Below are positions 1-64,000 of a DNA stretch of 64,000 bases, piece after piece (the first letter of the stretch is position 1; the number at the start of each line of letters is the position of its first letter). The DNA is taken from contig NZ_CP071953.1 of NCBI RefSeq assembly GCF_020084865.1, positions 496,001 to 560,000 on the forward strand, in the 5' to 3' direction. Under the pieces are notes generated by a model. It did no database searches and had not been told where the DNA came from. It saw only the letters and a program-made list of their open reading frames with translations. A program made the position numbers and the translations under genes. Origin of the DNA: Candidatus Kaistella beijingensis (GTDB lineage: Bacteria > Bacteroidota > Bacteroidia > Flavobacteriales > Weeksellaceae).

Positions 1-452
1 GTTACGAACAAATTATTTGGACGGACGATTCTACCCACGAATATTTTGAGGAAAGTGGAACGATGAACGTTTTCGTGAGAATTAATGACACGATTTATAC
101 ACCGCCAACTTCAGAAAAAATTCTTGATGGTGTAACCAGAGACAGTTTCATTCAGTTGGCGAAACACAGAGGAATAGAGGTGAAAATCGAGCCTGTTTCC
201 GTAAAAGCTGTTGTGGAAGCACATAAAAACGGAACTTTAAAAGAAGTTTGGGGAGTTGGAACTGCTGTGGTAACAAGCGTTTTCCAAGCTTTGGGTTATA
301 AGGGTGAAAAATTGGAATTGCCGAAATTGCCTGCTGAAGAAAGTTACGCATTAACTTTACAGAAAGATTTGGTGGATATTCAAACCAACAATTCGGAGGA
401 TCCTTTCGGATGGAGGGTTTTAGTTGAAAAAAACGTCATGGAAACGGCTTAA
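1..452 (+). CDS. ilvE: Branched-chain aminotransferase, C-terminal part (5' end outside window)
   Basis: The reading frame is open from position 3 and ends with TAA at 450-452, so only about the last 149 residues of a class IV PLP aminotransferase are here. The segment around the internal methionine at 63 (EESGTMNVF, then ITP-like 'YTPP' and 'ILDGVTRDS') matches the C-terminal half of IlvE-type branched-chain aminotransferases, which move the amino group between glutamate and Val/Leu/Ile. The ATG at 63 lies inside the conserved domain and is not the real start. The PLP lysine lies upstream of the window. A strong terminator follows at 474. Confidence 0.87.
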   Translation, partial: YEQIIWTDDSTHEYFEESGTMNVFVRINDTIYTPPTSEKILDGVTRDSFIQLAKHRGIEVKIEPVSVKAVVEAHKNGTLKEVWGVGTAVVTSVFQALGYKGEKLELPKLPAEESYALTLQKDLVDIQTNNSEDPFGWRVLVEKNVMETA

Positions 453-473
453 TCTTCCATTAAAATAAAATAG

Positions 474-508
474 AAAACCGGGAAAAATTTTCGCCCGGTT
501 TTTTCGTT
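474..508 (+). terminator. Intrinsic terminator after the aminotransferase gene
   Basis: AAAACCGGG (474-482) pairs with CCCGGTTTT (494-502), followed by more T. It separates the aminotransferase gene from the gldI-like gene starting at 550. Confidence 0.8.
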
Positions 509-549
509 TTAGAATGTGGTGCGAATTCCTTATTTTCGCAAAAGTTTTT

Positions 550-1059
550 ATGAAAAAATTGATTTTGTTTTCGTCATTAATGATAATTGGTTGTGCGCAG
601 AACAATCAGGCTCATCCGCCCGTTGGAGGAATTTTAAGTCAGGAAGATTTGAATGTTTCGAAGAATCGGGCAAAAAATTTAAACCAAACAGAACGAATTC
701 AAATTCAGGATTGGATCAATAATCAGAATGAAAAATTTTATCCGATGAGTCTAAATTATTGGGTAAATATCGAAAATTTAAGTCAGAAAAACAGAAAAGC
801 AGACGGAGAAGAAATTTCCTATCAATATGTTCTTTACGATTTCGACAACGTAAAGCTGTATGAAGTTCCAAAAAAAAATCTCAATGTACAATTCGGAAAA
901 TTTGAAGATTTGAAGGCAGTTGAAGACGCTTTGAGATATTTGGAAAAAAATCAGGAAGCCACACTTTTAGTCCCTTCAGTTTTAGCATTCGGAACTTACG
1001 GTGATAACGATAAAATCCCGAACGACATGCCTTTAATCATTAAAATAAAAGTACTTTAA
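550..1059 (+). CDS. gldI: GldI-like FKBP-type peptidyl-prolyl isomerase lipoprotein
   Basis: A 169-residue lipoprotein. The ATG at 550 gives MKKLILFSSL followed by the lipobox IIGC (Cys near residue 15). A longer reading from 514 would bury this signal, so 550 is chosen. The rest fits the gliding-associated FKBP family: an N-terminal helical stretch, then an FKBP-like fold ending in 'VPSVLAFGTYGDNDKIPNDMPL', where typical FKBPs have IPS-LAYG-P. In gliding Flavobacteriia GldI is needed for motility and probably helps fold envelope proteins. Only 12 bp separate it from the next isomerase gene, so the two are likely co-transcribed. Whether this organism glides cannot be told from the window. Confidence 0.72.
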   Translation: MKKLILFSSLMIIGCAQNNQAHPPVGGILSQEDLNVSKNRAKNLNQTERIQIQDWINNQNEKFYPMSLNYWVNIENLSQKNRKADGEEISYQYVLYDFDNVKLYEVPKKNLNVQFGKFEDLKAVEDALRYLEKNQEATLLVPSVLAFGTYGDNDKIPNDMPLIIKIKVL

Positions 1060-1071
1060 AAATTAGTATTC

Positions 1072-2193
1072 ATGATAAAAAAGAGTTTTTTAATCGCTTT
1101 GGCGATATCTTTAACAAGTTGTACCCCAATTTATAAAAAAATGAACGTAGACAAAGAAACTTACGAAAGTCTGAAAGACGGACTTTATGCCAATTTCCAA
1201 ACTTCCAAAGGAAATATGATTGTGAAATTCGAAGACAAAAAAGCACCGGTTACCGTTGCGAATTTTGTTGGTTTGGCGGAAGGAAAAATTGATAACACCG
1301 CAAAAGCGAAAGGAGTTCCATTTTATGACGGAACGATTTTCCACAGAGTCATCAAAGATTTCATGATTCAGGGAGGCGATCCAAAAGGAACAGGAATGGG
1401 CGATCCGGGATATAAATTCGAGGACGAAAAAAATGATTTGCAACACACCGGAAAAGGAATTCTTTCCATGGCAAATTCAGGACCGAATACAAACGGTTCC
1501 CAGTTTTTCATCACCGAAGTGGCGACACCTTGGTTGGATGGAAGACACACGATTTTCGGCCAAGTAGTAAAAGGCGAAAATGTAATCGATGCGATTGCAA
1601 ATGTTGAAAAAGGCGCTCAAGACAAACCAAAGACAGATGTTGTTTTAGAGAAAGTTTCTGTTTTCAGCAAAGGTGACGAATATAAAAATTACGATGCCGC
1701 TAAAGTTTTTAATGAAGGAAAAGGAAAAATCCAGGAAAACAACAAAGCCATCACTGCAAAAATGGAAGCTGAAAAGAAAAGAAAAGAAGAAGAATTTGCT
1801 GCAAACCAACAAAAATTGGTTGACGAGTTGAAAGCGGGAATGCAGTCAACTCCTTCAGGATTGTATTATAAAATCACAAAAACTACCAATGGAGTTGCTC
1901 CAAAAGCAGGTGACCAAGTTTCGGTACATTATGCAGGAAAATTGGTGGACGGTTCTGAATTCGATTCTTCATTCAAAAGAAATCAGCCGATTGATATTCC
2001 TATCGGAATGGGACAAGTAATCAAAGGTTGGGATGAAGGAATTCTTTTATTGAAAGAAGGGGAAACCGCAACTTTGTTAATTCCATCCGAATTAGGTTAT
2101 GGAGCGAGAGGAGCAGGAGGAGTAATTCCGCCAAATGCATGGCTGGTTTTCGATGTAGAGTTGGTGAAAGTGAAAAGCAACGCCGTGAAATAA
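1072..2193 (+). CDS. Two-domain peptidyl-prolyl isomerase lipoprotein (cyclophilin + FKBP)
   Basis: 373 residues. A signal with lipobox LTSC (Cys17) leads to a cyclophilin domain at about residues 38-200, with the diagnostic FHRVIKDFMIQGGDP and NGSQFFIT motifs. A charged Lys/Glu helical linker (about 215-255) connects to a C-terminal FKBP domain (about 260-368, with VHYAGKLVDGSEFDSS and IPSELGYGARG). Both catalytic cores look intact. It should act as a periplasm-facing, lipid-anchored proline isomerase on exported or outer-membrane proteins. It follows the gldI-like gene in one probable operon and is closed by a terminator at 2211. Confidence 0.9.
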   Translation: MIKKSFLIALAISLTSCTPIYKKMNVDKETYESLKDGLYANFQTSKGNMIVKFEDKKAPVTVANFVGLAEGKIDNTAKAKGVPFYDGTIFHRVIKDFMIQGGDPKGTGMGDPGYKFEDEKNDLQHTGKGILSMANSGPNTNGSQFFITEVATPWLDGRHTIFGQVVKGENVIDAIANVEKGAQDKPKTDVVLEKVSVFSKGDEYKNYDAAKVFNEGKGKIQENNKAITAKMEAEKKRKEEEFAANQQKLVDELKAGMQSTPSGLYYKITKTTNGVAPKAGDQVSVHYAGKLVDGSEFDSSFKRNQPIDIPIGMGQVIKGWDEGILLLKEGETATLLIPSELGYGARGAGGVIPPNAWLVFDVELVKVKSNAVK

Positions 2194-2210
2194 TCAACAA
2201 TAAATAGTTA

Positions 2211-2241
2211 AAAAAGAGCAGAAAAAAACTGCTCTTTTTTT
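2211..2241. terminator. Bidirectional terminator between convergent genes
   Basis: AAAAAGAGCAG (2211-2221) pairs with CTGCTCTTTTT (2229-2239), with a T run downstream on plus and an A run upstream. It lies between the isomerase operon and the convergent K+ channel gene ending at 2245. Confidence 0.8.
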
Positions 2242-2244
2242 GTT

Positions 2245-3087
2245 TTAAGAAGAAACTCTTTCTCCACACTTTTTACAATAATTGGCATCATCATCAATGT
2301 CCGTATTGCTACATCTTGGACAAACCAATTCGTAAATCTGTCTCTTATTACGCATTTCCGCGGTAATAATTCCTGTAGGAACGGCAATGATAGAATAACC
2401 AGCCAACATTAAAACAATTGCGAAAAATTTTCCTAAAGGAGTTGTAGGAGAAACATCGCCATATCCAACAGTAGTTACCGTTACAACTGCCCAATAAATA
2501 CTTTGCGGAATGCTCTCAAAACCTTCACGATGACCTTCAACCATAAACATCATCGAACCTACAATCACGGAAAAAATCATTAAAAACAAGAGGAAAATGT
2601 AGATTTTTCGGGAACTTTTTTTCATGGCGCTCACAATCAGATAACCATCGTTCATAAAATCCAAAAGATTTAGAATACGGAAAATCCTAAGCATTCTAAG
2701 CATCCTAATAATCAGGAAATACTTGGTAATCGGGAAAAACAAACTGAGATAGAATGGTAAAATTGCCAAAAAATCGATGATTCCGAAGAAACTAAAAATA
2801 TAATCTTTCTTATTTCGAACTACAACGATTCTTAAAATATATTCTACTGTAAAAATAAGTGTAATGAAAATCTCTAAAACCACAAAAAAAAGGTGAAGTT
2901 TGGCGTCATAAATCTTAACACTCTCCATCATGACGATGAAGGTGCTCAATAAAATTAACACCAAAAGAGTCAGGTCGAAAAGCCTTCCCATTTTGGTATC
3001 GGACTTAAAGATAATGCGGAAAAGCTGTCTCTTCCACTTTGTTTTTTCCGGGAGATAGTTGTGTTCTTTTTCGTTTACGTGTTCCAT
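2245..3087 (-). CDS. Voltage-gated-type potassium channel with C-terminal zinc ribbon
   Basis: 280 residues. Transmembrane helices begin near residue 35. There is an S4-like helix with regularly spaced arginines (IIRMLRMLRIFRIL, about 127-140) and a pore loop with the K+ selectivity filter TVGYGD (about 205-210). The C-terminus carries two CxxC pairs (CPRCSNTDIDDDANYCKKCG, about 256-275), a short zinc ribbon. It belongs to the ion_trans/Kv-like family of the inner membrane. The selectivity filter makes K+ likely; voltage gating is inferred from S4 only. The role of the zinc ribbon is unknown; gating or assembly is possible. It is divergent from the NIF3-like gene at 3142. Confidence 0.88.
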   Translation of the reverse strand: MEHVNEKEHNYLPEKTKWKRQLFRIIFKSDTKMGRLFDLTLLVLILLSTFIVMMESVKIYDAKLHLFFVVLEIFITLIFTVEYILRIVVVRNKKDYIFSFFGIIDFLAILPFYLSLFFPITKYFLIIRMLRMLRIFRILNLLDFMNDGYLIVSAMKKSSRKIYIFLLFLMIFSVIVGSMMFMVEGHREGFESIPQSIYWAVVTVTTVGYGDVSPTTPLGKFFAIVLMLAGYSIIAVPTGIITAEMRNKRQIYELVCPRCSNTDIDDDANYCKKCGERVSS

Positions 3088-3141
3088 AATAAATAGAATT
3101 GTAGGAAATAAATTCTTATTTTCGCTACAAACTTAAAGAAA

Positions 3142-4239
3142 ATGACGGTAAAAGAAGCAGTTTCCGAAATTGAAAAAAAAATTCCCGCAAAACAGGCGGA
3201 AAGTTTTGATAATGTTGGACTTCTATGTGGAAATCCTGACAGAGAAATCACCGGAATTCTTGTTTGTCATGACGCCTTGGAAAATGTGGTGGAAGAAGCT
3301 GTTTCAAAGAACTGCAATTTAATCGTCACTTTTCACCCTATTATTTTCTCTGGATTAAAGTCTTTGACCGGTAAAAATTATGTTGAAAAAGCAGTTTTGA
3401 AAGCCATTGAAAATAAAATTGCCATTTATGCTATTCATACCGCTTTCGATAACGACTATTTCGGGGTGAATTTTGGAATTTGCGAAAAATTAGGTTTAAG
3501 AAATCAAAAAATTTTAATGCCGAAATCTGAAAACCTCAAAAAGCTCGAAGTTTATGTTCCAAATGATTATTCCGAAAAAGTAAAAAACGCTTTGTTTGAG
3601 GCAGGTGCGGGAAATATCGGTTTTTATGACGAATGCAGTTTTTCAATCTCAGGAACTGGAACTTTCCGACCCATGGAAGGATCGAAACCTTTTTCAGGAG
3701 AATTAAATGTTCGTGAAAATGTATATGAAGAAATGATTTCCGTGATTTTCGAGAATTTTAAACAACAACAAATTATCGCGGCAATGAAATCGGCGCATCC
3801 TTACGAAGAAGTCGCTTATCAAATAATCAAATTAGAAAATGAAAATCAGTTTTTAGGTTTGGGAAGATTCGGCGATTTTGAAAATGAAATGTCCGAAGAA
3901 GAATTTTTAAATTTCGTTAAAGAGAAATTTAATCTAAAAGTCATTCGTCATACAAGGTTTAATTCTAAGAAAATCAAGAGAGTAGGCGTTCTTGGCGGCA
4001 GTGGAGCAAGCGGAATCGGCGCAGCAATTTCCCGAAAATGTGACGCTTATTTAACAGGCGACATGAAATACCACGATTTTTTTCAAAATGAAGGTAAAAT
4101 GATGATTTGCGACATCGGACATTTCGAGTCGGAACAATTTGTAACCCAACAATTAGTTGAGATTTTGTCGGAAATTTTTCCTAAATTTGCAGTCTCAAAA
4201 TCTGTTGAGAAAACCAATCCTGTAAATTATTTTTTATAA
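3142..4239 (+). CDS. NIF3-like dinuclear metal center protein (YbgI/YqfO family)
   Basis: 365 residues, the long form of the family with a central insert (about 130-235) like the CutA/PII-like insert of YqfO. Metal-binding signatures are visible at both ends: TFHPIIFSG and HTAFDND in the N-terminal part, and GDMKYHDF and CDIGHFESE near the C-terminus. Members form hexameric toroids with two metals per subunit. Some databases call them GTP cyclohydrolase 1 type 2, but the true reaction is unsettled. Only 3 bp separate its stop from the next gene, which is very often its partner in Flavobacteriia. Confidence 0.9.
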   Translation: MTVKEAVSEIEKKIPAKQAESFDNVGLLCGNPDREITGILVCHDALENVVEEAVSKNCNLIVTFHPIIFSGLKSLTGKNYVEKAVLKAIENKIAIYAIHTAFDNDYFGVNFGICEKLGLRNQKILMPKSENLKKLEVYVPNDYSEKVKNALFEAGAGNIGFYDECSFSISGTGTFRPMEGSKPFSGELNVRENVYEEMISVIFENFKQQQIIAAMKSAHPYEEVAYQIIKLENENQFLGLGRFGDFENEMSEEEFLNFVKEKFNLKVIRHTRFNSKKIKRVGVLGGSGASGIGAAISRKCDAYLTGDMKYHDFFQNEGKMMICDIGHFESEQFVTQQLVEILSEIFPKFAVSKSVEKTNPVNYFL

Positions 4240-4242
4240 AAT

Positions 4243-5022
4243 ATGGCTAAAAAAACTGTAGAAATCTCTGTTGAAGATAAGTTAAGAGCTCTTTATGACC
4301 TGCAAATCATCGATTCAAGATTAGACGAAATCCGCAACACGAGAGGCGAGTTGCCAATCGAGGTAGAAGATTTGGAAATCGAAATCGAAGGTCTGGAAAA
4401 GAGAGCTGAAAAATTTCAAAACGAAATCAAGGAGCAAAACGATGAAATTAAAACTAAAAATGAAGTCATCAATCACGCTAAATCTTTGATTGACAAATAC
4501 AAAGCTCAACAGGACAACGTAAGAAATAACAAAGAATTCGAAGCACTCGGAAAAGAAATCGAGTTCCAGGAACTTGAAATTCAGTTGGCTGAGAAAAGAA
4601 TCAAAGAATTTGGCGCCAAGATTTCACACAAGAACGAAACACTTGATGAATTGACCAATAAAATTGACGAGCTTAAAAGCCATTTGAAATTCAAAAAAGA
4701 GGAGCTTGAAAGCTTGGTGGCAGAAACTCAAAAAGAGGAGGAATTCTTACTTGAAAAGTCAAAGGAATTCGCTAAAAATATAGACGAAAGACTGTTGGCT
4801 TCTTACCAAAGAATCCGCTCAAGTTCACCGACCGGACTTGCTGTTGTAGGCCTTGAAAGAGGTGCACCAAAAGGTTCTTTCTTTACCATTCCGCCACAAA
4901 AACAAATGGAAATCGCGCAGAGAAAGAAAATCATCATCGACGAACATTCAGGAAAAATCCTCATCGACGACGATATGGTAAACGAAGAGAACGAAAAAAT
5001 GAAAGAAATTATCAAGTTTTAA
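4243..5022 (+). CDS. C4-type zinc-ribbon family coiled-coil protein lacking the cysteines
   Basis: 259 residues. Almost the whole N-terminal 180 residues is Glu/Lys-rich heptad coiled coil. The C-terminal segment (about 192-245: GLERGAPKGSFFTIPPQ, then HSGKILIDDD) lines up with the zinc-ribbon tail of the DUF164/CT398 family, but all four expected cysteines are replaced (RGAPKGS for a CxxC turn, DEHSG for the second). So the fold may persist without zinc. It is tightly linked to the NIF3-like gene. Function is unknown; in other bacteria these proteins have been tied to envelope or nucleic-acid contexts only tentatively. Confidence 0.78.
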   Translation: MAKKTVEISVEDKLRALYDLQIIDSRLDEIRNTRGELPIEVEDLEIEIEGLEKRAEKFQNEIKEQNDEIKTKNEVINHAKSLIDKYKAQQDNVRNNKEFEALGKEIEFQELEIQLAEKRIKEFGAKISHKNETLDELTNKIDELKSHLKFKKEELESLVAETQKEEEFLLEKSKEFAKNIDERLLASYQRIRSSSPTGLAVVGLERGAPKGSFFTIPPQKQMEIAQRKKIIIDEHSGKILIDDDMVNEENEKMKEIIKF

Positions 5023-5042
5023 TTCTTTCTGAAACAAAAAAA

Positions 5043-5073
5043 AACGGTTTGAAAAATTTTCAAACCGTTCTTT
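5043..5073. terminator. Bidirectional terminator between convergent genes
   Basis: AACGGTTTGAAA (5043-5054) pairs with TTTCAAACCGTT (5058-5069). It is flanked by an A run on the left and a T-rich stretch on the right, so it can serve the gene ending at 5022 and the convergent aminotransferase ending at 5076. Confidence 0.78.
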
Positions 5074-5075
5074 AT

Positions 5076-6275
5076 TTAGCTTATTTCAACCTTCTCCAAA
5101 CATTCTCTCAATCGCTTCATGGATTCTTTTAATTCCTCCTCAGAAGCGGCATAAGAAAAACGAATACATTCCGGATTACCAAAAGAAACGCCACCAACTG
5201 TTCCAACATGTGCACTGTCTAAAAGAAACATGGCGAAATCATCCGCATCTTTAATGTAGATTCCATTCAAAGTTTTTCCGCAGTAATAAGAAATATCGGG
5301 GAAAAAATAAAATGCAGCTTTCGGATAATTTACCTTAAAGTTGGGAACTTCTTTCAGCAAATCATACACAATATCTCTTCTTTTTCTAAATTCGTCAATC
5401 ATGTATTGATATTCGGATGGCGAAGATTTTAATGCGGTAATCGAAGCTTTTTGCGCCATCGTATTGGCTCCGCTCGTCATTTGTCCCTGAATTTTTTCAC
5501 ACGCTTTTGCCAACCAGGTCGGACAAGCCGAATAACCGATTCTCCATCCCGTCATTGCAAACGCTTTCGACATTCCGTTGATTACTGCCGTTTGTTCATA
5601 AACTTGTGGGAATTCTGCAATGGAAGTGTGTGTTCCATCGTAATTAATCCGTTCGTAAATTTCATCAGAAATAATGGTGATTTGCGGATGTTTTGCAATC
5701 ACATTGGCAATTTTTTCCAATTCTTCATAGGTGTAAAAACTTCCGGAAGGATTACAGGGTGAACTATAAAGAAGTGCTTTCGTTTTCGGCGTAATTGCGT
5801 TTTCAAGCTGTTCAGCAGTCATTTTAAAATCAGTGTCAATCGACGTTTCAATGAAGACCGATTTTCCACCCATCATTTTCACCATTTCATCATAACTCAC
5901 CCAATATGGAGCGGGAAGAATCACTTCGTCGCCATCATTAATAATGGAAGCAAGAACGTTTAAAATCGATTGTTTTGCGCCGTTTGAAACACAAATTTGG
6001 TTGGGAATATATTCCAAATTGTTATCTCTCTTCAATTTCTCGCAAACTGCTTCACGCAAATCCAGAAATCCCGGAACAGGAGAGTAGTGGCTGAAATTAT
6101 TGTTGATCGCATCAAAAGCCGCTTCTTTTATATTTTTCGGAACGTCGAAATCGGGTTCACCAAGTGTTAAACTTATTACATCGATTCCTTTGGCTTTCAT
6201 TTCGCGCACTTTGTTGCTCATGACGAAAGTTTGCGAAAAACTCATCCTGTTCAGACGTTCTGAAAATTTTTCCAT
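5076..6275 (-). CDS. Aspartate-type aminotransferase (class I/II PLP enzyme)
   Basis: 399 residues from the ATG at 6275 (MEKFSERLNRMSFSQT). A 16-residue upstream extension in the same frame looks non-coding in style and is left out. Family signs are GEPDFDVP near residue 43, YSSPCNPSG near 170, SDEIYERI near 200, and the PLP lysine in GMSKAFAMTGWRIGY (about 232-246). Members of this subgroup (Thermus-type AspAT) transaminate aspartate, and some take prephenate. The exact substrate cannot be read from the sequence. It is convergent with the zinc-ribbon-family gene and divergent from rsmG. Confidence 0.88.
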   Translation of the reverse strand: MEKFSERLNRMSFSQTFVMSNKVREMKAKGIDVISLTLGEPDFDVPKNIKEAAFDAINNNFSHYSPVPGFLDLREAVCEKLKRDNNLEYIPNQICVSNGAKQSILNVLASIINDGDEVILPAPYWVSYDEMVKMMGGKSVFIETSIDTDFKMTAEQLENAITPKTKALLYSSPCNPSGSFYTYEELEKIANVIAKHPQITIISDEIYERINYDGTHTSIAEFPQVYEQTAVINGMSKAFAMTGWRIGYSACPTWLAKACEKIQGQMTSGANTMAQKASITALKSSPSEYQYMIDEFRKRRDIVYDLLKEVPNFKVNYPKAAFYFFPDISYYCGKTLNGIYIKDADDFAMFLLDSAHVGTVGGVSFGNPECIRFSYAASEEELKESMKRLRECLEKVEIS

Positions 6276-6376
6276 AATAATTTTTACTTTTTTCAAAGAT
6301 AAAAGTTTAGTTTGAGTCTGCAAAAACTAGTTTTGTGGTTTGGTTTCTTTAATTTTGTATCAAATCATTTTTAAAA

Positions 6377-7012
6377 ATGTCCGTAGAATTAATACTAAAA
6401 TATTTTCCTAATCTCACCGAAGAACAAAAATCCCAATTCGAAAAACTCGAAGAATTGTATAAAGACTGGAACGAAAAAATCAATGTCATTTCCCGAAAAG
6501 ATATGGATTCGCTGTATGAAAAACACATTCTTCATTCGTTGGGAATTGCAAAGGTGATGGAGTTTTCTCCCCGCACAAAAGTTCTAGACATTGGAACAGG
6601 TGGCGGTTTTCCCGGAATTCCACTTGCGATTTTATTCCCTGAAGTTCAGTTTACTTTGATTGATTCTATCGGCAAAAAAATCACCGTCGTAAAAGAAGTT
6701 TCCGAAGGAATTGGTTTGAAAAATGTAACTGCCATTCACGGAAGAGCAGAACAGCTAAAAGAAAAATTTCATTTCGTGGTAAGTCGAGCGGTGACACAAA
6801 TGCCTGTTTTTCTCCGATGGTTAAAGGGAAAATTCGAAAAAGAACAGTTCAACCCAAAACATAACGGAGTTCTGTATTTGAAAGGCGGCGATTTAGGCGA
6901 TGAACTCGCTGGATTAAAGGTTGAAATCACCGAGTTGAAGAAATTTTTTGAAGGCGAATTTTTCGAGACCAAAAAAGTAGTATATTTATCTAAAGGAAAT
7001 TTCAAATCGTAA
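6377..7012 (+). CDS. rsmG: 16S rRNA (guanine-527-N7) methyltransferase RsmG
   Basis: 211 residues, the usual length. The SAM-binding motif DIGTGGGFPGIPLA lies at about 71-84. The N-terminal WNEKINVISRKD and LYEKHILHSL segments are typical of GidB/RsmG. It methylates G527 in the 530 loop of 16S rRNA; loss gives low-level streptomycin resistance in other bacteria. A -7-like TAATTTTG at 6350-6357 lies 19 bp before the ATG, giving a short leader. Confidence 0.95.
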   Translation: MSVELILKYFPNLTEEQKSQFEKLEELYKDWNEKINVISRKDMDSLYEKHILHSLGIAKVMEFSPRTKVLDIGTGGGFPGIPLAILFPEVQFTLIDSIGKKITVVKEVSEGIGLKNVTAIHGRAEQLKEKFHFVVSRAVTQMPVFLRWLKGKFEKEQFNPKHNGVLYLKGGDLGDELAGLKVEITELKKFFEGEFFETKKVVYLSKGNFKS

Positions 7013-7062
7013 ATTATAATAAGAGGCTTCTTTTATCCGTTTTATTAAAAAAAATTGACGCT

Positions 7063-7479
7063 ATGAAGAAATTAATTTTACTTGCTCCTTTAGTTGCAGC
7101 GCTTTTTTTAACCAGCTGTAAGGACGACCGTTTTGAGGGTGACGAAATAACGAGTATTGATCCGGTAAAAATTGACAGCGTAAATATTCCGAAAGATTCT
7201 ATGGCAGTTTTGTCGGTAATGCCAATCAAGACGTATTCAAATTTTACGTCTAAATGTGAAGGTTTTTACGGATACGATTACGTCCATACCAACGAGTTTA
7301 TCAGAAACGTGACTTCCTACAAATTCAAAACCACCGCACAGTGCGGAGATCAGGTTACCCGATCTTCTCAGATTAATTTTCAGCCTCAGAAAGTGGGAAA
7401 TTACAGCTTTAAATTTTGGAACGGAAAAAATGCAGCTGGAGAAAATGTGTGGATTCAGAAAAGCATAAAAGTCTATTAG
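7063..7479 (+). CDS. Small lipoprotein, function unknown
   Basis: 138 residues with a signal peptide and lipobox LTSC (Cys19), then Lys-Asp-Asp. The mature part is beta-rich with two cysteines (in SKCEGFYGYDY and TAQCGDQV), which could form a disulfide, and ends in a pattern like an Ig-type strand (YSFKFWNGKN...). I do not recognise the family. It sits 50 bp after rsmG and ends before a terminator at 7505. It is probably anchored in the inner or outer membrane. Confidence 0.7.
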   Translation: MKKLILLAPLVAALFLTSCKDDRFEGDEITSIDPVKIDSVNIPKDSMAVLSVMPIKTYSNFTSKCEGFYGYDYVHTNEFIRNVTSYKFKTTAQCGDQVTRSSQINFQPQKVGNYSFKFWNGKNAAGENVWIQKSIKVY

Positions 7480-7504
7480 AAATAAAATTTTAAATTTCAA
7501 TCTA

Positions 7505-7539
7505 AAACATCAAGAAGTATAAATTTCTTGGTGTTTTTC
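7505..7539 (+). terminator. Intrinsic terminator
   Basis: AAACATCAAGAA (7505-7516) pairs with TTCTTGGTGTTT (7525-7536), with one G-T pair, and a T run follows. It closes the rsmG-lipoprotein unit. Confidence 0.72.
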
Positions 7540-7574
7540 TATTTAAAATCCTTATTTTTCATTTTTGAAAAGCC

Positions 7575-10301
7575 ATGAAATTTCTCAACCAAATCATTTC
7601 CGAACTTTTGAATCAGAACAAAGATCTGTCTGAATACAATCTTGTGCTGCCGGGCAAAAGACCGGTTGTTTTCATCAAACAGATTTTAAAAGAAAAACAA
7701 TATTCCGGCTTTCTTCCGAACTTTTTTACCATAGAAGATTTGATTAAAGAAATCTCTGAAAAACAATCTGTTCAAGGAATTTCATTATGGCTTTTTGCTT
7801 TTGAGATTTATCGTGAAATTCAGCCCAATGAAGATTTTTCTAACTTTTTAAAATGGTTCCCGACCTTGTTAAAAGATTGGGACGATATGTTGAAGTTTTC
7901 GCAAAGCGACAAAGCCGTTTTGGAATATATGTTCGATGAAGAACGCATCAAAAATTGGTCAGAAAATTTAGGCGAATCCGAAGAAACTCCACGAAAGAAG
8001 TTTCTGAATTTTTGGCAGAAAATGAATCTCTTTTTACCGGTTTTGAAGCAGAGACTCAATGAAAAAAATTGGGCAACTTCGGGAATGACCCATGAATTTG
8101 CACGAAATAAAATTGAAGATTTTGCTCAAAAAACCAACCAAAAATTTGTGTTTTGCGGTTTCAACGCATTTACTCCCGTTGAAGAAAAATTGGTAAGAAA
8201 CCTTTTGCAATGGGACAAAGCCCAATGTTTTTTTCAAGCCGACGAATATTATATCAATGATGAAAAACAGGAAGCTGGAAAATTTTTGCGACAAATAAAA
8301 ACTTGGAAGGAATTCAACGGGAGCAGAAATTTTCAATGGCTCGAAAATGATTTTTCAAAACAGAAGAATATCAAGGTTTACGAAGTTTCGGGAAACATCA
8401 CCCAAACCAAAGTTCTACCTGAAATTTTTAAAGAAATCAGTGATGAAAACCTTTCAAACACTGCTGTTATTTTATTGGATGAAAATCTCCTTCCCGCAAG
8501 TTTGGATGCGATGAATTCGGTGAAACATCTGAATATCACGATGGGATTTCCCCTGAAAAATTTAGGTTTTAGTAACGCCATAAAACAACTTTTCTATCTT
8601 CAAAAACAGTTGGAGAAAAAGGATTCTTCGTATTACTACAACGACGTTTTATTAGTTTTAGAAGAACTTCCGAATGATGAAATTGATTTGGAAATCATCT
8701 CAAATTTCAAGTCAAAAATTGAGGAAAGAAATATTGTTTACATTTCGAAAAAGCAGTTTACCGAATTTCTATCTAACCTTTCTTATTTCAAACTTTTTGA
8801 AAAACCAAAGTCGGTTATTGAGTTTTTAGATTTATTGATTGCTTTTTGTTATCAGTTGAAATTCAGAAATTTGGATGATATTTTATATGAGAATATTTCC
8901 CATTTCGAGAAAAGTTTTAAAATCATTAAAAATCACATTCTTCCCTATACATTTGATATTAAAATGGAAACTTTGGAAGTCTTAATCAATCAATTGGTGA
9001 ATTCGGAAACCATTGATTTTGAGGGAGAACCGCTTCAAGGTTTGCAAGTGATGGGACTTTTGGAAACTCGACTTTTAAACTTTGAAAACATCATTTTGCT
9101 TTCCGCAAACGAAGGGAAACTTCCGCTCGGAAATTCGCAAAATACCTACATTCCGTTTGATGTTCGACAACATTTTGGGTTGCATACTTTTTTAGAAAAC
9201 GACAGCATTTATGCGTATCATTTTTATCGATTGATTCAGGATTCCAAGAATGTGCATCTGCTTTTCAACGCGTTGAGTTCGGGGGTGAATACAGGTGAAC
9301 AAAGCCGTTTCATCACGCAACTAGAAATCGAGGATTCATATCATCAAATTGAAAAAGTGGTGATCGAAAATTCTTCAGACCCAATTCAGCAAGAGTTGAT
9401 GCGGATTGAAAAAACGCCAAAAGTGTTGGAAAAATTAAACGATTGGAAAAGTAGAATTTCAGCGTCCCACCTTACTTCCTACATTTATAATCCTATTGAT
9501 TTTTATTTAACTAAAATTTTAGGAACAAAAGAAACTTCTGAAATTGAGGAAGAACTTTCCCAAAGAAGTTATGGTAATTTGGTGCATTATGCATTACAGG
9601 AAATATATCAAAAATTTATTGGTAAAAAATTAACAATTAATGATTTACAATTTTCAGATGAAGCGATAAATGAAGTTATTAATAACGCTATTTTGAAGCT
9701 CAATCATCAAATTGAGTTTTATGAAAAAGGAATGAATTTCATCCACAAATCAATCGCAGAAAGGGTAGTGCGCAATGTTTTGGAATATGACCGTAAACTT
9801 GTGGAAGATGGCAATACTTTGGAAATTTTGAGTGTGGAAGGAAATTTTGAAAACGTAGATTTTTACGTGGATGAAGAAAAAACCGACAAAGTTTCTTTTT
9901 ACGGCTTCATCGACCGAATCGACCGACTGAACGGAACTTTGCGAATCATCGATTATAAAACAGCAAAAACAAAAAATCTGTCACTTTCTGCACCAAAAAA
10001 AGAGCAGGATTTTGATAAGTTTGCCCAACTATTTTTCCGTGACGATTACAAACAGGCAATGCAGCTTTGCGTTTATGCTTACTCGGTTTTAAATCAAAAA
10101 AAATATCCCGACCATTTTGTGGAATGTGGAATTTGGAGTTTTGCGGAAGTGAATAAGGGCGTTCAAAATCTACAAATTTTCGGACAAAGTGAAATATCTA
10201 ATAACTTGCTTGAAAATCCGATGAACTCTATAAAAAACGTCATTGAAGAAATCCTGAACCCCGAAATTGATTTTGTGGAAAATGTGAAGCAGAGTCGGTG
10301 A
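7575..10301 (+). CDS. PD-(D/E)XK nuclease family protein (AddB-like)
   Basis: 908 residues. The C-terminal part has a RecB/AddB-type PD-(D/E)XK nuclease: YGNLVHYALQEIY (the early His), then the core GFIDRIDRLNGTLRIIDYKTAK with the catalytic D...DYK at about 775-797. The N-terminal 600 residues resemble an inactivated UvrD/Rep-like helicase, as in AddB, with no Walker A visible. Such proteins pair with an AddA/RecB-like helicase-nuclease to process double-strand ends. No AddA-like gene is in the window, so the partner must lie elsewhere. An iron-sulfur cysteine set typical of Firmicute AddB is not seen. Closed by the hairpin at 10348. Confidence 0.82.
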   Translation: MKFLNQIISELLNQNKDLSEYNLVLPGKRPVVFIKQILKEKQYSGFLPNFFTIEDLIKEISEKQSVQGISLWLFAFEIYREIQPNEDFSNFLKWFPTLLKDWDDMLKFSQSDKAVLEYMFDEERIKNWSENLGESEETPRKKFLNFWQKMNLFLPVLKQRLNEKNWATSGMTHEFARNKIEDFAQKTNQKFVFCGFNAFTPVEEKLVRNLLQWDKAQCFFQADEYYINDEKQEAGKFLRQIKTWKEFNGSRNFQWLENDFSKQKNIKVYEVSGNITQTKVLPEIFKEISDENLSNTAVILLDENLLPASLDAMNSVKHLNITMGFPLKNLGFSNAIKQLFYLQKQLEKKDSSYYYNDVLLVLEELPNDEIDLEIISNFKSKIEERNIVYISKKQFTEFLSNLSYFKLFEKPKSVIEFLDLLIAFCYQLKFRNLDDILYENISHFEKSFKIIKNHILPYTFDIKMETLEVLINQLVNSETIDFEGEPLQGLQVMGLLETRLLNFENIILLSANEGKLPLGNSQNTYIPFDVRQHFGLHTFLENDSIYAYHFYRLIQDSKNVHLLFNALSSGVNTGEQSRFITQLEIEDSYHQIEKVVIENSSDPIQQELMRIEKTPKVLEKLNDWKSRISASHLTSYIYNPIDFYLTKILGTKETSEIEEELSQRSYGNLVHYALQEIYQKFIGKKLTINDLQFSDEAINEVINNAILKLNHQIEFYEKGMNFIHKSIAERVVRNVLEYDRKLVEDGNTLEILSVEGNFENVDFYVDEEKTDKVSFYGFIDRIDRLNGTLRIIDYKTAKTKNLSLSAPKKEQDFDKFAQLFFRDDYKQAMQLCVYAYSVLNQKKYPDHFVECGIWSFAEVNKGVQNLQIFGQSEISNNLLENPMNSIKNVIEEILNPEIDFVENVKQSR

Positions 10302-10347
10302 TTTCTTGTGGGCGTGTAGGTGCGTGGATGAGTTGATGTGAAAATAA

Positions 10348-10384
10348 AAAACCTTGAAGTTCAAATTCTTCAAGGTTTTGTTTT
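10348..10384. terminator. Bidirectional terminator between convergent genes
   Basis: AAAACCTTGAAG (10348-10359) pairs with CTTCAAGGTTTT (10368-10379), with A/T tracts on both sides. It lies between the AddB-like gene and the glutaryl-CoA dehydrogenase gene. Confidence 0.8.
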
Positions 10385-10417
10385 GTCGATTTCAGAATCC
10401 TTCAAGGATTGGATTTT

Positions 10418-11599
10418 TTATCCAAACGCGTTAATTCCGGTGATGTCTAAACCTGTGATTAGAAGGTGAATGTCGTGGGTTCCTTCATAAGTAATCACCG
10501 ATTCGAGATTTGCAGCGTGACGCATCATCGGAAATTCACCCATAATTCCCATTCCGCCGAGAATTTGTCGGGATTCTCTTGCGATGTCGATGGCCATTTT
10601 CACGTTGTTTCTTTTCGCCATGGAAATATGTGCAGGAGTTGCTCTATGATCGTTTTTTAAGTTTCCGAGTTGTAAACAAAGCAGTTGTGCTTTTGTGATC
10701 TCGGTTAAAAATTCAGCCAATTTTTTCTGCTGTAATTGGAACGAGGCGATTGGTTTTCCGAACTGTTTTCTTTCTTTCGCGTATTGAACTGCAGTGCAAT
10801 AACAATCAATTGCAGCACCAATTACGCCCCAAGAAATTCCGTAACGTGCAGAATTTAAACAAGATAAAGGTCCTTTCAATCCAACCACATTGGGTAATAA
10901 ATTTTCTTTCGGAACTTTCACGTTATTGAAAACCAATTCGCCCGTTTTGGATGCGCGAAGTGACCATTTATTGTGAGTTTCCGGCGTCGTAAATCCTTCA
11001 AAACTACGCTCCACAATCATTCCCTGAACTTTTCCCTCCTGATTTTTAGCCCAAACTACAGCGATATCGCAAAGTGGGGCGTTGGTAATCCACATTTTTG
11101 CACCGTTTAATAAATAATGGTCGCCTTTGTCCTCAAAATGAGTTTCCATGGAACTTGGGTCAGAACCGTGATTGGGTTCGGTTAAACCGAAAGCTCCAAT
11201 CATTTCACCTGAAGCCAACTTTGGCAAATATTTTTTCTTCTGTTCTTCGGAACCGAATTCATTGATGGGGAACATCACCAAAGAACTTTGTACAGAAGCA
11301 GCGGAACGAACCGCAGAATCGCCTCTTTCCAATTCCTGCATGATGATTCCGTAAGAGATTTGATCTAATCCTGAACCGCCATATTCTTCCGGAATGTATG
11401 GACCAAGTGCGCCAATTTTCCCCAATTCCTTCATCAAGTTGGGAATATCGGTGTGATTTTGCGCTGCCCCGTCAATTTTCGGCATTACAAAACTTTCTAC
11501 CCAATCTCTCACCGATTGCCGGATTAGCTTGTGTTCATCAGTTAAAAGTTCATCCATTAAATAGTAATCCGGAATGCTTGTAAGCGGGTAGTATGACAT
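10418..11599 (-). CDS. gcdH: Acyl-CoA dehydrogenase, glutaryl-CoA dehydrogenase type
   Basis: 393 residues. The FAD-enzyme signatures FGLTEPNHGSDPSSM (about 137-151) and WITNAP are present, and the catalytic glutamate sits in YEGTHDIH near residue 373. The RSAASVQSSLVM segment and the ending TGLDITGINAFG are typical of glutaryl-CoA dehydrogenases, which oxidise and decarboxylate glutaryl-CoA to crotonyl-CoA in lysine and tryptophan breakdown, passing electrons to ETF. No other lysine-catabolism gene is in the window, so another short-chain acyl-CoA is possible. Confidence 0.87.
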   Translation of the reverse strand: MSYYPLTSIPDYYLMDELLTDEHKLIRQSVRDWVESFVMPKIDGAAQNHTDIPNLMKELGKIGALGPYIPEEYGGSGLDQISYGIIMQELERGDSAVRSAASVQSSLVMFPINEFGSEEQKKKYLPKLASGEMIGAFGLTEPNHGSDPSSMETHFEDKGDHYLLNGAKMWITNAPLCDIAVVWAKNQEGKVQGMIVERSFEGFTTPETHNKWSLRASKTGELVFNNVKVPKENLLPNVVGLKGPLSCLNSARYGISWGVIGAAIDCYCTAVQYAKERKQFGKPIASFQLQQKKLAEFLTEITKAQLLCLQLGNLKNDHRATPAHISMAKRNNVKMAIDIARESRQILGGMGIMGEFPMMRHAANLESVITYEGTHDIHLLITGLDITGINAFG

Positions 11600-11651
11600 A
11601 ATTTTTTGATTTGCCTAAAATTAAGATTTTTCAGAAAGATGTGGAAATTTT

Positions 11652-12407
11652 TTAATGAGAATTCAGTCCATTATCCAAAAATTTGTAGAGATATGGGGCT
11701 TTGTTAGCTGAACCGTCGAAAAATTTCTCTAAGCGCTCCAAAGAATTCAGCGCCAATATTTTTCTTTGAAAGTTATTTCGGCGGAATTTCTCATCAAGAA
11801 CGGTTTCATACACCGTTTGCAGTTCCTTCATCGTAAATTTTTCTGGCAAAAGATTACTTGCAACTATTTGAGTATCAATATTTCTGCGAATATGTTCCAA
11901 TCCCTTTTCAATGATTCGGTCATGATCAAATGCCATTTTGGGCAGGTTTTTTACTTCAAACCAATCGCACGTTTCATTGAAGGCATCAGGAAAAGTATCA
12001 ACGATAGTAAAATTTATTAAACTGCAGTAACCCACCGTAATAAAACGTTGAAAAATCCAGTGATCTTTGGGAACTTCGATGCCTTTATTCTTCAATAATA
12101 TTTGGTGTACATTGTTTTCAGTTCGGTTAATCCTTCCAAACGCATGGAATTGGTCAAGGAAAATATCTTCAAGATGGGTCCTTTCGTATAACACTCTGGC
12201 TGCAGCTTCGCGCAAATCTTCGTCATTAAAAACGAATCCACCGGGAAGCGACCATAAATCGAGATCGTGATATTTCAAAAGCAAGACCTTCAAAATGCCA
12301 TCATGAAAACCAAAAATAACGCAGTCCACGGAGATGTGTTCTACAAAGTCTTTGGTGTCGATAAGTTCCTGTAAATTCTGCTTATTTTTCGAGTCGTCTA
12401 TTTTCAT
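11652..12407 (-). CDS. NUDIX-domain transcriptional regulator (NrtR/AraR-like)
   Basis: 251 residues from the ATG at 12407 (MKIDDSKNKQ). An N-terminal NUDIX domain (about 25-150) is followed by a C-terminal winged-helix region (about 165-240: MKELQTVYETVLDEKFRRNNFQRKI). The NUDIX box starts GGFVFNDEDLREAA but its catalytic REXXEE core is degraded (RVLYER). This is common when the domain is used as a sensor rather than a hydrolase. In Bacteroidota such regulators often control sugar or cofactor genes, and the adjacent half MFS transporter supports a lost sugar-uptake target. The effector is unknown. Confidence 0.8.
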   Translation of the reverse strand: MKIDDSKNKQNLQELIDTKDFVEHISVDCVIFGFHDGILKVLLLKYHDLDLWSLPGGFVFNDEDLREAAARVLYERTHLEDIFLDQFHAFGRINRTENNVHQILLKNKGIEVPKDHWIFQRFITVGYCSLINFTIVDTFPDAFNETCDWFEVKNLPKMAFDHDRIIEKGLEHIRRNIDTQIVASNLLPEKFTMKELQTVYETVLDEKFRRNNFQRKILALNSLERLEKFFDGSANKAPYLYKFLDNGLNSH

Positions 12408-12418
12408 ATAACACAAAT

Positions 12419-13078
12419 TTAAAGATTATTTTCTTTTTTTGAGACATAAGATTGAAAATAAAGAAAACTTAATATTAAAAGAATGGTAACTGCCACCGAA
12501 ATGAAGAGCGAATAATAGGTTCCGTACTTCCATTGGAATACATAGGACATCATCACCGAACCAAATGAACTTCCTAAAGAGGAGAAAATTACAATCAAGG
12601 AAGTGAAAACATTAATATCACTTTTATTTACATTGGCGATCATCTTGGAACTGATAACAGGATAAAGCGGCGCGATAAACAAACCGATTAAAGGAAAAAT
12701 AAATAAGGATAGTGATAAGTTATTGGTGACTAAAATTTGTGAAAAAACAAGCATCATCAAGATCATTAAAACACAAAAAATAAAATTCCTTTCTAGTTGA
12801 AACCGCTGAATAATATTTGCCGTAACTATTCTGCCTACATAAGAAAACAACGCTAGAAATGCCGATGCCTGCAATGCAAAAAACGAATTAACGTTGAGAT
12901 GTTGCCTGTAAAACGAGGGAAGCCACGAATTGAAATTCTGCTCAATGAAGACATATGTGAAACAAAATGCGCAAAGAATTGCCACTTCAAGCAATCGAGA
13001 TTTTCTTTTGTCAACGACTTTCATGAATGAAAACGGACAAATGGTAAATGTCATTATGAACGAAAGCGACAACGACAC
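12419..13078 (-). pseudogene. C-terminal half of an MFS sugar-permease-like transporter
   Basis: About 219 residues with six predicted membrane helices, starting at what looks like the central cytoplasmic loop (VVDKRKSRLLEVA) and running to a normal C-terminus. The FIEQNFNSWLPSFYR and YVGRIVTANII segments resemble the second half of FHS/glucose-permease-type sugar transporters, which usually have about 400 residues and twelve helices. The frame is open only to about 13120 upstream, where an in-frame TAA occurs, and no first-half sequence follows. I read it as a gene that lost its 5' half by deletion. The only candidate starts are weak (GTG at 13078). It lies just upstream of the NUDIX regulator on the same strand. 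Confidence 0.68.
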
Positions 13079-13133
13079 CGATGCACACTCTATACAAACC
13101 GTTCTATTATAATTAAATTTTTACATGCAAAGA

Positions 13134-13166
13134 GAAGAGCATCCGGTTTTGGATGCTCTTTTTTTC
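13134..13166. terminator. Terminator after the small lipoprotein gene
   Basis: AGAGCATCC and GGATGCTCT flank a short loop (about 13136-13159). The longest T run is on plus, but A/T tracts occur on both sides. It lies just beyond the 3' end of the minus-strand gene ending at 13180. Confidence 0.68.
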
Positions 13167-13179
13167 TTTTAGTCAATCA

Positions 13180-13734
13180 CTATTTTTTTTCATTCGCAGC
13201 TTTAGGTTCGGCGGTATTGCTAGAAACTTCAAACTTTTTTTCAAAATTTTTACAATCGGCGGCCTTCAAAACATGGCCACCTTCATATTTCAATTTTGAA
13301 GGATTTGCATAGGAATCTTTGTTGCCTTCCACTTTATGGTCGCCAATTCCCTCGATGAGGTTTCCACCTTTCTGTAAGAAGTAAATTTCACGGTCAGAAG
13401 TCATTCCTTCTGATTGGAATGTATAACTGAGTTTTAAAGTATCACCACTTTTGCTACCGATAACATCGCCAAACGAACTGTCTTTTTCAAAATTCTTGTA
13501 ACGCAATTTTCCAGTAATGGTACCAAGATTGTCATCCAGGGAAATAAATACAGAATCTTTCCCGGTATTCGCCATGTAGCAGGTTTGAACAGTGGAGGAT
13601 TCTACAGGTTCATTGGTTTCAGGAACTGTTACAGAATCGGGTGGAGTAGTAGAAGTGTTCACTGTTTCCGCAGATTTTTTCTCGCAACTTACTGCGAAAA
13701 GAACGATGAATGCTGATAAAATGAAATTTTTCAT
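13180..13734 (-). CDS. Small lipoprotein, function unknown (intact paralogue)
   Basis: 184 residues. The signal peptide has lipobox AVSC (Cys17), then a low-complexity Thr/Pro/Glu linker. The beta-rich core has a Cys early (QTCYM) and one late (ADCKNF). The segment YFLQKGGNLIEGIGDHKVEG, followed by YANPSKLKY, recurs in the broken gene next door, so the two are paralogues from a duplication. No family recognised. It is probably a surface or periplasmic lipoprotein. Confidence 0.75.
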   Translation of the reverse strand: MKNFILSAFIVLFAVSCEKKSAETVNTSTTPPDSVTVPETNEPVESSTVQTCYMANTGKDSVFISLDDNLGTITGKLRYKNFEKDSSFGDVIGSKSGDTLKLSYTFQSEGMTSDREIYFLQKGGNLIEGIGDHKVEGNKDSYANPSKLKYEGGHVLKAADCKNFEKKFEVSSNTAEPKAANEKK

Positions 13735-13830
13735 AGGAGAATTTAATATTTTTTTAGATGAATTTCTTGAAAATTATAAAAATAAGCTGAAATACTAAAT
13801 TTGGCGCTTAAAATTAAGGAAAATTAGGAT

Positions 13831-13858
13831 GACTTCAAATTTATACATTATGTTAAAT
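13831..13858 (+). other. Second copy of the XerD-arm 11-mer (weak dif-like site)
   Basis: TTATGTTAAAT at 13848-13858 is identical to the XerD arm at the phage right end and to that of the E. coli dif. The preceding 17 bases (spacer TATACA, left arm GACTTCAAATT) do not resemble a XerC arm. It may be chance in AT-rich DNA or the scar of an older Xer event. Confidence 0.2.
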
Positions 13859-13860
13859 TG

Positions 13861-14320
13861 TTATTTACAGATAACTTTGCTAGAGATGAAGCTTTTGGTG
13901 TAATCAATTTTCGAAGGATTGGCAAATGTGGTTGTAGAATCATTTAGTTTTAAAATTTCGCCAACGCCTTCATAAAGTTTGTTGTTTTTTTGTAAAAGAT
14001 AAATATCGCTGTGGGAAATATTTCCTTCAGCGATTGTTCTGGCTTTCAATTTTAGGGTTTCGCCAGATTTGTACCACTAAACGTTCCAGCTGAGCCATCT
14101 GTTACTGCGCTTCGGAAATCTAAATCTCCGATAATATTTCTTTTAGAATCATTTATAGCTAATTTTACAGTATCTTGGCCGATCACAGAGCGATAGCAGG
14201 TTTTAGAATTTTCTAATTGCTGAGAGTCGGCTGTAGATTTTTTTTCGGAAAGTTGTTCAGAATTTTTCTTGCAGGCAATCATTGAAAATGCGATAATTGG
14301 GATAAAAACAAATTTTTCAT
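13861..14320 (-). pseudogene. Frameshifted paralogue of the neighbouring lipoprotein
   Basis: Three reading-frame pieces together match the intact neighbour. The ATG at 14320 starts MKNLF; one missing base in a T run then shifts the frame into IPIIAFSMIACKKN (lipobox MIAC). A second missing base in an A run near 14070 ends the middle piece at TNLAKP and moves the real continuation (SGETLKLKARTIAEG) to the last frame, which ends at 13861. Adding one base at each place restores a full lipoprotein of about 150 residues. Both lesions are in homopolymers, so either true decay or sequencing error is possible. The phage attL lies about 125 bp upstream. Confidence 0.8.
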
Positions 14321-14445
14321 CACAAATTTATTTTGAGATTAATAGTATGGAGTAAATAAATTATTCCAAACATAAACTCATTAGCACAATATGTTTTATT
14401 ATGGCAATGTTGTATATTTAAACTACTGTAAATCAATAAACTAAA

Positions 14446-14473
14446 TATTCCTATAATTTATAAATTGTAAAAT
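14446..14473 (+). other. attL: hybrid dif-like site with degenerate XerD arm
   Basis: The XerC-type arm TATTCCTATAA (14446-14456), spacer TTTATA (14457-14462) and arm AATTGTAAAAT (14463-14473, 7 of 11 matching the consensus TTATGTTAAAT). The left arm should be chromosomal and the right part phage-derived if XerC made the exchange. A degenerate XerD arm on the phage side is the known pattern for Xer-exploiting phages such as CTXphi-type elements. Confidence 0.7.
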
Positions 14474-14527
14474 ACTACAAAACTCACTTTCAGGATTTTA
14501 TACAAATTTAAACTGTTAATTTTCGTT

Positions 14528-14551
14528 GTGTTGAAATGTAAATTTTAACAC
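14528..14551 (+). promoter_or_regulatory. Palindrome before the first phage gene (operator or origin hairpin)
   Basis: GTGTTGAAAT (14528-14537) and ATTTTAACAC (14542-14551) form an imperfect inverted repeat 9 bp before the ATG at 14560. It overlaps a -7-like TAAATTTT. Copies of GTGTTAAAAT also lie before the opposite-strand gene at 20657, suggesting a shared regulator. Confidence 0.4.
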
Positions 14552-14559
14552 AATTTTTT

Positions 14560-15093
14560 ATGCTTTTTAAGATAAAATTAGCAGATTACAGTCATTACAA
14601 ATATGACAAGAAGGAACCTTATGTTTTGCGATATGAATGGGTTCCAGATATTACCAAAGGGCTTGGAAATCAAATTATTCATCAAAGCAAATTTTCAAAT
14701 TTTCGTAATGCTCAAAAAGTGGCGGATGACTTGTCCAAACTCCTGGCGGATGCTTATTTGTATTTAGATTTAGTTTTCACAAAATTGAAACAACTGGAAG
14801 TTTCAATAAAAATAACGGAAAAATATTTGCAATTAGATTTTAATGAGTTGGAGAAAGTTAGAATACAGCTTTTAAAAAATTCATTAAAGACAAAAAAAGC
14901 ATACGAACATATTGAAGTATTTGATAATTATATTAATCTTCTTAAAAAGTTTTGTTTCAATATTTCACGTGATTATTATAGTATTGCAAACCAAATATTT
15001 CAGCAGCTTATAAGCTTTGAGGAGCATTTTATAAATCTTTATCGTTCGTCAAAAATTCTTTCCGAAAAAAACCAATTAAGACTTTTTGCATGA
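14560..15093 (+). CDS. Phage protein, unknown (177 aa, helical)
   Basis: No recognised family. The first 50 residues are rich in Tyr/Lys (SHYKYDKKEPYVLRYEW); residues 55-175 are predicted as long helices with Leu/Ile heptads and a conserved-looking FEEHFINLYR near the end. No signal or membrane segment. It is the first gene inside attL, and its stop overlaps the next start (ATGA), so it belongs to the early block ahead of rep. It may be a regulator or replication accessory protein; this is a guess from position only. Confidence 0.6.
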   Translation: MLFKIKLADYSHYKYDKKEPYVLRYEWVPDITKGLGNQIIHQSKFSNFRNAQKVADDLSKLLADAYLYLDLVFTKLKQLEVSIKITEKYLQLDFNELEKVRIQLLKNSLKTKKAYEHIEVFDNYINLLKKFCFNISRDYYSIANQIFQQLISFEEHFINLYRSSKILSEKNQLRLFA

Positions 15094-15308
15094 TTACAAA
15101 TTCCACTAAAAAGGAGTTGGAAAATGTAATTAAAACCGCTCTTTATAAAAGTACTGAAATACTTCCCCTCTCGGAAGTTGTTTGTTTTAATCTCACTTCG
15201 GAAACCACTCAATATTATTTTCAAATTATTTATCGTGGTTATAATTCCTATTCGGGTTATACGTATGTATTAAAGCCGCTTTTTAACTATGTTCATAAAT
15301 ATTTCTGA
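15090..15308 (+). CDS. Phage protein, unknown (72 aa)
   Basis: Starts inside the previous stop (ATGA at 15090) and ends overlapping the next start (TGATG at 15306-15310), a tightly coupled translation unit. The short protein has an amphipathic N-terminal helix and a Tyr-rich C-terminus (YYFQIIYRGYNSYSGYTYV). No family recognised. Confidence 0.55.
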   Translation: MITNSTKKELENVIKTALYKSTEILPLSEVVCFNLTSETTQYYFQIIYRGYNSYSGYTYVLKPLFNYVHKYF

Positions 15309-15532
15309 TGAAAAGCAAAACCTATTTAAATAAAAATTTTCGGTTTGTTTTTACGCCAAAGGAAAAACAACAATATCATTCTTTAAGATTTTTAGTTGGT
15401 GCGGGTTCGCTGGTAAAATATATTGGCGTTCAAAACTCTATATCTGTTATTTCAGCGGCTTTAAATTCCAAAACAGATAAAACCATTTGCAGGTTTAGAA
15501 AGTGTGGTAAAATTGAAATTTACGTGAAATAA
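15308..15532 (+). CDS. Phage protein, unknown (74 aa, basic)
   Basis: Overlaps the previous stop. Basic, with FVFTPKEKQQYHSLRFLVGAG and a central segment reading SLVKYIGVQNSISVISAAL that could be a helix-turn-helix (recognition helix SVISAALNSKTDK), and a final strand KIEIYVK. A small DNA-binding regulator is plausible but unproven. A hairpin and rep follow. Confidence 0.5.
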   Translation: MKSKTYLNKNFRFVFTPKEKQQYHSLRFLVGAGSLVKYIGVQNSISVISAALNSKTDKTICRFRKCGKIEIYVK

Positions 15533-15544
15533 CAAAAAAAAGAA

Positions 15545-15563
15545 GGGAAAATAAAATTTTCCC
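15545..15563 (+). other. Hairpin between the early genes and rep
   Basis: GGGAAAA (15545-15551) pairs with TTTTCCC (15557-15563). No T run follows, so a terminator is unlikely. It may be an attenuator, a Rep nick-site hairpin or a packaging signal. Confidence 0.35.
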
Positions 15564-15625
15564 CTATGGACTTGCCTAAAGAATCGGACTAACCGAAAAA
15601 AAAAATTCATCAAAAAAAAATTATT

Positions 15626-16816
15626 GTGAGTATTCCATTTTTAAAAGTAAAAAAAAATTGTCTTGTTTGTTATTCTTTACCCGAAACGAAGCGGTATAAT
15701 GAAAAATCAAAAGAAAATCTAAAACAATTTCAAACAATTGAAAATACGGAAAAATTAAAGGAATTAGTTGAGCTTCAAGAGAAAACAGAAATAGAGGATG
15801 TAAAAGAATTTACAAAATATTATCTTTTGAAATATGAGGAAGTAAAGAAAAAAAATTACAAAAGAAATTTTTCAGTTACTCAACGAAAAAAAATAGCTGA
15901 TTCAACAAATACGTTTATTGACTGTATAAAACACAATTACAGAAAAAAACATGGTTTTAATCAACGAATGATAACGTTTTTAACGCTGACTATACCCGAA
16001 AAACAAAAACACACCGATAAGGTTTTAGTAAAAGCTTTGGTAGATTTTATTGACCATTTAAAGAAGGTCAAAAATACCCTAATCAAAGATAAAATTGATA
16101 CCAAAGAGCAGTTATTAAAGCTAGAGAATTATGTTTGGCGTGCGGAAACTACAGAAGCTGGTAACATTCATTTTCACTTATTGTTCGATTGCTACGTTAA
16201 TCATACCACTTTAAAACGAGTTTGGAATAATTATCTACAGAAGCTCGGCTATAAGGGCGGTGAAAATGCCGCAAATATCCACAATTTAAAAAATATAAAA
16301 GATGTTGGCGACTATGTTACTAAATACATGACCAAACAACCACTAAACGATGAATTTGCTAATTTATTAAAAAGCGGACAAATTAGTCATTCCGATTTAG
16401 ATAATTACTCCGATGATGTGAAGTATCGTAGACCGATTTTATATACTTCGTGGGGTTCTTCTCGTTCATTAAAGACTTTGTCTGCGCCTACTTTTTCGGG
16501 AACTGAAATTTTTGATTTTAACGAATTAAAAGACAAGTGTCAAAAAGTAGAGTTAAAAGAAGATTTGAAAGACTATATAAAAATTTATAAAGGAAAAATT
16601 TATGATTTGTTAAATTCTTGTGGATATAAATTAAAGCATAAAATGAAGCAAAAATTTGATTTGATTTATCGTTGGTTATACGATAAAACAGATATTGAAA
16701 GGAATTTAATTAATGAGTTGTCTTGGTTATCTCGTCAATCTTTTGATAAACAAATTTTTGAACCGATACCCAGTAAAAAAAATCAAGAAAAATTAATAAT
16801 TGGAACTTTATTTTAA
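15626..16816 (+). CDS. rep: Rolling-circle replication initiator Rep (HUH endonuclease)
   Basis: 396 residues from a GTG at 15626; no other start lies nearer than the middle of the domain. Three HUH motifs appear in order: motif 1 FLTLTI (118-123), motif 2 IHFHLLFD with the metal-binding His182 and His184, and motif 3 DYVTKYMTK with Tyr230 and Tyr234 spaced YxxxY as in superfamily I Reps of phiX174-type phages. It should nick the double-stranded replicative form at the origin and attach covalently to the 5' end. The N-terminal 110 residues are a charged region without a recognised domain. There is no helicase domain, so host Rep/UvrD would be needed. Confidence 0.92.
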   Translation: MSIPFLKVKKNCLVCYSLPETKRYNEKSKENLKQFQTIENTEKLKELVELQEKTEIEDVKEFTKYYLLKYEEVKKKNYKRNFSVTQRKKIADSTNTFIDCIKHNYRKKHGFNQRMITFLTLTIPEKQKHTDKVLVKALVDFIDHLKKVKNTLIKDKIDTKEQLLKLENYVWRAETTEAGNIHFHLLFDCYVNHTTLKRVWNNYLQKLGYKGGENAANIHNLKNIKDVGDYVTKYMTKQPLNDEFANLLKSGQISHSDLDNYSDDVKYRRPILYTSWGSSRSLKTLSAPTFSGTEIFDFNELKDKCQKVELKEDLKDYIKIYKGKIYDLLNSCGYKLKHKMKQKFDLIYRWLYDKTDIERNLINELSWLSRQSFDKQIFEPIPSKKNQEKLIIGTLF

Positions 16817-16822
16817 CAAAAT

Positions 16823-16999
16823 ATGAACACTATTTTAAAGAATAACAAAAAATTGACTACAAAAGATATTGCACAATTATCCATGTGCAGTTCGCGGACT
16901 GCTGATAGAATTAAAGCTGAGATAAAAAAAATAGTTCCAAAAAATCGAAAAAATAAAAGTGTAACTTTTCGTGATTATGTACGGTATTATTGCGAATAA
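16823..16999 (+). CDS. Small HTH-like basic phage protein (58 aa)
   Basis: ATG at 16823, six bases after the rep stop; TAA at 16997-16999. The middle reads LTTKDIAQLSMCSSRTADRI followed by a basic stretch (KKIVPKNRKNK) and VTFRDYVRYY, a pattern like excisionase/MerR-type winged HTH proteins that bind DNA. It could repress phage genes or help Xer directionality. It lies before a terminator-like hairpin that separates it from the virion genes. Confidence 0.65.
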   Translation: MNTILKNNKKLTTKDIAQLSMCSSRTADRIKAEIKKIVPKNRKNKSVTFRDYVRYYCE

Positions 17000-17016
17000 A
17001 AAAAAAAAACCACGCC

Positions 17017-17040
17017 AATTTCTGCCAATGCAGAAATTTT
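17017..17040 (+). terminator. Terminator-like hairpin between early and late phage modules
   Basis: AATTTCTGC (17017-17025) pairs with GCAGAAATT (17030-17038) around a CAAT loop, with T after it. It directly precedes the putative late promoter. Confidence 0.55.
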
Positions 17041-17046
17041 GCTATT

Positions 17047-17054
17047 TAAATTTG
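17047..17054 (+). promoter_or_regulatory. Putative late promoter -7 box
   Basis: TAAATTTG fits the Bacteroidota -7 consensus TAnnTTTG and lies 33 bp before the ATG at 17088. No clear -33 TTTG is seen, so activation by a phage factor is possible. Confidence 0.45.
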
Positions 17055-17087
17055 TCACAATAAAATATTATAAAAATTATAAAAATT

Positions 17088-17729
17088 ATGTCAGTAATTA
17101 GAAAACCAATTGACGGAGAAAATGGCTTGGTACAATTTGAAATTGCAGAAAATGCGCAAAGTATCGGTTTTATTATTGGTGGAATTCCAGATTCAGTAGA
17201 CTGTAAAGTACGTGTTGAATTGATTAGTAAAAATAAAACTAATCAAACTTTGTATGATTTGAAAATGGAGGATTTGCGAAAAATTTTGTCTTTTGCATAT
17301 CCAAAAATGGGAAATGTTTTGCCGTTTGCTATTGGTAAATCGCTTGTTCTTAATGATGATAACAAATTGTTGGTAACAATTTTATTTCCTGCTGAAACTA
17401 TTGCAACAAGTTTTGCATATACTGTTAATACGTATGTGGAAATCACACAAAATCCAATGGTGATTAAAACTGTTAAAGTAGAAGAGGAGGCGGAAGTGTC
17501 AACTGAATTTTATCCTTTGATGTTGGTTAGTCAAGATGCAGAATCTTACGAAACGTTGGTGATGGTTAAAGACCAAGTTGGGGTGTTAATTCCGAACAAA
17601 GTGTTTTTTGGAAAAGATTTTATTGAAGCGAATATTCAGAATAATTCTGAATTTTTGCCTATGGTTACGCAAAGTAATCAGAAAGTAAAAATTGTAGGAA
17701 ATTCAACTAATTATTTATTGTTAATCTAA
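17088..17729 (+). CDS. Candidate phage coat protein (213 aa, all-beta)
   Basis: First gene after the late promoter. No family recognised by eye. The protein is predicted almost wholly as beta strands (FEIAENAQSIGFIIGG, KVRVELISK, LLVTILFPA, FAYTVNTYVEI), with no signal or membrane segment and no cysteine beyond one near the N-terminus. A soluble beta protein heading the structural block is the best capsid candidate. At 213 residues it is small for a double jelly-roll capsid (FLiP/PM2 type) and would fit a single jelly roll or two small beta domains. Its stop overlaps the next start. Confidence 0.5.
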   Translation: MSVIRKPIDGENGLVQFEIAENAQSIGFIIGGIPDSVDCKVRVELISKNKTNQTLYDLKMEDLRKILSFAYPKMGNVLPFAIGKSLVLNDDNKLLVTILFPAETIATSFAYTVNTYVEITQNPMVIKTVKVEEEAEVSTEFYPLMLVSQDAESYETLVMVKDQVGVLIPNKVFFGKDFIEANIQNNSEFLPMVTQSNQKVKIVGNSTNYLLLI

Positions 17730-18631
17730 TGAGTTCGCCAATACAAAATAACTTCCTTTATGGATTGTTGGGAGGTATCGAGGGTACATTTACGCAACCT
17801 ATTGGCGGAAGTTCTCAAAATTCATCAGGTATTGTTAATATCTTAAATGGTCTTAATTTGGGCGGTATTGGTGGTGGTTCTCCAACTTCATCGGGCTTGT
17901 CGGGTTTGTTATCTGCTGTCGGTGCTTCTTTGGGCCCTGTTGGTGTAGCTCTTGGCTTTGCTTCAAGTCTAATTCCGGGTTTAGATGGTTTTTTAAGCAA
18001 TGGTATGGATTTTAGCTGTTTGGGAAGTCAGGCATATAATTCCAACGATTACAATAATCATTTAAATTCTGTAAAGGCTGAATTTCAAAAGTTTGATAAA
18101 ACTACTTTGCAGGGTGCTGCGGATTGTGCTAATTATTTAGTGCGACAAATAAAAGAAGGTGAAATTGAGGTTGGTAGGTATCGTTCGGGCTGTTCCAAGA
18201 ATTTAAGATTAAAAATGAATTCGGACTGCCAGTCAATTTTAGACGGTATTGATAAAACTAATTTTGAAACGTTTACGGAATCTTCTAAAACTTGGGATAA
18301 TCAAGTATATTCATATACGGCATACAGACCTAAAGCAGGTGTAACGGCAACTCCTTTTTCAACTGAAATTACGCCCCAACAATATGAACAGGTTAAATTG
18401 CAAGTCCAAACTTATGCCGCTCAAAATGGTTTAGATTATAATGAAGCAATAAACCAAGTAGATTCGAAATTGTTTCCAAATGGTTTTCCAAATTGGCATA
18501 TCAATGCGGGTTCAGATGGTTCGGGCGGTGTAGATTGGGAAGTTTCAGCAGGAAATAAAAAGCCTAATTATATCGGTTACGCTATTTTGGCTGCATGTGC
18601 TTTCTTTGGTTGGAAACTGTTAAAAAAGTAA
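17729..18631 (+). CDS. Phage minor virion protein with C-terminal membrane anchor (300 aa)
   Basis: The ATG overlaps the previous TAA. The N-terminal 90 residues are Gly/Ser-rich and hydrophobic (GLSGLLSAVGASLGPVGVAL), as in phage pilot/DNA-ejection proteins. The middle (about 95-270) is soluble with three cysteines. The end is a membrane helix followed by lysines (YIGYAILAACAFFGWKLLKK), like the C-terminal anchors of filamentous-phage minor coat proteins. A membrane-bound spike or ejection protein is likely; which one is not clear. Confidence 0.55.
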   Translation: MSSPIQNNFLYGLLGGIEGTFTQPIGGSSQNSSGIVNILNGLNLGGIGGGSPTSSGLSGLLSAVGASLGPVGVALGFASSLIPGLDGFLSNGMDFSCLGSQAYNSNDYNNHLNSVKAEFQKFDKTTLQGAADCANYLVRQIKEGEIEVGRYRSGCSKNLRLKMNSDCQSILDGIDKTNFETFTESSKTWDNQVYSYTAYRPKAGVTATPFSTEITPQQYEQVKLQVQTYAAQNGLDYNEAINQVDSKLFPNGFPNWHINAGSDGSGGVDWEVSAGNKKPNYIGYAILAACAFFGWKLLKK

Positions 18632-18678
18632 AAAAAAAAAAAAATAAAGTAAAAATTAACAAAATAAAAAAAAAAGCA

Positions 18679-18834
18679 ATGAAAGTAGTGCAAGAATTTT
18701 TGGAAAAACCAATTTTAACTGATTCAAGTGGAAAAACTTTGGTAAATTTTAGCCATGTAGCTGCGATGGCTGTTGGTTTGTTGGGTCTTTATATGATGAT
18801 TCCAGAAAGAAAAAGAAGAAACCTTTTTAAATAA
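18679..18834 (+). CDS. Small phage membrane protein, coat-like (51 aa)
   Basis: The ATG at 18679 follows an A-rich leader; a longer frame from 18595 would overlap the upstream gene with Lys-only sequence and is rejected. Layout: mixed-charge N-terminus (VVQEFLEKPILTDSS), one membrane helix (HVAAMAVGLLGLYMMI), then a basic tail (PERKRRNLFK). This resembles small single-helix phage coat or membrane proteins. Exact role unknown. Confidence 0.6.
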   Translation: MKVVQEFLEKPILTDSSGKTLVNFSHVAAMAVGLLGLYMMIPERKRRNLFK

Positions 18835-18840
18835 TCGGTC

Positions 18841-19308
18841 ATGGGCTACAATTTAACAAAAGAAGAATATAAAAAATTTAAAGAATTGGAATCAAAAATG
18901 TGTGGTTCAAATTCTTCAAATAATTGGAATAACAGTACAAATTCTTCGAGGTCAAAAGTTAAACATTCAGGCGCAAAGTTTACAAAATACATTAATTCAA
19001 ATGGTGAGGAAAAGTATTTAACCACTGGTTGGAGATTGAACCGTAATAAGGAATTAATTTCAATTAAAGCTATAACTACAAAAAACACTTCCAAAGATAC
19101 TGTTAATAAAGATGGTGAAGATAAGGGGTGGTTTGGTTCAATTGCTGTAACTTTTACTAATACTGTTACTGGTGAAGTTAATTTTCATTGGGGAACAATG
19201 GAAAGGAAAACTGGAAAAGTTGTAGTGGATTCAATGGCATTTGTTATGAATCCACGTGCAAAAAATGGCGGCTATGCAGGAACGTTTATTAATAAAAATA
19301 AGAAATAA
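18841..19308 (+). CDS. Phage protein, unknown (155 aa)
   Basis: No recognised family. The N-terminus is helical and charged, followed by a Ser/Asn-rich linker (GSNSSNNWNNSTNSS) and a basic beta-rich C-terminal half (about 45-155) with aromatic residues (GWFGSIAVTF, GEVNFHWGTMERK). A ssDNA-binding or virion role would fit the basic beta character but is not shown. It lies in the structural block, with the next gene only 3 bases away. Confidence 0.55.
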   Translation: MGYNLTKEEYKKFKELESKMCGSNSSNNWNNSTNSSRSKVKHSGAKFTKYINSNGEEKYLTTGWRLNRNKELISIKAITTKNTSKDTVNKDGEDKGWFGSIAVTFTNTVTGEVNFHWGTMERKTGKVVVDSMAFVMNPRAKNGGYAGTFINKNKK

Positions 19309-19311
19309 AAA

Positions 19312-19449
19312 ATGGGATTTTTAATAAATTTTTTGAAAAATACGCCAAAATATAAGGCTTGGTTGGGAGTTGCAATTTCTGTTTTGGCAATGGTTGAAGA
19401 TGCTGTTGGTAAGATTAACGAAGATAAAAACTTGCCGAATATTAAATAA
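19312..19449 (+). CDS. Tiny phage membrane protein (45 aa)
   Basis: ATG at 19312, TAA at 19447-19449. Sequence MGFLINFLKNTPKYKAW is followed by a hydrophobic helix (LGVAISVLAMVEDAVG) and a charged tail. The single hydrophobic stretch suggests a virion-membrane or inner-membrane peptide. A terminator follows, so it ends the first late operon. Confidence 0.5.
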   Translation: MGFLINFLKNTPKYKAWLGVAISVLAMVEDAVGKINEDKNLPNIK

Positions 19450-19471
19450 AATTTGTGTTTAGATTGAGTTG

Positions 19472-19509
19472 AAACCGCTAAAAATCCCGTAAGATTTAGG
19501 CGGTTTTTT
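19472..19509 (+). terminator. Intrinsic terminator ending the first late phage operon
   Basis: AAACCGC... with TAAAAATC pairs with GATTTAGGCGGTTT (19493-19506), followed by a T run. Confidence 0.75.
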
Positions 19510-19536
19510 ATCTAAAAAAAAAAAAAAATAAATAAA

Positions 19537-20232
19537 ATGTTAGAAATAATTTTGGGTGGTTTTTTTGCTAAATGGTTGGATGGTTTTTTAAAATCATCAA
19601 CCGTTTCAACAAATAAAAATATTGTTTTTGTTAATAAAATTAATGCAGATGTTTTAGACCGTTTATATGCTTTTCTTGAAGTCTATGAAGGTTATCATGA
19701 TATCGCCTATGATTTGAAAGATGGTAAGATAACTATTGGTTATGGGACTACCCAATGGTTAGATGGTGCAGGTCGGGCTATTCGTCCAGTACGTATGGGA
19801 GATACTATAACAAGAGATCAAGCTAAACAACAAGTAATTAATTTTTTTATTCCTGTTATTAAAAATGTTGAATTTTATTGCACTTTAAATAAAATTGCAA
19901 TTAGTGCCGATTTGATGGTGGCTTTATTAAATTTTTGTTATATGGGTGGGATTGGTTTTATGAACTATGAATGCACCAAAAGAATAATGCTTTTTGGTAA
20001 CAATAATGCAAATAATGATTTGGTTGCAGAAAAATTAAAACAGGAAATTGTTGGATGGTTGAAAGGTATTAAATTTAAGTCAAGTGAAAAAAGGTGCAGG
20101 GCTGGTGTTACAGATAAATATCAATGCTTTGGACTTGGTTGGTCTCGTCGAATTGCAGCGTCTGTAGATTTGGTAAAAGGTGTAAAGCGTAATAAAAAAT
20201 GGTATGACCAAAACATAAAAAAACCGTATTAA
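19537..20232 (+). CDS. Phage lysozyme, glycoside hydrolase family 24 type
   Basis: 231 residues. The catalytic arrangement of T4-type lysozymes is visible: Glu51 in YEGYHDIAY, Asp59, and Thr66 in the ITIGYGTT turn. It should cleave the MurNAc-GlcNAc bonds of peptidoglycan. The N-terminal 30 residues (EIILGGFFAKWLDGFLKSS) form a hydrophobic/amphipathic helix that may act as a signal-arrest or virion-membrane anchor. It could serve release or entry. It faces the opposite-strand gene ending at 20247, with an AACCGTAT/ATACGGTT hairpin between them. Confidence 0.85.
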   Translation: MLEIILGGFFAKWLDGFLKSSTVSTNKNIVFVNKINADVLDRLYAFLEVYEGYHDIAYDLKDGKITIGYGTTQWLDGAGRAIRPVRMGDTITRDQAKQQVINFFIPVIKNVEFYCTLNKIAISADLMVALLNFCYMGGIGFMNYECTKRIMLFGNNNANNDLVAEKLKQEIVGWLKGIKFKSSEKRCRAGVTDKYQCFGLGWSRRIAASVDLVKGVKRNKKWYDQNIKKPY

Positions 20233-20245
20233 ATACGGTTAGAAT
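20222..20245. terminator. Hairpin between convergent phage genes
   Basis: AACCGTAT (20222-20229) and ATACGGTT (20233-20240) overlap the lysozyme stop codon and sit 7 bp before the end of the convergent gene. The T tract is weak. Confidence 0.5.
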
Positions 20246-20246
20246 A

Positions 20247-20657
20247 TCATTTTGAAATTTGAGCTTTAAACGGAAGGTAGTAACATTCCTTACAAAGAAT
20301 AGGATTGTTTGCCCCAAGATAAGCGGTCTTAAGTTCATCTAAAGCTTTTTCGTTAACAGAATTAAAAACTGCCATTTTTGATAGTGGAACTTTGAATTCT
20401 TTAGCGAACATAGAAAATAATTCATAGTTGAATTCTCTTATTTGAATTCCAAGTCTTTCTCTTACGTTTGATTTTTGAAATCTTGTAAAAGCTTCGTTTT
20501 TTGTTAGGTCTTGATAACTACCATTTTTAATTGATTGTTGTGTTTTTGTAGATTGATTAATTTCTGATAAAATCTCTTGAATATCCTTATCGGATGTTGT
20601 TTTTTGACCAAAAGCAAAAGAAGCTGCTAAAATTAATGTAATTGATAAAATTTTCAT
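20247..20657 (-). CDS. Secreted protein encoded against the phage direction (possible moron)
   Basis: 136 residues with a clear signal peptide (MKILSITLILAASFAFGQ, cleavage likely after FG). The mature part is helical and ends with a CxxC-like pair (ILCKECYYLPF). It is the only minus-strand gene in the phage and has its own promoter (-7 TATATTTG at 20686-20693), the layout of a lysogenic-conversion gene. Function unknown; a periplasmic effect such as exclusion of other phages is a guess. Confidence 0.65.
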   Translation of the reverse strand: MKILSITLILAASFAFGQKTTSDKDIQEILSEINQSTKTQQSIKNGSYQDLTKNEAFTRFQKSNVRERLGIQIREFNYELFSMFAKEFKVPLSKMAVFNSVNEKALDELKTAYLGANNPILCKECYYLPFKAQISK

Positions 20658-20658
20658 A

Positions 20659-20693
20659 GTGTTAAAATGTGTTAAATTAATTAAACAAATATA
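20659..20693 (-). promoter_or_regulatory. Promoter and direct-repeat operator of the opposite-strand phage gene
   Basis: The -7 box TATATTTG lies at 20686-20693 (minus). Two direct GTGTTAAA copies at 20659-20668 and 20669-20678 lie between the expected start of transcription and the ATG, resembling the palindrome at 14528. Confidence 0.45.
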
Positions 20694-20702
20694 TCAAAAA
20701 AG

Positions 20703-21179
20703 ATGCAAAAAAAAATAGATTATAAAAATGCTTTGTTTCAGGCGTTTGTTGGTGTTTTATGTTATTTTCTGTTCATTAGAAAAGATGCTGTTTTAACAAA
20801 ACCAAAATTAATTGTCGGGGATGTTATGGCGGATGGTTACGAATATCATGCAAAGTATTTTAAGGATTCAGAATATTTTGAAAAATATCAAATTCCGCAA
20901 CAGTATGAACGAAATTGGTGGGTTCTTTCTCGTATGTTGGATAAAATCCGTGAAAAGTGGGGAAGTCCTATTGTAATTACTAAAGGTTATGAACCGCCAT
21001 TAAAAGTTGTTATTGAAAATGATTTTCAGTTGTGTTTAGCTGTTCAAATTTATCCTAAAAATAGTGATTATTTGGGTTTGTATAATTTGATTAAGTCCAT
21101 GCAGTCTTTAGGGCAAATAACTCCTTCGCAGTTTATTTTAATGGATTCAAAACAAATAAAATTGTCGGTAAATGGATAG
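20703..21179 (+). CDS. Phage membrane-anchored protein, degenerate M15-peptidase-like
   Basis: 158 residues with an N-terminal membrane helix (ALFQAFVGVLCYFLFI, about 10-25). The segment WWVLSRMLDKIREKWGSPIV followed by ITKGYEP resembles the start of peptidase M15 domains (two helices, then 'G.PI.ITSGYR'). The metal-binding HxxxxxxD and second His of a working enzyme are missing. A non-catalytic cell-wall-binding virion protein is possible. Its stop overlaps the next start. Confidence 0.5.
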   Translation: MQKKIDYKNALFQAFVGVLCYFLFIRKDAVLTKPKLIVGDVMADGYEYHAKYFKDSEYFEKYQIPQQYERNWWVLSRMLDKIREKWGSPIVITKGYEPPLKVVIENDFQLCLAVQIYPKNSDYLGLYNLIKSMQSLGQITPSQFILMDSKQIKLSVNG

Positions 21180-21294
21180 GCAAAAAAAAATATCTCTGAT
21201 TGTGATTATATTATTTCTTGTTTTTTATGGTTATCGTGAAAATTGGGAAACGAAGTGTAAAGATTTTAATGGGAATTGGATTCCGTGTAAATAA
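21172..21294 (+). CDS. Tiny phage membrane protein (40 aa)
   Basis: ATG at 21172 overlaps the upstream TAG; TAA at 21292-21294. One N-terminal membrane helix (ISLIVIILFLVFYGY) is followed by a short tail with two cysteines (TKCKDFNGNWIPCK). An ORF read in another frame from 21218 runs through poly-A and is rejected in favour of this one. Confidence 0.5.
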   Translation: MDRQKKISLIVIILFLVFYGYRENWETKCKDFNGNWIPCK

Positions 21295-21328
21295 AAAAAT
21301 AAAAAAAAAAAAAAAAAATAAAAAAAAA

Positions 21329-21466
21329 ATGAAAAATTTATCAGATTGCGAACCATGCAGAAAGAGGCTTACAGCTATTATTGTTTCATTTGCTGTTGTA
21401 GGTTTGGTATTGGGTACAAAAGAAATTGTTAAACAAATTAAAAATTATAAAAATGAAAAATCTTAA
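21329..21466 (+). CDS. Tiny phage membrane protein with CxxC (45 aa)
   Basis: ATG at 21329 after a long A run that may act as the translation enhancer. The N-terminus has DCEPCRKR (CxxC), then one membrane helix (LTAIIVSFAVVGLVLG) and a Lys-rich tail. It overlaps the next gene by 14 bases. Confidence 0.5.
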   Translation: MKNLSDCEPCRKRLTAIIVSFAVVGLVLGTKEIVKQIKNYKNEKS

Positions 21467-21782
21467 GAATTTAGGTTTATTGGAAATTGCTGCTATTGTT
21501 GCTGGTGTTTTAATTTTAAATAAATTTTTAAAAGCAAAAGTTGCTATTGTTGGCAAGACAGAAAGTCAGCCATTGTCATTGTTGGATAGTCTTTTAACTC
21601 CAAAGCCTGTTGAATTGCCTACAACTCAAACTCAATTGGTTAAAGATGGTGTGCCAGTTGTTGAGTTGGTTAATAATGATATTCAAACCCCTTTTAATAC
21701 GCAATTAGATGCATCTTTTGGTTATCCTTCCGAAACCTGGGGAAATCCAAGAATACAATTAACAACCGATTATTTTAATTAA
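21453..21782 (+). CDS. Small phage membrane protein (109 aa)
   Basis: ATG at 21453 gives MKNLKNLGLLEIAAIVAGVL, a single membrane helix at the N-terminus, then a Pro/Thr-rich soluble part ending in SFGYPSETWGNPRIQLTTDY. A more upstream in-frame ATG (21426) lies inside the preceding gene and is not favoured. It is probably a virion membrane protein, perhaps linking the membrane to the beta-helix spike encoded next. Confidence 0.5.
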   Translation: MKNLKNLGLLEIAAIVAGVLILNKFLKAKVAIVGKTESQPLSLLDSLLTPKPVELPTTQTQLVKDGVPVVELVNNDIQTPFNTQLDASFGYPSETWGNPRIQLTTDYFN

Positions 21783-21783
21783 G

Positions 21784-23364
21784 ATGAAAAAGTTATTTTT
21801 ATTAAACCTACTAATTGTAGGATTTTTTGGTGATGGTCAAATATCTTTAGTTAATCCATATACAAAACAGTCAAATAATTATCTTTCAATTTCGAAGGAT
21901 TATGATGGAAATTCTTTGTTAGATTCAAATGTGGATAATGCTGTTATTTACAAAAAAAATGATAGTTATTATGCCGTTGATTCATATGTAAATGGTGAGG
22001 CCTTAAATGTTAGGATTTTTGGCGCTATTCCCAATGATGGTAAAGATGATACCATGGCGTTAAAAAAAGCGTTAAAATATAGTTCAATTGTAATTCCTGC
22101 GGGTGTTTATGAAATTTCAGATAAATTGATAATTAGCAAAAGTATTTCAATATTAGGTTTGGGCCCTGTTGATATTAATTTAAAAGATAAGGTTAATAAA
22201 GGAATGATTTTAATAAAAAATGCTTTCAATGTACGAATTGAAAACATAAACTTTTGGGGAAATCGTTCTGGTCAAGTTTTTTCAAATACTAATCCTTTAG
22301 ACCTTTCAGAAAATCGTTCAATTATTCGTGTGGAACGTTCAGAAAAAATAACTATTAAAGATTGTGTATTTGAAGAAAGTGAGGGTGATGGTATAAGTTT
22401 AGATAATGATTTTTCTTTTGAAGCCCAAAAAAGTAATGTAAATAGTGATATTATTATAGATGGAAATCAGTTTATTTCTAATGGTCGCAATGGTGTCAGC
22501 GTTATTCATGCTAAAAATGTTGTGATAAAAAATAGTAAATTTTATAATCATATTGCACAAAATTCAATGTTGGGTTGTGGAATTGATATAGAACCTAATC
22601 CTGGCCTTTCTTCTAATGAAAATTATTATATTGAAAATGTAAATATTGAAAATAATTATTTAGAAAATAACAATGAGGGCATACAAATTTTTAGAATTCT
22701 TGGAACCGTTGGAAGCGGTGGTGCTATAAAAAATGTTAATATTTTAAATAACAATTTTAAAAATAATCTTCATAATGATTTAATTGTTTGGAGTTTAAGT
22801 GATACTTCCGTTAACATTGTAGGAAATAATTTTGATTCTTTGGAAAAAACAATAAATCCCTATTATTCAGCGATTGCTGTTGTTAATTGTGATACTGCGT
22901 TAAATGTAGAAAATAATACAATTACTGCTGCAAGACCTTTTGTTTTTACTAATGTTAAAAGTGCTTCTATTGTTGGAAATCGTTGTTTTTTTACAAATTA
23001 TGGAATTTTGATAAAAAATGATAATTTCTATCAAAGTGCAATTAATTCAGAATTAAATAAATTTGAAAAAAATATTTTTTCTTTATTATCATCATCCGAA
23101 ACTGAAATTGTATTTGTTAAAATGATTACTGATAATTTAAGTACCTCTATTAAGAAAAATTTTTTTATAGAAAATATTTTTAATTCAAATTCAGTTTCTT
23201 TCAATCAATTTGCTTTTATTTTTTCCAATGTTCCTAATGGAATTATTAACAGTAATTATTTTTTGCGTAATGTTTTGAATATGCCAACTGTGAATTCTAA
23301 TTATGTACATGTCAATACTGATTCTGCACAAAAAATTGTAGATGGTGAAATAAAATTAAATTAA
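21784..23364 (+). CDS. Right-handed beta-helix protein, likely phage spike/receptor-binding
   Basis: 526 residues, the largest phage protein. A hydrophobic N-terminus (KKLFLLNLLIVGFFG) may be a signal or membrane anchor. At about 75-130 it shows the entry of pectate-lyase-3-type beta helices: RIFGAIPNDGKDDTMALKKA, then IVIPAGVYEISD. This is followed by many Asn-rich rungs (NNNFKNN, NNTITAA, GNRCFF). Phage spikes with this fold bind or cut surface glycans. No catalytic residues can be assigned by eye. It is followed at once by the holin-like gene. Confidence 0.75.
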   Translation: MKKLFLLNLLIVGFFGDGQISLVNPYTKQSNNYLSISKDYDGNSLLDSNVDNAVIYKKNDSYYAVDSYVNGEALNVRIFGAIPNDGKDDTMALKKALKYSSIVIPAGVYEISDKLIISKSISILGLGPVDINLKDKVNKGMILIKNAFNVRIENINFWGNRSGQVFSNTNPLDLSENRSIIRVERSEKITIKDCVFEESEGDGISLDNDFSFEAQKSNVNSDIIIDGNQFISNGRNGVSVIHAKNVVIKNSKFYNHIAQNSMLGCGIDIEPNPGLSSNENYYIENVNIENNYLENNNEGIQIFRILGTVGSGGAIKNVNILNNNFKNNLHNDLIVWSLSDTSVNIVGNNFDSLEKTINPYYSAIAVVNCDTALNVENNTITAARPFVFTNVKSASIVGNRCFFTNYGILIKNDNFYQSAINSELNKFEKNIFSLLSSSETEIVFVKMITDNLSTSIKKNFFIENIFNSNSVSFNQFAFIFSNVPNGIINSNYFLRNVLNMPTVNSNYVHVNTDSAQKIVDGEIKLN

Positions 23365-23366
23365 AT

Positions 23367-23645
23367 ATGAATTACGATTTTATCAAAATAAATAATATAA
23401 CCGATTTAATTGGTAAATTTAATTTGTCTTGGTTCTCAACAATTACTTTAACTTTTGCCACACCTTTAATTGAACAATTTTTGCCTATTATTACTCAAAT
23501 AGTATTGTTTTTTAGTATTCAGTTAATTGCATTTTTTGTAGATTTCGCTCGTTTAAAGTGGCTTTCAGAAAAACGAAACTCAACAATAAAACAAGTTAAG
23601 GAAGAAATTCAAATTGAATCCGAAACGATGGAAGATGAACAATAA
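23367..23645 (+). CDS. Holin-like phage membrane protein (92 aa)
   Basis: Two adjacent hydrophobic stretches (about 20-58: STITLTFATPLIEQFLPIIT, then VLFFSIQLIAFFVDFARL) and a charged C-terminal tail (KQVKEEIQIESETMEDEQ). This is the shape of small class II-like holins that let a lysozyme reach the wall. It lies some 3 kb from the lysozyme gene, so the link is by inference. Its end overlaps the next ATG. Confidence 0.55.
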   Translation: MNYDFIKINNITDLIGKFNLSWFSTITLTFATPLIEQFLPIITQIVLFFSIQLIAFFVDFARLKWLSEKRNSTIKQVKEEIQIESETMEDEQ

Positions 23646-23850
23646 AAATTTAAAGTCTTGGCGTTTAACAATTTTTAATGCTAATAATAAGTATTTAGGA
23701 ATTATTTTGTATGGTTCAGAACAAAATACAGATTTTCCTAATACTAAAAATTGGCTTTCAAAATCTAATAAATTTGATTCTTGGCATTATTTTAACGTAT
23801 ATGACCGCAGAAATGACAATCAGTTTTTAAAGAGGGTTTATCGAAATTAA
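23635..23850 (+). CDS. Phage protein, unknown (71 aa)
   Basis: The ATG at 23635 overlaps the stop of the holin-like gene (11 bases). A further-upstream TTG start (23614) is possible but less likely. The protein is rich in Asn/Trp/Tyr with no membrane segment (KSWRLTIFNANNKYLGIILY). It is the last phage gene before the right end. No family recognised. Confidence 0.5.
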   Translation: MNNKNLKSWRLTIFNANNKYLGIILYGSEQNTDFPNTKNWLSKSNKFDSWHYFNVYDRRNDNQFLKRVYRN

Positions 23851-23908
23851 AATTAAAAATTCTTTACCGTTAATGTCTTTTTGATAATTCGCTTTGACTG
23901 ATTCTTTT

Positions 23909-23940
23909 TAAATTCCTATAATTTATTTTGTAGGAATTTA
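23909..23940. other. Hairpin containing a third XerC-arm-like sequence
   Basis: TAAATTCCTA (23909-23918) pairs with TAGGAATTTA (23931-23940). Its left side and loop contain ATTCCTATAATTTAT, identical over 15 bases to the attL XerC arm plus spacer. It may be a folded attachment site of the ssDNA form, or the terminator of the last phage operon, with T-rich sequence following. Confidence 0.45.
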
Positions 23941-24044
23941 ATTTTTATCTAATATTGCAGTATTAAACGATAAATTTAAACTTAATTATTAACTGATTTA
24001 CATATTTAAACACTACGATTTTAATAAGTTACGAAAGTCTGTAT

Positions 24045-24072
24045 TTGTCCTATAATTTATATTATGTTAAAT
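24045..24072 (+). other. attR: dif-like site with perfect XerD arm
   Basis: XerC-type arm TTGTCCTATAA (24045-24055), spacer TTTATA (24056-24061) and TTATGTTAAAT (24062-24072). The last arm is identical to the XerD-binding arm of the E. coli dif and the spacer differs at one base from TGTATA. The right half should be host DNA, so the host's chromosome-dimer resolution site was probably here. Confidence 0.75.
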
Positions 24073-24116
24073 TAAAACAGGTTTTGCCTGTTTGCTATTT
24101 AAAATTAATTAATGAA

Positions 24117-25922
24117 CTACTCTTTGATATACAGCTTTCTTTGTCTGCATTTTAAATCTCCTTCTTTAAACCAAGATTCAAACCACGATTTCGACTTATT
24201 GAATGAATCCAAATATAAATGTTCAGATTTTTCTATTTCCGTATTTCTCCAGTGAAAATGATCAACCAATCTTAAGGCTTCTATCGCAAAAGCCGTTACA
24301 ATGTCTTTATCGAATATTTCAAGAAGATTATCTCCATTTTTTTGCTCAGGACCAAAAGCAAGATTACTGCTTCCGCAGTAAACCACCGGATTTCTTCCTT
24401 TGAAATTAATTACGATAAACTTGTGGTGAATCGCGTATCCATCAATCCCCGGAACTGTTCCGAAAGGTTCAGGAAGATTGTTTTTTATTCCTCTTGCAGC
24501 CACTCTGATTCCTTTTTTTGAATTCGGTTTATAGAGATGAATTTCAAAATCTTCATCGTTTTTACCGATGGTATCCGTAATTCCGTAGCTGAAAACGTTT
24601 TCATTGTCAATCTGTTTCCGTATGGAGCTCAAAATGCTTCCTGCACTCCTATCGTTCATGATGGCAAAAAGTACGTCAGACGTGTCTTGATGTTCGATCT
24701 TTTCACTGATTCTTCTAAAAATTTTTTCTGCAGTTTCTTTTTTGTGGGGCGCAAAAGTAATCGTCATTTGAGGTGTTTTCGATGTTTTTGCAACTTGGTG
24801 GTCTTTTTCCGCAAATAAACTGGTCTTAAAACTTTTCATGTTTTCCTCTCCAAAAGAAGCGTCAAAAATATCTGAGTAAATTTTGGCCGTTTTCTTATCG
24901 TTGAAAATCAGGATATGATTGCTGTTAACATATATTCCATTGGTCGAAAAATTGGTGGAACCGGTAAGCACTTTTTGAGGGACTTTATTTTTTAATTGCA
25001 CCATCACCTTGCAATGTGCCAAAGCGCCATAACGACCTCTGAAGATTTGATTAAAAGCTGCAACTTTTAAAAATTCTTTTTCAAAGGCTGTTTCCCAAGA
25101 CTTCGGTTTCGTATGGCTTTCAGAATTATCCAGAATAATTTTGAGCCTTTTTTCTTTGGCGAGCTTTAGTAATTTTTTACATACTTCCGGCTCATTCAGA
25201 TCAAATGCTAAAACTTTGAGTTCCAAATTTTTGTCATTAATCGCTTCATCGATAAATTCTAAAATTCTTGCTCTTGCTTGCCAACCTAGCCATTCATGCT
25301 GTTCTTCAAACGTATATGGAACAACCTCAGATTTATTTAGGGTACTATTCCACCTTTTTGTGTGATCCGCAATTTGTTTGATATCAAAAATTAGCTGGTC
25401 ATCGACTTTAGGCCGAACTGAATTGTTTGTCCTACTGAATCTCTTTGCGTAGGCAACAGAGGAAACGAAACCACGAGTAAAACCAACTGCGCAATTTTTT
25501 TCGATATAAGGCTTTACAGGAATTTTAACTTCTACAGTTAAAGCTGCATCAAGGGGCAAAAGTTTACCATCTTCAATATATCTCGGTGTTACCGAATAAA
25601 TGTAATCTCCAAAATCCGCTTTTCGGGTACTCACATCCGTGTTGGGAACATGTACCCAGTTGAATTTTTGAATGGGTGAATAAAGCGTAGAATTTTTATC
25701 ACTAACCGGAATTTTATTCTGAAGCATAAAATCTTTATCGAAAGTCAGCCTGTTATAAATGTATTTCCGAATGAGGGTTCCATTCTGTTTGAAACCATAT
25801 TCAATGGTGAAACCTGCTAAATTTTTTGCACGTTTCTTATCCACATCAAATGCAAGTAATGAAATGGCATCACCTTGATAAACCCGTACTTTTGTACCGT
25901 TTTTTGAATTGAAATTTTCCAT
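24117..25922 (-). CDS. Phospholipase D-like protein with two degenerate HKD domains
   Basis: 601 residues without a signal peptide. Two PLD-type half sites are visible: AHCKVMVQLKNKVPQKVLTG followed by STNFS (about 300-325), and HHKFIVINFKGRNPVVYCGS followed by SNLA (about 500-525). Both keep HxK and the downstream G(S)xN, but the Asp of HxKxxxxD is missing (Leu/Asn). The N-terminal 150 residues are a beta-rich domain of unknown type. Members can be phosphodiesterases or nucleases. The gene begins the host DNA beyond attR. Confidence 0.75.
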   Translation of the reverse strand: MENFNSKNGTKVRVYQGDAISLLAFDVDKKRAKNLAGFTIEYGFKQNGTLIRKYIYNRLTFDKDFMLQNKIPVSDKNSTLYSPIQKFNWVHVPNTDVSTRKADFGDYIYSVTPRYIEDGKLLPLDAALTVEVKIPVKPYIEKNCAVGFTRGFVSSVAYAKRFSRTNNSVRPKVDDQLIFDIKQIADHTKRWNSTLNKSEVVPYTFEEQHEWLGWQARARILEFIDEAINDKNLELKVLAFDLNEPEVCKKLLKLAKEKRLKIILDNSESHTKPKSWETAFEKEFLKVAAFNQIFRGRYGALAHCKVMVQLKNKVPQKVLTGSTNFSTNGIYVNSNHILIFNDKKTAKIYSDIFDASFGEENMKSFKTSLFAEKDHQVAKTSKTPQMTITFAPHKKETAEKIFRRISEKIEHQDTSDVLFAIMNDRSAGSILSSIRKQIDNENVFSYGITDTIGKNDEDFEIHLYKPNSKKGIRVAARGIKNNLPEPFGTVPGIDGYAIHHKFIVINFKGRNPVVYCGSSNLAFGPEQKNGDNLLEIFDKDIVTAFAIEALRLVDHFHWRNTEIEKSEHLYLDSFNKSKSWFESWFKEGDLKCRQRKLYIKE

Positions 25923-26081
25923 GGCAAAGTTTTAATTTAGTTTTCAGGTTAAAGTTACAAATTAATTCCGCTAAAAAATTCTTTGTCGTCGTAACTTAAG
26001 ATCAAACTTTGTGCTCTACATGCAGCATGTTTTTGCCGACAATTAGTCTTCTAAAGATTTCCTATAGCAGTTATTTTTAAT

Positions 26082-26109
26082 AAAAAAAGTCTCCCCATCG
26101 GAAGACTTT
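26082..26109 (-). terminator. Intrinsic terminator of the S9 peptidase gene
   Basis: On minus, AAGTCTTCC and GGGAGACTT pair around a short loop, followed by a run of seven T. Confidence 0.75.
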
Positions 26110-26113
26110 CAAG

Positions 26114-28516
26114 TTATTTCTTTAAACATTTCTCCAAGAACTGATCCTGTTCCCATAGAGTGTGCAAAATACTTTCTTTTGCTGCGTAACCGTGTGATTC
26201 TTTTGGTAAAAGCACCATTCTTACAGGTGCGCCCAAGTTTTTCAATGCCTGAAAATATCTTTCGGTTTGCAAGGTAAAAGTTCCCGGATTATTGTCAGCT
26301 TCTCCATGAATGAGCAATAACGGCGTTTTCATTTTATCTGCATTCATAAATGGTGACATGGTGTTGTAGATATTCGGAACATCCCAATAATTTCTCTGTT
26401 CACTCTGAAATCCGAATGGCGTCAAAGTGCGGTTATAAGCGCCACTTCTCGCAATTCCACATGCATAATCTTTGGAATGGGTCAACAAATTTGCCGTCAT
26501 AAAAGCTCCATAAGAATGTCCACCAACTGCAACTTTATTTCTGTCGATATATCCTAATTTGTCAACGGCGTCGATTGCCGCTTTTCCGTTGGCAACCAAT
26601 TGCGGGATAAAAGTATCATTCGGTTCCGTTTTTCCTTCGCCAATTATTGGAAAAGCCGCGTCATCCAAAACCGCGTAACCTTTGGTCACCCAATAAATAA
26701 AAGAACCGTAACTCGGGAAAGTAAAGTCATTTGGACTCTGCGTGTTTTGTCCCGCCGTGTTTTTGTCTTTGTATTCTGTTGGATACGCCCAAATGAGCAA
26801 CGGCAATTTTTCTTTATGATTTTTTCGGTCATAATTTGCAGGTAAATAAAGCGTTCCGGTGAGCTCTACTCCATCGTTTCTTTTGTATTTAATGACTTCC
26901 TTATACACATTTTTAAGGCTTTCAAAAGGATTTGGGAAATTGGTTACCGCAGCAACTTTATTGTTCTTGATATTCCTCAAAAAGTAATTGGGATACTGAT
27001 TTGCAGATTGTTGCACCGTTAAAATTTCTCCTTTTTTGATGTCGATGATATCGTATAAATCTTCCTTGGAATTTTTTAGATTTGAGGTATAAAGTCGCTT
27101 TTTCTGCTGCGTTATCAAATCAATTTCATCAATGAAAGGTTTCTGACCGTCTTTGGTAAAACCGTCTCCAACTAAATAGGCTTTATTATTTTCAACATCA
27201 ATCACATTTCTTCCATATTGATTTCTGGTATTGTTGAATCTTCCCGGATCACTGTAAACATCTTGGAAATTACGGTCTTCAATAATTTTTGACGAATTGT
27301 CTTTAAGATTGATTAAATAGGATTTTGTGTTTCTAGTGTCGTACCAACTTTCAAAAACGACTGCATAATCTGAATTTGACCAATCTGTTCCGGAATATCT
27401 TTGTTTGGTTTTAAAGAAAGATTTTGGATTAGCAGAAAACGGAGCTTCCCAAAGGAAAATCTCATCTCTAAAATCTGCTGATTTTGCTTGGTCACCACCA
27501 TCCAAAGCTTCTGCATAAACCAACGTTGAAGGTGCATCATCACGCCAAGTCATCGCTCTTTTTCCTGTTCGTACCGATGAAAAACCTTTTGGCATTATTT
27601 CATTTAGAGGAATTTCATTAACAACTTTTACAGCGTTTCCATTTTGATCAAAAACCGTTGTAGTCATCGGAAACCTATTCAAAGGAACGATGTACGAGAA
27701 CGGTTTTTGAATCGTGGTGAGCATCAAATAATTTCCATCCGGTGAAAAACTCATTGCCGTATAAATTTCGGTTGGTTTGAAACTTTCCTGCGTTCCATTC
27801 AAGGAAATTTTTACCAATTCAGATTTCGCCAAAGTCTCAAAATTGGCTTCGTCCTGTGGATTTTTCAACAAATCTTGATAGGTCCTGTTCTGTGAAACTT
27901 TCCCGTCCGAAGTGGAAACGGTTGGTCCGTCCGGAAGCGATTTTTTATCATCAATCAAAGCGGCTCTGTTTGCGGGAATCTGCTTTACCAGAAGCGTTTG
28001 CGAATCTTTCATCCAAACATAAGGAGTTCCCAAATTCGCATTCAGATTATCGTTTGTCATTTTTTTTGCGGAATTGGTGGCTAAATCTAAAACCCAAAGT
28101 TCAACGCCTTTTGAAGTGGTGTTCGTAAAAGCCAACTTCTTTTCATCCGGTGCAAATGAAGTGTACGCAATTTTAGGATTTGCAGGAAGACCTTGAACCT
28201 GAACTTCCATTTTATCTTTTAACTTTCTAATTTTCAAATTATTAGAAAAAGTCATCGTGCTCGAAATATTGGTTACGGGATTTACCCTTAAACCAGCCAA
28301 TTTCATTTCATCCTGATTCAAATCGTCGAGAGATTTGTAAGTTGGTCGGTAAGAAAAGATCATCCACTCTTTTTTGCTGTCCATCAAAACAGATGGAGCT
28401 CTTTCAAATTCAGCCAACTGTAAAATTTCAGCTGATGGTTTTTGGTATTTGATGTTTTCCTGTGCATTGGCAAAACCGAGAAAAAATAAGGCGATTGCCG
28501 CAATTGTTATCCTCAT
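26114..28516 (-). CDS. S9 family serine peptidase (prolyl oligopeptidase fold), secreted
   Basis: 800 residues from the ATG at 28516. A TTG 18 bases upstream overlaps the -7 box and is rejected. A signal peptide (MRITIAAIALFFLGFANA) leads to a beta-propeller-like region and a C-terminal alpha/beta hydrolase. The triad is visible as Ser in GGHSYGAFMTANLL, Asp in HGEADNNPGT and His in ESHGYAAKES. It resembles the S9D/glutamyl-peptidase-like group of Bacteroidota and should cut peptides in the periplasm. Substrate specificity cannot be told. Confidence 0.88.
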   Translation of the reverse strand: MRITIAAIALFFLGFANAQENIKYQKPSAEILQLAEFERAPSVLMDSKKEWMIFSYRPTYKSLDDLNQDEMKLAGLRVNPVTNISSTMTFSNNLKIRKLKDKMEVQVQGLPANPKIAYTSFAPDEKKLAFTNTTSKGVELWVLDLATNSAKKMTNDNLNANLGTPYVWMKDSQTLLVKQIPANRAALIDDKKSLPDGPTVSTSDGKVSQNRTYQDLLKNPQDEANFETLAKSELVKISLNGTQESFKPTEIYTAMSFSPDGNYLMLTTIQKPFSYIVPLNRFPMTTTVFDQNGNAVKVVNEIPLNEIMPKGFSSVRTGKRAMTWRDDAPSTLVYAEALDGGDQAKSADFRDEIFLWEAPFSANPKSFFKTKQRYSGTDWSNSDYAVVFESWYDTRNTKSYLINLKDNSSKIIEDRNFQDVYSDPGRFNNTRNQYGRNVIDVENNKAYLVGDGFTKDGQKPFIDEIDLITQQKKRLYTSNLKNSKEDLYDIIDIKKGEILTVQQSANQYPNYFLRNIKNNKVAAVTNFPNPFESLKNVYKEVIKYKRNDGVELTGTLYLPANYDRKNHKEKLPLLIWAYPTEYKDKNTAGQNTQSPNDFTFPSYGSFIYWVTKGYAVLDDAAFPIIGEGKTEPNDTFIPQLVANGKAAIDAVDKLGYIDRNKVAVGGHSYGAFMTANLLTHSKDYACGIARSGAYNRTLTPFGFQSEQRNYWDVPNIYNTMSPFMNADKMKTPLLLIHGEADNNPGTFTLQTERYFQALKNLGAPVRMVLLPKESHGYAAKESILHTLWEQDQFLEKCLKK

Positions 28517-28531
28517 AAACTTTAATTTTCT

Positions 28532-28573
28532 CAAAGATATTCAAAAAAAATGCTTTCCCAAAAGAGAAAGCAT
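28532..28573 (-). promoter_or_regulatory. Consensus Bacteroidota promoter overlapping the upstream terminator
   Basis: On minus, TTTG (28559-28562), a 19-bp gap and TATCTTTG (28532-28539) match the TTTG-N19-TAnnTTTG consensus, with the ATG 16 bases after the -7 box. The same DNA forms the DoxX terminator: AATGCTTTC and GAAAGCATT plus an eight-T run, which is part of the promoter spacer. Confidence 0.75.
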
Positions 28574-28596
28574 TGTGTTTTTTGTTGATGGCATTG

Positions 28597-29025
28597 TTAC
28601 CATTTCGATTCCTTTCGTTTGCTGATCATTCCATCAACAGAATATTTTCCTGGACCAAATGTGAATAGGAGCAAGAAAACCGATAAGTAAAGTAAGCTCA
28701 ACTCTCTTTTTGCGAACTCATCGGAACCATGTACAACCAATCCTGCAACTGCCATTGTTATTAGCAAAAAGAAAATTGCCGGTCTGGTAAAAAGCCCTAA
28801 AATTAGAAAGATGGAGCATACAAATTCTGCAAAAACAGCGAGAATCAATGAAAACTTTTGTCCTAATCCCAAGAAATCAAAAAACTGAATTTCCTGTCCC
28901 GACAAAAGCTGCTGAAGTTTTGGAAAACCGTGAGAAAGCATTGCAAATCCTACGAAAACCCGTACCAATAACAAACCTATATTCACAAGATGCGGATTAG
29001 TTTTGGTAGAAGTAAAATAATTCAT
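28597..29025 (-). CDS. DoxX family membrane protein
   Basis: 142 residues with four hydrophobic segments and the family pattern LLVRVFVGFAMLSHGFPKL near the N-terminus, then VFAEFVCSIFLILGLFTRPA. DoxX-type proteins are small inner-membrane proteins linked in other bacteria to respiratory or oxidative-stress complexes. The role here is unknown. It ends just before the overlapping terminator/promoter. Confidence 0.85.
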   Translation of the reverse strand: MNYFTSTKTNPHLVNIGLLLVRVFVGFAMLSHGFPKLQQLLSGQEIQFFDFLGLGQKFSLILAVFAEFVCSIFLILGLFTRPAIFFLLITMAVAGLVVHGSDEFAKRELSLLYLSVFLLLFTFGPGKYSVDGMISKRKESKW

Positions 29026-29091
29026 CCCCTTAAAATTTCTGTCAAAAATAGTAAAATTCCTTTAATAACCTCAATTCACACAAATGTTAGG

Positions 29092-29973
29092 TTATCTGTA
29101 GCCGAAGTTTTTTAAATCTCTTTCGTTTTTTCGCCAATCTTTTTTCACTTTTACGAAGAGATTTAAGTGAATTTTTTTGTTAAAAAATTTCTCCAAGTCA
29201 ATTCTGGCTTCTGTTCCCACTTTTTTGATGGCTTCACCTTTATGACCGATAATAATACCTTTTTGCGTATCTCTTTCGACGTAGATAATGGAATCGATGA
29301 AGATGATTCCTTCTTTCTCCTTGAACATTTCCGTCACGACTTCCACAGAATATGGAATTTCTTTTTCGTAGTTCAAAAGAATTTTCTCGCGAATGGTTTC
29401 GTTCACAAAAAACCTTTCTGATTTGTCTGTAAACTGGTCTTTATCGTAATACGGCGGATTTTCTGGAAGTAAAGATTTCAACTTTGGAAGAATGACATCG
29501 GTGTTGAAACCTTTCAGTGCAGAAATTGGGAGAATCTCGGCTTTGGGAATTCTTTCGTGCCACAACTCCATCATTTTTTCCAAGTCTTGCTGATTTGATG
29601 CATCGATTTTATTCACTAAAATCAATACCGGAACAGGAATTTTATTGAGCTTATCAACCAAAAATTCATTCGGTTCTGATTTGTCGGTAATGTCCACAAT
29701 GAAAAGAAAAACATCGGCATCTTGCAAAGAATCTTTCACGAAATCCATCATTTTTTCCTGCAATCCGTATTTCGGGTCCAAAACTCCGGGTGTGTCGCTG
29801 AAAACGATCTGTAAATCGTCCTCATTATAAATTCCGAAAATTCGGTGTCGTGTGGTTTGTGCTTTTTGAGTAACAATCGCCAACTTCTCTCCCATTAATT
29901 GATTGAGTAGTGTAGATTTCCCCGCATTGGGTTTTCCGACGATGTTTACGAAACCTGATTTATGATTATTCAA
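29092..29973 (-). CDS. era: GTPase Era
   Basis: 293 residues. G1 GKPNAGKSTLLNQL, G3 DTPG and G4 NKID are in place. The C-terminal KH domain carries IIGHKGEAIKKVGTEAR. It is an essential GTPase that binds the 3' end of 16S rRNA in 30S maturation and associates with the membrane. Normal length; start at 29973 is supported by MNNHKSGFVNIVGKPNAGK. Confidence 0.96.
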   Translation of the reverse strand: MNNHKSGFVNIVGKPNAGKSTLLNQLMGEKLAIVTQKAQTTRHRIFGIYNEDDLQIVFSDTPGVLDPKYGLQEKMMDFVKDSLQDADVFLFIVDITDKSEPNEFLVDKLNKIPVPVLILVNKIDASNQQDLEKMMELWHERIPKAEILPISALKGFNTDVILPKLKSLLPENPPYYDKDQFTDKSERFFVNETIREKILLNYEKEIPYSVEVVTEMFKEKEGIIFIDSIIYVERDTQKGIIIGHKGEAIKKVGTEARIDLEKFFNKKIHLNLFVKVKKDWRKNERDLKNFGYR

Positions 29974-30078
29974 AGTTTAATTTTTAAAAATTAGCGTTTT
30001 GCAAAGGTAAGGAATTTTAAAAGTATTCAATTGTGGAAACGAATTGAATCAAATAAAATGGCGGATAATATTAGAAAA

Positions 30079-30846
30079 CTATTTTTTGAAAACGAGAGGC
30101 AAAATTTCATTCTCCATCAAACCAAATTTCTTGATTTCTTCACTTGAATATTTTCTTGAATAAAAGTTAGCATCTACTTCAAAACCAACACTTTTTAATC
30201 TTTCAAAATAATCCATTCCATACCAACGAACGTGGTCGTATTGCCCGAAATGTTTTTGTCGTTCTTTGGGATCTTTGATGGAAAAATCTTCATAAGTTTT
30301 TTCCAAAGCATTCTTCATGGGAACTTGGAAAATTCCCCACCCTCCTTCTTTCATTACCCGAAAAAGTTCGCTCATCGCTTTTCGGTCGTCTTCGATATGT
30401 TCTAAAACATGGTTGCAGAAAATCACATCGAAAGATCCGTTTTCAAAAGGCAAATCTAAAATATCCGCTTTTACATCAACAATCGGTGAAAATAAATCGG
30501 CTGAAGTATAATCCAAATTCTTCATTTTCTTGAACTTTCGGAGAAATTCCTGTTCCGGCGCGATGTGCAGAACTTTATAATTTTTGGTAAAAAAATCGGT
30601 TTCATTTTGAAGATAAAGCCACATTTGTCGGTGTCTTTCCAAACTTAAAGTTCCGGGTGAAAGCGCATTTTCTCTCTGTTTTCCGTAACCATAAGGTAGA
30701 AATTTTCGATAAGATTTTCCGTCGATGGGATCGTAGAATTTATCCCCTTTAAAAAACTGGTAAATCAAAGGACGAAGAAAAATGCTTAAGTTAATAAGCA
30801 TCGGTCGCGGAATTTTGTTTAAAAGGAACTTGGCTAGTTTTTTCAA
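30079..30846 (-). CDS. Class I SAM-dependent methyltransferase
   Basis: 255 residues. After a basic, hydrophobic N-terminal stretch (about 1-30, KFLLNKIPRPMLINLSIFL) comes a methyltransferase_11-like core: VLHIAPEQEFL, then VKADILDLPFENGSFDVIFC followed by NHVLEHIEDDRKAMSELFRV. The hydrophobic start may let it sit on the membrane. The substrate is unknown; lipid or glycan is possible. It precedes the REP transposase region. Confidence 0.82.
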   Translation of the reverse strand: MKKLAKFLLNKIPRPMLINLSIFLRPLIYQFFKGDKFYDPIDGKSYRKFLPYGYGKQRENALSPGTLSLERHRQMWLYLQNETDFFTKNYKVLHIAPEQEFLRKFKKMKNLDYTSADLFSPIVDVKADILDLPFENGSFDVIFCNHVLEHIEDDRKAMSELFRVMKEGGWGIFQVPMKNALEKTYEDFSIKDPKERQKHFGQYDHVRWYGMDYFERLKSVGFEVDANFYSRKYSSEEIKKFGLMENEILPLVFKK

Positions 30847-30866
30847 TTAATCTGAGTTTGTGGGAA

Positions 30867-30940
30867 GCGGCGAAGCCGCGAAATGTTGGTAGAAGATTTG
30901 CAGGGAAGGTTATTGAGGTGCGAAGCACCGACATGTTGGT
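30867..30940. repeat. Left REP pair of the RAYT unit
   Basis: Two GAA-loop hairpins, GCGGCGAAGCCGC (30867-30879) and GGTGCGAAGCACC (30917-30929), are each followed by GA(A/C)ATG and TTGGT. The whole block is repeated in inverse orientation at 31424-31495. Confidence 0.85.
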
Positions 30941-31410
30941 TATATTAAATCATTAAAAATATACTCTTGATTAAAATCAATATCAAATTTTGTCAAAAAT
31001 TCAATATATTCCTCTTTGAAAGACTTTTTGTGATGATGCTTTTCCTGATTATTAATATAGTTGATTACATCATTAACTTGCGATTTACCGTAAGAAAAAG
31101 CTCCATATCCTTTTTGCCATTCAAATCTTGTTGGCAAGAATTTTTTTTCATTAATGAATCTAGAAGAATTGGTCTTAATATCCATTACCAAATCGGATAC
31201 AGATTGTTTTGGTCTCATTCCAACCAAGATATGAACATGATCCGGCATTGAATTTATTACCAATAATTTGTGATTGTTATTTTGTACTATTCCTGTAATA
31301 TATTTATGAAGTTCTTCTTTCCAATCTTCCTTGATTAATGAATCACGAAATTTCACAGCGAAAACAAATTGGATGTGTATTTGTGTGTATGTAGCGTTTG
31401 AATCAGCCAT
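30940..31410 (-). CDS. REP-associated tyrosine transposase (IS200/IS605 TnpA-like)
   Basis: 156 residues of the Y1 HUH family. The metal-binding pair is DHVHIL (His58, His60) and the catalytic Tyr is probably Tyr118 in NDVINYINNQEKHH. The gene is bracketed by inverted copies of two small hairpins (REP sequences), the layout of RAYT/REPtron units, in which the protein moves or spreads REP hairpins. It appears intact. It stands between the methyltransferase and map genes. Confidence 0.9.
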   Translation of the reverse strand: MADSNATYTQIHIQFVFAVKFRDSLIKEDWKEELHKYITGIVQNNNHKLLVINSMPDHVHILVGMRPKQSVSDLVMDIKTNSSRFINEKKFLPTRFEWQKGYGAFSYGKSQVNDVINYINNQEKHHHKKSFKEEYIEFLTKFDIDFNQEYIFNDLI

Positions 31411-31423
31411 AATTTATCATATT

Positions 31424-31495
31424 ACCAACATGTCGGTGCTTCGCACCTCCTTTTAACACCATATCAATACTACCAACATTTTGCGGCTTCGCCGC
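31424..31495. repeat. Right REP pair of the RAYT unit (inverted)
   Basis: GGTGCTTCGCACC (31435-31447) and GCGGCTTCGCCGC (31483-31495) are reverse complements of the left hairpins, with the AACAT-type tails conserved (ACCAACATGTC, CTACCAACAT). Confidence 0.85.
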
Positions 31496-31527
31496 TCCTT
31501 CCTTTCAATTTCATTTATAGAAACAAA

Positions 31528-32337
31528 TTAAAAATCCATTGTAAATGGCGCTTCTTCATCACTCACAATTCCCAACGCCTCATAAATATATCTGAAAGTA
31601 GAAAGCAAAACAGGTTTTCCGTTGATAATACAGACATCGTGTTCAAAATGTGCAGAAGGTGAATTGTCCTTAGAAGTGACTGTCCAACCATCTTTGTGGA
31701 ATATTACTTCATGCGTTCCCAAATTAATCATCGGTTCGATGGCGAGAACAATTCCGTCTTTCAAAACTTTTCCGCTGCCTTTTCTGCCGTAGTTTGGAAC
31801 TTGCGGATCTTCGTGCATTTTTCTTCCTAAACCGTGACCAACCAATTCGCGAACAACGCCGTAACCATGGCTCTCACAATAGGTTTGAATGGCATTGGAA
31901 ATATCACCTACTCGTTTTCCGCGAACACATTGTTCAATTCCTTTGTATAAAGATTGTTTGGTAACTTTTAGCAACTTTTTGGTTTCTGGAGCAACTTCCC
32001 CAACTTCAAAGGAATAGGCGTGATCGCCGTAAAAACCATTCATATAAACGCCACAATCCACCGAAAGAATATCTCCTTCCACAAGTGGTTTATCATTTGG
32101 AATCCCGTGAACTACTTCTGCGTTTGGTGAGATGCATAGATTTTTTGGGAAACCGTACATTCCTAAAAATGCAGGTTCTCCCTCATGATCACGAATAAAT
32201 TCTGCCCCGATTTTATCGAGGTGATTGGTGGTAACTCCAGGTTTTATTTCTTTAGCGATTAAACCTAAAGTTTTTGAGACAAGTTGCGCGCTTTCACGCA
32301 TGAGACGAAGTTCGTCGAGGGTTTTTAAAATTATCAT
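31528..32337 (-). CDS. map: Methionine aminopeptidase, type I
   Basis: 269 residues. Metal ligands are visible: Asp in SVDCGVY, Asp in YGDHAYSF, His in GHGLGRKMHEDP, Glu in AIEPMI and Glu in HFEHDVCI. It removes the initiator methionine from new proteins. Start at 32337 gives MIILKTLDELRLMRESAQL, the usual N-terminus. Confidence 0.95.
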   Translation of the reverse strand: MIILKTLDELRLMRESAQLVSKTLGLIAKEIKPGVTTNHLDKIGAEFIRDHEGEPAFLGMYGFPKNLCISPNAEVVHGIPNDKPLVEGDILSVDCGVYMNGFYGDHAYSFEVGEVAPETKKLLKVTKQSLYKGIEQCVRGKRVGDISNAIQTYCESHGYGVVRELVGHGLGRKMHEDPQVPNYGRKGSGKVLKDGIVLAIEPMINLGTHEVIFHKDGWTVTSKDNSPSAHFEHDVCIINGKPVLLSTFRYIYEALGIVSDEEAPFTMDF

Positions 32338-32432
32338 TAAATAATGTGAAAATTATCAGTTTATCAATTTAACAATGATGCTGAATAATGTTTGGCATAT
32401 CTCTTTAACATTAGTAAATTGTTAGATTTTCC

Positions 32433-32864
32433 TTACCAGAATAATCCTTTTTTCTTTTCTTTTTTCATCTTTGAGTAGGCTAAAACTTCGGTTCCTTCTA
32501 CACGGAATTCAATTCGGTCGGTGATGATGTTATAGATTTCTCCCCATCCCGGAAAACCGCCAAGATTTCGGTCGTCGATGAACAGGTCTGCATCAATTTT
32601 TCTAGATGCCTCTGCAGAATCGAAAACTTCTCCTTCAAAACTGGAGTTGACCGCATAAAACTCTACTCCATTTTTTTTACAGAATTCTACGGCTTCTTCC
32701 AAGGATTTTCCGTGACGGTAGGTCCAAAGAATTAAACGGTAACCTTCGGCCTGAAGTTTTTTCAAAGTCTCGAAAGCGAATGTTTTGGGCTTCCCGATTC
32801 CTGGATATGCGTCCTCTACAACAGTTCCGTCGAAGTCTATAGCGAGTTTTTTGTTACTTTTCAT
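32433..32864 (-). CDS. Small HAD-like phosphatase (BT0820 type)
   Basis: 143 residues. Motif I is AIDFDGTVVED (nucleophile Asp near residue 10); motif II is LILWTYR; motif IV is LFIDDRNLGG. The family is a small cap-less HAD group common in Bacteroidota with unknown substrate. A -7 TATCTTTG at 32976-32983 (minus) may be its promoter, with a leader of about 105 bases. Confidence 0.8.
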   Translation of the reverse strand: MKSNKKLAIDFDGTVVEDAYPGIGKPKTFAFETLKKLQAEGYRLILWTYRHGKSLEEAVEFCKKNGVEFYAVNSSFEGEVFDSAEASRKIDADLFIDDRNLGGFPGWGEIYNIITDRIEFRVEGTEVLAYSKMKKEKKKGLFW

Positions 32865-32994
32865 ATCTAGCTGTTTATTGTTTTTTTAAAGTCCTGTGAA
32901 ATCTCCTCTATCTTCATACAGAGTTTGTCTTTTAGCAATCTTGGCGATTTCACCTGTTTTATTTTTTGGATTTTGCAAAGATAGGAAAATTAAA

Positions 32995-33019
32995 GAGCGG
33001 TTGAAAAATTCAGCCGCTC
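32995..33019 (-). terminator. Terminator hairpin after the desaturase gene
   Basis: GAGCGGTTGAA and TTCAGCCGCTC pair (one G-T) 30 bp past the desaturase stop; the T tract on minus is modest (TTTAATTTT). Confidence 0.6.
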
Positions 33020-33049
33020 CAAAAAAAATATAGTTTGATATAATTTGGT

Positions 33050-34027
33050 CTAAGATTTTACCCATTTGAATTGATACTGCAAATCTGGTGTGGCAATTCG
33101 GTCGGTGATTTTCTGCAGTCTTCCTGGAAGTTTCATTAAATATTCCTGGGCTTTTTGTGCCTGTTCATTAAGTCCGGAAATGTGTTCTATTTTCCAGTCG
33201 TTTAATAATTCGCTCAAAATATTGATGTAGTCTTGTCCGGTGTAAACCATTGCTCTTTGTGCCGCGTCAGAAAAATGTCCCCAAAGCTCACCGGCTTTTT
33301 GCCCAGATTCACGCATTAAATGTGCAGGCATCACAATTTTTTTCTTCATCATGTCTTCGAAAGCGAGCATCATTTCAGATGGATCCAATTCGAAGATTCT
33401 GCTTACAAAATGTTTGTAGGCTTTTGCATGACGTGCTTCATCAGCTGCGATTACTCCACACATTTTCGCCAACTTAGTATTCCCGGTTTGTTTTGCCAAA
33501 GTTCCTACTCTTCTGTGGGAAATATTGGTTGCCGTCTCCTGAAAACTGGTGTAAACAAAATTTCTGTATGGATCCATTGAAGTTCCCAAATCGAACCCAT
33601 CCTGAATTAAATATTGCGTGGTGATTTCGATTTCGCGCATATTTACTCTTCCACAGAGGTAAAGATATTTATTCAATAAATCGCCGTGACGATTTTCTTC
33701 TGCTGTCCAGCTTCTCACCCATTGTGACCAACCCGTCCGGTTTTCCTGTTCTACTCCATCAATTCCCATAATCCATGATTCATAACTTGGTAGTGCTTCT
33801 TCGGTAATACAGTCACCAATCAAGGTTACAAATAAATCGTAACCCATTTCTTGTGCGTAGGTTTGTAGTTCCTCTACATCATATTTAAAATTTTCTGCTG
33901 ATGGGTCGGGTAAAAAATCTGTGGGTTGCCAAATCTTTTCAACGGGAGTTAAATATGATGAAATGAAGTCGCCCACTTCTTTCCCCAGATTCCGCATTAC
34001 TTCAATCCGCACTAATTTGTTATACAT
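33050..34027 (-). CDS. Acyl-ACP desaturase (ferritin-like di-iron)
   Basis: 325 residues. The two di-iron motifs EENRHGD (about 112-118) and DEARHAKAY (about 197-205) are present, as in soluble stearoyl-ACP delta-9 desaturases. It should introduce a cis double bond into acyl-ACP using O2 and ferredoxin, adjusting membrane fluidity. It stands alone between terminators; no dedicated electron donor gene is adjacent. Confidence 0.9.
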   Translation of the reverse strand: MYNKLVRIEVMRNLGKEVGDFISSYLTPVEKIWQPTDFLPDPSAENFKYDVEELQTYAQEMGYDLFVTLIGDCITEEALPSYESWIMGIDGVEQENRTGWSQWVRSWTAEENRHGDLLNKYLYLCGRVNMREIEITTQYLIQDGFDLGTSMDPYRNFVYTSFQETATNISHRRVGTLAKQTGNTKLAKMCGVIAADEARHAKAYKHFVSRIFELDPSEMMLAFEDMMKKKIVMPAHLMRESGQKAGELWGHFSDAAQRAMVYTGQDYINILSELLNDWKIEHISGLNEQAQKAQEYLMKLPGRLQKITDRIATPDLQYQFKWVKS

Positions 34028-34199
34028 TTCAATTTTTTATAGGCAACAAATATAGTTTAAAAATATTATTTATTGCATAATTTTAATATTAAATAAATGA
34101 AAACAGCCGAAAACTATTGCTTCCGACTGAAAAGAAAATTGAAAAAAATTACTGCTTCATGCTTTTCCGCTACAGAAGTAGTTTGTTATTCCATAAAGC

Positions 34200-34661
34200 T
34201 TATTTTACCGGAATGTCGGTAAAAGTACCATAAACTTTGGTTACACTTCCTGTCGCCGTGGTAAACGCTTCAAAGGTGCCGCTTGCTTTTGCACCGTCAT
34301 TTTTAGTAATTACTACTTTGCCGGTGATGGTTCCGCCATTCCCAAAACCTGAATGGTAAAAAGCATTTCCGGAGGCTGCTAAATCATAAGTTGCCGGTGA
34401 AACTCCGGTAAGGTTGATTTCAAATAAAGTTCCTGATGTTGCTGTTGTTCCTGCAAATGCGAAAATCGATTTGTACTGAGTTCGCACCTCAGATGAACCT
34501 GCAGTCTTAATTGTGGTTGAATTTGGATCATTTTCCTTCCAGGTAAATCCTGCCGTAGTAGTAGGATTATTTGGGGTAGTTTCGCTGTCATCTCTATTAC
34601 ATGAAATGAATAGAAAAAGCATCATCGACAAGGCTGCAATTGTTTTAATGAAATTTTTCAT
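34200..34661 (-). CDS. Small lipoprotein under the NarL-type palindrome
   Basis: 153 residues with lipobox FISC (Cys21), then an Asp/Thr/Pro linker and a beta-rich domain (FEINLTGVSPATYDLAASGN, then GTITGKVVITKNDGAKASGT). No family recognised. Its promoter carries TACCCATTTCAGGGTA placed 22 bp before a -7-like box, as for two other transcription units nearby, so it is probably part of a small envelope regulon. Confidence 0.75.
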   Translation of the reverse strand: MKNFIKTIAALSMMLFLFISCNRDDSETTPNNPTTTAGFTWKENDPNSTTIKTAGSSEVRTQYKSIFAFAGTTATSGTLFEINLTGVSPATYDLAASGNAFYHSGFGNGGTITGKVVITKNDGAKASGTFEAFTTATGSVTKVYGTFTDIPVK

Positions 34662-34690
34662 TGTTAAATGTTTTTAGGTTAATAATGATG

Positions 34691-34736
34691 TAAAAATAAA
34701 ATCGCTAAAAGAAAATTGAATACCCTGAAATGGGTA
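34691..34736 (-). promoter_or_regulatory. Palindromic operator plus promoter (site 1)
   Basis: On minus, TACCCATTTCAGGGTA (34721-34736), 22 bp, then TATTTTTA (34691-34698) as the -7 box. The 16-bp palindrome has the 7-2-7 form of NarL/FixJ-type sites. Confidence 0.65.
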
Positions 34737-34862
34737 TTTTTTAAAAAAATTTAGGGAAATGAAATGAAAATGACCGGGAAAATTCCCGGCCACCTCCTAA
34801 AAACTAATAATGAAAACATTATTTGTTCTAAAATTAATTCTCACGGTTTGTGCTTTTGCATT

Positions 34863-36716
34863 TTAATCATTTACATTCATTCTTGAAATCAGTAATCGGT
34901 CGCCATTTGGTGTCTCACTGAAAAAGTAGGTATAATCACCAATCTGGATTCGGTTATGTTTGTCGTACAGATAATACTTTTTCTTTTCCAAATCTCCCAA
35001 AGTTCTGAATTCGGAAGATTTTCCGGTGGATAGATCCAATTTACCATATTCAATACTATAAAACGGAGAATAGGTTGTTGTAGTTGTGGTAGTATCCCAG
35101 AATGTACTTACACTTGTATCTTTGTCAATAGCTTTTACCATTTCCATTATCCAGTTTATCGACTTGCCGTCTTTACTTTCAATCACATAACTTGTTGCCG
35201 GAAAGTTATCTGCAGTCATTGGAGAATTATTGAAGAATCCCTTTTTATTCTTCTGATCAAGAAGAACGGTATAGTTTCTTACCAAACTACCTTCTGGTGA
35301 AAAATGTAGCATGTACATTCCTTTGTAAACTCTGTCATAGCTACTTCCCGATCTAGAAACTCCTGTGAGTGCTCCTAAAAGTTTATTTCCACCAATTCCT
35401 CCACTGCTTGGTTTGAAATCTTGAAGACACAGAACAAATGAACCATCTTTTAGGATCTGAAAATTGTTGGCTGTGAATTTTTTTCCGTCAAATTCCAAAG
35501 GTTTTTTCATGTCCGATCCTGCAACTGCTTTTTGGTTGAGTTCAGGCATTGCGGTAGGTCTCACATACACCGCATTTCCGTTCTGGATTTTGGTAATCAC
35601 GAAATTATCATACTTTTTTTCGTCTAATGCGTTATCTAAACTTGCCTGTGATGGCGCCAATTCTTCTTTGCCAGAAATCATTCCTGCCATTTTTCCCAAT
35701 CCGCCAAGCATACCTCCACCTGAAGATGTTGCAGCTTTTTCCTCATCATCCATACTTGAAGGTGACACGGTTTGTCCTAAAACTTCATCCGCATATTTGC
35801 CATCTTTCTTAATACTCATGCCATAAAGTAGTACAGTTCCGTTTTTTTCGTAGGCGTTCAAAATCCTGTAACCGGCATCCGGAGAATTAAACGTGAAATT
35901 TTCCTTTAAGTTTCCTTCTGGGGAAATCCTCAAATAGGTAAGTTGGTTTGGATTTCCTGTATTGCTTTTTCCATAGGCTTTTGTTGGAGCTAAAACTACA
36001 ACCCAGTCTCGCGGAAAATCATCGTTATCAACATCCCTACTGTTGTCATCCAACAATGGTTTAGAAAAGATAGGTTTCATTGGGCTTGAAGTTGGAACCG
36101 AAGCCAATTTTTTTGAAACGCCTTCATTATTCACTTTAATCAAATCCAAATTCGAGTAGGAAGAACCTTTTGTATAAGGATACGCCAAAGCCAAAATCGT
36201 GCTGTCTCTTTCTACTTCATAAGCGCCGCTGAAAAGATATTCTTCACCGTCTTCACTTGTAAGTTTTTGCCGATCAAGCATTTTTATACTTTTCAAATAT
36301 CCACCAACTAACCAATTGTATTTGGCTTTGATGAGTCTTTTCTTAAACATCATTTTGCCGCTAAGATTGGTACTTAACGATGCTGCTGTTGTAGAATATT
36401 CGTCACCCTTAAAGTTGAACCATTTCCATTTTTTCTTAACCTTTTCCACATCCCATTCATCTTTCAGGGTATTTTTTAGATTGGCGTCCTTATCAAAACT
36501 ATACACTTCAATCTTCACTTTTCTTCTGCTTGAAGGCAGAAAATACACCATGTCGAAATTGCCATTTTCTTTAGCTTCCACTCCACCGAGATACCCTTTT
36601 TTGGCTTTTCGGGATATTTCGTAGTCTTTTTCCAGAATATTCATTCCGGTTTGCTGTGCGTAAACCTGTGCGGCAGTTCCAACTGCGAGTGCAACAAGTA
36701 GTGCTTTGATTTTCAT
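34863..36716 (-). CDS. Secreted protein, unknown (617 aa), NarL-type-palindrome regulated
   Basis: Start at 36716 chosen because it gives a signal peptide (MKIKALLVALAVGTAAQVYA) and sits just after a -7 box; a longer frame would run through the promoter. The mature protein has many short beta-strand repeats with charged turns and a Gly-rich stretch (about 345-360, SSGGGMLGGLGKMAG), suggesting a propeller-like or repeat fold. No C-terminal type IX sorting domain is evident. No family recognised. It is expressed from its own promoter with the shared palindrome. Confidence 0.72.
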   Translation of the reverse strand: MKIKALLVALAVGTAAQVYAQQTGMNILEKDYEISRKAKKGYLGGVEAKENGNFDMVYFLPSSRRKVKIEVYSFDKDANLKNTLKDEWDVEKVKKKWKWFNFKGDEYSTTAASLSTNLSGKMMFKKRLIKAKYNWLVGGYLKSIKMLDRQKLTSEDGEEYLFSGAYEVERDSTILALAYPYTKGSSYSNLDLIKVNNEGVSKKLASVPTSSPMKPIFSKPLLDDNSRDVDNDDFPRDWVVVLAPTKAYGKSNTGNPNQLTYLRISPEGNLKENFTFNSPDAGYRILNAYEKNGTVLLYGMSIKKDGKYADEVLGQTVSPSSMDDEEKAATSSGGGMLGGLGKMAGMISGKEELAPSQASLDNALDEKKYDNFVITKIQNGNAVYVRPTAMPELNQKAVAGSDMKKPLEFDGKKFTANNFQILKDGSFVLCLQDFKPSSGGIGGNKLLGALTGVSRSGSSYDRVYKGMYMLHFSPEGSLVRNYTVLLDQKNKKGFFNNSPMTADNFPATSYVIESKDGKSINWIMEMVKAIDKDTSVSTFWDTTTTTTTYSPFYSIEYGKLDLSTGKSSEFRTLGDLEKKKYYLYDKHNRIQIGDYTYFFSETPNGDRLLISRMNVND

Positions 36717-36747
36717 ATTAATAAAGTTTTTAGGTTTTTTATTAGTC

Positions 36748-36793
36748 CAAAGATACTTTTGTACTAAATTTTTGATATACCCTGAATTGGGTA
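36748..36793 (-). promoter_or_regulatory. Palindromic operator plus promoter (site 2)
   Basis: On minus, TACCCAATTCAGGGTA (36778-36793), 22 bp, then TATCTTTG (36748-36755), a perfect TAnnTTTG -7 box, 32 bp before the ATG. Confidence 0.75.
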
Positions 36794-36825
36794 TTTTTGA
36801 TTTTGTGATTTTTATTTTTTTAATA

Positions 36826-36857
36826 AAAAAAAGCAGATCCACTTCTGAATCTGCTTA
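36826..36857 (-). terminator. Terminator of the T9SS adhesin operon
   Basis: AAGCAGAT (36831-36838) and ATCTGCTT (36849-36856) form a hairpin; on minus it is followed by eight T. Confidence 0.78.
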
Positions 36858-36878
36858 ATGAATTAAGATGTTCAGGGA

Positions 36879-38957
36879 TTATTTCCTGATAACCTTATAT
36901 GTTCTCACCTCTTTTCCATCTGCGAATACTTTCACTAAGTACGCTGCTGAAGGATATTTACTGAAATCAACCTTGTAATGATTTGATTTCTGAACTATGG
37001 TGGAAACTTTTTGTCCGTTCATACTGTATATTTCAATTTGCGAAATTGGATTATCATACTTGATATTCAAAATCTCACTTACAGGATTTGGATATAAGTT
37101 TACTCTAAATGTTATATTTTCGTTAGTAGAAAGACATCCCGAGTTGATTACAGTAACAGCCAATCTATCAGTACTTTCACAGCCGTTCACCGTTTGTGAG
37201 GCGTAATAAGTCGTTCCGTAGACAACGGTAGTCGTACTTGGCAATACATTTCCATTGGTTGCTGCATCATACCAAATAATATTGCTACCTGATACTACTA
37301 AGTCTGCTAATGTTTTGTTTCCACAAAGATTTTGAGTTGTATTACCTGTAGGAGCTGAAGTATTATTAACCGTTGCAGTTACAGCAGTTCGACCTGAGTT
37401 GCAAATTCCGTTATCTGTTTCCACATAGTATGTTGTGGATGACGAAATAGTCGGTGTGGTAAAACTTGTTCCTGTTGCTAACGAAATTCCTCCAGTAGCA
37501 TTTGCAAACCAACTGATGGTTCCCGCAGAAGCTGTAGCTCCCAATGTTACCGTTCCAGTTCCGCAACGTGAAGCCGGTGTGGTAGAAGTAATGGTAGGAA
37601 TGGTGTTTACGGTAATGGTAACTGCCGTTCTTGTTGAGCTACATCCCGCCGCAGTTGTTGTTCCAACATAGAAAGTGGTAGTTGAACTAACACTTGGTGA
37701 ATAACTGCTTCCTGCAGCCAACCATGTTCCTCCAGTTAACGAATCGTACCAGTTAATAGTTCCAGAACTTGCGACAGCTGAGATAGTTGCTGTTCCTGCT
37801 CCGCATCGAGTTGCAGGTGTGGTGGAAGTGATGGTAGGAATTTCATTAATAACTGCTTTTATTTCTATTCTGTTTGAGACACAACCTGCTGTAGAGGTGG
37901 TTTCTGCATAGTAAGAAGTTGTAGTAGTTAAATTAGGAGTTGTGAAAGTAGTTCCTGTACCAAGTTCTGTACCTCCAATTGCGGCATCATACCATTTCAC
38001 AGTTCCTGCGCTTGGATTGGCTGTTAAAGTTACCGTTCCTGTTCCGCATCTTGCAACATCACTTCCAGAAATTGTTGGAACTGGATTTACAGTTGCAGTT
38101 ACTGCTGTTCTTGTACTTGCTGTACAACCGTTGAATGCTTCTGCATAATACGTAGTTGTTGTAGAAATACTTGGCGTGGTAAAACTGTTTCCTGTGAATA
38201 ATAAAGTTCCTCCTGTTGCTGCGCTGTACCATTTAATGGTTCCTGAATTAGGTGTTGCAGAAAGCGTTACACTTCCAGGTCCGCATCTGGATCCTGGTGT
38301 TGTGCTGGTGATAGACGCCGACGCATTTACTTTAATGTAAGCCGTTTTTGTAATAACATTTTCGCCATCAGTATTTCTGACTTTTAAGGTAACTGCGTAA
38401 GTTCCGGCTGTGCCATATTTCACTACAGGATTTTGGCTGTACTTCGTACTTGGCGAAACAAATGTTCCTCCGGTAACTGTCCATTCCCAACTTAATGCAT
38501 TGGTGGATGCATCGGTAAACTGCACGTTTTGGTTCACGCAAATTTCCGTTGGAGTTGCTGTAAAATCGGCAACCGGCAAGACAATTGCACAATTTTGAAG
38601 TTTATTTACGCTGTTTCCGTCTCCACTTCCGCCAAAATAGGCATAAAATCCCGGAGGATAAGGGCATAAGTTGTACATTTTAGTATCTACAGCTGCGCCG
38701 TCATTAATACCGCCCATATAAGCGTATTGACCCGGCGCGTAGCCGCAAGTTGTATATATTTTTGTGTTCGCACTGTTTCCGTCACCAACTCCGCCAGTAT
38801 AAGCAAACTGACCCGGAGCTAAACCGCAGGAAAGATTAGTGACCTGCTGTGCAGAATTACCATCTGAAATTCCGCCGGTGTACTGCGCAGAAAGCAGTGA
38901 ACTGAATATCGCAAAAATGAATACAACGATCCTTGATTGGTATATTGTTGATTTCAT
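36879..38957 (-). CDS. Large secreted adhesin-like protein with T9SS sorting domain
   Basis: 692 residues. After the signal peptide come four short repeats of the type YTGGISDGNSA...C...PG (about 25-125), a PKD domain (about 130-210, NALSWEWTVTGGTF), five Ig-like repeats of about 80 residues (each with RCG/LCG... WYDAATGG ... YYVET...C...RTAVTATV) and a C-terminal type A sorting domain of the type IX system (VNLYPNPVSEILNI ... YLVKVFADGKEVRTYKVIRK). It should be exported to the cell surface. It lies 70 bp behind the FGE-like gene and is probably co-transcribed with it. Confidence 0.85.
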   Translation of the reverse strand: MKSTIYQSRIVVFIFAIFSSLLSAQYTGGISDGNSAQQVTNLSCGLAPGQFAYTGGVGDGNSANTKIYTTCGYAPGQYAYMGGINDGAAVDTKMYNLCPYPPGFYAYFGGSGDGNSVNKLQNCAIVLPVADFTATPTEICVNQNVQFTDASTNALSWEWTVTGGTFVSPSTKYSQNPVVKYGTAGTYAVTLKVRNTDGENVITKTAYIKVNASASITSTTPGSRCGPGSVTLSATPNSGTIKWYSAATGGTLLFTGNSFTTPSISTTTTYYAEAFNGCTASTRTAVTATVNPVPTISGSDVARCGTGTVTLTANPSAGTVKWYDAAIGGTELGTGTTFTTPNLTTTTSYYAETTSTAGCVSNRIEIKAVINEIPTITSTTPATRCGAGTATISAVASSGTINWYDSLTGGTWLAAGSSYSPSVSSTTTFYVGTTTAAGCSSTRTAVTITVNTIPTITSTTPASRCGTGTVTLGATASAGTISWFANATGGISLATGTSFTTPTISSSTTYYVETDNGICNSGRTAVTATVNNTSAPTGNTTQNLCGNKTLADLVVSGSNIIWYDAATNGNVLPSTTTVVYGTTYYASQTVNGCESTDRLAVTVINSGCLSTNENITFRVNLYPNPVSEILNIKYDNPISQIEIYSMNGQKVSTIVQKSNHYKVDFSKYPSAAYLVKVFADGKEVRTYKVIRK

Positions 38958-39027
38958 CTTTTTAGAATTATTAATTAATATTTTTTAATTTTTTGAAAAC
39001 CTGAAATTTTCAAAACCTAAAAAGATG

Positions 39028-40482
39028 TTATCTTACACCTCTACCTCCGTGCACGTAACTTCTTGCAAGACTCGGGCTATATAAATTTTGGCGGTCCGAA
39101 GTTCTTCCGTAAGTATAACTATTTAAGTAGTCTCCTCCTTTTGGATATTGACCCGCACCTGTCGAAGAGAATGGCCAGGTTGCCTGATCAGCAAAACCCG
39201 TGGATGTCAATTCCCCATCTCCCAAAGTACCGTTGAAATTTGCGCCCTCTGTAGATACAGAAATAACACGCTCTGTAACATTTCCTGCCATTTCCATTGC
39301 TCCATAGTAAGCAGCTCCTGCCGAAAGTCTTCCCGATGCATTTGTGGCAAAAATCCCAACTCTCAATGGACCTGCAGTTGAAGCGACGACTCCTCCCTGA
39401 ATTGCACACATCCCGTTATTTACCGTTGTAGTTGAAGTTTCATTGTTCATTTTAGCATTTAAAAGGCTTCCGCTGCCTGTATTAGTAAGTTCAGTGCTTC
39501 CCCAAGGAAATTCTCCAGCAATTCTTGGCAGTGGGCCTCTTGCTACTTTCTCAAATTCCATCTCAGTCATGGGTCTTAGTGCTGCCCAATCCAAATAAGC
39601 TGCTACATCATTCCAACCTAATCCGTTCATTGCAACATTCTGTCCGTCATTAGAGCTGTTTGGAGTTCCCGCTGTAGCGTCTGTTCCGAAAACTGCCGGT
39701 ATTGCGCCATTACTTCCCGAAGTAACGATTGCGAGTCCATTTCTGTACTGGTAACCCGTATACATTGAATAGGAACCTGCTGCAGCACCAGGATCATTTT
39801 CTACTCTGTTTTTTTGCTGTGTAAAGGTTAAAGAATTTAGGAAATCAGCATACTGTTCCTGCGAAATCTCGTATTTCATACAATAGAAAGAATTGTACCC
39901 CATCGGAAAAGAAGGAGAAATATCTGCAGTATAAGGTCCCAACTGAGAGGAAGTTAAGCCATTATTCTGGGCATTTGAATCTACCGTAATACTGCTGAAA
40001 GTGTAAGAACCCGCTCCGTCACCAAGCTGAAAACTGCCTTCAGGAACATTCACCATCTCAATTCCGTACACTTTATAGTTGTAGGTTCCAGCAGGAATAT
40101 TCATTTTCAAAGTAACTGCAGTTGATGCAATATTTCCGCCGCCAACGGCACTTCTTCTTAAGAAAACACCTTTTCCATCTGTCACTGGATCTGCCTGTAA
40201 TGGTGATCCCGCAGTATGATCTGCAGCAACTGTACTTAGATCTGCGTGCATCCAAAGTTTGGTGTTACAATCTTGGTATTTTACGAAGACCCACACTGCG
40301 TCCCAATTAGCGGGAGCAGCACTTGCATTCCACGAATTTTCCCAACTGATGTTGAAGGAAATGTTGCTTCCGGTAACCGCGGTTCCGGTAATCTGTACGT
40401 TGTTCGCCTTTGCCGTTACAATAGCCATTAGCGAAAACACTGCGCTAAAAAGCGCTTTCACAAGTAATGTTCTTGTTTTCAT
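39028..40482 (-). CDS. Secreted formylglycine-generating-enzyme-like (SUMF1 fold) protein
   Basis: 484 residues with a signal peptide. An N-terminal beta domain (about 25-140) is followed by an FGE-sulfatase-like domain: VNVPEGSFQLGDG, KYEISQEQYADFLN, LGWNDVAAYLDWAALRPMTE, then EFEKVARGP, and the final GGDYLNSYTYGRTSDRQNLY. The catalytic cysteines of true sulfatase-activating FGE are absent, so a non-enzymatic scaffold role as in other outer-surface members is more likely. First gene of the operon with the T9SS adhesin, under the shared palindrome. Confidence 0.8.
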   Translation of the reverse strand: MKTRTLLVKALFSAVFSLMAIVTAKANNVQITGTAVTGSNISFNISWENSWNASAAPANWDAVWVFVKYQDCNTKLWMHADLSTVAADHTAGSPLQADPVTDGKGVFLRRSAVGGGNIASTAVTLKMNIPAGTYNYKVYGIEMVNVPEGSFQLGDGAGSYTFSSITVDSNAQNNGLTSSQLGPYTADISPSFPMGYNSFYCMKYEISQEQYADFLNSLTFTQQKNRVENDPGAAAGSYSMYTGYQYRNGLAIVTSGSNGAIPAVFGTDATAGTPNSSNDGQNVAMNGLGWNDVAAYLDWAALRPMTEMEFEKVARGPLPRIAGEFPWGSTELTNTGSGSLLNAKMNNETSTTTVNNGMCAIQGGVVASTAGPLRVGIFATNASGRLSAGAAYYGAMEMAGNVTERVISVSTEGANFNGTLGDGELTSTGFADQATWPFSSTGAGQYPKGGDYLNSYTYGRTSDRQNLYSPSLARSYVHGGRGVR

Positions 40483-40593
40483 AATAAAAAGTTTTAAAGG
40501 TTTAAATTGTATTTTGTTTGATAAAAATTTTGTCGTGTAAAAGTTTTAAAAGTTTTCTGAGTAAAGTTTTCATGATGACCAGCTTTAGCATGA

Positions 40594-40639
40594 CAAATCT
40601 ATCGTATCAATAAAAAATCTACATACCGTGAATTGGGTA
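40594..40639 (-). promoter_or_regulatory. Palindromic operator plus promoter (site 3)
   Basis: On minus, TACCCAATTCACGGTA (40624-40639), 22 bp, then TAGATTTG (40594-40601), a perfect TAnnTTTG box; the ATG lies 112 bp further on, leaving a long leader. Confidence 0.7.
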
Positions 40640-40683
40640 TTTATCAAAAACTTATAGGATATGTTGAGATGTAGATAAAAAAA

Positions 40684-40706
40684 ATGTCCGGGAATCTCCC
40701 AGACAT
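40684..40706 (-). terminator. Intrinsic terminator of ndk
   Basis: ATGTCTGGGA and TCCCGGACAT pair on minus, followed by an eight-T run. Confidence 0.78.
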
Positions 40707-40730
40707 TATACTTTTTATTGGTTTAAAAAA

Positions 40731-41150
40731 TTAGAAAATCTCTCTACCTGAAAAATGGAATTGTGACTCAATTAAAGCGTTCTCATCAGAATCTGAACCA
40801 TGAACTGCATTTTCACCTACACTTCTTGCAAACATTTTTCTGATGGTACCTTCTGCTGCATCTGCAGGATTAGTCGCACCGATCAATGTCCTGAAATCTT
40901 CCACAGCATTGTCTTTCTCAAGAACTGCGGCTACAATTGGTCCCGAACTCATAAACTCCACTAATTCGCCGTAAAAAGGTCTTTCAGCGTGAACTTCATA
41001 GAATTTTTTTGCGTCTGCAACGGTAAGTTGAGTTAATTTTAACGCTTTGAATTTGAATCCCGCTTCCGCAATTTTCCCTAAAATAGCACCAATGTGACCA
41101 TCTGCAACTGCATCCGGCTTAATCATGGTGAATGTAATTTTACCTGACAT
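40731..41150 (-). CDS. ndk: Nucleoside diphosphate kinase
   Basis: 139 residues, the usual length. TMIKPDAV at the N-terminus and the active-site His117 in [13 protein letters not shown]. It transfers the gamma-phosphate from ATP to other (d)NDPs. A -7 box TATTTTTG (41174-41181, minus) lies 23 bp before the ATG and overlaps the -33 element of the divergent small-RNA promoter. Confidence 0.97.
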
Positions 41151-41170
41151 AAACTTTTATTTTTAAAGTG

Positions 41171-41201
41171 TTGCAAAAATACAAAAAGTTTGCTATATTT
41201 G
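41171..41201 (+). promoter_or_regulatory. Promoter of the intergenic small RNA
   Basis: TTG (41171-41173), 20 bp, TATATTTG (41194-41201): a good Bacteroidota promoter on plus. It overlaps the ndk -7 box on the other strand, so the two probably interfere. Confidence 0.6.
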
Positions 41202-41207
41202 TAATGA

Positions 41208-41327
41208 AAATTCTTTTCACGAGAGCCATTAGTTTGGCACGAAAATTGTAATTTAATTTTCGATTCTCATGTTTAATTTGAGTTTTCATGGTTATTAGTT
41301 TTTACCCAGCTTCGGCTGGGTTTTTTA
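41208..41327 (+). ncRNA. Candidate small RNA, about 120 nt, between ndk and rsgA
   Basis: A plus-strand unit with its own promoter and a strong terminator, while both neighbours are on minus. Possible helices: CGAAAATT (41240-41247) with AATTTTCG (41255-41262), and ATGAAAA (41204-41210) with TTTTCAT (41283-41289). The terminator is CCCAGC-TTCG-GCTGGG (41305-41320) plus T6. A 15-codon ORF starts at 41204 but would be nearly leaderless. A known flavobacterial RNA motif cannot be excluded. The T tract overlaps the rsgA stop. Confidence 0.6.
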
Positions 41328-41329
41328 TT
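41304..41329 (+). terminator. UUCG-loop intrinsic terminator of the small RNA
   Basis: ACCCAGC, loop TTCG and GCTGGGT are followed by a T run on plus only; there is no gene on plus upstream apart from the candidate RNA. Confidence 0.8.
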
Positions 41330-42251
41330 TAGCAGCATTTTCTTCCGCCTCTTCCATGAGTTTTAAGTAAGTGATGTAGCGAGACTCCTCTATTTCTCCG
41401 GACTCCAAGCTGTCAAGAACGGCACATTTTGGTTCGTTGATGTGCATGCAATTGTGGAATTTACAGCTTCTGCCGATGCTGAAAATTTCAGGAAAGTAAT
41501 GTTGGATTTCTTCTTTTTCTACATCAATCATGGCAAATTCGCGAACTCCAGGTGTATCGATGACGCTTCCGCCGAAATCCCAAAAATGCATTTGTGCAAA
41601 AGTTGTGGTATGCTTTCCTTTTAAATGGGTTTCAGAAATTTCTGAAGTTTTCAAATTCAGTTCAGGTTGAAGTGCATTGACCAAAGTAGATTTTCCACTT
41701 CCGGAATGTCCGAAAAATACAGAAACTTTATCTTTTAGAATATTCTGCAAAATTTCCAGATTCAATTTTGAATAGGATGAAATCTCCAAGGTTTCATAAC
41801 CAATTTGCTGATAAAGTGATTCAATATTGGCAACGATTTCTTTTTCGTCTTCATTCAAAACATCCATCTTATTGAATAAAATCAAAGGTTTGATATTGTA
41901 AGCTTCGCAACAGGCAAGAAAACGGTCGAGAAAACCAAGCGAAGTTTCAGGATGTTTTAAAGTGAAAATAAAACAGGCAATATCGATATTCGACGCAATA
42001 ATATGCGCTTCTTTTGAAAGGTTTACCGATTTACGTATCAGATAATTTTTTCTCGGTTCTATCTTGGTAATCCAAGCTACATCATCCTGTTCGAGAGAAA
42101 ATTCAACATGGTCACCCACTGCAAGTGGATTCGTTAAACGTGTTTTGATCAACTTGAATTTGCCACGAATTCGCGCCTCGAAGAATCGTCCGGTTTCGGA
42201 ATCCAAAACCTGATACCAACTTCCTGTGGATTTCGTGATGAGACCTTTCAA
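41325..42251 (-). CDS. rsgA: Ribosome small-subunit-dependent GTPase A
   Basis: 308 residues. N-terminal OB fold, circularly permuted GTPase order (NKMD before GHSGSGKSTLVNAL before DTPG), and a C-terminal zinc-binding part with CKFHNCMHINEPKC. It helps mature the 30S subunit by testing the decoding site. Start at 42251 gives MKGLITKSTGSWYQV, typical. Confidence 0.95.
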   Translation of the reverse strand: MKGLITKSTGSWYQVLDSETGRFFEARIRGKFKLIKTRLTNPLAVGDHVEFSLEQDDVAWITKIEPRKNYLIRKSVNLSKEAHIIASNIDIACFIFTLKHPETSLGFLDRFLACCEAYNIKPLILFNKMDVLNEDEKEIVANIESLYQQIGYETLEISSYSKLNLEILQNILKDKVSVFFGHSGSGKSTLVNALQPELNLKTSEISETHLKGKHTTTFAQMHFWDFGGSVIDTPGVREFAMIDVEKEEIQHYFPEIFSIGRSCKFHNCMHINEPKCAVLDSLESGEIEESRYITYLKLMEEAEENAAK

Positions 42252-42313
42252 AATTTTGAATTAATAATTAATAATGATGAAGGAATAATTTTTCCACACT
42301 CTGAAATTTTTCT

Positions 42314-42355
42314 CCATCTTCCAGCATCCATCTTCCAGCTTCCATCTTCCATCTT
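42314..42355. repeat. Heptad repeat array 1 (six 7-bp units)
   Basis: Units in order: CCATCTT, CCAGCAT, CCATCTT, CCAGCTT, CCATCTT, CCATCTT. It fills the space between the aroG-type gene end and the rsgA start. Confidence 0.85.
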
Positions 42356-42356
42356 C

Positions 42357-43424
42357 TTAGATATTATTCTGCACCTCAATCGACTCCTCGTGAATTGCCT
42401 TGAACACTTTTTCTATGAATTCAGAAGACATTCCGGTTTCGTCTGCTTTTTGGGTGGCGTATTCCGTAATGACTTTCCATCTTTCGGGTTGGAAGATTGC
42501 AATATTGTTCACTTTCTTCAATGTCCCGATTTTTTCAGAAATCTTCATTCTTTGCGCCAAAATTTCAATCAGTTGAAAATCCAAATCCGAAATCAACGTT
42601 CGGTGACGTCCCATTTCATCATCAAATCCCGAAATATCGGAATTTCTAACTTGAAGATTATTGATTAATTCCGCCAAAACTTCTGGGGTAATTTGTTGTG
42701 AAGCGTCGCTCCAAGCTTCATCGGGATTTCTGTGCGTTTCAATCATTGCACCGTCATAACCAACGTTCAAGGCTTCTTGAGCGATTGCAGACAAACCTGT
42801 TCTGTTGCCACAAATATGTGACGGATCCACAATCATCGGGATGTTAGGAAACTGATTTTTAAAATCCAACGCAATCTGCCAATTCGGGATGTTTCTGTAT
42901 TTCGTTTTCTGATACGTTGAAAATCCACGGTGAATGACACCCAAATTTTTCACCTCCTGTCCCAACAATCTTTCCAAAGCACCGATCCATAAAGCCAAAT
43001 CGGGATTTACAGGATTCTTCACAAGCACAGGTTTTTCGGTTCCTTTCAACGCTTCCGCAATTTCCTGAACGGTGAACGGATTTACTGTGGAACGCGCACC
43101 AATCCACAAAATATCAACATCGGCTTCCAATGCGGCTGCAACGTGATGTGCATTTGCAACTTCGGTTGCAGTTTTGAAACCATATTCTTCTTTAACTTTT
43201 TTCAGCCAATTCAAACCAATTACTCCAACTCCTTCAAAACCGTTGGGTTTGGTTCTCGGTTTCCAAATTCCTGCCCGGAAAATTGGAACTTCTGCATTGG
43301 TTTCTTTTATTCTTTTTGCAGTTTCAAGCATCTGCTTTTCGCTTTCTGCGCTGCATGGTCCTGCAATAATTAATGGTTTTGGGAATTCTTTCACCCAATT
43401 GTTTTCTAAATCCTGTAATGTCAT
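42357..43424 (-). CDS. Bifunctional DAHP synthase / chorismate mutase
   Basis: 355 residues from the ATG at 43424 (MTLQDLENNWVKEF); an upstream TTG lies in a palindromic repeat and is rejected. The N-terminal 260 residues are a class I-beta DAHP synthase (AGPCSAESEKQM, FRAGIWKPRTKPN, DPSHICGNR). The C-terminal 90 residues are an AroQ-type chorismate mutase (LDFQLIEILAQRMKISEKIG). It joins PEP and erythrose-4-phosphate, and turns chorismate into prephenate. The fused mutase usually also serves as the sensor for prephenate feedback in this family. Confidence 0.93.
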   Translation of the reverse strand: MTLQDLENNWVKEFPKPLIIAGPCSAESEKQMLETAKRIKETNAEVPIFRAGIWKPRTKPNGFEGVGVIGLNWLKKVKEEYGFKTATEVANAHHVAAALEADVDILWIGARSTVNPFTVQEIAEALKGTEKPVLVKNPVNPDLALWIGALERLLGQEVKNLGVIHRGFSTYQKTKYRNIPNWQIALDFKNQFPNIPMIVDPSHICGNRTGLSAIAQEALNVGYDGAMIETHRNPDEAWSDASQQITPEVLAELINNLQVRNSDISGFDDEMGRHRTLISDLDFQLIEILAQRMKISEKIGTLKKVNNIAIFQPERWKVITEYATQKADETGMSSEFIEKVFKAIHEESIEVQNNI

Positions 43425-43436
43425 ATATTTTTCAAA

Positions 43437-43518
43437 GCCAAATTTGGCCAATTCTATAATTTAAGTTTTGGCTAAAGCCAAATGAATCTTTAGTTTTAAA
43501 AAATGGACTAAAGTCCAT
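43437..43518. repeat. Cluster of TAAA-loop palindromes
   Basis: GCCAAATTTGGC (43437-43448), TTTGGCTAAAGCCAAA (43467-43482) and ATGGACTAAAGTCCAT (43503-43518) with the tail TCCTATTGAT. These look like a dispersed flavobacterial REP-like family distinct from the GAA-loop hairpins. Confidence 0.65.
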
Positions 43519-43548
43519 TCCTATTGATATTTTTAAATAATCCAAACT

Positions 43549-44158
43549 TTAATTTAAATCAAATTTGAATAAATCATCAAGTTCCCTTAAAACGGGATTA
43601 ATCTCGGCAAATTTATCAAAAATCTTCCGTTTGGTGATGATTTCTTTTTTAAGGGAAACATCGTTTTTATATTCAATATTGATGTTGAAGTGATTCACTT
43701 TCCGCATAAAATGGTTGAAAAATTCTGCACGTATTTTTTCAAACTCACTTTTCGCAGAATCGGATGGATAAGTGATTTCCACAATGTCTTCGTCAATTTT
43801 CTGCAGTTTAAAGGAACTGATTGCACTGTAAACAATCATATCTTTTGATTGAAGTTCGTTTAAAAATTTCTGCCATTCTGTTTGTAAGTCAGTTTCGGTG
43901 AAATGATTGCTTGGTAATTCTACCTTTTCCTTTTCATCTACCTTTTCTTCCTCTTTTTCAGATTTCTGTAAAGCCGCATTAATGCTGTATGGAGAAGGAA
44001 TTTTTTGTTTCGCAATCGGTTCTGAAGCTTTTAAAATTGGTTTAGAAATTTCTTGTTGTAACTGATTTTTAACTTCAGATGGAGGATTTTCAGAGCCCTT
44101 TTTTGGACTTTCAGAATGTGAAGAAACCGCGTTAAGGAGCGGTGCTAAAATCAGGAAC
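43549..44158 (-). CDS. dnaX: DnaX tau-specific C-terminal region (reached by frameshift)
   Basis: This frame is open without a stop from the A10 run down to 43549. It continues KFLILAPLLNAVSSHSESPK, then a Lys/Glu/Pro-rich linker and a folded C-terminal part beginning QTEWQKFLNELQSKDMIVY, ending DDLFKFDLN. It has no good start of its own; the ATG at 43839 lies inside the domain. It is the tau tail (domains IV-V equivalent) that would bind polymerase and helicase. About 200 residues. Confidence 0.82.
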
Positions 44159-45236
44159 TTTTTTTTTTAGAATCCGTTCCGTTTGCCGTTAATGATGAAA
44201 GTTGCATTAATGCAATTTCAACGGTTAATCGAGGATTCTTGGAATTTTTGTAATTAATGTCGGCATGATTGCAAATTTCAACCGCATCGATTAATTGTTG
44301 GGCGTTCCATTTTTTTGCCTGTTCAGAAAATTTGATTTTCGTCTTTTCACCCACTTCAATCAAACTCAAAGTATTTTGGTTTTGAGCCATCATCAAATCA
44401 CGGAAATGATTTCCCAAACCTGCAATGAAAATATGTGGGTCAAAACCTTTTTTCACGATTTCATTAAAGGCGAAAAGCGTGTCAGCAATTTTATTTTCAT
44501 GCGCCAAATCCACAATCTTTAAATATTGGTCGTAATCAAGGATGTTGAGAACTTCGGCAGCTTTTGCAAGCGTAATATTTTTCTGTGTGAAGGTCGAAAG
44601 TCGGTCAAAAATCGAAAGTGCGTCACGAAGAGCACCATCCGCTTTTTGGGCAATTAAATAAAGTGCGTCGTCTTCATACTGAATTCCCTCTTTATCGGCG
44701 ATTTTCTTTAAATGTTCCTGAATGTCTTCAATCGTAATTCGTTTGAAATCATAAATTTGACAACGAGACAAAATCGTAGGGATAATCTTGTGTTTTTCCG
44801 TGGTCGCCAAAATGAAAATCGCGTGAGAAGGCGGTTCTTCCAAAGTCTTCAAAAATGCGTTAAATGCAGCAGAAGACAACATGTGAACCTCGTCAATAAT
44901 ATAGATTTTGTATTTCCCGACTTGGGGCGCGAAACGAACCTGGTCCGTCAATTCCCGAATATCTTCCACGGAATTGTTGGAAGCGGCATCGAGTTCAAAA
45001 ATATTGTAGGCAAAACCGTCTTCTGAAGTAGAGCCGTCTCTTTCGTTGATTTTTCGGGCAAGAATTCTTGCACAAGTGGTTTTTCCAACTCCTCTTGGTC
45101 CACAAAAAAGCAAAGCCTGTGCAAGTTGGTTTTCTTCAATGGCGTGTTCCAAAGTATCTGTAATGTGCGACTGACCGACAACAGTTTCAAACTCTTGCGG
45201 ACGGTATTTTCTTGCAGAAACCACGAAATTTTCCAT
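44151..45236 (-). CDS. dnaX: DNA polymerase III subunit gamma (tau by frameshift)
   Basis: 361 residues in the zero frame. AAA+ motifs: Walker A GPRGVGKTTC, Walker B IIDEVHML, sensor ATTEKHKI, and SRC arginine finger LSRCQIYDF. The zinc module between Walker A and the DAASNN motif is reduced to a short loop (RDGSTSEDGF) without its four cysteines. The frame stops right after the clamp-loader/collar part at an A10 run, so the direct product is gamma-like, and slippage would give tau (about 560 residues). It loads the sliding clamp on DNA. Confidence 0.92.
   Translation of the reverse strand: MENFVVSARKYRPQEFETVVGQSHITDTLEHAIEENQLAQALLFCGPRGVGKTTCARILARKINERDGSTSEDGFAYNIFELDAASNNSVEDIRELTDQVRFAPQVGKYKIYIIDEVHMLSSAAFNAFLKTLEEPPSHAIFILATTEKHKIIPTILSRCQIYDFKRITIEDIQEHLKKIADKEGIQYEDDALYLIAQKADGALRDALSIFDRLSTFTQKNITLAKAAEVLNILDYDQYLKIVDLAHENKIADTLFAFNEIVKKGFDPHIFIAGLGNHFRDLMMAQNQNTLSLIEVGEKTKIKFSEQAKKWNAQQLIDAVEICNHADINYKNSKNPRLTVEIALMQLSSLTANGTDSKKKSS
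44159..44168 (-). promoter_or_regulatory. A10 slippery run inside dnaX
   Basis: On minus, ten A lie in TCT-A10-GTTCC. The zero frame reads Ser-Lys-Lys-Lys-Ser-Ser-stop. One step back (or one extra A in the mRNA) reads into the 200-residue tau tail. It is the same position as the gamma/tau switch in E. coli (ribosomal) and Thermus (transcriptional slippage). Confidence 0.7.
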
Positions 45237-45384
45237 TGGTCAAAAATAAGCAAATATTATGTAAAAAGAAATTTTTCAAAAAATTTTAATCGGTGTTTTT
45301 CTACAAGAAACTCCTGTTTTCTATTTAAAAAAGATAAAAAAAACCCAATTTGTTAAGATAAATTTTATGAAAAAAACATTTTAT

Positions 45385-45392
45385 TACCTTTG
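45385..45392 (+). promoter_or_regulatory. -7 box before the 45.4-kb RNA
   Basis: TACCTTTG is a perfect TAnnTTTG; the -33 region is weak (T-rich at 45363-45367). Predicted transcript start near 45399. Confidence 0.5.
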
Positions 45393-45420
45393 AGTATCAA
45401 AAACTTAAAACTTTTGTACC

Positions 45421-45510
45421 ATGAAATACAAGATCCAGTTTCCATTTTCCAGAACTGAGTCAAAGACCGGGTTTCATAAGATCAAAAGACTTAAAAGTAG
45501 AACAGATTAG
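45421..45510 (+). CDS. Possible 29-residue basic peptide ahead of a structured RNA
   Basis: ATG at 45421, about 22 bases after the predicted transcript start; TAG at 45508-45510. Sequence MKYKIQFPFSRTESKTGFHK plus a basic tail. It may be a leader peptide or a chance ORF in an RNA gene; the end overlaps the RNA closing helix, which would couple translation with folding. Confidence 0.35.
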   Translation: MKYKIQFPFSRTESKTGFHKIKRLKSRTD

Positions 45511-45633
45511 AAGAAAAGACAGCCAATTTTAGTGGGCTGCCTTAGGAGTGTCACAAAAAATCAGCAGACACTTCCTGCGGCACATGTTAGCGACACTTTA
45601 GCGCACCCAGGAACAATTATCATAGTCTGTTCT
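45499..45633 (+). ncRNA. Candidate structured RNA between dnaX and a membrane-protein gene
   Basis: Closing helix AGAACAGATTA (45499-45509) with TAGTCTGTTCT (45623-45633), 11 pairs with one U-G that only works on plus. Inside are CAGCC/GGCTG and a long hairpin: TGCC (45538-45541) with GGCA (45579-45582), stacked on GGAGTGTC (45545-45552) with GACACTTCC (45567-45575). No protein gene fits this 460-bp space. It may be a 6S-type or another unnamed flavobacterial RNA. Confidence 0.55.
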
Positions 45634-45699
45634 AAAGTAAATAGTGGTTAATTCATCGGAACATCAAAAGGATTTTTAATCAGCAGAATTTTGACTGAA

Positions 45700-46089
45700 C
45701 TACTTTTTTCCTTTGCTGTCTTTTTTCACCTCCTTAATGTTGCCAAGAATCCAATCCTCGATTTGAATAATGTAATGATTTCTTCGCAAAACCATTTTGC
45801 AGAGAACGATTACTCCACCAAAAATAATACTCAAAAACAACGAAACCAAACCAAAACTGGTCGCGATTTTCCAGCGCTGCTCATCGTTCAACCCAAACTG
45901 GAGCTGCTTGGAAACCCATTCTAAAAAAATCCTGTAATGTAGAAAACTTTCCAGAAATAAACCCATAGAAAGCACAAAAAGGATAATCATTAATATCCAC
46001 GAAATCACAAAAAGCGAAGTCACCAGAAAAGTGCTTCCCGTTACAGAGGGTTGAGAATTGAGGATTTGTTGAAGGTTTTTGATGTTCAT
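45700..46089 (-). CDS. Small two-helix membrane protein, unknown
   Basis: 129 residues from the ATG at 46089 (MNIKNLQQILNSQPS); an upstream ATG at 46140 adds 17 residues of poor quality. Two membrane segments (about 18-48 and 75-100) and a basic C-terminal tail (VKKDSKGKK). No family recognised. It may be an envelope accessory protein. Confidence 0.6.
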   Translation of the reverse strand: MNIKNLQQILNSQPSVTGSTFLVTSLFVISWILMIILFVLSMGLFLESFLHYRIFLEWVSKQLQFGLNDEQRWKIATSFGLVSLFLSIIFGGVIVLCKMVLRRNHYIIQIEDWILGNIKEVKKDSKGKK

Positions 46090-46413
46090 TGGAGCTAGTC
46101 TGTGCTGTAAAAATAGGGTAAAATTGTGAATTGCTTTCAAAAATTATTATCTTCGTGACACGACACAACCAATTGCAGGTTGTAAATTAATCCCTCTATA
46201 AAACTCAACTTCACCATTCCACTGTTGAAATTGCAGCTTCAGCGAAGGTAAAGCTCTTTTCCTTACTGGTTCGTTAAGACAATAATTCATCGTGCAGTCC
46301 GAGTGTACAAAATTTTTCAAGTCAATGGTCAATTAAATAAGAATCTTCCCAATATATTCCAACTAATTTTTCATGAAAACTTGTCCAACAAAAAATTATT
46401 ATATTTGTTAGCT
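46090..46413. other. Intergenic region without a supported gene
   Basis: 324 bp upstream of the E1 gene. A 61-codon minus-strand ORF (46147-46332) has no family, promoter or neighbours in support. Only a -7 box for the plus gene (46400-46407) is visible. Confidence 0.5.
46400..46407 (+). promoter_or_regulatory. -7 box abutting the E1 start codon
   Basis: TATATTTG lies only 6 bp before the ATG at 46414, so transcription from it would give an almost leaderless mRNA. The -33 partner is uncertain. Confidence 0.4.
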
Positions 46414-48486
46414 ATGGAATTAGATACGCAACAGAACGTTTCAGAGGAAATTTTATTAAAGGCTTTTAACCACATGATGCTCGCCAAAGCAATGGCAGAC
46501 ATTTACGAGGAAAACCGAAATATTTGCAAATACGTGCACTCCACTTCGCGCGGGCATGAAGCGATCCAGTTGGCAACGGCTTATCAGCTGACCAAGGAAG
46601 ACTGGGTTTCGCCATACTATCGCGATGAAAGTTTGTTGTTGGGAATCGGTTTCGAGCCTTATCGTTTGATGCTGCAACTTTTGGCGAAAGCAGATGATCC
46701 TTTTTCGGGTGGACGTTCCTATTATTCGCATCCTTCAAGTTTGGAAGACGATATGCCGAAAATTATTCATCAAAGTTCAGCTACCGGAATGCAGACCATT
46801 CCAACCACCGGTATTGCACAGGGAATTAGATACATACAGGAATTCAACTTAAAACATTACCATAAAAACCCCGTTGTTGTTTGCAGCTTAGGCGATAATT
46901 CGGTCACGGAAGGTGAAGTTTCGGAAGCTTTTCAGTTTGCCGCACTTCATCAGTTGCCCATTATTTTTTTGGTTCAGGACAATGAATGGGGAATCTCCGT
47001 AACCAAAGAGGAAGCCAGAACAGCCGATGCTTACGATTTCGTGGCAGGATTTACGGGTTTAAACAGAATGAGAATCGATGGAACCGATTTCGTGGAAAGT
47101 TTTGAAGCCATGAAAGAAGCCGTAGATTTTGTTCGCAAAGAACGAAAACCAATGGTGGTTTGTGCGAAAACCGTTTTAATTGGCCACCATACTTCCGGAG
47201 TTCGGAGAGAATTTTACCGCGATGAGGAAGATTTAGAAAAGCACCGAGCAAAAGACCCTGGAAATATTTTAAGAAAAAGACTGCTTGAAGATGGTGTTGA
47301 CGAAGATCTTTTAAAACAAATTGAAAAAAAGGCAAGACTGGAAGCAGAACAGGCTTTCCAAAAAGCAATCAATGCAGAAGATCCAATTCCTCAAACTGTG
47401 CAAGAGCACGTCTTCGCTCCTACCCCAATCACCGAGGAAGTTGGGGAACGAACTCCTAAAAATCAGGAAAAAATCGTGATGGTGGATGCAGCCATTCACG
47501 CCATCCAGGAATTGATGTGGAAACATCCGGAAGCGTTGCTTTATGGGCAGGATGTCGGCGAAAGAATTGGCGGCGTTTTCAGGGAAACGGTGACTTTAGG
47601 ACAAAAGTTTGGAAATAAAAGGGTTTTCAACACTCCTATTCAGGAAGCGTACATTATTGGTTCTACCGTAGGAATGAGTGCGGTAGGTTTAAAACCCATT
47701 GTTGAGGTACAGTTTGCCGACTATATTTATCCGGGAATTAACCAGTTAATCACAGAAATTTCAAAATCCTGTTATTTAAGTCAGGGAAAATTTCCGGTGA
47801 GTACCATTATTCGAGTTCCCACCGGAGCTTACGGCGGAGGCGGTCCTTATCACAGCGGAAGCGTGGAAAGTATTTTGGCAAATATCAAAGGAATTAAAAT
47901 CGCCTATCCAAGCAATGCGGCAGATTTTAAAGGGTTGTTAAAAGCCGCTTTCTATGATCCTAATCCGGTGATTATGTTGGAACACAAAGGATTGTACTGG
48001 AGCAAAGTTCCCGGAACTGAAGAAGCCAAAACAATTGAACCTGCAGAAGATTATGTTTTACCATTAGGAAAAGGAAAAATAATTTTAGACGCTGATCCGG
48101 CTGAAACTGAAAAAGGCAGAACCATGCTCATCGTAACTTACGGAATGGGCGTTTACTGGGCTAAAGAGGCATCGAAAAATTATCCTGGTCGTGTTGAAAT
48201 TATTGATTTAAGAACATTGATTCCTTTAGATGAAAATTTGGTTTTCGAAAGGGTGAAAATCCATGGAAAATGTGTGGTGTTAACGGAAGAACAGATTAAT
48301 AATTCCTTCGCCGAAGCTTTTGCTCATAGAATTTCAAAGAATTGTTTCAGCTTTTTAGATGCGCCGGTTGAAGCGATGGGTTCTTTAAATTTACCTGCAG
48401 TTCCAATTAACTTGGTGTTGGAAAAAGAGATGTTGCCGAATGCGGAAAAGGTTTCTGAGAAAATAAAGGAAATGTTAAGTCATTAA
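46414..48486 (+). CDS. Branched-chain 2-oxoacid dehydrogenase E1, alpha and beta fused
   Basis: 690 residues from the ATG at 46414; the longer frame upstream runs through the promoter. The alpha part (about 1-330) has the TPP motif GDNSVTEGEVSEAFQFAALH. The beta part (about 355-690) has AIQELMWKHPEALLYGQDVG and IVEVQFADYIYPGINQL. It decarboxylates 2-oxoisovalerate and related acids to feed E2 lipoyl groups, making branched acyl-CoA for the iso-branched fatty acids typical of Flavobacteriia. E2/E3 genes are not adjacent. Confidence 0.92.
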   Translation: MELDTQQNVSEEILLKAFNHMMLAKAMADIYEENRNICKYVHSTSRGHEAIQLATAYQLTKEDWVSPYYRDESLLLGIGFEPYRLMLQLLAKADDPFSGGRSYYSHPSSLEDDMPKIIHQSSATGMQTIPTTGIAQGIRYIQEFNLKHYHKNPVVVCSLGDNSVTEGEVSEAFQFAALHQLPIIFLVQDNEWGISVTKEEARTADAYDFVAGFTGLNRMRIDGTDFVESFEAMKEAVDFVRKERKPMVVCAKTVLIGHHTSGVRREFYRDEEDLEKHRAKDPGNILRKRLLEDGVDEDLLKQIEKKARLEAEQAFQKAINAEDPIPQTVQEHVFAPTPITEEVGERTPKNQEKIVMVDAAIHAIQELMWKHPEALLYGQDVGERIGGVFRETVTLGQKFGNKRVFNTPIQEAYIIGSTVGMSAVGLKPIVEVQFADYIYPGINQLITEISKSCYLSQGKFPVSTIIRVPTGAYGGGGPYHSGSVESILANIKGIKIAYPSNAADFKGLLKAAFYDPNPVIMLEHKGLYWSKVPGTEEAKTIEPAEDYVLPLGKGKIILDADPAETEKGRTMLIVTYGMGVYWAKEASKNYPGRVEIIDLRTLIPLDENLVFERVKIHGKCVVLTEEQINNSFAEAFAHRISKNCFSFLDAPVEAMGSLNLPAVPINLVLEKEMLPNAEKVSEKIKEMLSH

Positions 48487-48492
48487 AAAACT

Positions 48493-48524
48493 AAAAGCAC
48501 CGAGATTGAAACGGTGCTTTTTTT
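48493..48524. terminator. Bidirectional terminator between E1 and amt
   Basis: AAAGCACCG (48494-48502) and CGGTGCTTT (48512-48520), with a T run on plus and A run upstream. Confidence 0.78.
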
Positions 48525-48527
48525 CAA

Positions 48528-49874
48528 TTAAAAACCAATGGATTCATCGTGCTGAGAAAGATCAAGTCCGAGGTGCTCTGATTCTTCCGAAACCCTTAGT
48601 GGAATGATGAAATCAGTGATTTTGTAGAGTAATAAAGCTCCAAAAAATGTAAACGCCGAAACCAGAACCAAAGCCAGCATGTGATGCCCAAAAACCGACC
48701 AGCCGCCATGCAACAAACTTGCATTTTCGCCATGCGCAAAAATTGCGGTAAGAATCATTCCCATAATTCCTCCTACGCCATGACAGGCAAAGACATCCAA
48801 AGTGTCATCTATTTTTTTGAGTTTTTTCCAGTGCATCATTGAATTAGAAACAATTGCAGAGATAAACCCGATGAACAGACTTTCAGCAATTGTTACAAAT
48901 CCCGCAGCTGGGGTAATTGCTACCAAACCGACAACCGCACCAATGGAAGCGCCTAAGGCAGAGACTTTTCTTCCATTAATTCGATCAAAAAATATCCAGG
49001 TGATCATTGCGGAAGCCGAAGCAATGGTGGTGGTACCAAAAGCCATCGCAGCAGTTGCATTAGCCGCTAAAGCAGAACCAGCATTGAAACCAAACCATCC
49101 AAACCAAAGCATTCCGGTTCCTAATAAAACAAATGGAATATTCGAAGGTTGATGATGTGGATTTTTTCTTCGCCCCAAAACAATGGCACCGGCAAGTGCT
49201 GCGAAACCTGCACTCATGTGAACTACCGTTCCTCCGGCGAAATCTTTTACTCCGAAAAATTTATTCAGCAAACCTTCCGGATGCCAAACCATGTGGCAAA
49301 GTGGCGTATATATAAACAAACTGAAGAGCACCATAAATAATAGATAGGAAATAAAACGAACCCGTTCAGCAAACGAACCAGTGATTAAAGCCGGCGTAAT
49401 TACCGCAAATTTCATTTGAAATAATGCGAACAAAATAAAAGGAATTGTGGGCGCCATTAAATGATGCGGAAGTGTACCTACCCCAGAGAAAAAAGGGTAA
49501 CTCAAAGGATTTCCGATGATACCGTAATGAATGCCATGGAAAGTGAAACCTAAACTTTCACCAAAGGAAAGACTGAAACCAACAACCACCCAAAGAATGG
49601 AAATTACACCCAGTGCAATAAAACTCTGCAACATCGTGGAAATCACGTTTTTGCTACCGACCATTCCGCCGTAGAAAAACGAAAGGCCGGGAGTCATCAA
49701 TAAAACCAGACCAGCTGCGGCTAAAATCCAGGCAACATCAGCGCCTACGATTTTGTCTTCGCTGAGGAATTCGCCGGAGTTTGGGACAGGAATTTCAGTT
49801 TTCCAGAATAATGCCGCGATTGAAATCATTGTAATTACAACAAAAGAAGCAATCCATCTTTTCTCAATTTTCAT
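48528..49874 (-). CDS. amt: Ammonium transporter Amt
   Basis: 448 residues with an N-terminal signal-like helix and eleven further membrane segments. The family pattern PGLSFFYGGMVGSKN near residue 62, and the two pore histidines in VVHMSAGFAALAGA and CHGVGGIMGM. It carries ammonium across the inner membrane. No glnK/PII gene is next to it, so PII control, if any, comes from elsewhere. Confidence 0.94.
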   Translation of the reverse strand: MKIEKRWIASFVVITMISIAALFWKTEIPVPNSGEFLSEDKIVGADVAWILAAAGLVLLMTPGLSFFYGGMVGSKNVISTMLQSFIALGVISILWVVVGFSLSFGESLGFTFHGIHYGIIGNPLSYPFFSGVGTLPHHLMAPTIPFILFALFQMKFAVITPALITGSFAERVRFISYLLFMVLFSLFIYTPLCHMVWHPEGLLNKFFGVKDFAGGTVVHMSAGFAALAGAIVLGRRKNPHHQPSNIPFVLLGTGMLWFGWFGFNAGSALAANATAAMAFGTTTIASASAMITWIFFDRINGRKVSALGASIGAVVGLVAITPAAGFVTIAESLFIGFISAIVSNSMMHWKKLKKIDDTLDVFACHGVGGIMGMILTAIFAHGENASLLHGGWSVFGHHMLALVLVSAFTFFGALLLYKITDFIIPLRVSEESEHLGLDLSQHDESIGF

Positions 49875-50003
49875 AGTTTTTTATTTTTACCCCTGCTAAA
49901 TTAGTATTTATTTTTAAAATTAATACAATTTATAAAGACAACCCTTATAAAAATTAGGAGTAAATTTAATTTTACATGCTTTTATTTAAAATAAGCTATT
50001 GAA

Positions 50004-50033
50004 GTTGTGGTTTCTATAGAATTAGTATTTTTG
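50004..50033 (+). promoter_or_regulatory. Promoter of ligA
   Basis: GTTG (50004-50007), 18 bp, TATTTTTG (50026-50033): close to the Bacteroidota consensus, 18 bp before the ATG. Confidence 0.6.
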
Positions 50034-50036
50034 TAA

Positions 50037-52076
<2,040 letters not shown>

Positions 52077-52516
52077 ACGTCGTGAGTCAATTTGCTTTGC
52101 AGTGAGTTTTTTGGAATGAATTCACTCAATCTTGACAATAAATTTATATAGCATTTTAAATCTTTGTTTATTGAAAATATGTGTTAGCGGCTTTTTCTAG
52201 CTTAAAAAATTAGAAGTTTTAAGGTAATAAATCCTTGTTTTGCTTTGCGTTTTTATCTTTCTCATTAAATATCGCAACGATAAACAAAGAACCTTACAAG
52301 ATAAGGTTGTTTTTAAGCCAAACCAAGGCGCTTCGCTTATCAAGGCAAAACACAGTTCTAAACTCGTAAATGACATAAAATAAAAGAAATAGATAATTTA
52401 AGAACCAAGCCACGAAGTGGCGAAATAAAATAGCAAAGGGTGAAGTCCTTTGAACTTTAAGACAAAATATATCAAAAGAGCCACGAAGTGGCGACATCAA
52501 ATAATTAAAAAAAATA
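52077..52516. repeat. Intergenic repeat region with solo GAA-loop REP hairpins
   Basis: 440 bp without a gene. It contains GCCACGAAGTGGC twice (52409-52421 and 52490-52502) and a wobble relative AAAGGGTGAAGTCCTTT (52435-52451). The tails CGAAATA and CGACATC match the tails of the RAYT-flanking hairpins (CGAAATG, CGACATG). Stems differ but pair, so these look like non-autonomous REPs of the same family. Confidence 0.8.
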
Positions 52517-53935
52517 ATGAAAATAAACCTTACCGCTAAAGCCCCAAAAACTATCAACCAAAAATTCTCATTCTACACTGAACAACTTTGGAAAAAAGAC
52601 AAAAAGAATTACGGGAATAACATTGATTACTTGTTTTCAGGAAAAAAGAATGAAACCTTTATTTCCGTAGAAAATGATTCCATAAACTTCCTTATCGGTT
52701 TGGGCGAAAAACCCGAGAACTTTGAACTGCAGTCAGTTGCTTCAAAATTTTCTTACGACTTCAGAAAAAAGATTCAATCTGAAAACACAGAAATCAATTC
52801 GGAAAACTTTGATGCAGCACAAATTTTAGAATTGGTAAAAGGTTTATTTTTAGGAACTTATGAATATCCATTTAAAGAAGAACATCCGTTCTTTATGAAA
52901 GGTTTTAACTTGGTTTTAAATAAAGTTTCCGAAAAAGAATTAAAGGAAATAGAGCTCAAAACTTCCGCCATTTGCAAAGGTCAGTTTGCCTGTATGGAAT
53001 GGCTCAACAAACCACAAAACTACAAACGGGTTCCGCAAATTTCTGAATTTTTGAGAGAAATTTCTAAGAAACACCAGTTCAAACTCACTGTTTTCGACAG
53101 TAAAAAATGTAAAGAATTGGGATTGGGCGCATTTCTGGCAGTCAATCAGGGAAGTTCACAGGAAGCGGCATTCACTATTTTGGAGTATCATTCAGGTGTA
53201 AAAAATGCTAAAACAGTCGGTTTGGTAGGAAAATGTGTTTTATTTGACACGGGCGGAATTTCCATTAAACCTTCCGATAATCTGCATTACATGAAATCCG
53301 ACATGGGCGGCGCAACTGCCGTTATCGGAACTTTAATCGCAGCTGCTGAAATGAAACTTCCCGTCAACATCACTGCTATTTTACCGATTACCGATAATGC
53401 GGTTTCCAACAATGCCTATATTCCAAGCGACGTTATTACCGCCTACAACGGCAAAACGATCGAAATTCTCAACACCGACGCAGAAGGCAGAATGACACTT
53501 GCAGACGGACTCTCCTATCTTGCAAAAAATTACAGAACTGATGCGCTCATTGATTTGGCGACTTTGACAGGGAGTTCGGTGCGAATGTTCGGTTATACTT
53601 GTGGTGCTTATTTTTCCAATAATAACGACCTCAAAAAATCCCTTGAAATTTCTGGTGATAAAACCAATCAGCGACTTTGGAACCTTCCGCTTTGGGAGGT
53701 TTGGAAAGACGACTTTAAATCCGATGTTGCGGATTTCAAAAATATATCATCAAAACCTTTCGGAGATTGTATTGTAGCAGGAAAGTTTTTGGAACAGTTT
53801 ATTGAGGACCATCCGAATTGGGCGCACCTCGATATTGCGGGAGTTGCGTTCGGAAACGTGCAGTATATGAAGGAAAAAGGCGCTACAGGATACGGCGTTC
53901 AACTTCTCATTAATTTTTTGGAAAATTTTCAATAA
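52517..53935 (+). CDS. Leucyl aminopeptidase family (M17) enzyme
   Basis: 472 residues. The M17 signature NTDAEGRMTLADGLSYLAK lies at about 317-335, with the metal/catalytic residues K in GLVGKCVLFDTGGISIKP and D in KSDMGGA. It is a cytosolic two-metal aminopeptidase that trims N-terminal residues. It stands upstream of the ATP-grasp cluster on the same strand with a 141-bp gap; a functional tie is possible but unproven. Confidence 0.92.
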   Translation: MKINLTAKAPKTINQKFSFYTEQLWKKDKKNYGNNIDYLFSGKKNETFISVENDSINFLIGLGEKPENFELQSVASKFSYDFRKKIQSENTEINSENFDAAQILELVKGLFLGTYEYPFKEEHPFFMKGFNLVLNKVSEKELKEIELKTSAICKGQFACMEWLNKPQNYKRVPQISEFLREISKKHQFKLTVFDSKKCKELGLGAFLAVNQGSSQEAAFTILEYHSGVKNAKTVGLVGKCVLFDTGGISIKPSDNLHYMKSDMGGATAVIGTLIAAAEMKLPVNITAILPITDNAVSNNAYIPSDVITAYNGKTIEILNTDAEGRMTLADGLSYLAKNYRTDALIDLATLTGSSVRMFGYTCGAYFSNNNDLKKSLEISGDKTNQRLWNLPLWEVWKDDFKSDVADFKNISSKPFGDCIVAGKFLEQFIEDHPNWAHLDIAGVAFGNVQYMKEKGATGYGVQLLINFLENFQ

Positions 53936-54076
53936 AAAATTAGTACAATCAAAAAATTCTCCCTATAATTGAAAGTAGATTTTCAAATCTGAACCATTTA
54001 TTAAATTTTCGTATTGATTATTTATTAAAAATGTGTTTATTTTTTTGATAATTCATTAATTTTCAAAAAACATTAT

Positions 54077-55288
54077 ATGAAGGAGAAAACGATTGTCTGC
54101 ATTTCATGCTACTATAAAGGATATGATTTTATGGACGAGATGAAGAAACTCGGCAATAAAGTCATCCTCATCACCTCGGAAAACATTAAGGAAAAAAATT
54201 GGCCGTGGCACGCGATTGACGAAGTTTTTTACATGCAGGAAGTAGAACCTTCCGTATGGAATCTCGACCATTTGGTGCAGGGATTTTCGCATCTGATGAA
54301 AACCCGGCAAGTTGACGCTGTCATTGCTTTGGACGATTACGATGTCGAGAAAGCCGCGCTTATTCGTGAAACTTTCCGAATACCGGGGATGGGACAAACT
54401 ACGCACCGGTATTTCCGTGATAAATTGGCGATGCGTCAAATGGCGAAAGATTCTGGAATTGATGTTCCTGAATTCTCTTCCGTGTTCAACGATGAAATTT
54501 TAAATAAATTTACCGATAAAGTTCCTGCACCTTGGGTTTTAAAGCCTCGTTCCGAAGCATCTGCAACAGGAATCATCAAACTAAACTCCAAAGAGGACCT
54601 TTGGGAAGCCCTTGAAAAAACAGGCGAAGAACGCTATAAATTTTTGTTGGAAAGCTTCAAACCAGGCGACGTTTTCCACGTGGACAGCTTGGTTTACAAT
54701 AAGGAGATTGTCTTTACTTCCGCATCGCAATATCTTTCTCCACCAATGCAGGTTTCACATGAAGGAGGGATTTTCCGTACGAAAACTTTGGGAAGATATT
54801 CCGATGAATTCAAGGCTTTAGAGGAAGGAAATGCAAAAGTTTTAACCAATTTCGGTTTGGTGAATGGAGCAACGCACACTGAATTTATCAGAGGAAAAGA
54901 GGATGGAAAATGGTATTTTCTAGAGACTTCCTCAAGAGTTGGTGGCGCTCACATTCCCGATTTGGTGGAAGCTTCAAGCGGAATCAATCTTTGGCACGAA
55001 TGGGCAAGAATCGAGAATGCACTACTGAAAGACCTAAAATACGAAATCGCAAAACCTACAGGATTTTCTTCAGGTTTAATCATTGCCTTGGCGAAAGACC
55101 AACATCCTGATTACGAAGAATTCAACTGCGAGGAAGTGGTTAGATTTCTTCCGCTCGATTATCATGTTGGAATCGTGTATAAATCCGACAGCAAGGAAAG
55201 AATTCAACAACTTTTGGATGATGCCGCAGAAAAAATCAACGACCATTTTCTAAACATCATTCCACCTAAATCGAAACCGTCGGCGTAA
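54077..55288 (+). CDS. ATP-grasp ligase 1 (biotin-carboxylase-like)
   Basis: 403 residues. Pre-ATP-grasp N-terminal domain (TIVCISCYYKGYDFMDEMKK), then the ATP-grasp core at about 130-310: KLAMRQMAKDSGIDVPEF, the ATP-binding WVLKPRSEASATGI, and the metal-binding WYFLETSSRVGGAHIPDLVE. Such proteins activate a carboxylate as acyl phosphate and join it to an amine. First gene of a six-gene cluster with other amide-forming enzymes. The substrates are unknown. Confidence 0.85.
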   Translation: MKEKTIVCISCYYKGYDFMDEMKKLGNKVILITSENIKEKNWPWHAIDEVFYMQEVEPSVWNLDHLVQGFSHLMKTRQVDAVIALDDYDVEKAALIRETFRIPGMGQTTHRYFRDKLAMRQMAKDSGIDVPEFSSVFNDEILNKFTDKVPAPWVLKPRSEASATGIIKLNSKEDLWEALEKTGEERYKFLLESFKPGDVFHVDSLVYNKEIVFTSASQYLSPPMQVSHEGGIFRTKTLGRYSDEFKALEEGNAKVLTNFGLVNGATHTEFIRGKEDGKWYFLETSSRVGGAHIPDLVEASSGINLWHEWARIENALLKDLKYEIAKPTGFSSGLIIALAKDQHPDYEEFNCEEVVRFLPLDYHVGIVYKSDSKERIQQLLDDAAEKINDHFLNIIPPKSKPSA

Positions 55289-55294
55289 AAATAA

Positions 55295-55386
55295 GTAATG
55301 GGTAATGAGTAATAAGCAATAAACTAATGGCTTGCAAACTGAAATTACTTTAAAAATATTCAATAACTTGAAACTTTAAACTTTAA
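55295..55386. repeat. Heptad repeat arrays 2a/2b
   Basis: 2a at 55295-55329: GTAATGG, GTAATGA, GTAATAA, GCAATAA, ACTAATG. 2b at 55366-55386: ACTTGAA, ACTTTAA, ACTTTAA. Both lie in the spacer after the first ATP-grasp gene. Confidence 0.75.
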
Positions 55387-55399
55387 ACAAAAAATATTT

Positions 55400-56113
55400 A
55401 TGCCACGAATTGAGCACACCGATTATTATTCGCACCTATTGGGAATGAGCCTGCAAGTGGAAGTTACCGGACATTACGGTTATCCGATTGTGATGTTTCC
55501 AACTTCGCAGGGACAGTACACCCAAAACCACGACTTCAAATTGAATGAAAGCATCAATTACTTTATCGACAAAGGTAAAGTGAAATTGTACAACATTCAA
55601 ACTATTGATAAATTTAGCTTTTACGACAACAACATCAGTCCTGAACAAAGAATTAGAAATTACGAACTCTATGTGCAGTTTTTGATTCAGGAATTTATTC
55701 CGTATCTACAAAAATTACATTCGGAACATCGAGTTGCGGTTGCAGGAGCGAGTTTTGGGGGTTATCATGCAGCAAATTTCGCATTCCGTTTTCCTGATGT
55801 GGTTTCTCACATGTTCTGTCTTTCGGGCGCTTTTTCAATCAGGAATTTTATGGATGGTTTCAGCAATGAGCTTGTTTATTTTAACTGTCCAAGAGAATTT
55901 GTAAGAAATGACGAAGCTTGGAAATACAAGCACATGCACATTGTTTTGAGCACTTCCGACCAAGATATCTGTTTGAACCAAACCCGTGAAATGGCAGGGA
56001 TTTTAGCCTCAAAAGGAATCAATCATTGGTACGACGAACAGAAGTGGATTTCCCACGATTGGCCGCTTTGGAGAATGGTGTTCCCGATGTTTATAGGACG
56101 ATTTTTCGGATAA
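55400..56113 (+). CDS. Alpha/beta hydrolase, esterase D-like
   Basis: 237 residues without a signal peptide. The nucleophile elbow is VAVAGASFGGYHAANFAFR (Ser in GxSxG near residue 120) and the late His is in ISHDWPLWR. It resembles putative esterases of the S-formylglutathione hydrolase type. Placed between two ATP-grasp genes, it may remove an acyl group or release the product of the pathway. That is inference from context. Confidence 0.82.
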   Translation: MPRIEHTDYYSHLLGMSLQVEVTGHYGYPIVMFPTSQGQYTQNHDFKLNESINYFIDKGKVKLYNIQTIDKFSFYDNNISPEQRIRNYELYVQFLIQEFIPYLQKLHSEHRVAVAGASFGGYHAANFAFRFPDVVSHMFCLSGAFSIRNFMDGFSNELVYFNCPREFVRNDEAWKYKHMHIVLSTSDQDICLNQTREMAGILASKGINHWYDEQKWISHDWPLWRMVFPMFIGRFFG

Positions 56114-56120
56114 GAAATAA

Positions 56121-56141
56121 GCAATGAGTAATCAGTAATAA
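56121..56141. repeat. Heptad repeat array 3
   Basis: GCAATGA, GTAATCA, GTAATAA, followed by looser ACTTGAA/ACTTTAA-type units to about 56176. Confidence 0.65.
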
Positions 56142-56187
56142 AAATTAAACTTGAAACAAAAATAAACTTTAAACAAAAAAATTAGAT

Positions 56188-57141
56188 ATGGCAAAGAAAG
56201 TAGGAATTTTATTCGGAATGGAAGACACTTTTCCGTGGGAATTCATTAAAAAAGTTAACGAATTGGGTAACGGCGAAGTAATCGCAGAACCCGTAATGAT
56301 TGATAAATTAGAGCAAGGTGCAGATTATGGTTACGCCGTAATCATCGACCGAATTTCGCAGGATGTTCCTTTCTACAGAGCGTACTTGAAAAATGCAGCA
56401 GTAAATGGAACTTACGTCATCAACAATCCATTTTGGTGGAGCGCGGATGAAAAGTTTTTCAACAATGCATTAATGACGAAATTGGGAATTCCATTACCGA
56501 AAACAGTTTTGCTTCCTTCAAACGACCGACCGACAAACACGACGGAAACTTCTTTTAGAAACTTGAAATTCCCGCATGATTGGGATTATATTTTCAACTA
56601 CATCGGATTTCCTGCATACATGAAACCTCATGACGGCGGCGGTTGGAGAAACGTTTACCGCGTGGAAAATGCAGAAGATTTGTGGAATAAATTAGGCGAA
56701 ACCGAACAATTGGTAATGATGGTTCAGGAAGAAATTGTGTTCGAAGATTATTACAGAGTATATTGTCTTGGTAAAAAATACGTTCACATCATGCCGTATG
56801 AACCGAGGAATCCACATCATTTGAGATATGCAACCACTCATAAAACCGAAGGTAAAGCAAGAGAAAAGTTATTGAAAACCATCCACGATTATACTATCAA
56901 AATGAATGAAGCATTGGGTTACGATTTCAACACGGTAGAATTTGCGGTGAGAGACGGAATTCCTTATGCCATCGATTTCTGTAATCCTGCGCCTGATGCA
57001 GACAGAAATTCTGTGGGAGAAGAAAATTTCCAATGGATTATTGAACATGCCGCAAAATTGGCGATTGAAAAAGCAAAAGAATTCGAACCAGGAAAACCAA
57101 ATATTTCTTGGGGAAATTTTGTGAAAGATTCCATCAAATAA
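56188..57141 (+). CDS. ATP-grasp ligase 2 (RimK/D-Ala-ligase-like)
   Basis: 317 residues. MAKKVGILFGMEDTFPWEF opens a pre-ATP-grasp domain. The core has FPAYMKPHDGGGWRNVYRVE (ATP lysine and glycine loop, about 148-167) and the acidic metal site FNTVEFAVRDGIPYAIDFCN followed by PAPDAD (about 249-275). It is a carboxylate-amine/thiol ligase candidate in the middle of the cluster. Substrate unknown. Confidence 0.85.
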   Translation: MAKKVGILFGMEDTFPWEFIKKVNELGNGEVIAEPVMIDKLEQGADYGYAVIIDRISQDVPFYRAYLKNAAVNGTYVINNPFWWSADEKFFNNALMTKLGIPLPKTVLLPSNDRPTNTTETSFRNLKFPHDWDYIFNYIGFPAYMKPHDGGGWRNVYRVENAEDLWNKLGETEQLVMMVQEEIVFEDYYRVYCLGKKYVHIMPYEPRNPHHLRYATTHKTEGKAREKLLKTIHDYTIKMNEALGYDFNTVEFAVRDGIPYAIDFCNPAPDADRNSVGEENFQWIIEHAAKLAIEKAKEFEPGKPNISWGNFVKDSIK

Positions 57142-57147
57142 TTGTTC

Positions 57148-57224
57148 CAAGTTTCAGGTCTCAATTTTCAGGCATAAATGCATTTGTTGACTTGCAACCT
57201 GAAACTTGAAACTTGAAACTAAAA
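57148..57224. repeat. Heptad repeat array 4 with inverted arm
   Basis: Units at 57190-57224: ACTTGCA, ACCTGAA, ACTTGAA, ACTTGAA, ACTAAAA. CCTGAAACTTG (57198-57208) is the perfect inverse of CAAGTTTCAGG (57148-57158), so the array can fold as a hairpin. Confidence 0.75.
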
Positions 57225-57235
57225 AAACACAAGCT

Positions 57236-58378
57236 ATGCACAAGTTCACCATCGGCGTTGAGGAAGAATATCAAATCATTGATGTTGAAAGCCGCGATCT
57301 GGTTTCCCACGTCTCCAAAATCATTGAGGGCGGAAAAGCCACCTTAAAGGAAAATTTAAAGCACGAAATGCACGAATCCGTCATCGAAATGGAAACGGGT
57401 ATTTGTCAGAACATCAAACAGGCAAAAGCTGAATTAACCGACCTTCGCAAGAGACTCATCAGAATTGCGCACGACAATAATCTGCGTGTTTCAGGCGGTG
57501 GTACGCATCCTTTTTCAAGGTGGCAGGATAATCAGATTACAAAAGCCGACCGTTACGACAAAATCGTGAGTGATTTGGGTGATGTTGCCCGTTCCAACTT
57601 AATTTTCGGACTCCACGTACACATCGGAATTCCTGACCGCGAAGAAGGCGTAAGAATCCAAAATGTGATGCGTTATTTTTTGCCGCATGTTTACGCACTT
57701 TCCACCAACTCCCCTTTTTGGATTGGCAGAAATACCGGATTTAAATCGTATCGACAGGAAGTTTTCGTAAAATTTCCAAGAACGGGAATTCCAAGTTATT
57801 TTAGTTCCGCAGCGGAATTTGATGCCTACATCAATTTAATGATTAAAACAGGAACCATCGATAACGCCAAGAAAATTTGGTGGGATTTAAGAGTTCACCC
57901 GTTTTATCCAACGATTGAATTCAGGATTTGTGATATGCCGTTGAGAATTGATGAAACCGTGTGTCTTGCTGCGATTATGCAGTGTTTGGTGGCGAAAATC
58001 TATAAACTTCATCAGCAGAATTTAAGTTTCAGAAGTTACCGAAGACTTTTGCTGAATGAAAATAAATGGCGTGCATCCAAAGATGGTATCAATGCATGTC
58101 TCATTGATTTTGGGAAAGAAACAAGTGTTCCTTACGTAGATTTATTGAAAGAATTACTTGAATTCATCGATGATGTTGTGGATGATTTAGATTGCCGAGA
58201 TGAAGTAGAATATGCTTGGGAAATTATGAAAAACGGAACCGGTGCTGACCGACAATTAAAAGTTTTTGAGGAAACAGGCGATTTAAAAGCTGTTGTGGAT
58301 TACATGATTTCCGAAACTGAACACGGTATTGTTGCAAAGCATGATGAGGACGATTTGAAATTTCATGTGGACACGTAA
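57236..58378 (+). CDS. Carboxylate-amine ligase, GCS2/YbdK family
   Basis: 380 residues from the ATG at 57236 (MHKFTIGVEEEYQIID). The glutamate-cysteine-ligase type 2 fold is shown by GVEEEYQ, HEMHESVIEMETGIC, RVSGGGTHPFSRW and FGLHVHIGIPD, all metal/ATP-binding parts. Family members join a carboxylate (often glutamate) to an amine via its gamma-carboxyl. With three ATP-grasp-type ligases nearby it points to a multi-step amide or peptide product. Glutathione itself is less likely as there is no gshB-type context. Confidence 0.88.
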   Translation: MHKFTIGVEEEYQIIDVESRDLVSHVSKIIEGGKATLKENLKHEMHESVIEMETGICQNIKQAKAELTDLRKRLIRIAHDNNLRVSGGGTHPFSRWQDNQITKADRYDKIVSDLGDVARSNLIFGLHVHIGIPDREEGVRIQNVMRYFLPHVYALSTNSPFWIGRNTGFKSYRQEVFVKFPRTGIPSYFSSAAEFDAYINLMIKTGTIDNAKKIWWDLRVHPFYPTIEFRICDMPLRIDETVCLAAIMQCLVAKIYKLHQQNLSFRSYRRLLLNENKWRASKDGINACLIDFGKETSVPYVDLLKELLEFIDDVVDDLDCRDEVEYAWEIMKNGTGADRQLKVFEETGDLKAVVDYMISETEHGIVAKHDEDDLKFHVDT

Positions 58379-58422
58379 AATGATAATTAATAATTGAGAA
58401 TGAACAATTAATAATTGATTAA

Positions 58423-58471
58423 ACTCGAAACAAAAACTCGAATCTCGTAACAAGTAACTCGTATCTCGCAG
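58423..58471. repeat. Heptad repeat array 5
   Basis: Units from 58437: CTCGAAT, CTCGTAA, CAAGTAA, CTCGTAT, CTCGCAG, after ACTCGAA and ACAAAAA with a one-base slip. Confidence 0.65.
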
Positions 58472-58506
58472 ATTATTTCTTAATTTCGCACCGTAAAATT
58501 GATTAG

Positions 58507-59337
58507 ATGAAGATAATAAAACTCGCCTTGCTCGACATGAATAACAATCGGGCAAACCAAGGAATGAGGAATATACGGGAAATTTCGCAGGCTTTCAAAG
58601 AAAATGCAGGCGAAACGGTGGAGATTGAAATTTTCGACGTTCGCTATAAAAACGAAATTCCAAAAGTAGAGGATTTTGATATTTTTATTTCTTCGGGCGG
58701 TCCCGGAAATCCACACCGTGAAGGTTACGAATGGGAACAAAAATTTGCCGATTTCCTAAACCAACTTTGGGAACACAATATAAATTCGGACCAAAAGAAA
58801 TTTGCTTTTTTGATTTGTCATTCATTTCAGTTAGCGAGCATTCATTGGAGTTTGGGGAACATTTGTAAGAGAAAGTCCTACTCTTTTGGCGTGATGCCGA
58901 TTCATAAAACCGAGGATGGCGCAAATGATTTTCTGTTGAAAAATTTGCCGGAACCTTTCTATGCAGTGGATTCAAGAGCTTACCAATTCATTGAACCTAA
59001 CTACAAAAAGTTGGATGAAATGGGAATAAAAATCGTGGCGTTGGAAAAAGTTCGTCCGCACATTCACTTGGAAAGAGCGGTGATGGCGATTCGTTTTTCG
59101 GACGAGATTTTCGGAACGCAATTTCATCCGGAAGCAGATCCAAAAGGAATGTTAGAAAACTTGAAAGACGACAAAAACCGTGAAGCCATGATTGAAAGCT
59201 TCGGTACTGAGAAATATTTGGAAACTTTGGACAGAATGGATGATCCCGATAAAATTGTTCTCACTCAAGCACAGATTCTGCCAAGATTTTTACGAAATGC
59301 GGCTGAACAAATTATGAGAGAATATGAAATGGCTTGA
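58507..59337 (+). CDS. Class I glutamine amidotransferase-like protein
   Basis: 276 residues. The triad is complete: Cys104 in FLICHSFQLA, His207 and Glu209 in FGTQFHPEADP. The oxyanion strand is ISSGGPGNP. It should split glutamine to give ammonia, or a gamma-glutamyl bond. Within this cluster it may supply ammonia to a ligase or cut a gamma-glutamyl intermediate. It is not fused to a synthetase domain, so it is distinct from GuaA/CarA. Confidence 0.87.
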   Translation: MKIIKLALLDMNNNRANQGMRNIREISQAFKENAGETVEIEIFDVRYKNEIPKVEDFDIFISSGGPGNPHREGYEWEQKFADFLNQLWEHNINSDQKKFAFLICHSFQLASIHWSLGNICKRKSYSFGVMPIHKTEDGANDFLLKNLPEPFYAVDSRAYQFIEPNYKKLDEMGIKIVALEKVRPHIHLERAVMAIRFSDEIFGTQFHPEADPKGMLENLKDDKNREAMIESFGTEKYLETLDRMDDPDKIVLTQAQILPRFLRNAAEQIMREYEMA

Positions 59338-59399
59338 AATATTTGAACGTGATGTCTTATAAAAAAATTGTTTTGGATTTTCATCTAGTTTTTTATGCT

Positions 59400-59545
59400 T
59401 TCCTTCTACAAGCTCAGGATAAACTTCAGCTCAGCATGACAAGTTTTCGACACTAACAAATTATAATCAATCATTTAGAAATTTTCAAATAATATTTCAT
59501 TAAAATTTATACGAGATTTTGTCAGACTGAGGTTCTCGAAGTCTC
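59400..59545. repeat. Degenerate inverted-repeat element in the cluster
   Basis: ACTTCAGCTCAGCATGACAA (59423-59442) and, inverted, TTGTCAGACTGAGGTTCTCG (59519-59538) lie about 120 bp apart. The words resemble a widespread Bacteroidota repeat (AAGCTCAG...ATGACAA). It is probably a MITE-like remnant. Confidence 0.5.
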
Positions 59546-59589
59546 TTTATTAAAATTAATTCCAATAGAATTTTCTTAAAAATAAAACG

Positions 59590-60774
59590 ATGATTCCAAA
59601 ATACAGAGAACAATTTAACAGCGAGTTCAGCCAGGAAAAATACAGCGAAGTTCTTCAAAGTTTTGAGGATTCTGTCGGAACAAAGCCCCTTTTCCGTGTT
59701 TCTGAAAGTCCGATTTTTTTAACGGAAGAATTTCGTGAAAAGTTGCATGATGCATGCGAAAACATCATCACGCAGATCAAGGAAATGTCGCCTGAAGAAT
59801 TAAGCAAGGCTATTCCTGAACATTGCAATGTTCCGAATGACACCAAACAGCCTCACTTTTTTACCATCGATTTTGGAATCTGTCAAAATGAGAAAGGAGA
59901 AATTGTTCCGCAGTTAATTGAGCTTCAAGCATTTCCAACACTTTACTGTTTTCAGAAAGAACTTCACAATTCTTTGATTCAGGAATATCCCTTTTTGGAG
60001 GAATTAAAGCCTCAAATGTCGGATGAAGTTTATTACGAGGAACTGAAAAAATTAATTGTCGGCGATGAAAATCCTGAAAATGTGATTCTTCTTGAAATTT
60101 ACCCGGACCAACAAAAAACCAATATCGATTTCTATTTGACCGAAAAAAGATTGGGAATTAAACCAGTTTGTTTGACTAAAGTTAAAAAGGAAGGAAACAA
60201 ACTTTACTACGAAAACAACGGAAAACTAACAGAAATCAAAAGAATCTACAATCGTGTAATCTTTGATGAACTCGACCATATTCCCGATTTGAAAACCGAT
60301 TTCGATTTCCGTGACGAACTCGATGTAAAGTGGATTACTCATCCAAATTGGTTCTTCAAAATTTCTAAATATATTTTGCCAAAACTTCACCATGAGTTTG
60401 TTCCAAAAAGTTATTTTCTAAATGACTTTCCGCAACATGAAAACTTGGCAAACTTTGTTTTAAAACCTCTATTTTCCTTCGCAGGAAGTGGTGTAAACCT
60501 AAATCCAACCCAAGAAGATTTGGCGAAAATTGAAGACCGCGACAATTATATTCTCCAAAGAAAAGTAATTTACGCTCCCCTTTTCAAAGATCCAAACAAT
60601 GAGTTTTCAAAAGCTGAAATTCGTTTGCTCTACATTTGGCATGAAGATGAAGACCGCCCAAAATTGATGGAACATTTGGTGAGAATGACGAAAGCGGCAA
60701 TGGTGAATGTAGATTTCAACAAGAAAGACGCCATCTGGATTGGAGGTTCTACCGCTTTTTTTGAGAAGGTTTGA
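59590..60774 (+). CDS. ATP-grasp-type protein 3 (glutathionylspermidine-synthase-like order)
   Basis: 394 residues without a recognised name. The order looks like a circularly permuted ATP-grasp: an acidic LIELQAFPTLYCFQ segment early (about 116-130) and the nucleotide-binding NFVLKPLFSFAGSGVNLNP late (about 297-315), then YILQRKVIY. Related folds are found in amide-bond-forming enzymes. It ends the cluster after a 252-bp gap that holds a repeat element, so co-transcription is less sure than for the other five. Confidence 0.75.
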   Translation: MIPKYREQFNSEFSQEKYSEVLQSFEDSVGTKPLFRVSESPIFLTEEFREKLHDACENIITQIKEMSPEELSKAIPEHCNVPNDTKQPHFFTIDFGICQNEKGEIVPQLIELQAFPTLYCFQKELHNSLIQEYPFLEELKPQMSDEVYYEELKKLIVGDENPENVILLEIYPDQQKTNIDFYLTEKRLGIKPVCLTKVKKEGNKLYYENNGKLTEIKRIYNRVIFDELDHIPDLKTDFDFRDELDVKWITHPNWFFKISKYILPKLHHEFVPKSYFLNDFPQHENLANFVLKPLFSFAGSGVNLNPTQEDLAKIEDRDNYILQRKVIYAPLFKDPNNEFSKAEIRLLYIWHEDEDRPKLMEHLVRMTKAAMVNVDFNKKDAIWIGGSTAFFEKV

Positions 60775-60908
60775 ATCCCAAGGTTTTGATATATTCTAAA
60801 GTATTTAAACCAAAAGTAAGCAAATTTTAATCTGTTACTTTTAACTAATAAAAACAGTCCCAAATATTCGGGACTGTTTTCTCTTCATCTATATTAATTT
60901 CTGTGAAA

Positions 60909-63656
60909 TTATTTATCCTCAATCGCCGCTTGTGCAGCAGCCAATCTCGCAATTGGAACTCGGAAAGGAGAACAAGAGACATAATTCAAACCTAATCTAT
61001 GACAGAATTTCACGGATTCTGGATCACCGCCATGTTCGCCGCAGATTCCAACTTTCAATTTATTTTTAATTCCTCTACCTTTTTCTACACCGATTCTCAC
61101 CAACTCTCCCACTCCAGTTTGGTCGATGGAAACGAATGGATCATCTGGCAATAATTTCAAGTCCAAATATTTTGGCAAGAATCCACCGATATCGTCTCTT
61201 GAGAAACCGAAAGACATCTGGGTCAAGTCATTCGTACCGAAACTGAAGAAATCTGCAACCATCGCCATAGAATCGCCTTTCAATGCGGCTCTCGGAGTTT
61301 CAATCATGGTTCCGTATAAATATGGAATGTTTTTCAAACCTAATTTTTCCAAAGTTTCCGCATAAACTTTATCTACGATATTTTTTTGGTGAGTCAATTC
61401 GTGACGTCCCATTACCACAGGAATCATGATTTCCGGAAATGCTTTTTTGCCCTCTTTTTGCAACTCTCCTGCTGCTTCCAAAATCGCTCGAACCTGCATT
61501 TCGGTAATTTCAGGATAGGAAACTCCGAGACGAACTCCACGGTGTCCCAACATTGGATTATTTTCGTGAAGGGCGAGAATTCTTCGGTTCAAAACACTCA
61601 TTCTTACGCCTAATTCTTTCGCCAATTCCTGCAATTTTTCTTTATCGTGCGGAACAAATTCGTGTAAAGGCGGGTCAAGAAGTCTGATTGTTACCGGGTT
61701 TCCGTGCATCACTTCCAAAGTCGCCTTGATGTCTTTTTTCACATATTTGAAAAGTTCGTTCAGTGCGGCTTTACGTTCTTTTACAGTGGTGCTCATAATC
61801 ATTTTTCTCAATAGAAATAATGGTTTTTCGCTTCCTTCACCGTAGAACATGTGCTCTGTTCTAAATAATCCAATTCCTTCTGCGCCAAAATAATTGGCCT
61901 GTTCCGCATCTTTCGGAGTATCTGCATTGGTTCTTACGCCTAAAATTTTGGCTTTATCAACCAATTTCATCAAGGTTTGGTAAGAAGTGTTTTTGTTTAA
62001 ATCCACATTCGAGAGTTCCAGAACGCCTTCATAAGCGACACCTTTTGTTCCGTTCAAAGTCAGCCATTCTCCTTCGTGGATTTTTTTGCCGTCTTTGGTC
62101 ACAAAATATTTTTCGTGTTCGTGAATTTCAATATCATTACAACCAACGATACAGCATTTTCCCCAACCTCTCGCAACAAGTGCGGCGTGAGAAGTCATTC
62201 CACCTTTTGTGGTTAAAATCGCTTGAGATTTGTGCATTCCGTCCACATCTTCCGGCGAAGTTTCTTCACGCACTAAAATAACTTTTTCACCTTTCAATCC
62301 CCATTTTACGGCTTCTTCTGATGAAAAAACCACTTTTCCAACGGCTCCGCCTGGACCTGCAGGAAGACCTTTTGCAATCGGTTTATTTCGTTTCTCTTCT
62401 GCGGGATCAATCATTGGTAAAAGGAGTTCTACCAACTGATTGGGACCCACTCTCATCACCGCAGTATCGGCGTCAATTAATTTTTCTTTGAACATATCTG
62501 CAGCCATTTTTACCGCAGCAACTCCGTTTCGTTTTCCGACTCTGCACTGCAACATAAAGAGTTTCCCTTTTTCAATGGTGAACTCAATATCCTGCATGTC
62601 TTTGTAATGTTTCTCCAATTTCTGCTGATATTCGTCGAGTTCTTTATATTGTTTCGGCATGAATTTTTCCAAAGTCAGCAAATCTTTTGAATGGTCGTTT
62701 TTGGAAGTTTCATTAATCGGAGCCGGCGTTCTGATTCCCGCCACAACGTCTTCACCTTGCGCATTAATCAAATATTCACCATAAAAATGGTCATCACCGT
62801 TTCCGGGATTTCTAGTGAACGCAACTCCGGTACAGGAATCTTCACCCATGTTTCCGAAAACCATTGCCTGAACGTTTACCGCAGTTCCCCAATCATCAGG
62901 AATTCTCTCAATTCTACGATATTCGATTGCACGTTTTCCGTTCCAAGAAGCGAAAACTGCTCCGACTCCGCCCATCAATTGATCCCAAGGATTTTCAGGA
63001 AATTCAACTTTTAAATGTTTTTTGGTTAATTCTTTAAATTCTTTTACCAGTTTTTTCAAATCATCGGCAGAAAGTTCGGTGTCCAATTCAACGCCTTTTT
63101 TCTTTTTCATTTCCTCCAAACGTTCGTCCATCAATTTGCGGATTCCTTTACCTTTTGCAGGTTCCATTCCACCCGCTTTTTCCACAACTACGTCTGCATA
63201 CATCATCACCAATCTTCGGTAAGCGTCGTAAGCAAATCTTGCATCACCGGAAACTTCGATTAAACCTTTTACAGTTTCATCATTCAAACCAATATTTAAA
63301 ACAGTGTCCATCATTCCCGGCATTGAACGTCTGGCTCCGGAACGAACCGACATCAACAAGGGATCTTTCACATCGCCGAATTTTTTGCCCATGAGTTTTT
63401 CAACTTCGGCAAGGGCGTCTTTTATTTGTTTTTCTAAATCTTTAGGATAAGTTCTTTTGTGATCGTAGAAGTAAGTACAAACTTCCGTAGTTACGGTAAA
63501 TCCTGGAGGAACAGGAAGTTTTAAATTTTTGTGTCCTGCCATTTCTGCGAGATTCGCTCCTTTTCCGCCGAGAAGATTTTTCATTGATTCATTTCCATCC
63601 GCTTTTCCTCCGCCGAAGGAATAGACATACTTCTCTGCTTTTGCTTTTGTAGCCAT
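60909..63656 (-). CDS. ppdK: Pyruvate, phosphate dikinase
   Basis: 915 residues, normal length. The N-terminal ATP-grasp (GGKGANLAEM, RSGARRSMPGMMDTVLN), the central phospho-histidine in KGGMTSHAALVARGWGKCCI, and the C-terminal PEP/pyruvate barrel (FFSFGTNDLTQMSFGFSRDD, CGEHGGDPESV). It interconverts PEP and pyruvate using ATP/AMP and Pi. No regulatory kinase/phosphatase gene is adjacent. Confidence 0.96.
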   Translation of the reverse strand: MATKAKAEKYVYSFGGGKADGNESMKNLLGGKGANLAEMAGHKNLKLPVPPGFTVTTEVCTYFYDHKRTYPKDLEKQIKDALAEVEKLMGKKFGDVKDPLLMSVRSGARRSMPGMMDTVLNIGLNDETVKGLIEVSGDARFAYDAYRRLVMMYADVVVEKAGGMEPAKGKGIRKLMDERLEEMKKKKGVELDTELSADDLKKLVKEFKELTKKHLKVEFPENPWDQLMGGVGAVFASWNGKRAIEYRRIERIPDDWGTAVNVQAMVFGNMGEDSCTGVAFTRNPGNGDDHFYGEYLINAQGEDVVAGIRTPAPINETSKNDHSKDLLTLEKFMPKQYKELDEYQQKLEKHYKDMQDIEFTIEKGKLFMLQCRVGKRNGVAAVKMAADMFKEKLIDADTAVMRVGPNQLVELLLPMIDPAEEKRNKPIAKGLPAGPGGAVGKVVFSSEEAVKWGLKGEKVILVREETSPEDVDGMHKSQAILTTKGGMTSHAALVARGWGKCCIVGCNDIEIHEHEKYFVTKDGKKIHEGEWLTLNGTKGVAYEGVLELSNVDLNKNTSYQTLMKLVDKAKILGVRTNADTPKDAEQANYFGAEGIGLFRTEHMFYGEGSEKPLFLLRKMIMSTTVKERKAALNELFKYVKKDIKATLEVMHGNPVTIRLLDPPLHEFVPHDKEKLQELAKELGVRMSVLNRRILALHENNPMLGHRGVRLGVSYPEITEMQVRAILEAAGELQKEGKKAFPEIMIPVVMGRHELTHQKNIVDKVYAETLEKLGLKNIPYLYGTMIETPRAALKGDSMAMVADFFSFGTNDLTQMSFGFSRDDIGGFLPKYLDLKLLPDDPFVSIDQTGVGELVRIGVEKGRGIKNKLKVGICGEHGGDPESVKFCHRLGLNYVSCSPFRVPIARLAAAQAAIEDK

Positions 63657-63772
63657 TTTATCTTGATTTTTAATTATTTCCTCAAAAACTCAAGTAAAAT
63701 TACGGCGAACCAATAATTAAAAATGAAATTGAATATATGAGATATGTCAAATCTGATTTATGTCAGAAAACC

Positions 63773-63804
63773 AAAGAGAATGCAACATTTGTCACATTCT
63801 CTTT
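63773..63804 (-). terminator. Intrinsic terminator of the fabH gene
   Basis: AAAGAGAATG (63773-63782) and CATTCTCTTT (63795-63804) form a hairpin 21 bp past the fabH stop. Confidence 0.65.
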
Positions 63805-63824
63805 ACAATATTTTTTGTATAAAA

Positions 63825-64000
63825 TTAATACTCAAACAAAACGCTTCCCCAAGTAAAACCACTCCCAAAAGCCGAAAGCAAAACCAAATCTCCACGCTTT
63901 ATTTTTCCTTCCTCAATCGCTTCGGACAAAGCAATTGGAATAGAAGCAGCGGTGGTGTTTCCATATTTTTGAATGTTGTTGAACACTTTTTCATTGGGTA
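63825..64000 (-). CDS. fabH: Beta-ketoacyl-ACP synthase III, C-terminal end (partial)
   Basis: The minus frame is open from the window edge to TAA at 63825-63827, about 57 residues: [20 protein letters not shown], then [20 protein letters not shown]. The Asn of KYGNTTAAS is the catalytic Asn of FabH. It starts fatty-acid synthesis from acyl-CoA and malonyl-ACP; branched primers from the fused E1 enzyme above would be its natural feed. The N-terminus lies outside the window. Confidence 0.9.

Follow-up and report, generated by a model that had tools for sequence, protein, structure and literature searches.

The window, the whole 64,000-nucleotide stretch analysed here, comes from the single-contig genome (2,816,191 bases) of Candidatus Kaistella beijingensis. 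Positions 14446-24072 hold a compact block of about 9.6 kb between two dif sites, present in one copy in the host genome and with a GC content of 28.9% for 14457-24055, the limits given in the original prediction, which were accurate to within about 20 bases. We accepted 19 open reading frames (ORFs) as genes, all except one on the plus strand (Table 1). An opposite-strand ORF of similar size lies in the same place as the exception, the 136-aa ORF, in four of the related elements described below (L007, L008, L009 and L010).

Table 1. Features of the element, in window coordinates; "relatives" are the six other elements of the seven-element set.
Feature	Position	Strand	Description
attL	14446..14473	+	TATTCCTATAA-TTTATA-AATTGTAAAAT; host XerC arm, hexamer, phage-type XerD arm; 20/24 against dif motif
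orf1	14560..15093	+	177 aa; homologues in L007, L008
orf2	15090..15308	+	72 aa; homologue in L008
orf3	15308..15532	+	74 aa; homologues in L008, L009, L080; phrog_32997 (unknown function), 1.6e-7
Rep	15626..16816	+	396 aa; GTG start; HUH rolling-circle initiator, G2P-like
Small HTH-like protein	16823..16999	+	58 aa; directly 3' of rep, in the place of phiCjT23 gp04; HTH call weak
Major capsid protein (MCP)	17088..17729	+	213 aa; predicted double jelly roll
Gly-rich protein	17729..18631	+	300 aa; C-terminal TM-like segment; homologues in 6/6 relatives
51-aa protein	18679..18834	+	one TM-like segment (by eye); 6/6 relatives
phiCjT23 gp07 homologue	18841..19308	+	155 aa; predicted small beta barrel
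Small protein	19312..19449	+	45 aa; no homologue in seven-element set
GH24 lysozyme	19537..20232	+	N-terminal hydrophobic segment; PF00959, 7.6e-8; phrog_7, 1.3e-8
Signal-peptide-like protein	20247..20657	-	136 aa; homologue in L080
Weakly M15-like protein	20703..21179	+	158 aa; TM-anchored
Small membrane-type protein	21172..21294	+	40 aa; no homologue in seven-element set
Small membrane-type protein	21329..21466	+	45 aa; homologue in L008
109-aa protein	21453..21782	+	N-terminal TM-like segment; homologue in L008
Beta-helix protein	21784..23364	+	526 aa; signal-peptide-like N-terminus; PF13229, 3.1e-4 (below Pfam cut-off); phrog_2234 tail spike, 2.9e-7
Holin-like membrane protein	23367..23645	+	92 aa; homologues in 4/6 relatives; holin role by eye
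Last-gene protein	23635..23850	+	71 aa; ATG at 23635; homologues in 6/6 relatives and an unannotated phiCjT23 ORF
Internal palindromic dif-like sequence	23911..23938	+	18/24; candidate terminator or second Xer site
attR	24045..24072	+	TTGTCCTATAA-TTTATA-TTATGTTAAAT; phage XerC arm, host dif core and XerD arm; exact dif motif

The gene content first read from the DNA was confirmed, namely an HUH Rep, a GH24 lysozyme, a beta-helix protein and small membrane proteins; all 19 ORFs were scanned against Pfam and PHROGs. The Rep matches PF23343 (2.8e-9) and phrog_3419 (2.8e-5), and both its HUH pair (H182-F-H184) and its tyrosines Y230 and Y234 are unchanged in five aligned Reps, the window's included. 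Neither library matched any of the 19 ORFs to an integrase, terminase, portal or Zot/pI family, and no penton protein was identified among them. Just two rows are of tail type: that of the beta-helix protein, and a weak row (phrog_5774, head-tail joining, 0.0035) for the 58-aa HTH-like protein that we read as chance. The Rep profile matches 11 of the 296 family genomes, some weakly, and a protein query of IMG/VR found no relative. A tblastn search of phage records (E 1) matched the Rep to three uncultured 'Inoviridae sp.' records only, with no match among phages of the Cellulophaga phi12:2/Omtje type.

No hallmark capsid had been recognisable by eye. The capsid gene does exist, and its product is seen through the predicted fold: the AlphaFold model of the 213-aa ORF is a double jelly roll (pLDDT 86), and the nearest folds belong to the phiCjT23, FLiP and PM2 capsid proteins, which supports the suspected kinship with FLiP and extends it to phiCjT23. 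Within this one model the two halves present their elements in the same order. Confidence was lower in the remaining four AF2 models (pLDDT 71.6-78.3), and comparison of the MCP model with the BFVD library of predicted viral structures gave weaker matches (best E 4.6e-5, TM 0.27). We found no direct sequence similarity to the phiCjT23 MCP (hhalign of alignment A2 against A3, probability 0.2%), and direct profile comparison with the FLiP MCP was also negative. An indirect and weak link runs through the MCP of the g29 copies, which scores 19 bits with the A2 profile and 13 bits with A3. The MCP family comprises nine proteins and occurs in 5 of the 296 family genomes; an order-wide search of 395 genomes gave only two matches, both previously known members. 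P0001-P0009 were absent among the 120 listed of 123 matches in the phiCjT23 MCP search. IMG/VR, searched with the MCP protein and the MCP alignment, and GTDB-220 contigs, searched with the alignment, yielded no relative, and the phage records returned only three chance Salmonella rows (E 4-9). The MCP has 214 aa in L080 and 208 aa in L009, with a range of 208-232 aa across A2; in the g29 copies it has 216-218 aa in 12 of 13 and 206 aa in one. The capsid proteins of this lineage (208-232 aa) are therefore below the 239 aa of the phiCjT23 MCP, which excerpts of the phiCjT23 report (PMC9719478) call the smallest known double jelly roll and a possible model of the ancestral MCP.

A tailed phage was rejected on this capsid model and the lack of any terminase or portal family in the 19 ORFs. 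We regard an inovirus-like filamentous prophage as very improbable: the 'Inoviridae sp.' records as the sole phage-record matches of the Rep speak for it, and the missing Zot/pI family, the double jelly roll model and the presence of a lysozyme against it. Family scans and capsid model together bear out the view that this is a rolling-circle-type prophage, neither a tailed phage nor a classical inovirus. Small TM proteins are present in the window element; the Inoviridae coat is a tiny helical protein.

The sequence CCTATAATTTATATTATGTTAAAT occurs as a single copy in 35 of 36 congeneric genomes (at most one mismatch), with 0 for the reversed-pattern control. Its right arm equals what we take to be the E. 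coli XerD arm, and on these two grounds we took it as dif. The left site of the element shares the CCTATAA arm end and the hexamer with dif and has a different right arm (AATTGTAAAAT). In the relatives the left XerD arm also differs, reading AATTGTTAAAA in L007, AATTGTTAAAT in L008 and L080, and AAATGTGAAAT in L010. To judge from the site sequences, this pattern is the trace that would be expected from Xer-mediated insertion of an attP carrying its own XerD arm. The gene block of L010 and L080 is inverted relative to dif. We fetched 30 dif loci for the 35 matching genomes; among the 29 non-own loci the left flank matched in 27, the right in 5 and both in 4. By our reading of the ORFs, the left flank is mainly a lipoprotein-like gene and the right flank a phospholipase-D-like gene. 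Empty dif sites, with one flanking gene on each side, were found at four of the 29 loci (L021, L024, L027 and L043), as the proposed search of related genomes had sought. With the exact motif at one end and its 20/24 partner at the other, they uphold the predicted integration at the host dif, by an element that is flanked by dif sites and has no integrase. In the mechanism we propose, host XerC/XerD would recombine attP (TTGTCCTATAA-TTTATA-AATTGTAAAAT) with the host dif (TATTCCTATAA-TTTATA-TTATGTTAAAT), both deduced from the ends. A complete dif would remain at the right end, so that chromosome-dimer resolution could continue. The four mismatches between attL and dif (20 of 24 positions agree) may slow or block excision.

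The degenerate XerD arm of attL, like the GTG start of Rep, could also mark a provirus of the same lineage that is decaying or has been domesticated, has lost the ability to make particles and persists for the sole reason that insertion at dif does no harm. We consider this unlikely, as no listed ORF is interrupted, the motif residues of Rep are retained and two MCP relatives (94% and 85% identity) have all 213 aa. The left XerD arms of L007 and L008 are similarly different, so that a phage-type arm fits better than decay.

Among known phages the closest likeness is to Flavobacterium phage phiCjT23 (ON067806), a membrane-containing member of a rare group, and the kinship is distant. The 155-aa ORF is 60% identical to phiCjT23 gp07 over 118 aa, and the 71-aa last gene has a counterpart in phiCjT23, an ORF at 6332-6556 without annotation (phmmer E 0.001, small set). 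Both genomes run in the order rep, small HTH-like gene, MCP, TM protein and gp07, with one extra small TM gene in the window; here too rep is closely followed by the MCP gene, with the gp07 homologue downstream. The two also share the modelled MCP fold, dif integration without an integrase and, as predicted for the window element, a temperate life. Excerpts of the 2022 report describe phiCjT23 as a temperate ssDNA phage of 7642 nt and list 57 putative Flavobacterium prophages of 6021-8407 bp flanked by putative dif sites (PMC9719478), so the original suggestion that a lysogenic, dif-using member of such a group would be new does not hold. The window element differs from phiCjT23 in an MCP that is 26 aa shorter and without directly detectable sequence similarity, in its Rep family (PF23343, against PF02486 of the Rep_trans type), in size (9.6 kb, against 7.6 kb) and in its host, apparently of the Weeksellaceae; no homologue of its GH24 lysozyme or beta-helix protein was found in phiCjT23. 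A database search with the 155-aa protein gave 121 homologues, of which 120 were listed. Beyond bioreactor metagenomes, 14 of these 120 carry names: ten Flavobacterium, one Flavobacteriaceae, one Citrobacter-labelled MAG, and Soonwooa purpurea and Epilithonimonas mollis with one each, the last two genera belonging to the Weeksellaceae. For 28 of the 120 listed homologues the longest contig was equal in bases to a contig with a phiCjT23-type MCP, and a shift of 1-10 bases reduced this to 0-2.

FLiP (Finnlakeviridae, MF361639) resembles the element in its double jelly roll MCP fold, its size and its rolling-circle-type Rep. Neither blastp (E 0.01) nor iterated profile searches (1e-3) matched any FLiP protein, and with the MCP profile comparison also negative we rejected FLiP as the nearest sequence relative. 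The FLiP MCP is longer (311 aa against 213), its Rep belongs to PF05144, and rep follows the structural genes in FLiP whereas it precedes them in the window. Judged by MCP and gene homology to FLiP, the Finnlakeviridae are thus linked to the element by the shared fold and not at sequence level. In the parts of the literature covered here, FLiP is reported not to integrate and putative FLiP-like prophages are placed in Sphingobacteriia (PMC13269007), while another source mentions possible Bacteroidetes prophages of the FLiP group with an M13-like Rep (PMC5894146). The Cellulophaga phages phi12:2, phi18:4 and Omtje are also small, have ssDNA and belong to Bacteroidota hosts. Their Rep is similar to the phiCjT23 Rep; the window Rep has no match to them.

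The capsid, the only part compared, has its fold in common with corticovirus PM2, which the phiCjT23 report describes as a dsDNA phage (PMC9719478). A dsDNA phage of the PM2 or corticovirus kind is in our view improbable, since no packaging ATPase family was matched in the 19 ORFs (Pfam, PHROGs), where a diverged one could be missed, the Rep is G2P-like, and gene order and two proteins match phiCjT23, an ssDNA phage according to the same report.

The element is very probably a temperate phage of the same kind as phiCjT23 and FLiP, and apparently intact. Its genome would be circular, probably single-stranded and about 9.6 kb long, its double jelly roll capsid would enclose an internal membrane, and it would integrate by means of host XerC/XerD. 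The computed evidence consists of the dif position, the empty sites, the open frames, the relatives, the modelled capsid fold, and the two-protein homology and gene order shared with phiCjT23. In such a phage, Rep would nick the circular form and single strands would be made by rolling circle. The 155-aa protein, which we propose from its model to be a ssDNA-binding protein, could then coat or condense the ssDNA. The 213-aa MCP would assemble on a membrane vesicle, with the 300-aa and 51-aa proteins serving as tethers, and packaging would proceed without an ATPase. The 300-aa protein, which had no relative among phage records, is proposed from its gene position to be a membrane or DNA-delivery protein of the virion. 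Lysozyme and the holin-like protein would release the particles. The 158-aa protein lacks, in the alignment, what we take to be the metal motif of the M15 family; we therefore read it as non-catalytic, a probable pseudoenzyme and perhaps a peptidoglycan-binding part. The beta-helix protein, the only spike candidate, is proposed to be a receptor-binding spike. Of six relatives it has a homologue in L008 alone, and it may be an exchangeable receptor-binding part.

Seven elements were compared: that of the window, L007 (genome G036), L008 (G148), L009 (G062), L010 (G089), L080 (G141) and the g29 copy L091. Homologues were sought by iterated profile searches within this set, in which iteration inflates the E-values. 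All seven carry Rep, the small HTH-like protein, the MCP, the Gly-rich protein, the 51-aa protein, the gp07 homologue and the last gene. The lysozyme and the M15-like protein occur in six, the holin-like protein in five and the beta-helix protein in two, the window and L008. An MCP relative at 94% is carried by a Chryseobacterium MAG, and from the names of the relatives the hosts are apparently Weeksellaceae of several genera. It is plausible that the lineage forms a new family, as its MCP is not detectably similar to those of phiCjT23 and FLiP by direct profiles and its Rep belongs to another Pfam family.

One branch of the lineage lies away from dif. The dif-like site of G062 (one mismatch) is at 1,405,687, and L009 sits at about 2.86 Mb, with a transposase bearing HTH_38 and rve at its right end, which by our own reading is of IS30 type. 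Three genomes of one genus (G050, G076 and G065) hold elements of 8.3-8.6 kb with a similar transposase, domain-scanned in L091 and aligned at the DNA level in 12 other copies compared. The elements have exact ends in common: end motifs number 22 in G050, which makes 11 copies, 13 in G076 and 2 in G065, with none in the reversed control. The same 3 bases stand on both sides in 10 of 18 copies, which are not all independent (L088 and L092 have a common left flank). In the seven other G050 copies the flanks pair into two closed cycles, the pairing being read from the rows, as expected if copies had recombined; the flanks of L095 in G076 are unexplained by pairing. Nine empty-site comparisons with sister genomes gave a clean 3-base overlap for L103, L108 and L117 and a less exact one for L098, L099, L106 and L109, while L101 and L112 do not align. 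In 14 of the 18 copies the ACATTC end sequence follows the start of CAAANNTA at a distance of 57-59 bases, against a background for CAAANNTA of 0.93 per kb on one strand; in the remaining four CAAANNTA lies at 29 (L094), at 191 (L096) or, in two, not within reach. We take CAAANNTA to be the reverse of the Bacteroidota -7 box.

We lean towards the view that these elements form a family-level, membrane-containing ssDNA lineage of Weeksellaceae whose double jelly roll capsid proteins would be the smallest yet and which swaps its mode of lysogeny between a Xer/dif branch, that of the window, and an IS30-type branch that multiplies to 11 copies per chromosome in the manner of a transposon and picks sites 57-59 bases from promoter-like boxes. 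A small ssDNA phage would here have turned into a transposable, promoter-targeting prophage. Among the matches listed in the literature search, none described a double jelly roll phage borne by IS30 or placed this lineage in Weeksellaceae. Relative to the sources searched, the lineage, its small capsid and the branch with a transposase are new.

Whether such phages infect other genera is a question for which the authors of the phiCjT23 report, in the excerpts used here, call for further studies (PMC9719478). The lineage suggests that they do extend beyond Flavobacterium, to several genera of apparent Weeksellaceae. Its capsid proteins of 208-232 aa are a test case for the origin of the double jelly roll fold by gene duplication, and its elements show independent turnover of the capsid, Rep, lysis and integration modules in such phages.

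Relatives of the window element that carry an IS30-type transposase were found in three genomes of one genus (G050, G076 and G065), reaching up to 11 copies per genome. These copies have terminal inverted repeats as well as 3-base duplications. For 14 of 18 copies, the left end sequence has a promoter-like box, CAAANNTA, at a distance of 57-59 bases. The related element in G062 is located away from dif, where an IS30-type transposase adjoins it, and its terminal repeats resemble those of the transposase-bearing copies.

The methylase-like protein of the G036 element gave no match at E 1 in a Pfam scan, and it is possible that it serves as anti-restriction cargo. The last gene of the window element's lineage has a homologue in phiCjT23, a temperate Flavobacterium ssDNA phage. 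At the right end of the window element we observed an internal palindromic dif-like sequence, which may be a second Xer site or a terminator. To the left of attL, the left dif-like site, lie ORFs of lipoprotein-like type; those closest to the element appear split by eye, and are possibly a broken paralogue.

Features of the window element and its relatives
Feature	Locus	Coordinates	Strand	Context
Multi-copy relatives	L085-L097, L128-L137			G050, G076, G065
230-aa protein, DNA methylase-like by eye	L007	11857-12549	minus	Related element, G036
74-aa ORF, unannotated	L012	6332-6556		phiCjT23; last-gene homologue
Relative of window element	L009	about 6925-17598 (element orientation)		G062
Palindromic dif-like sequence	Window	23911-23938		Right end
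Lipoprotein-like ORFs (by eye)	Window	13180-14282		Left flank
Apparently split ORFs (by eye)	Window	13861-14049, 14052-14282		Left flank

The triplets flanking the G050 copies pair between copies in a four-cycle (L085, L087, L088 and L090) and in a three-cycle (L086, L133/L132 and L135/L134), which suggests that recombination between prophage copies has rearranged the chromosome in this genome.
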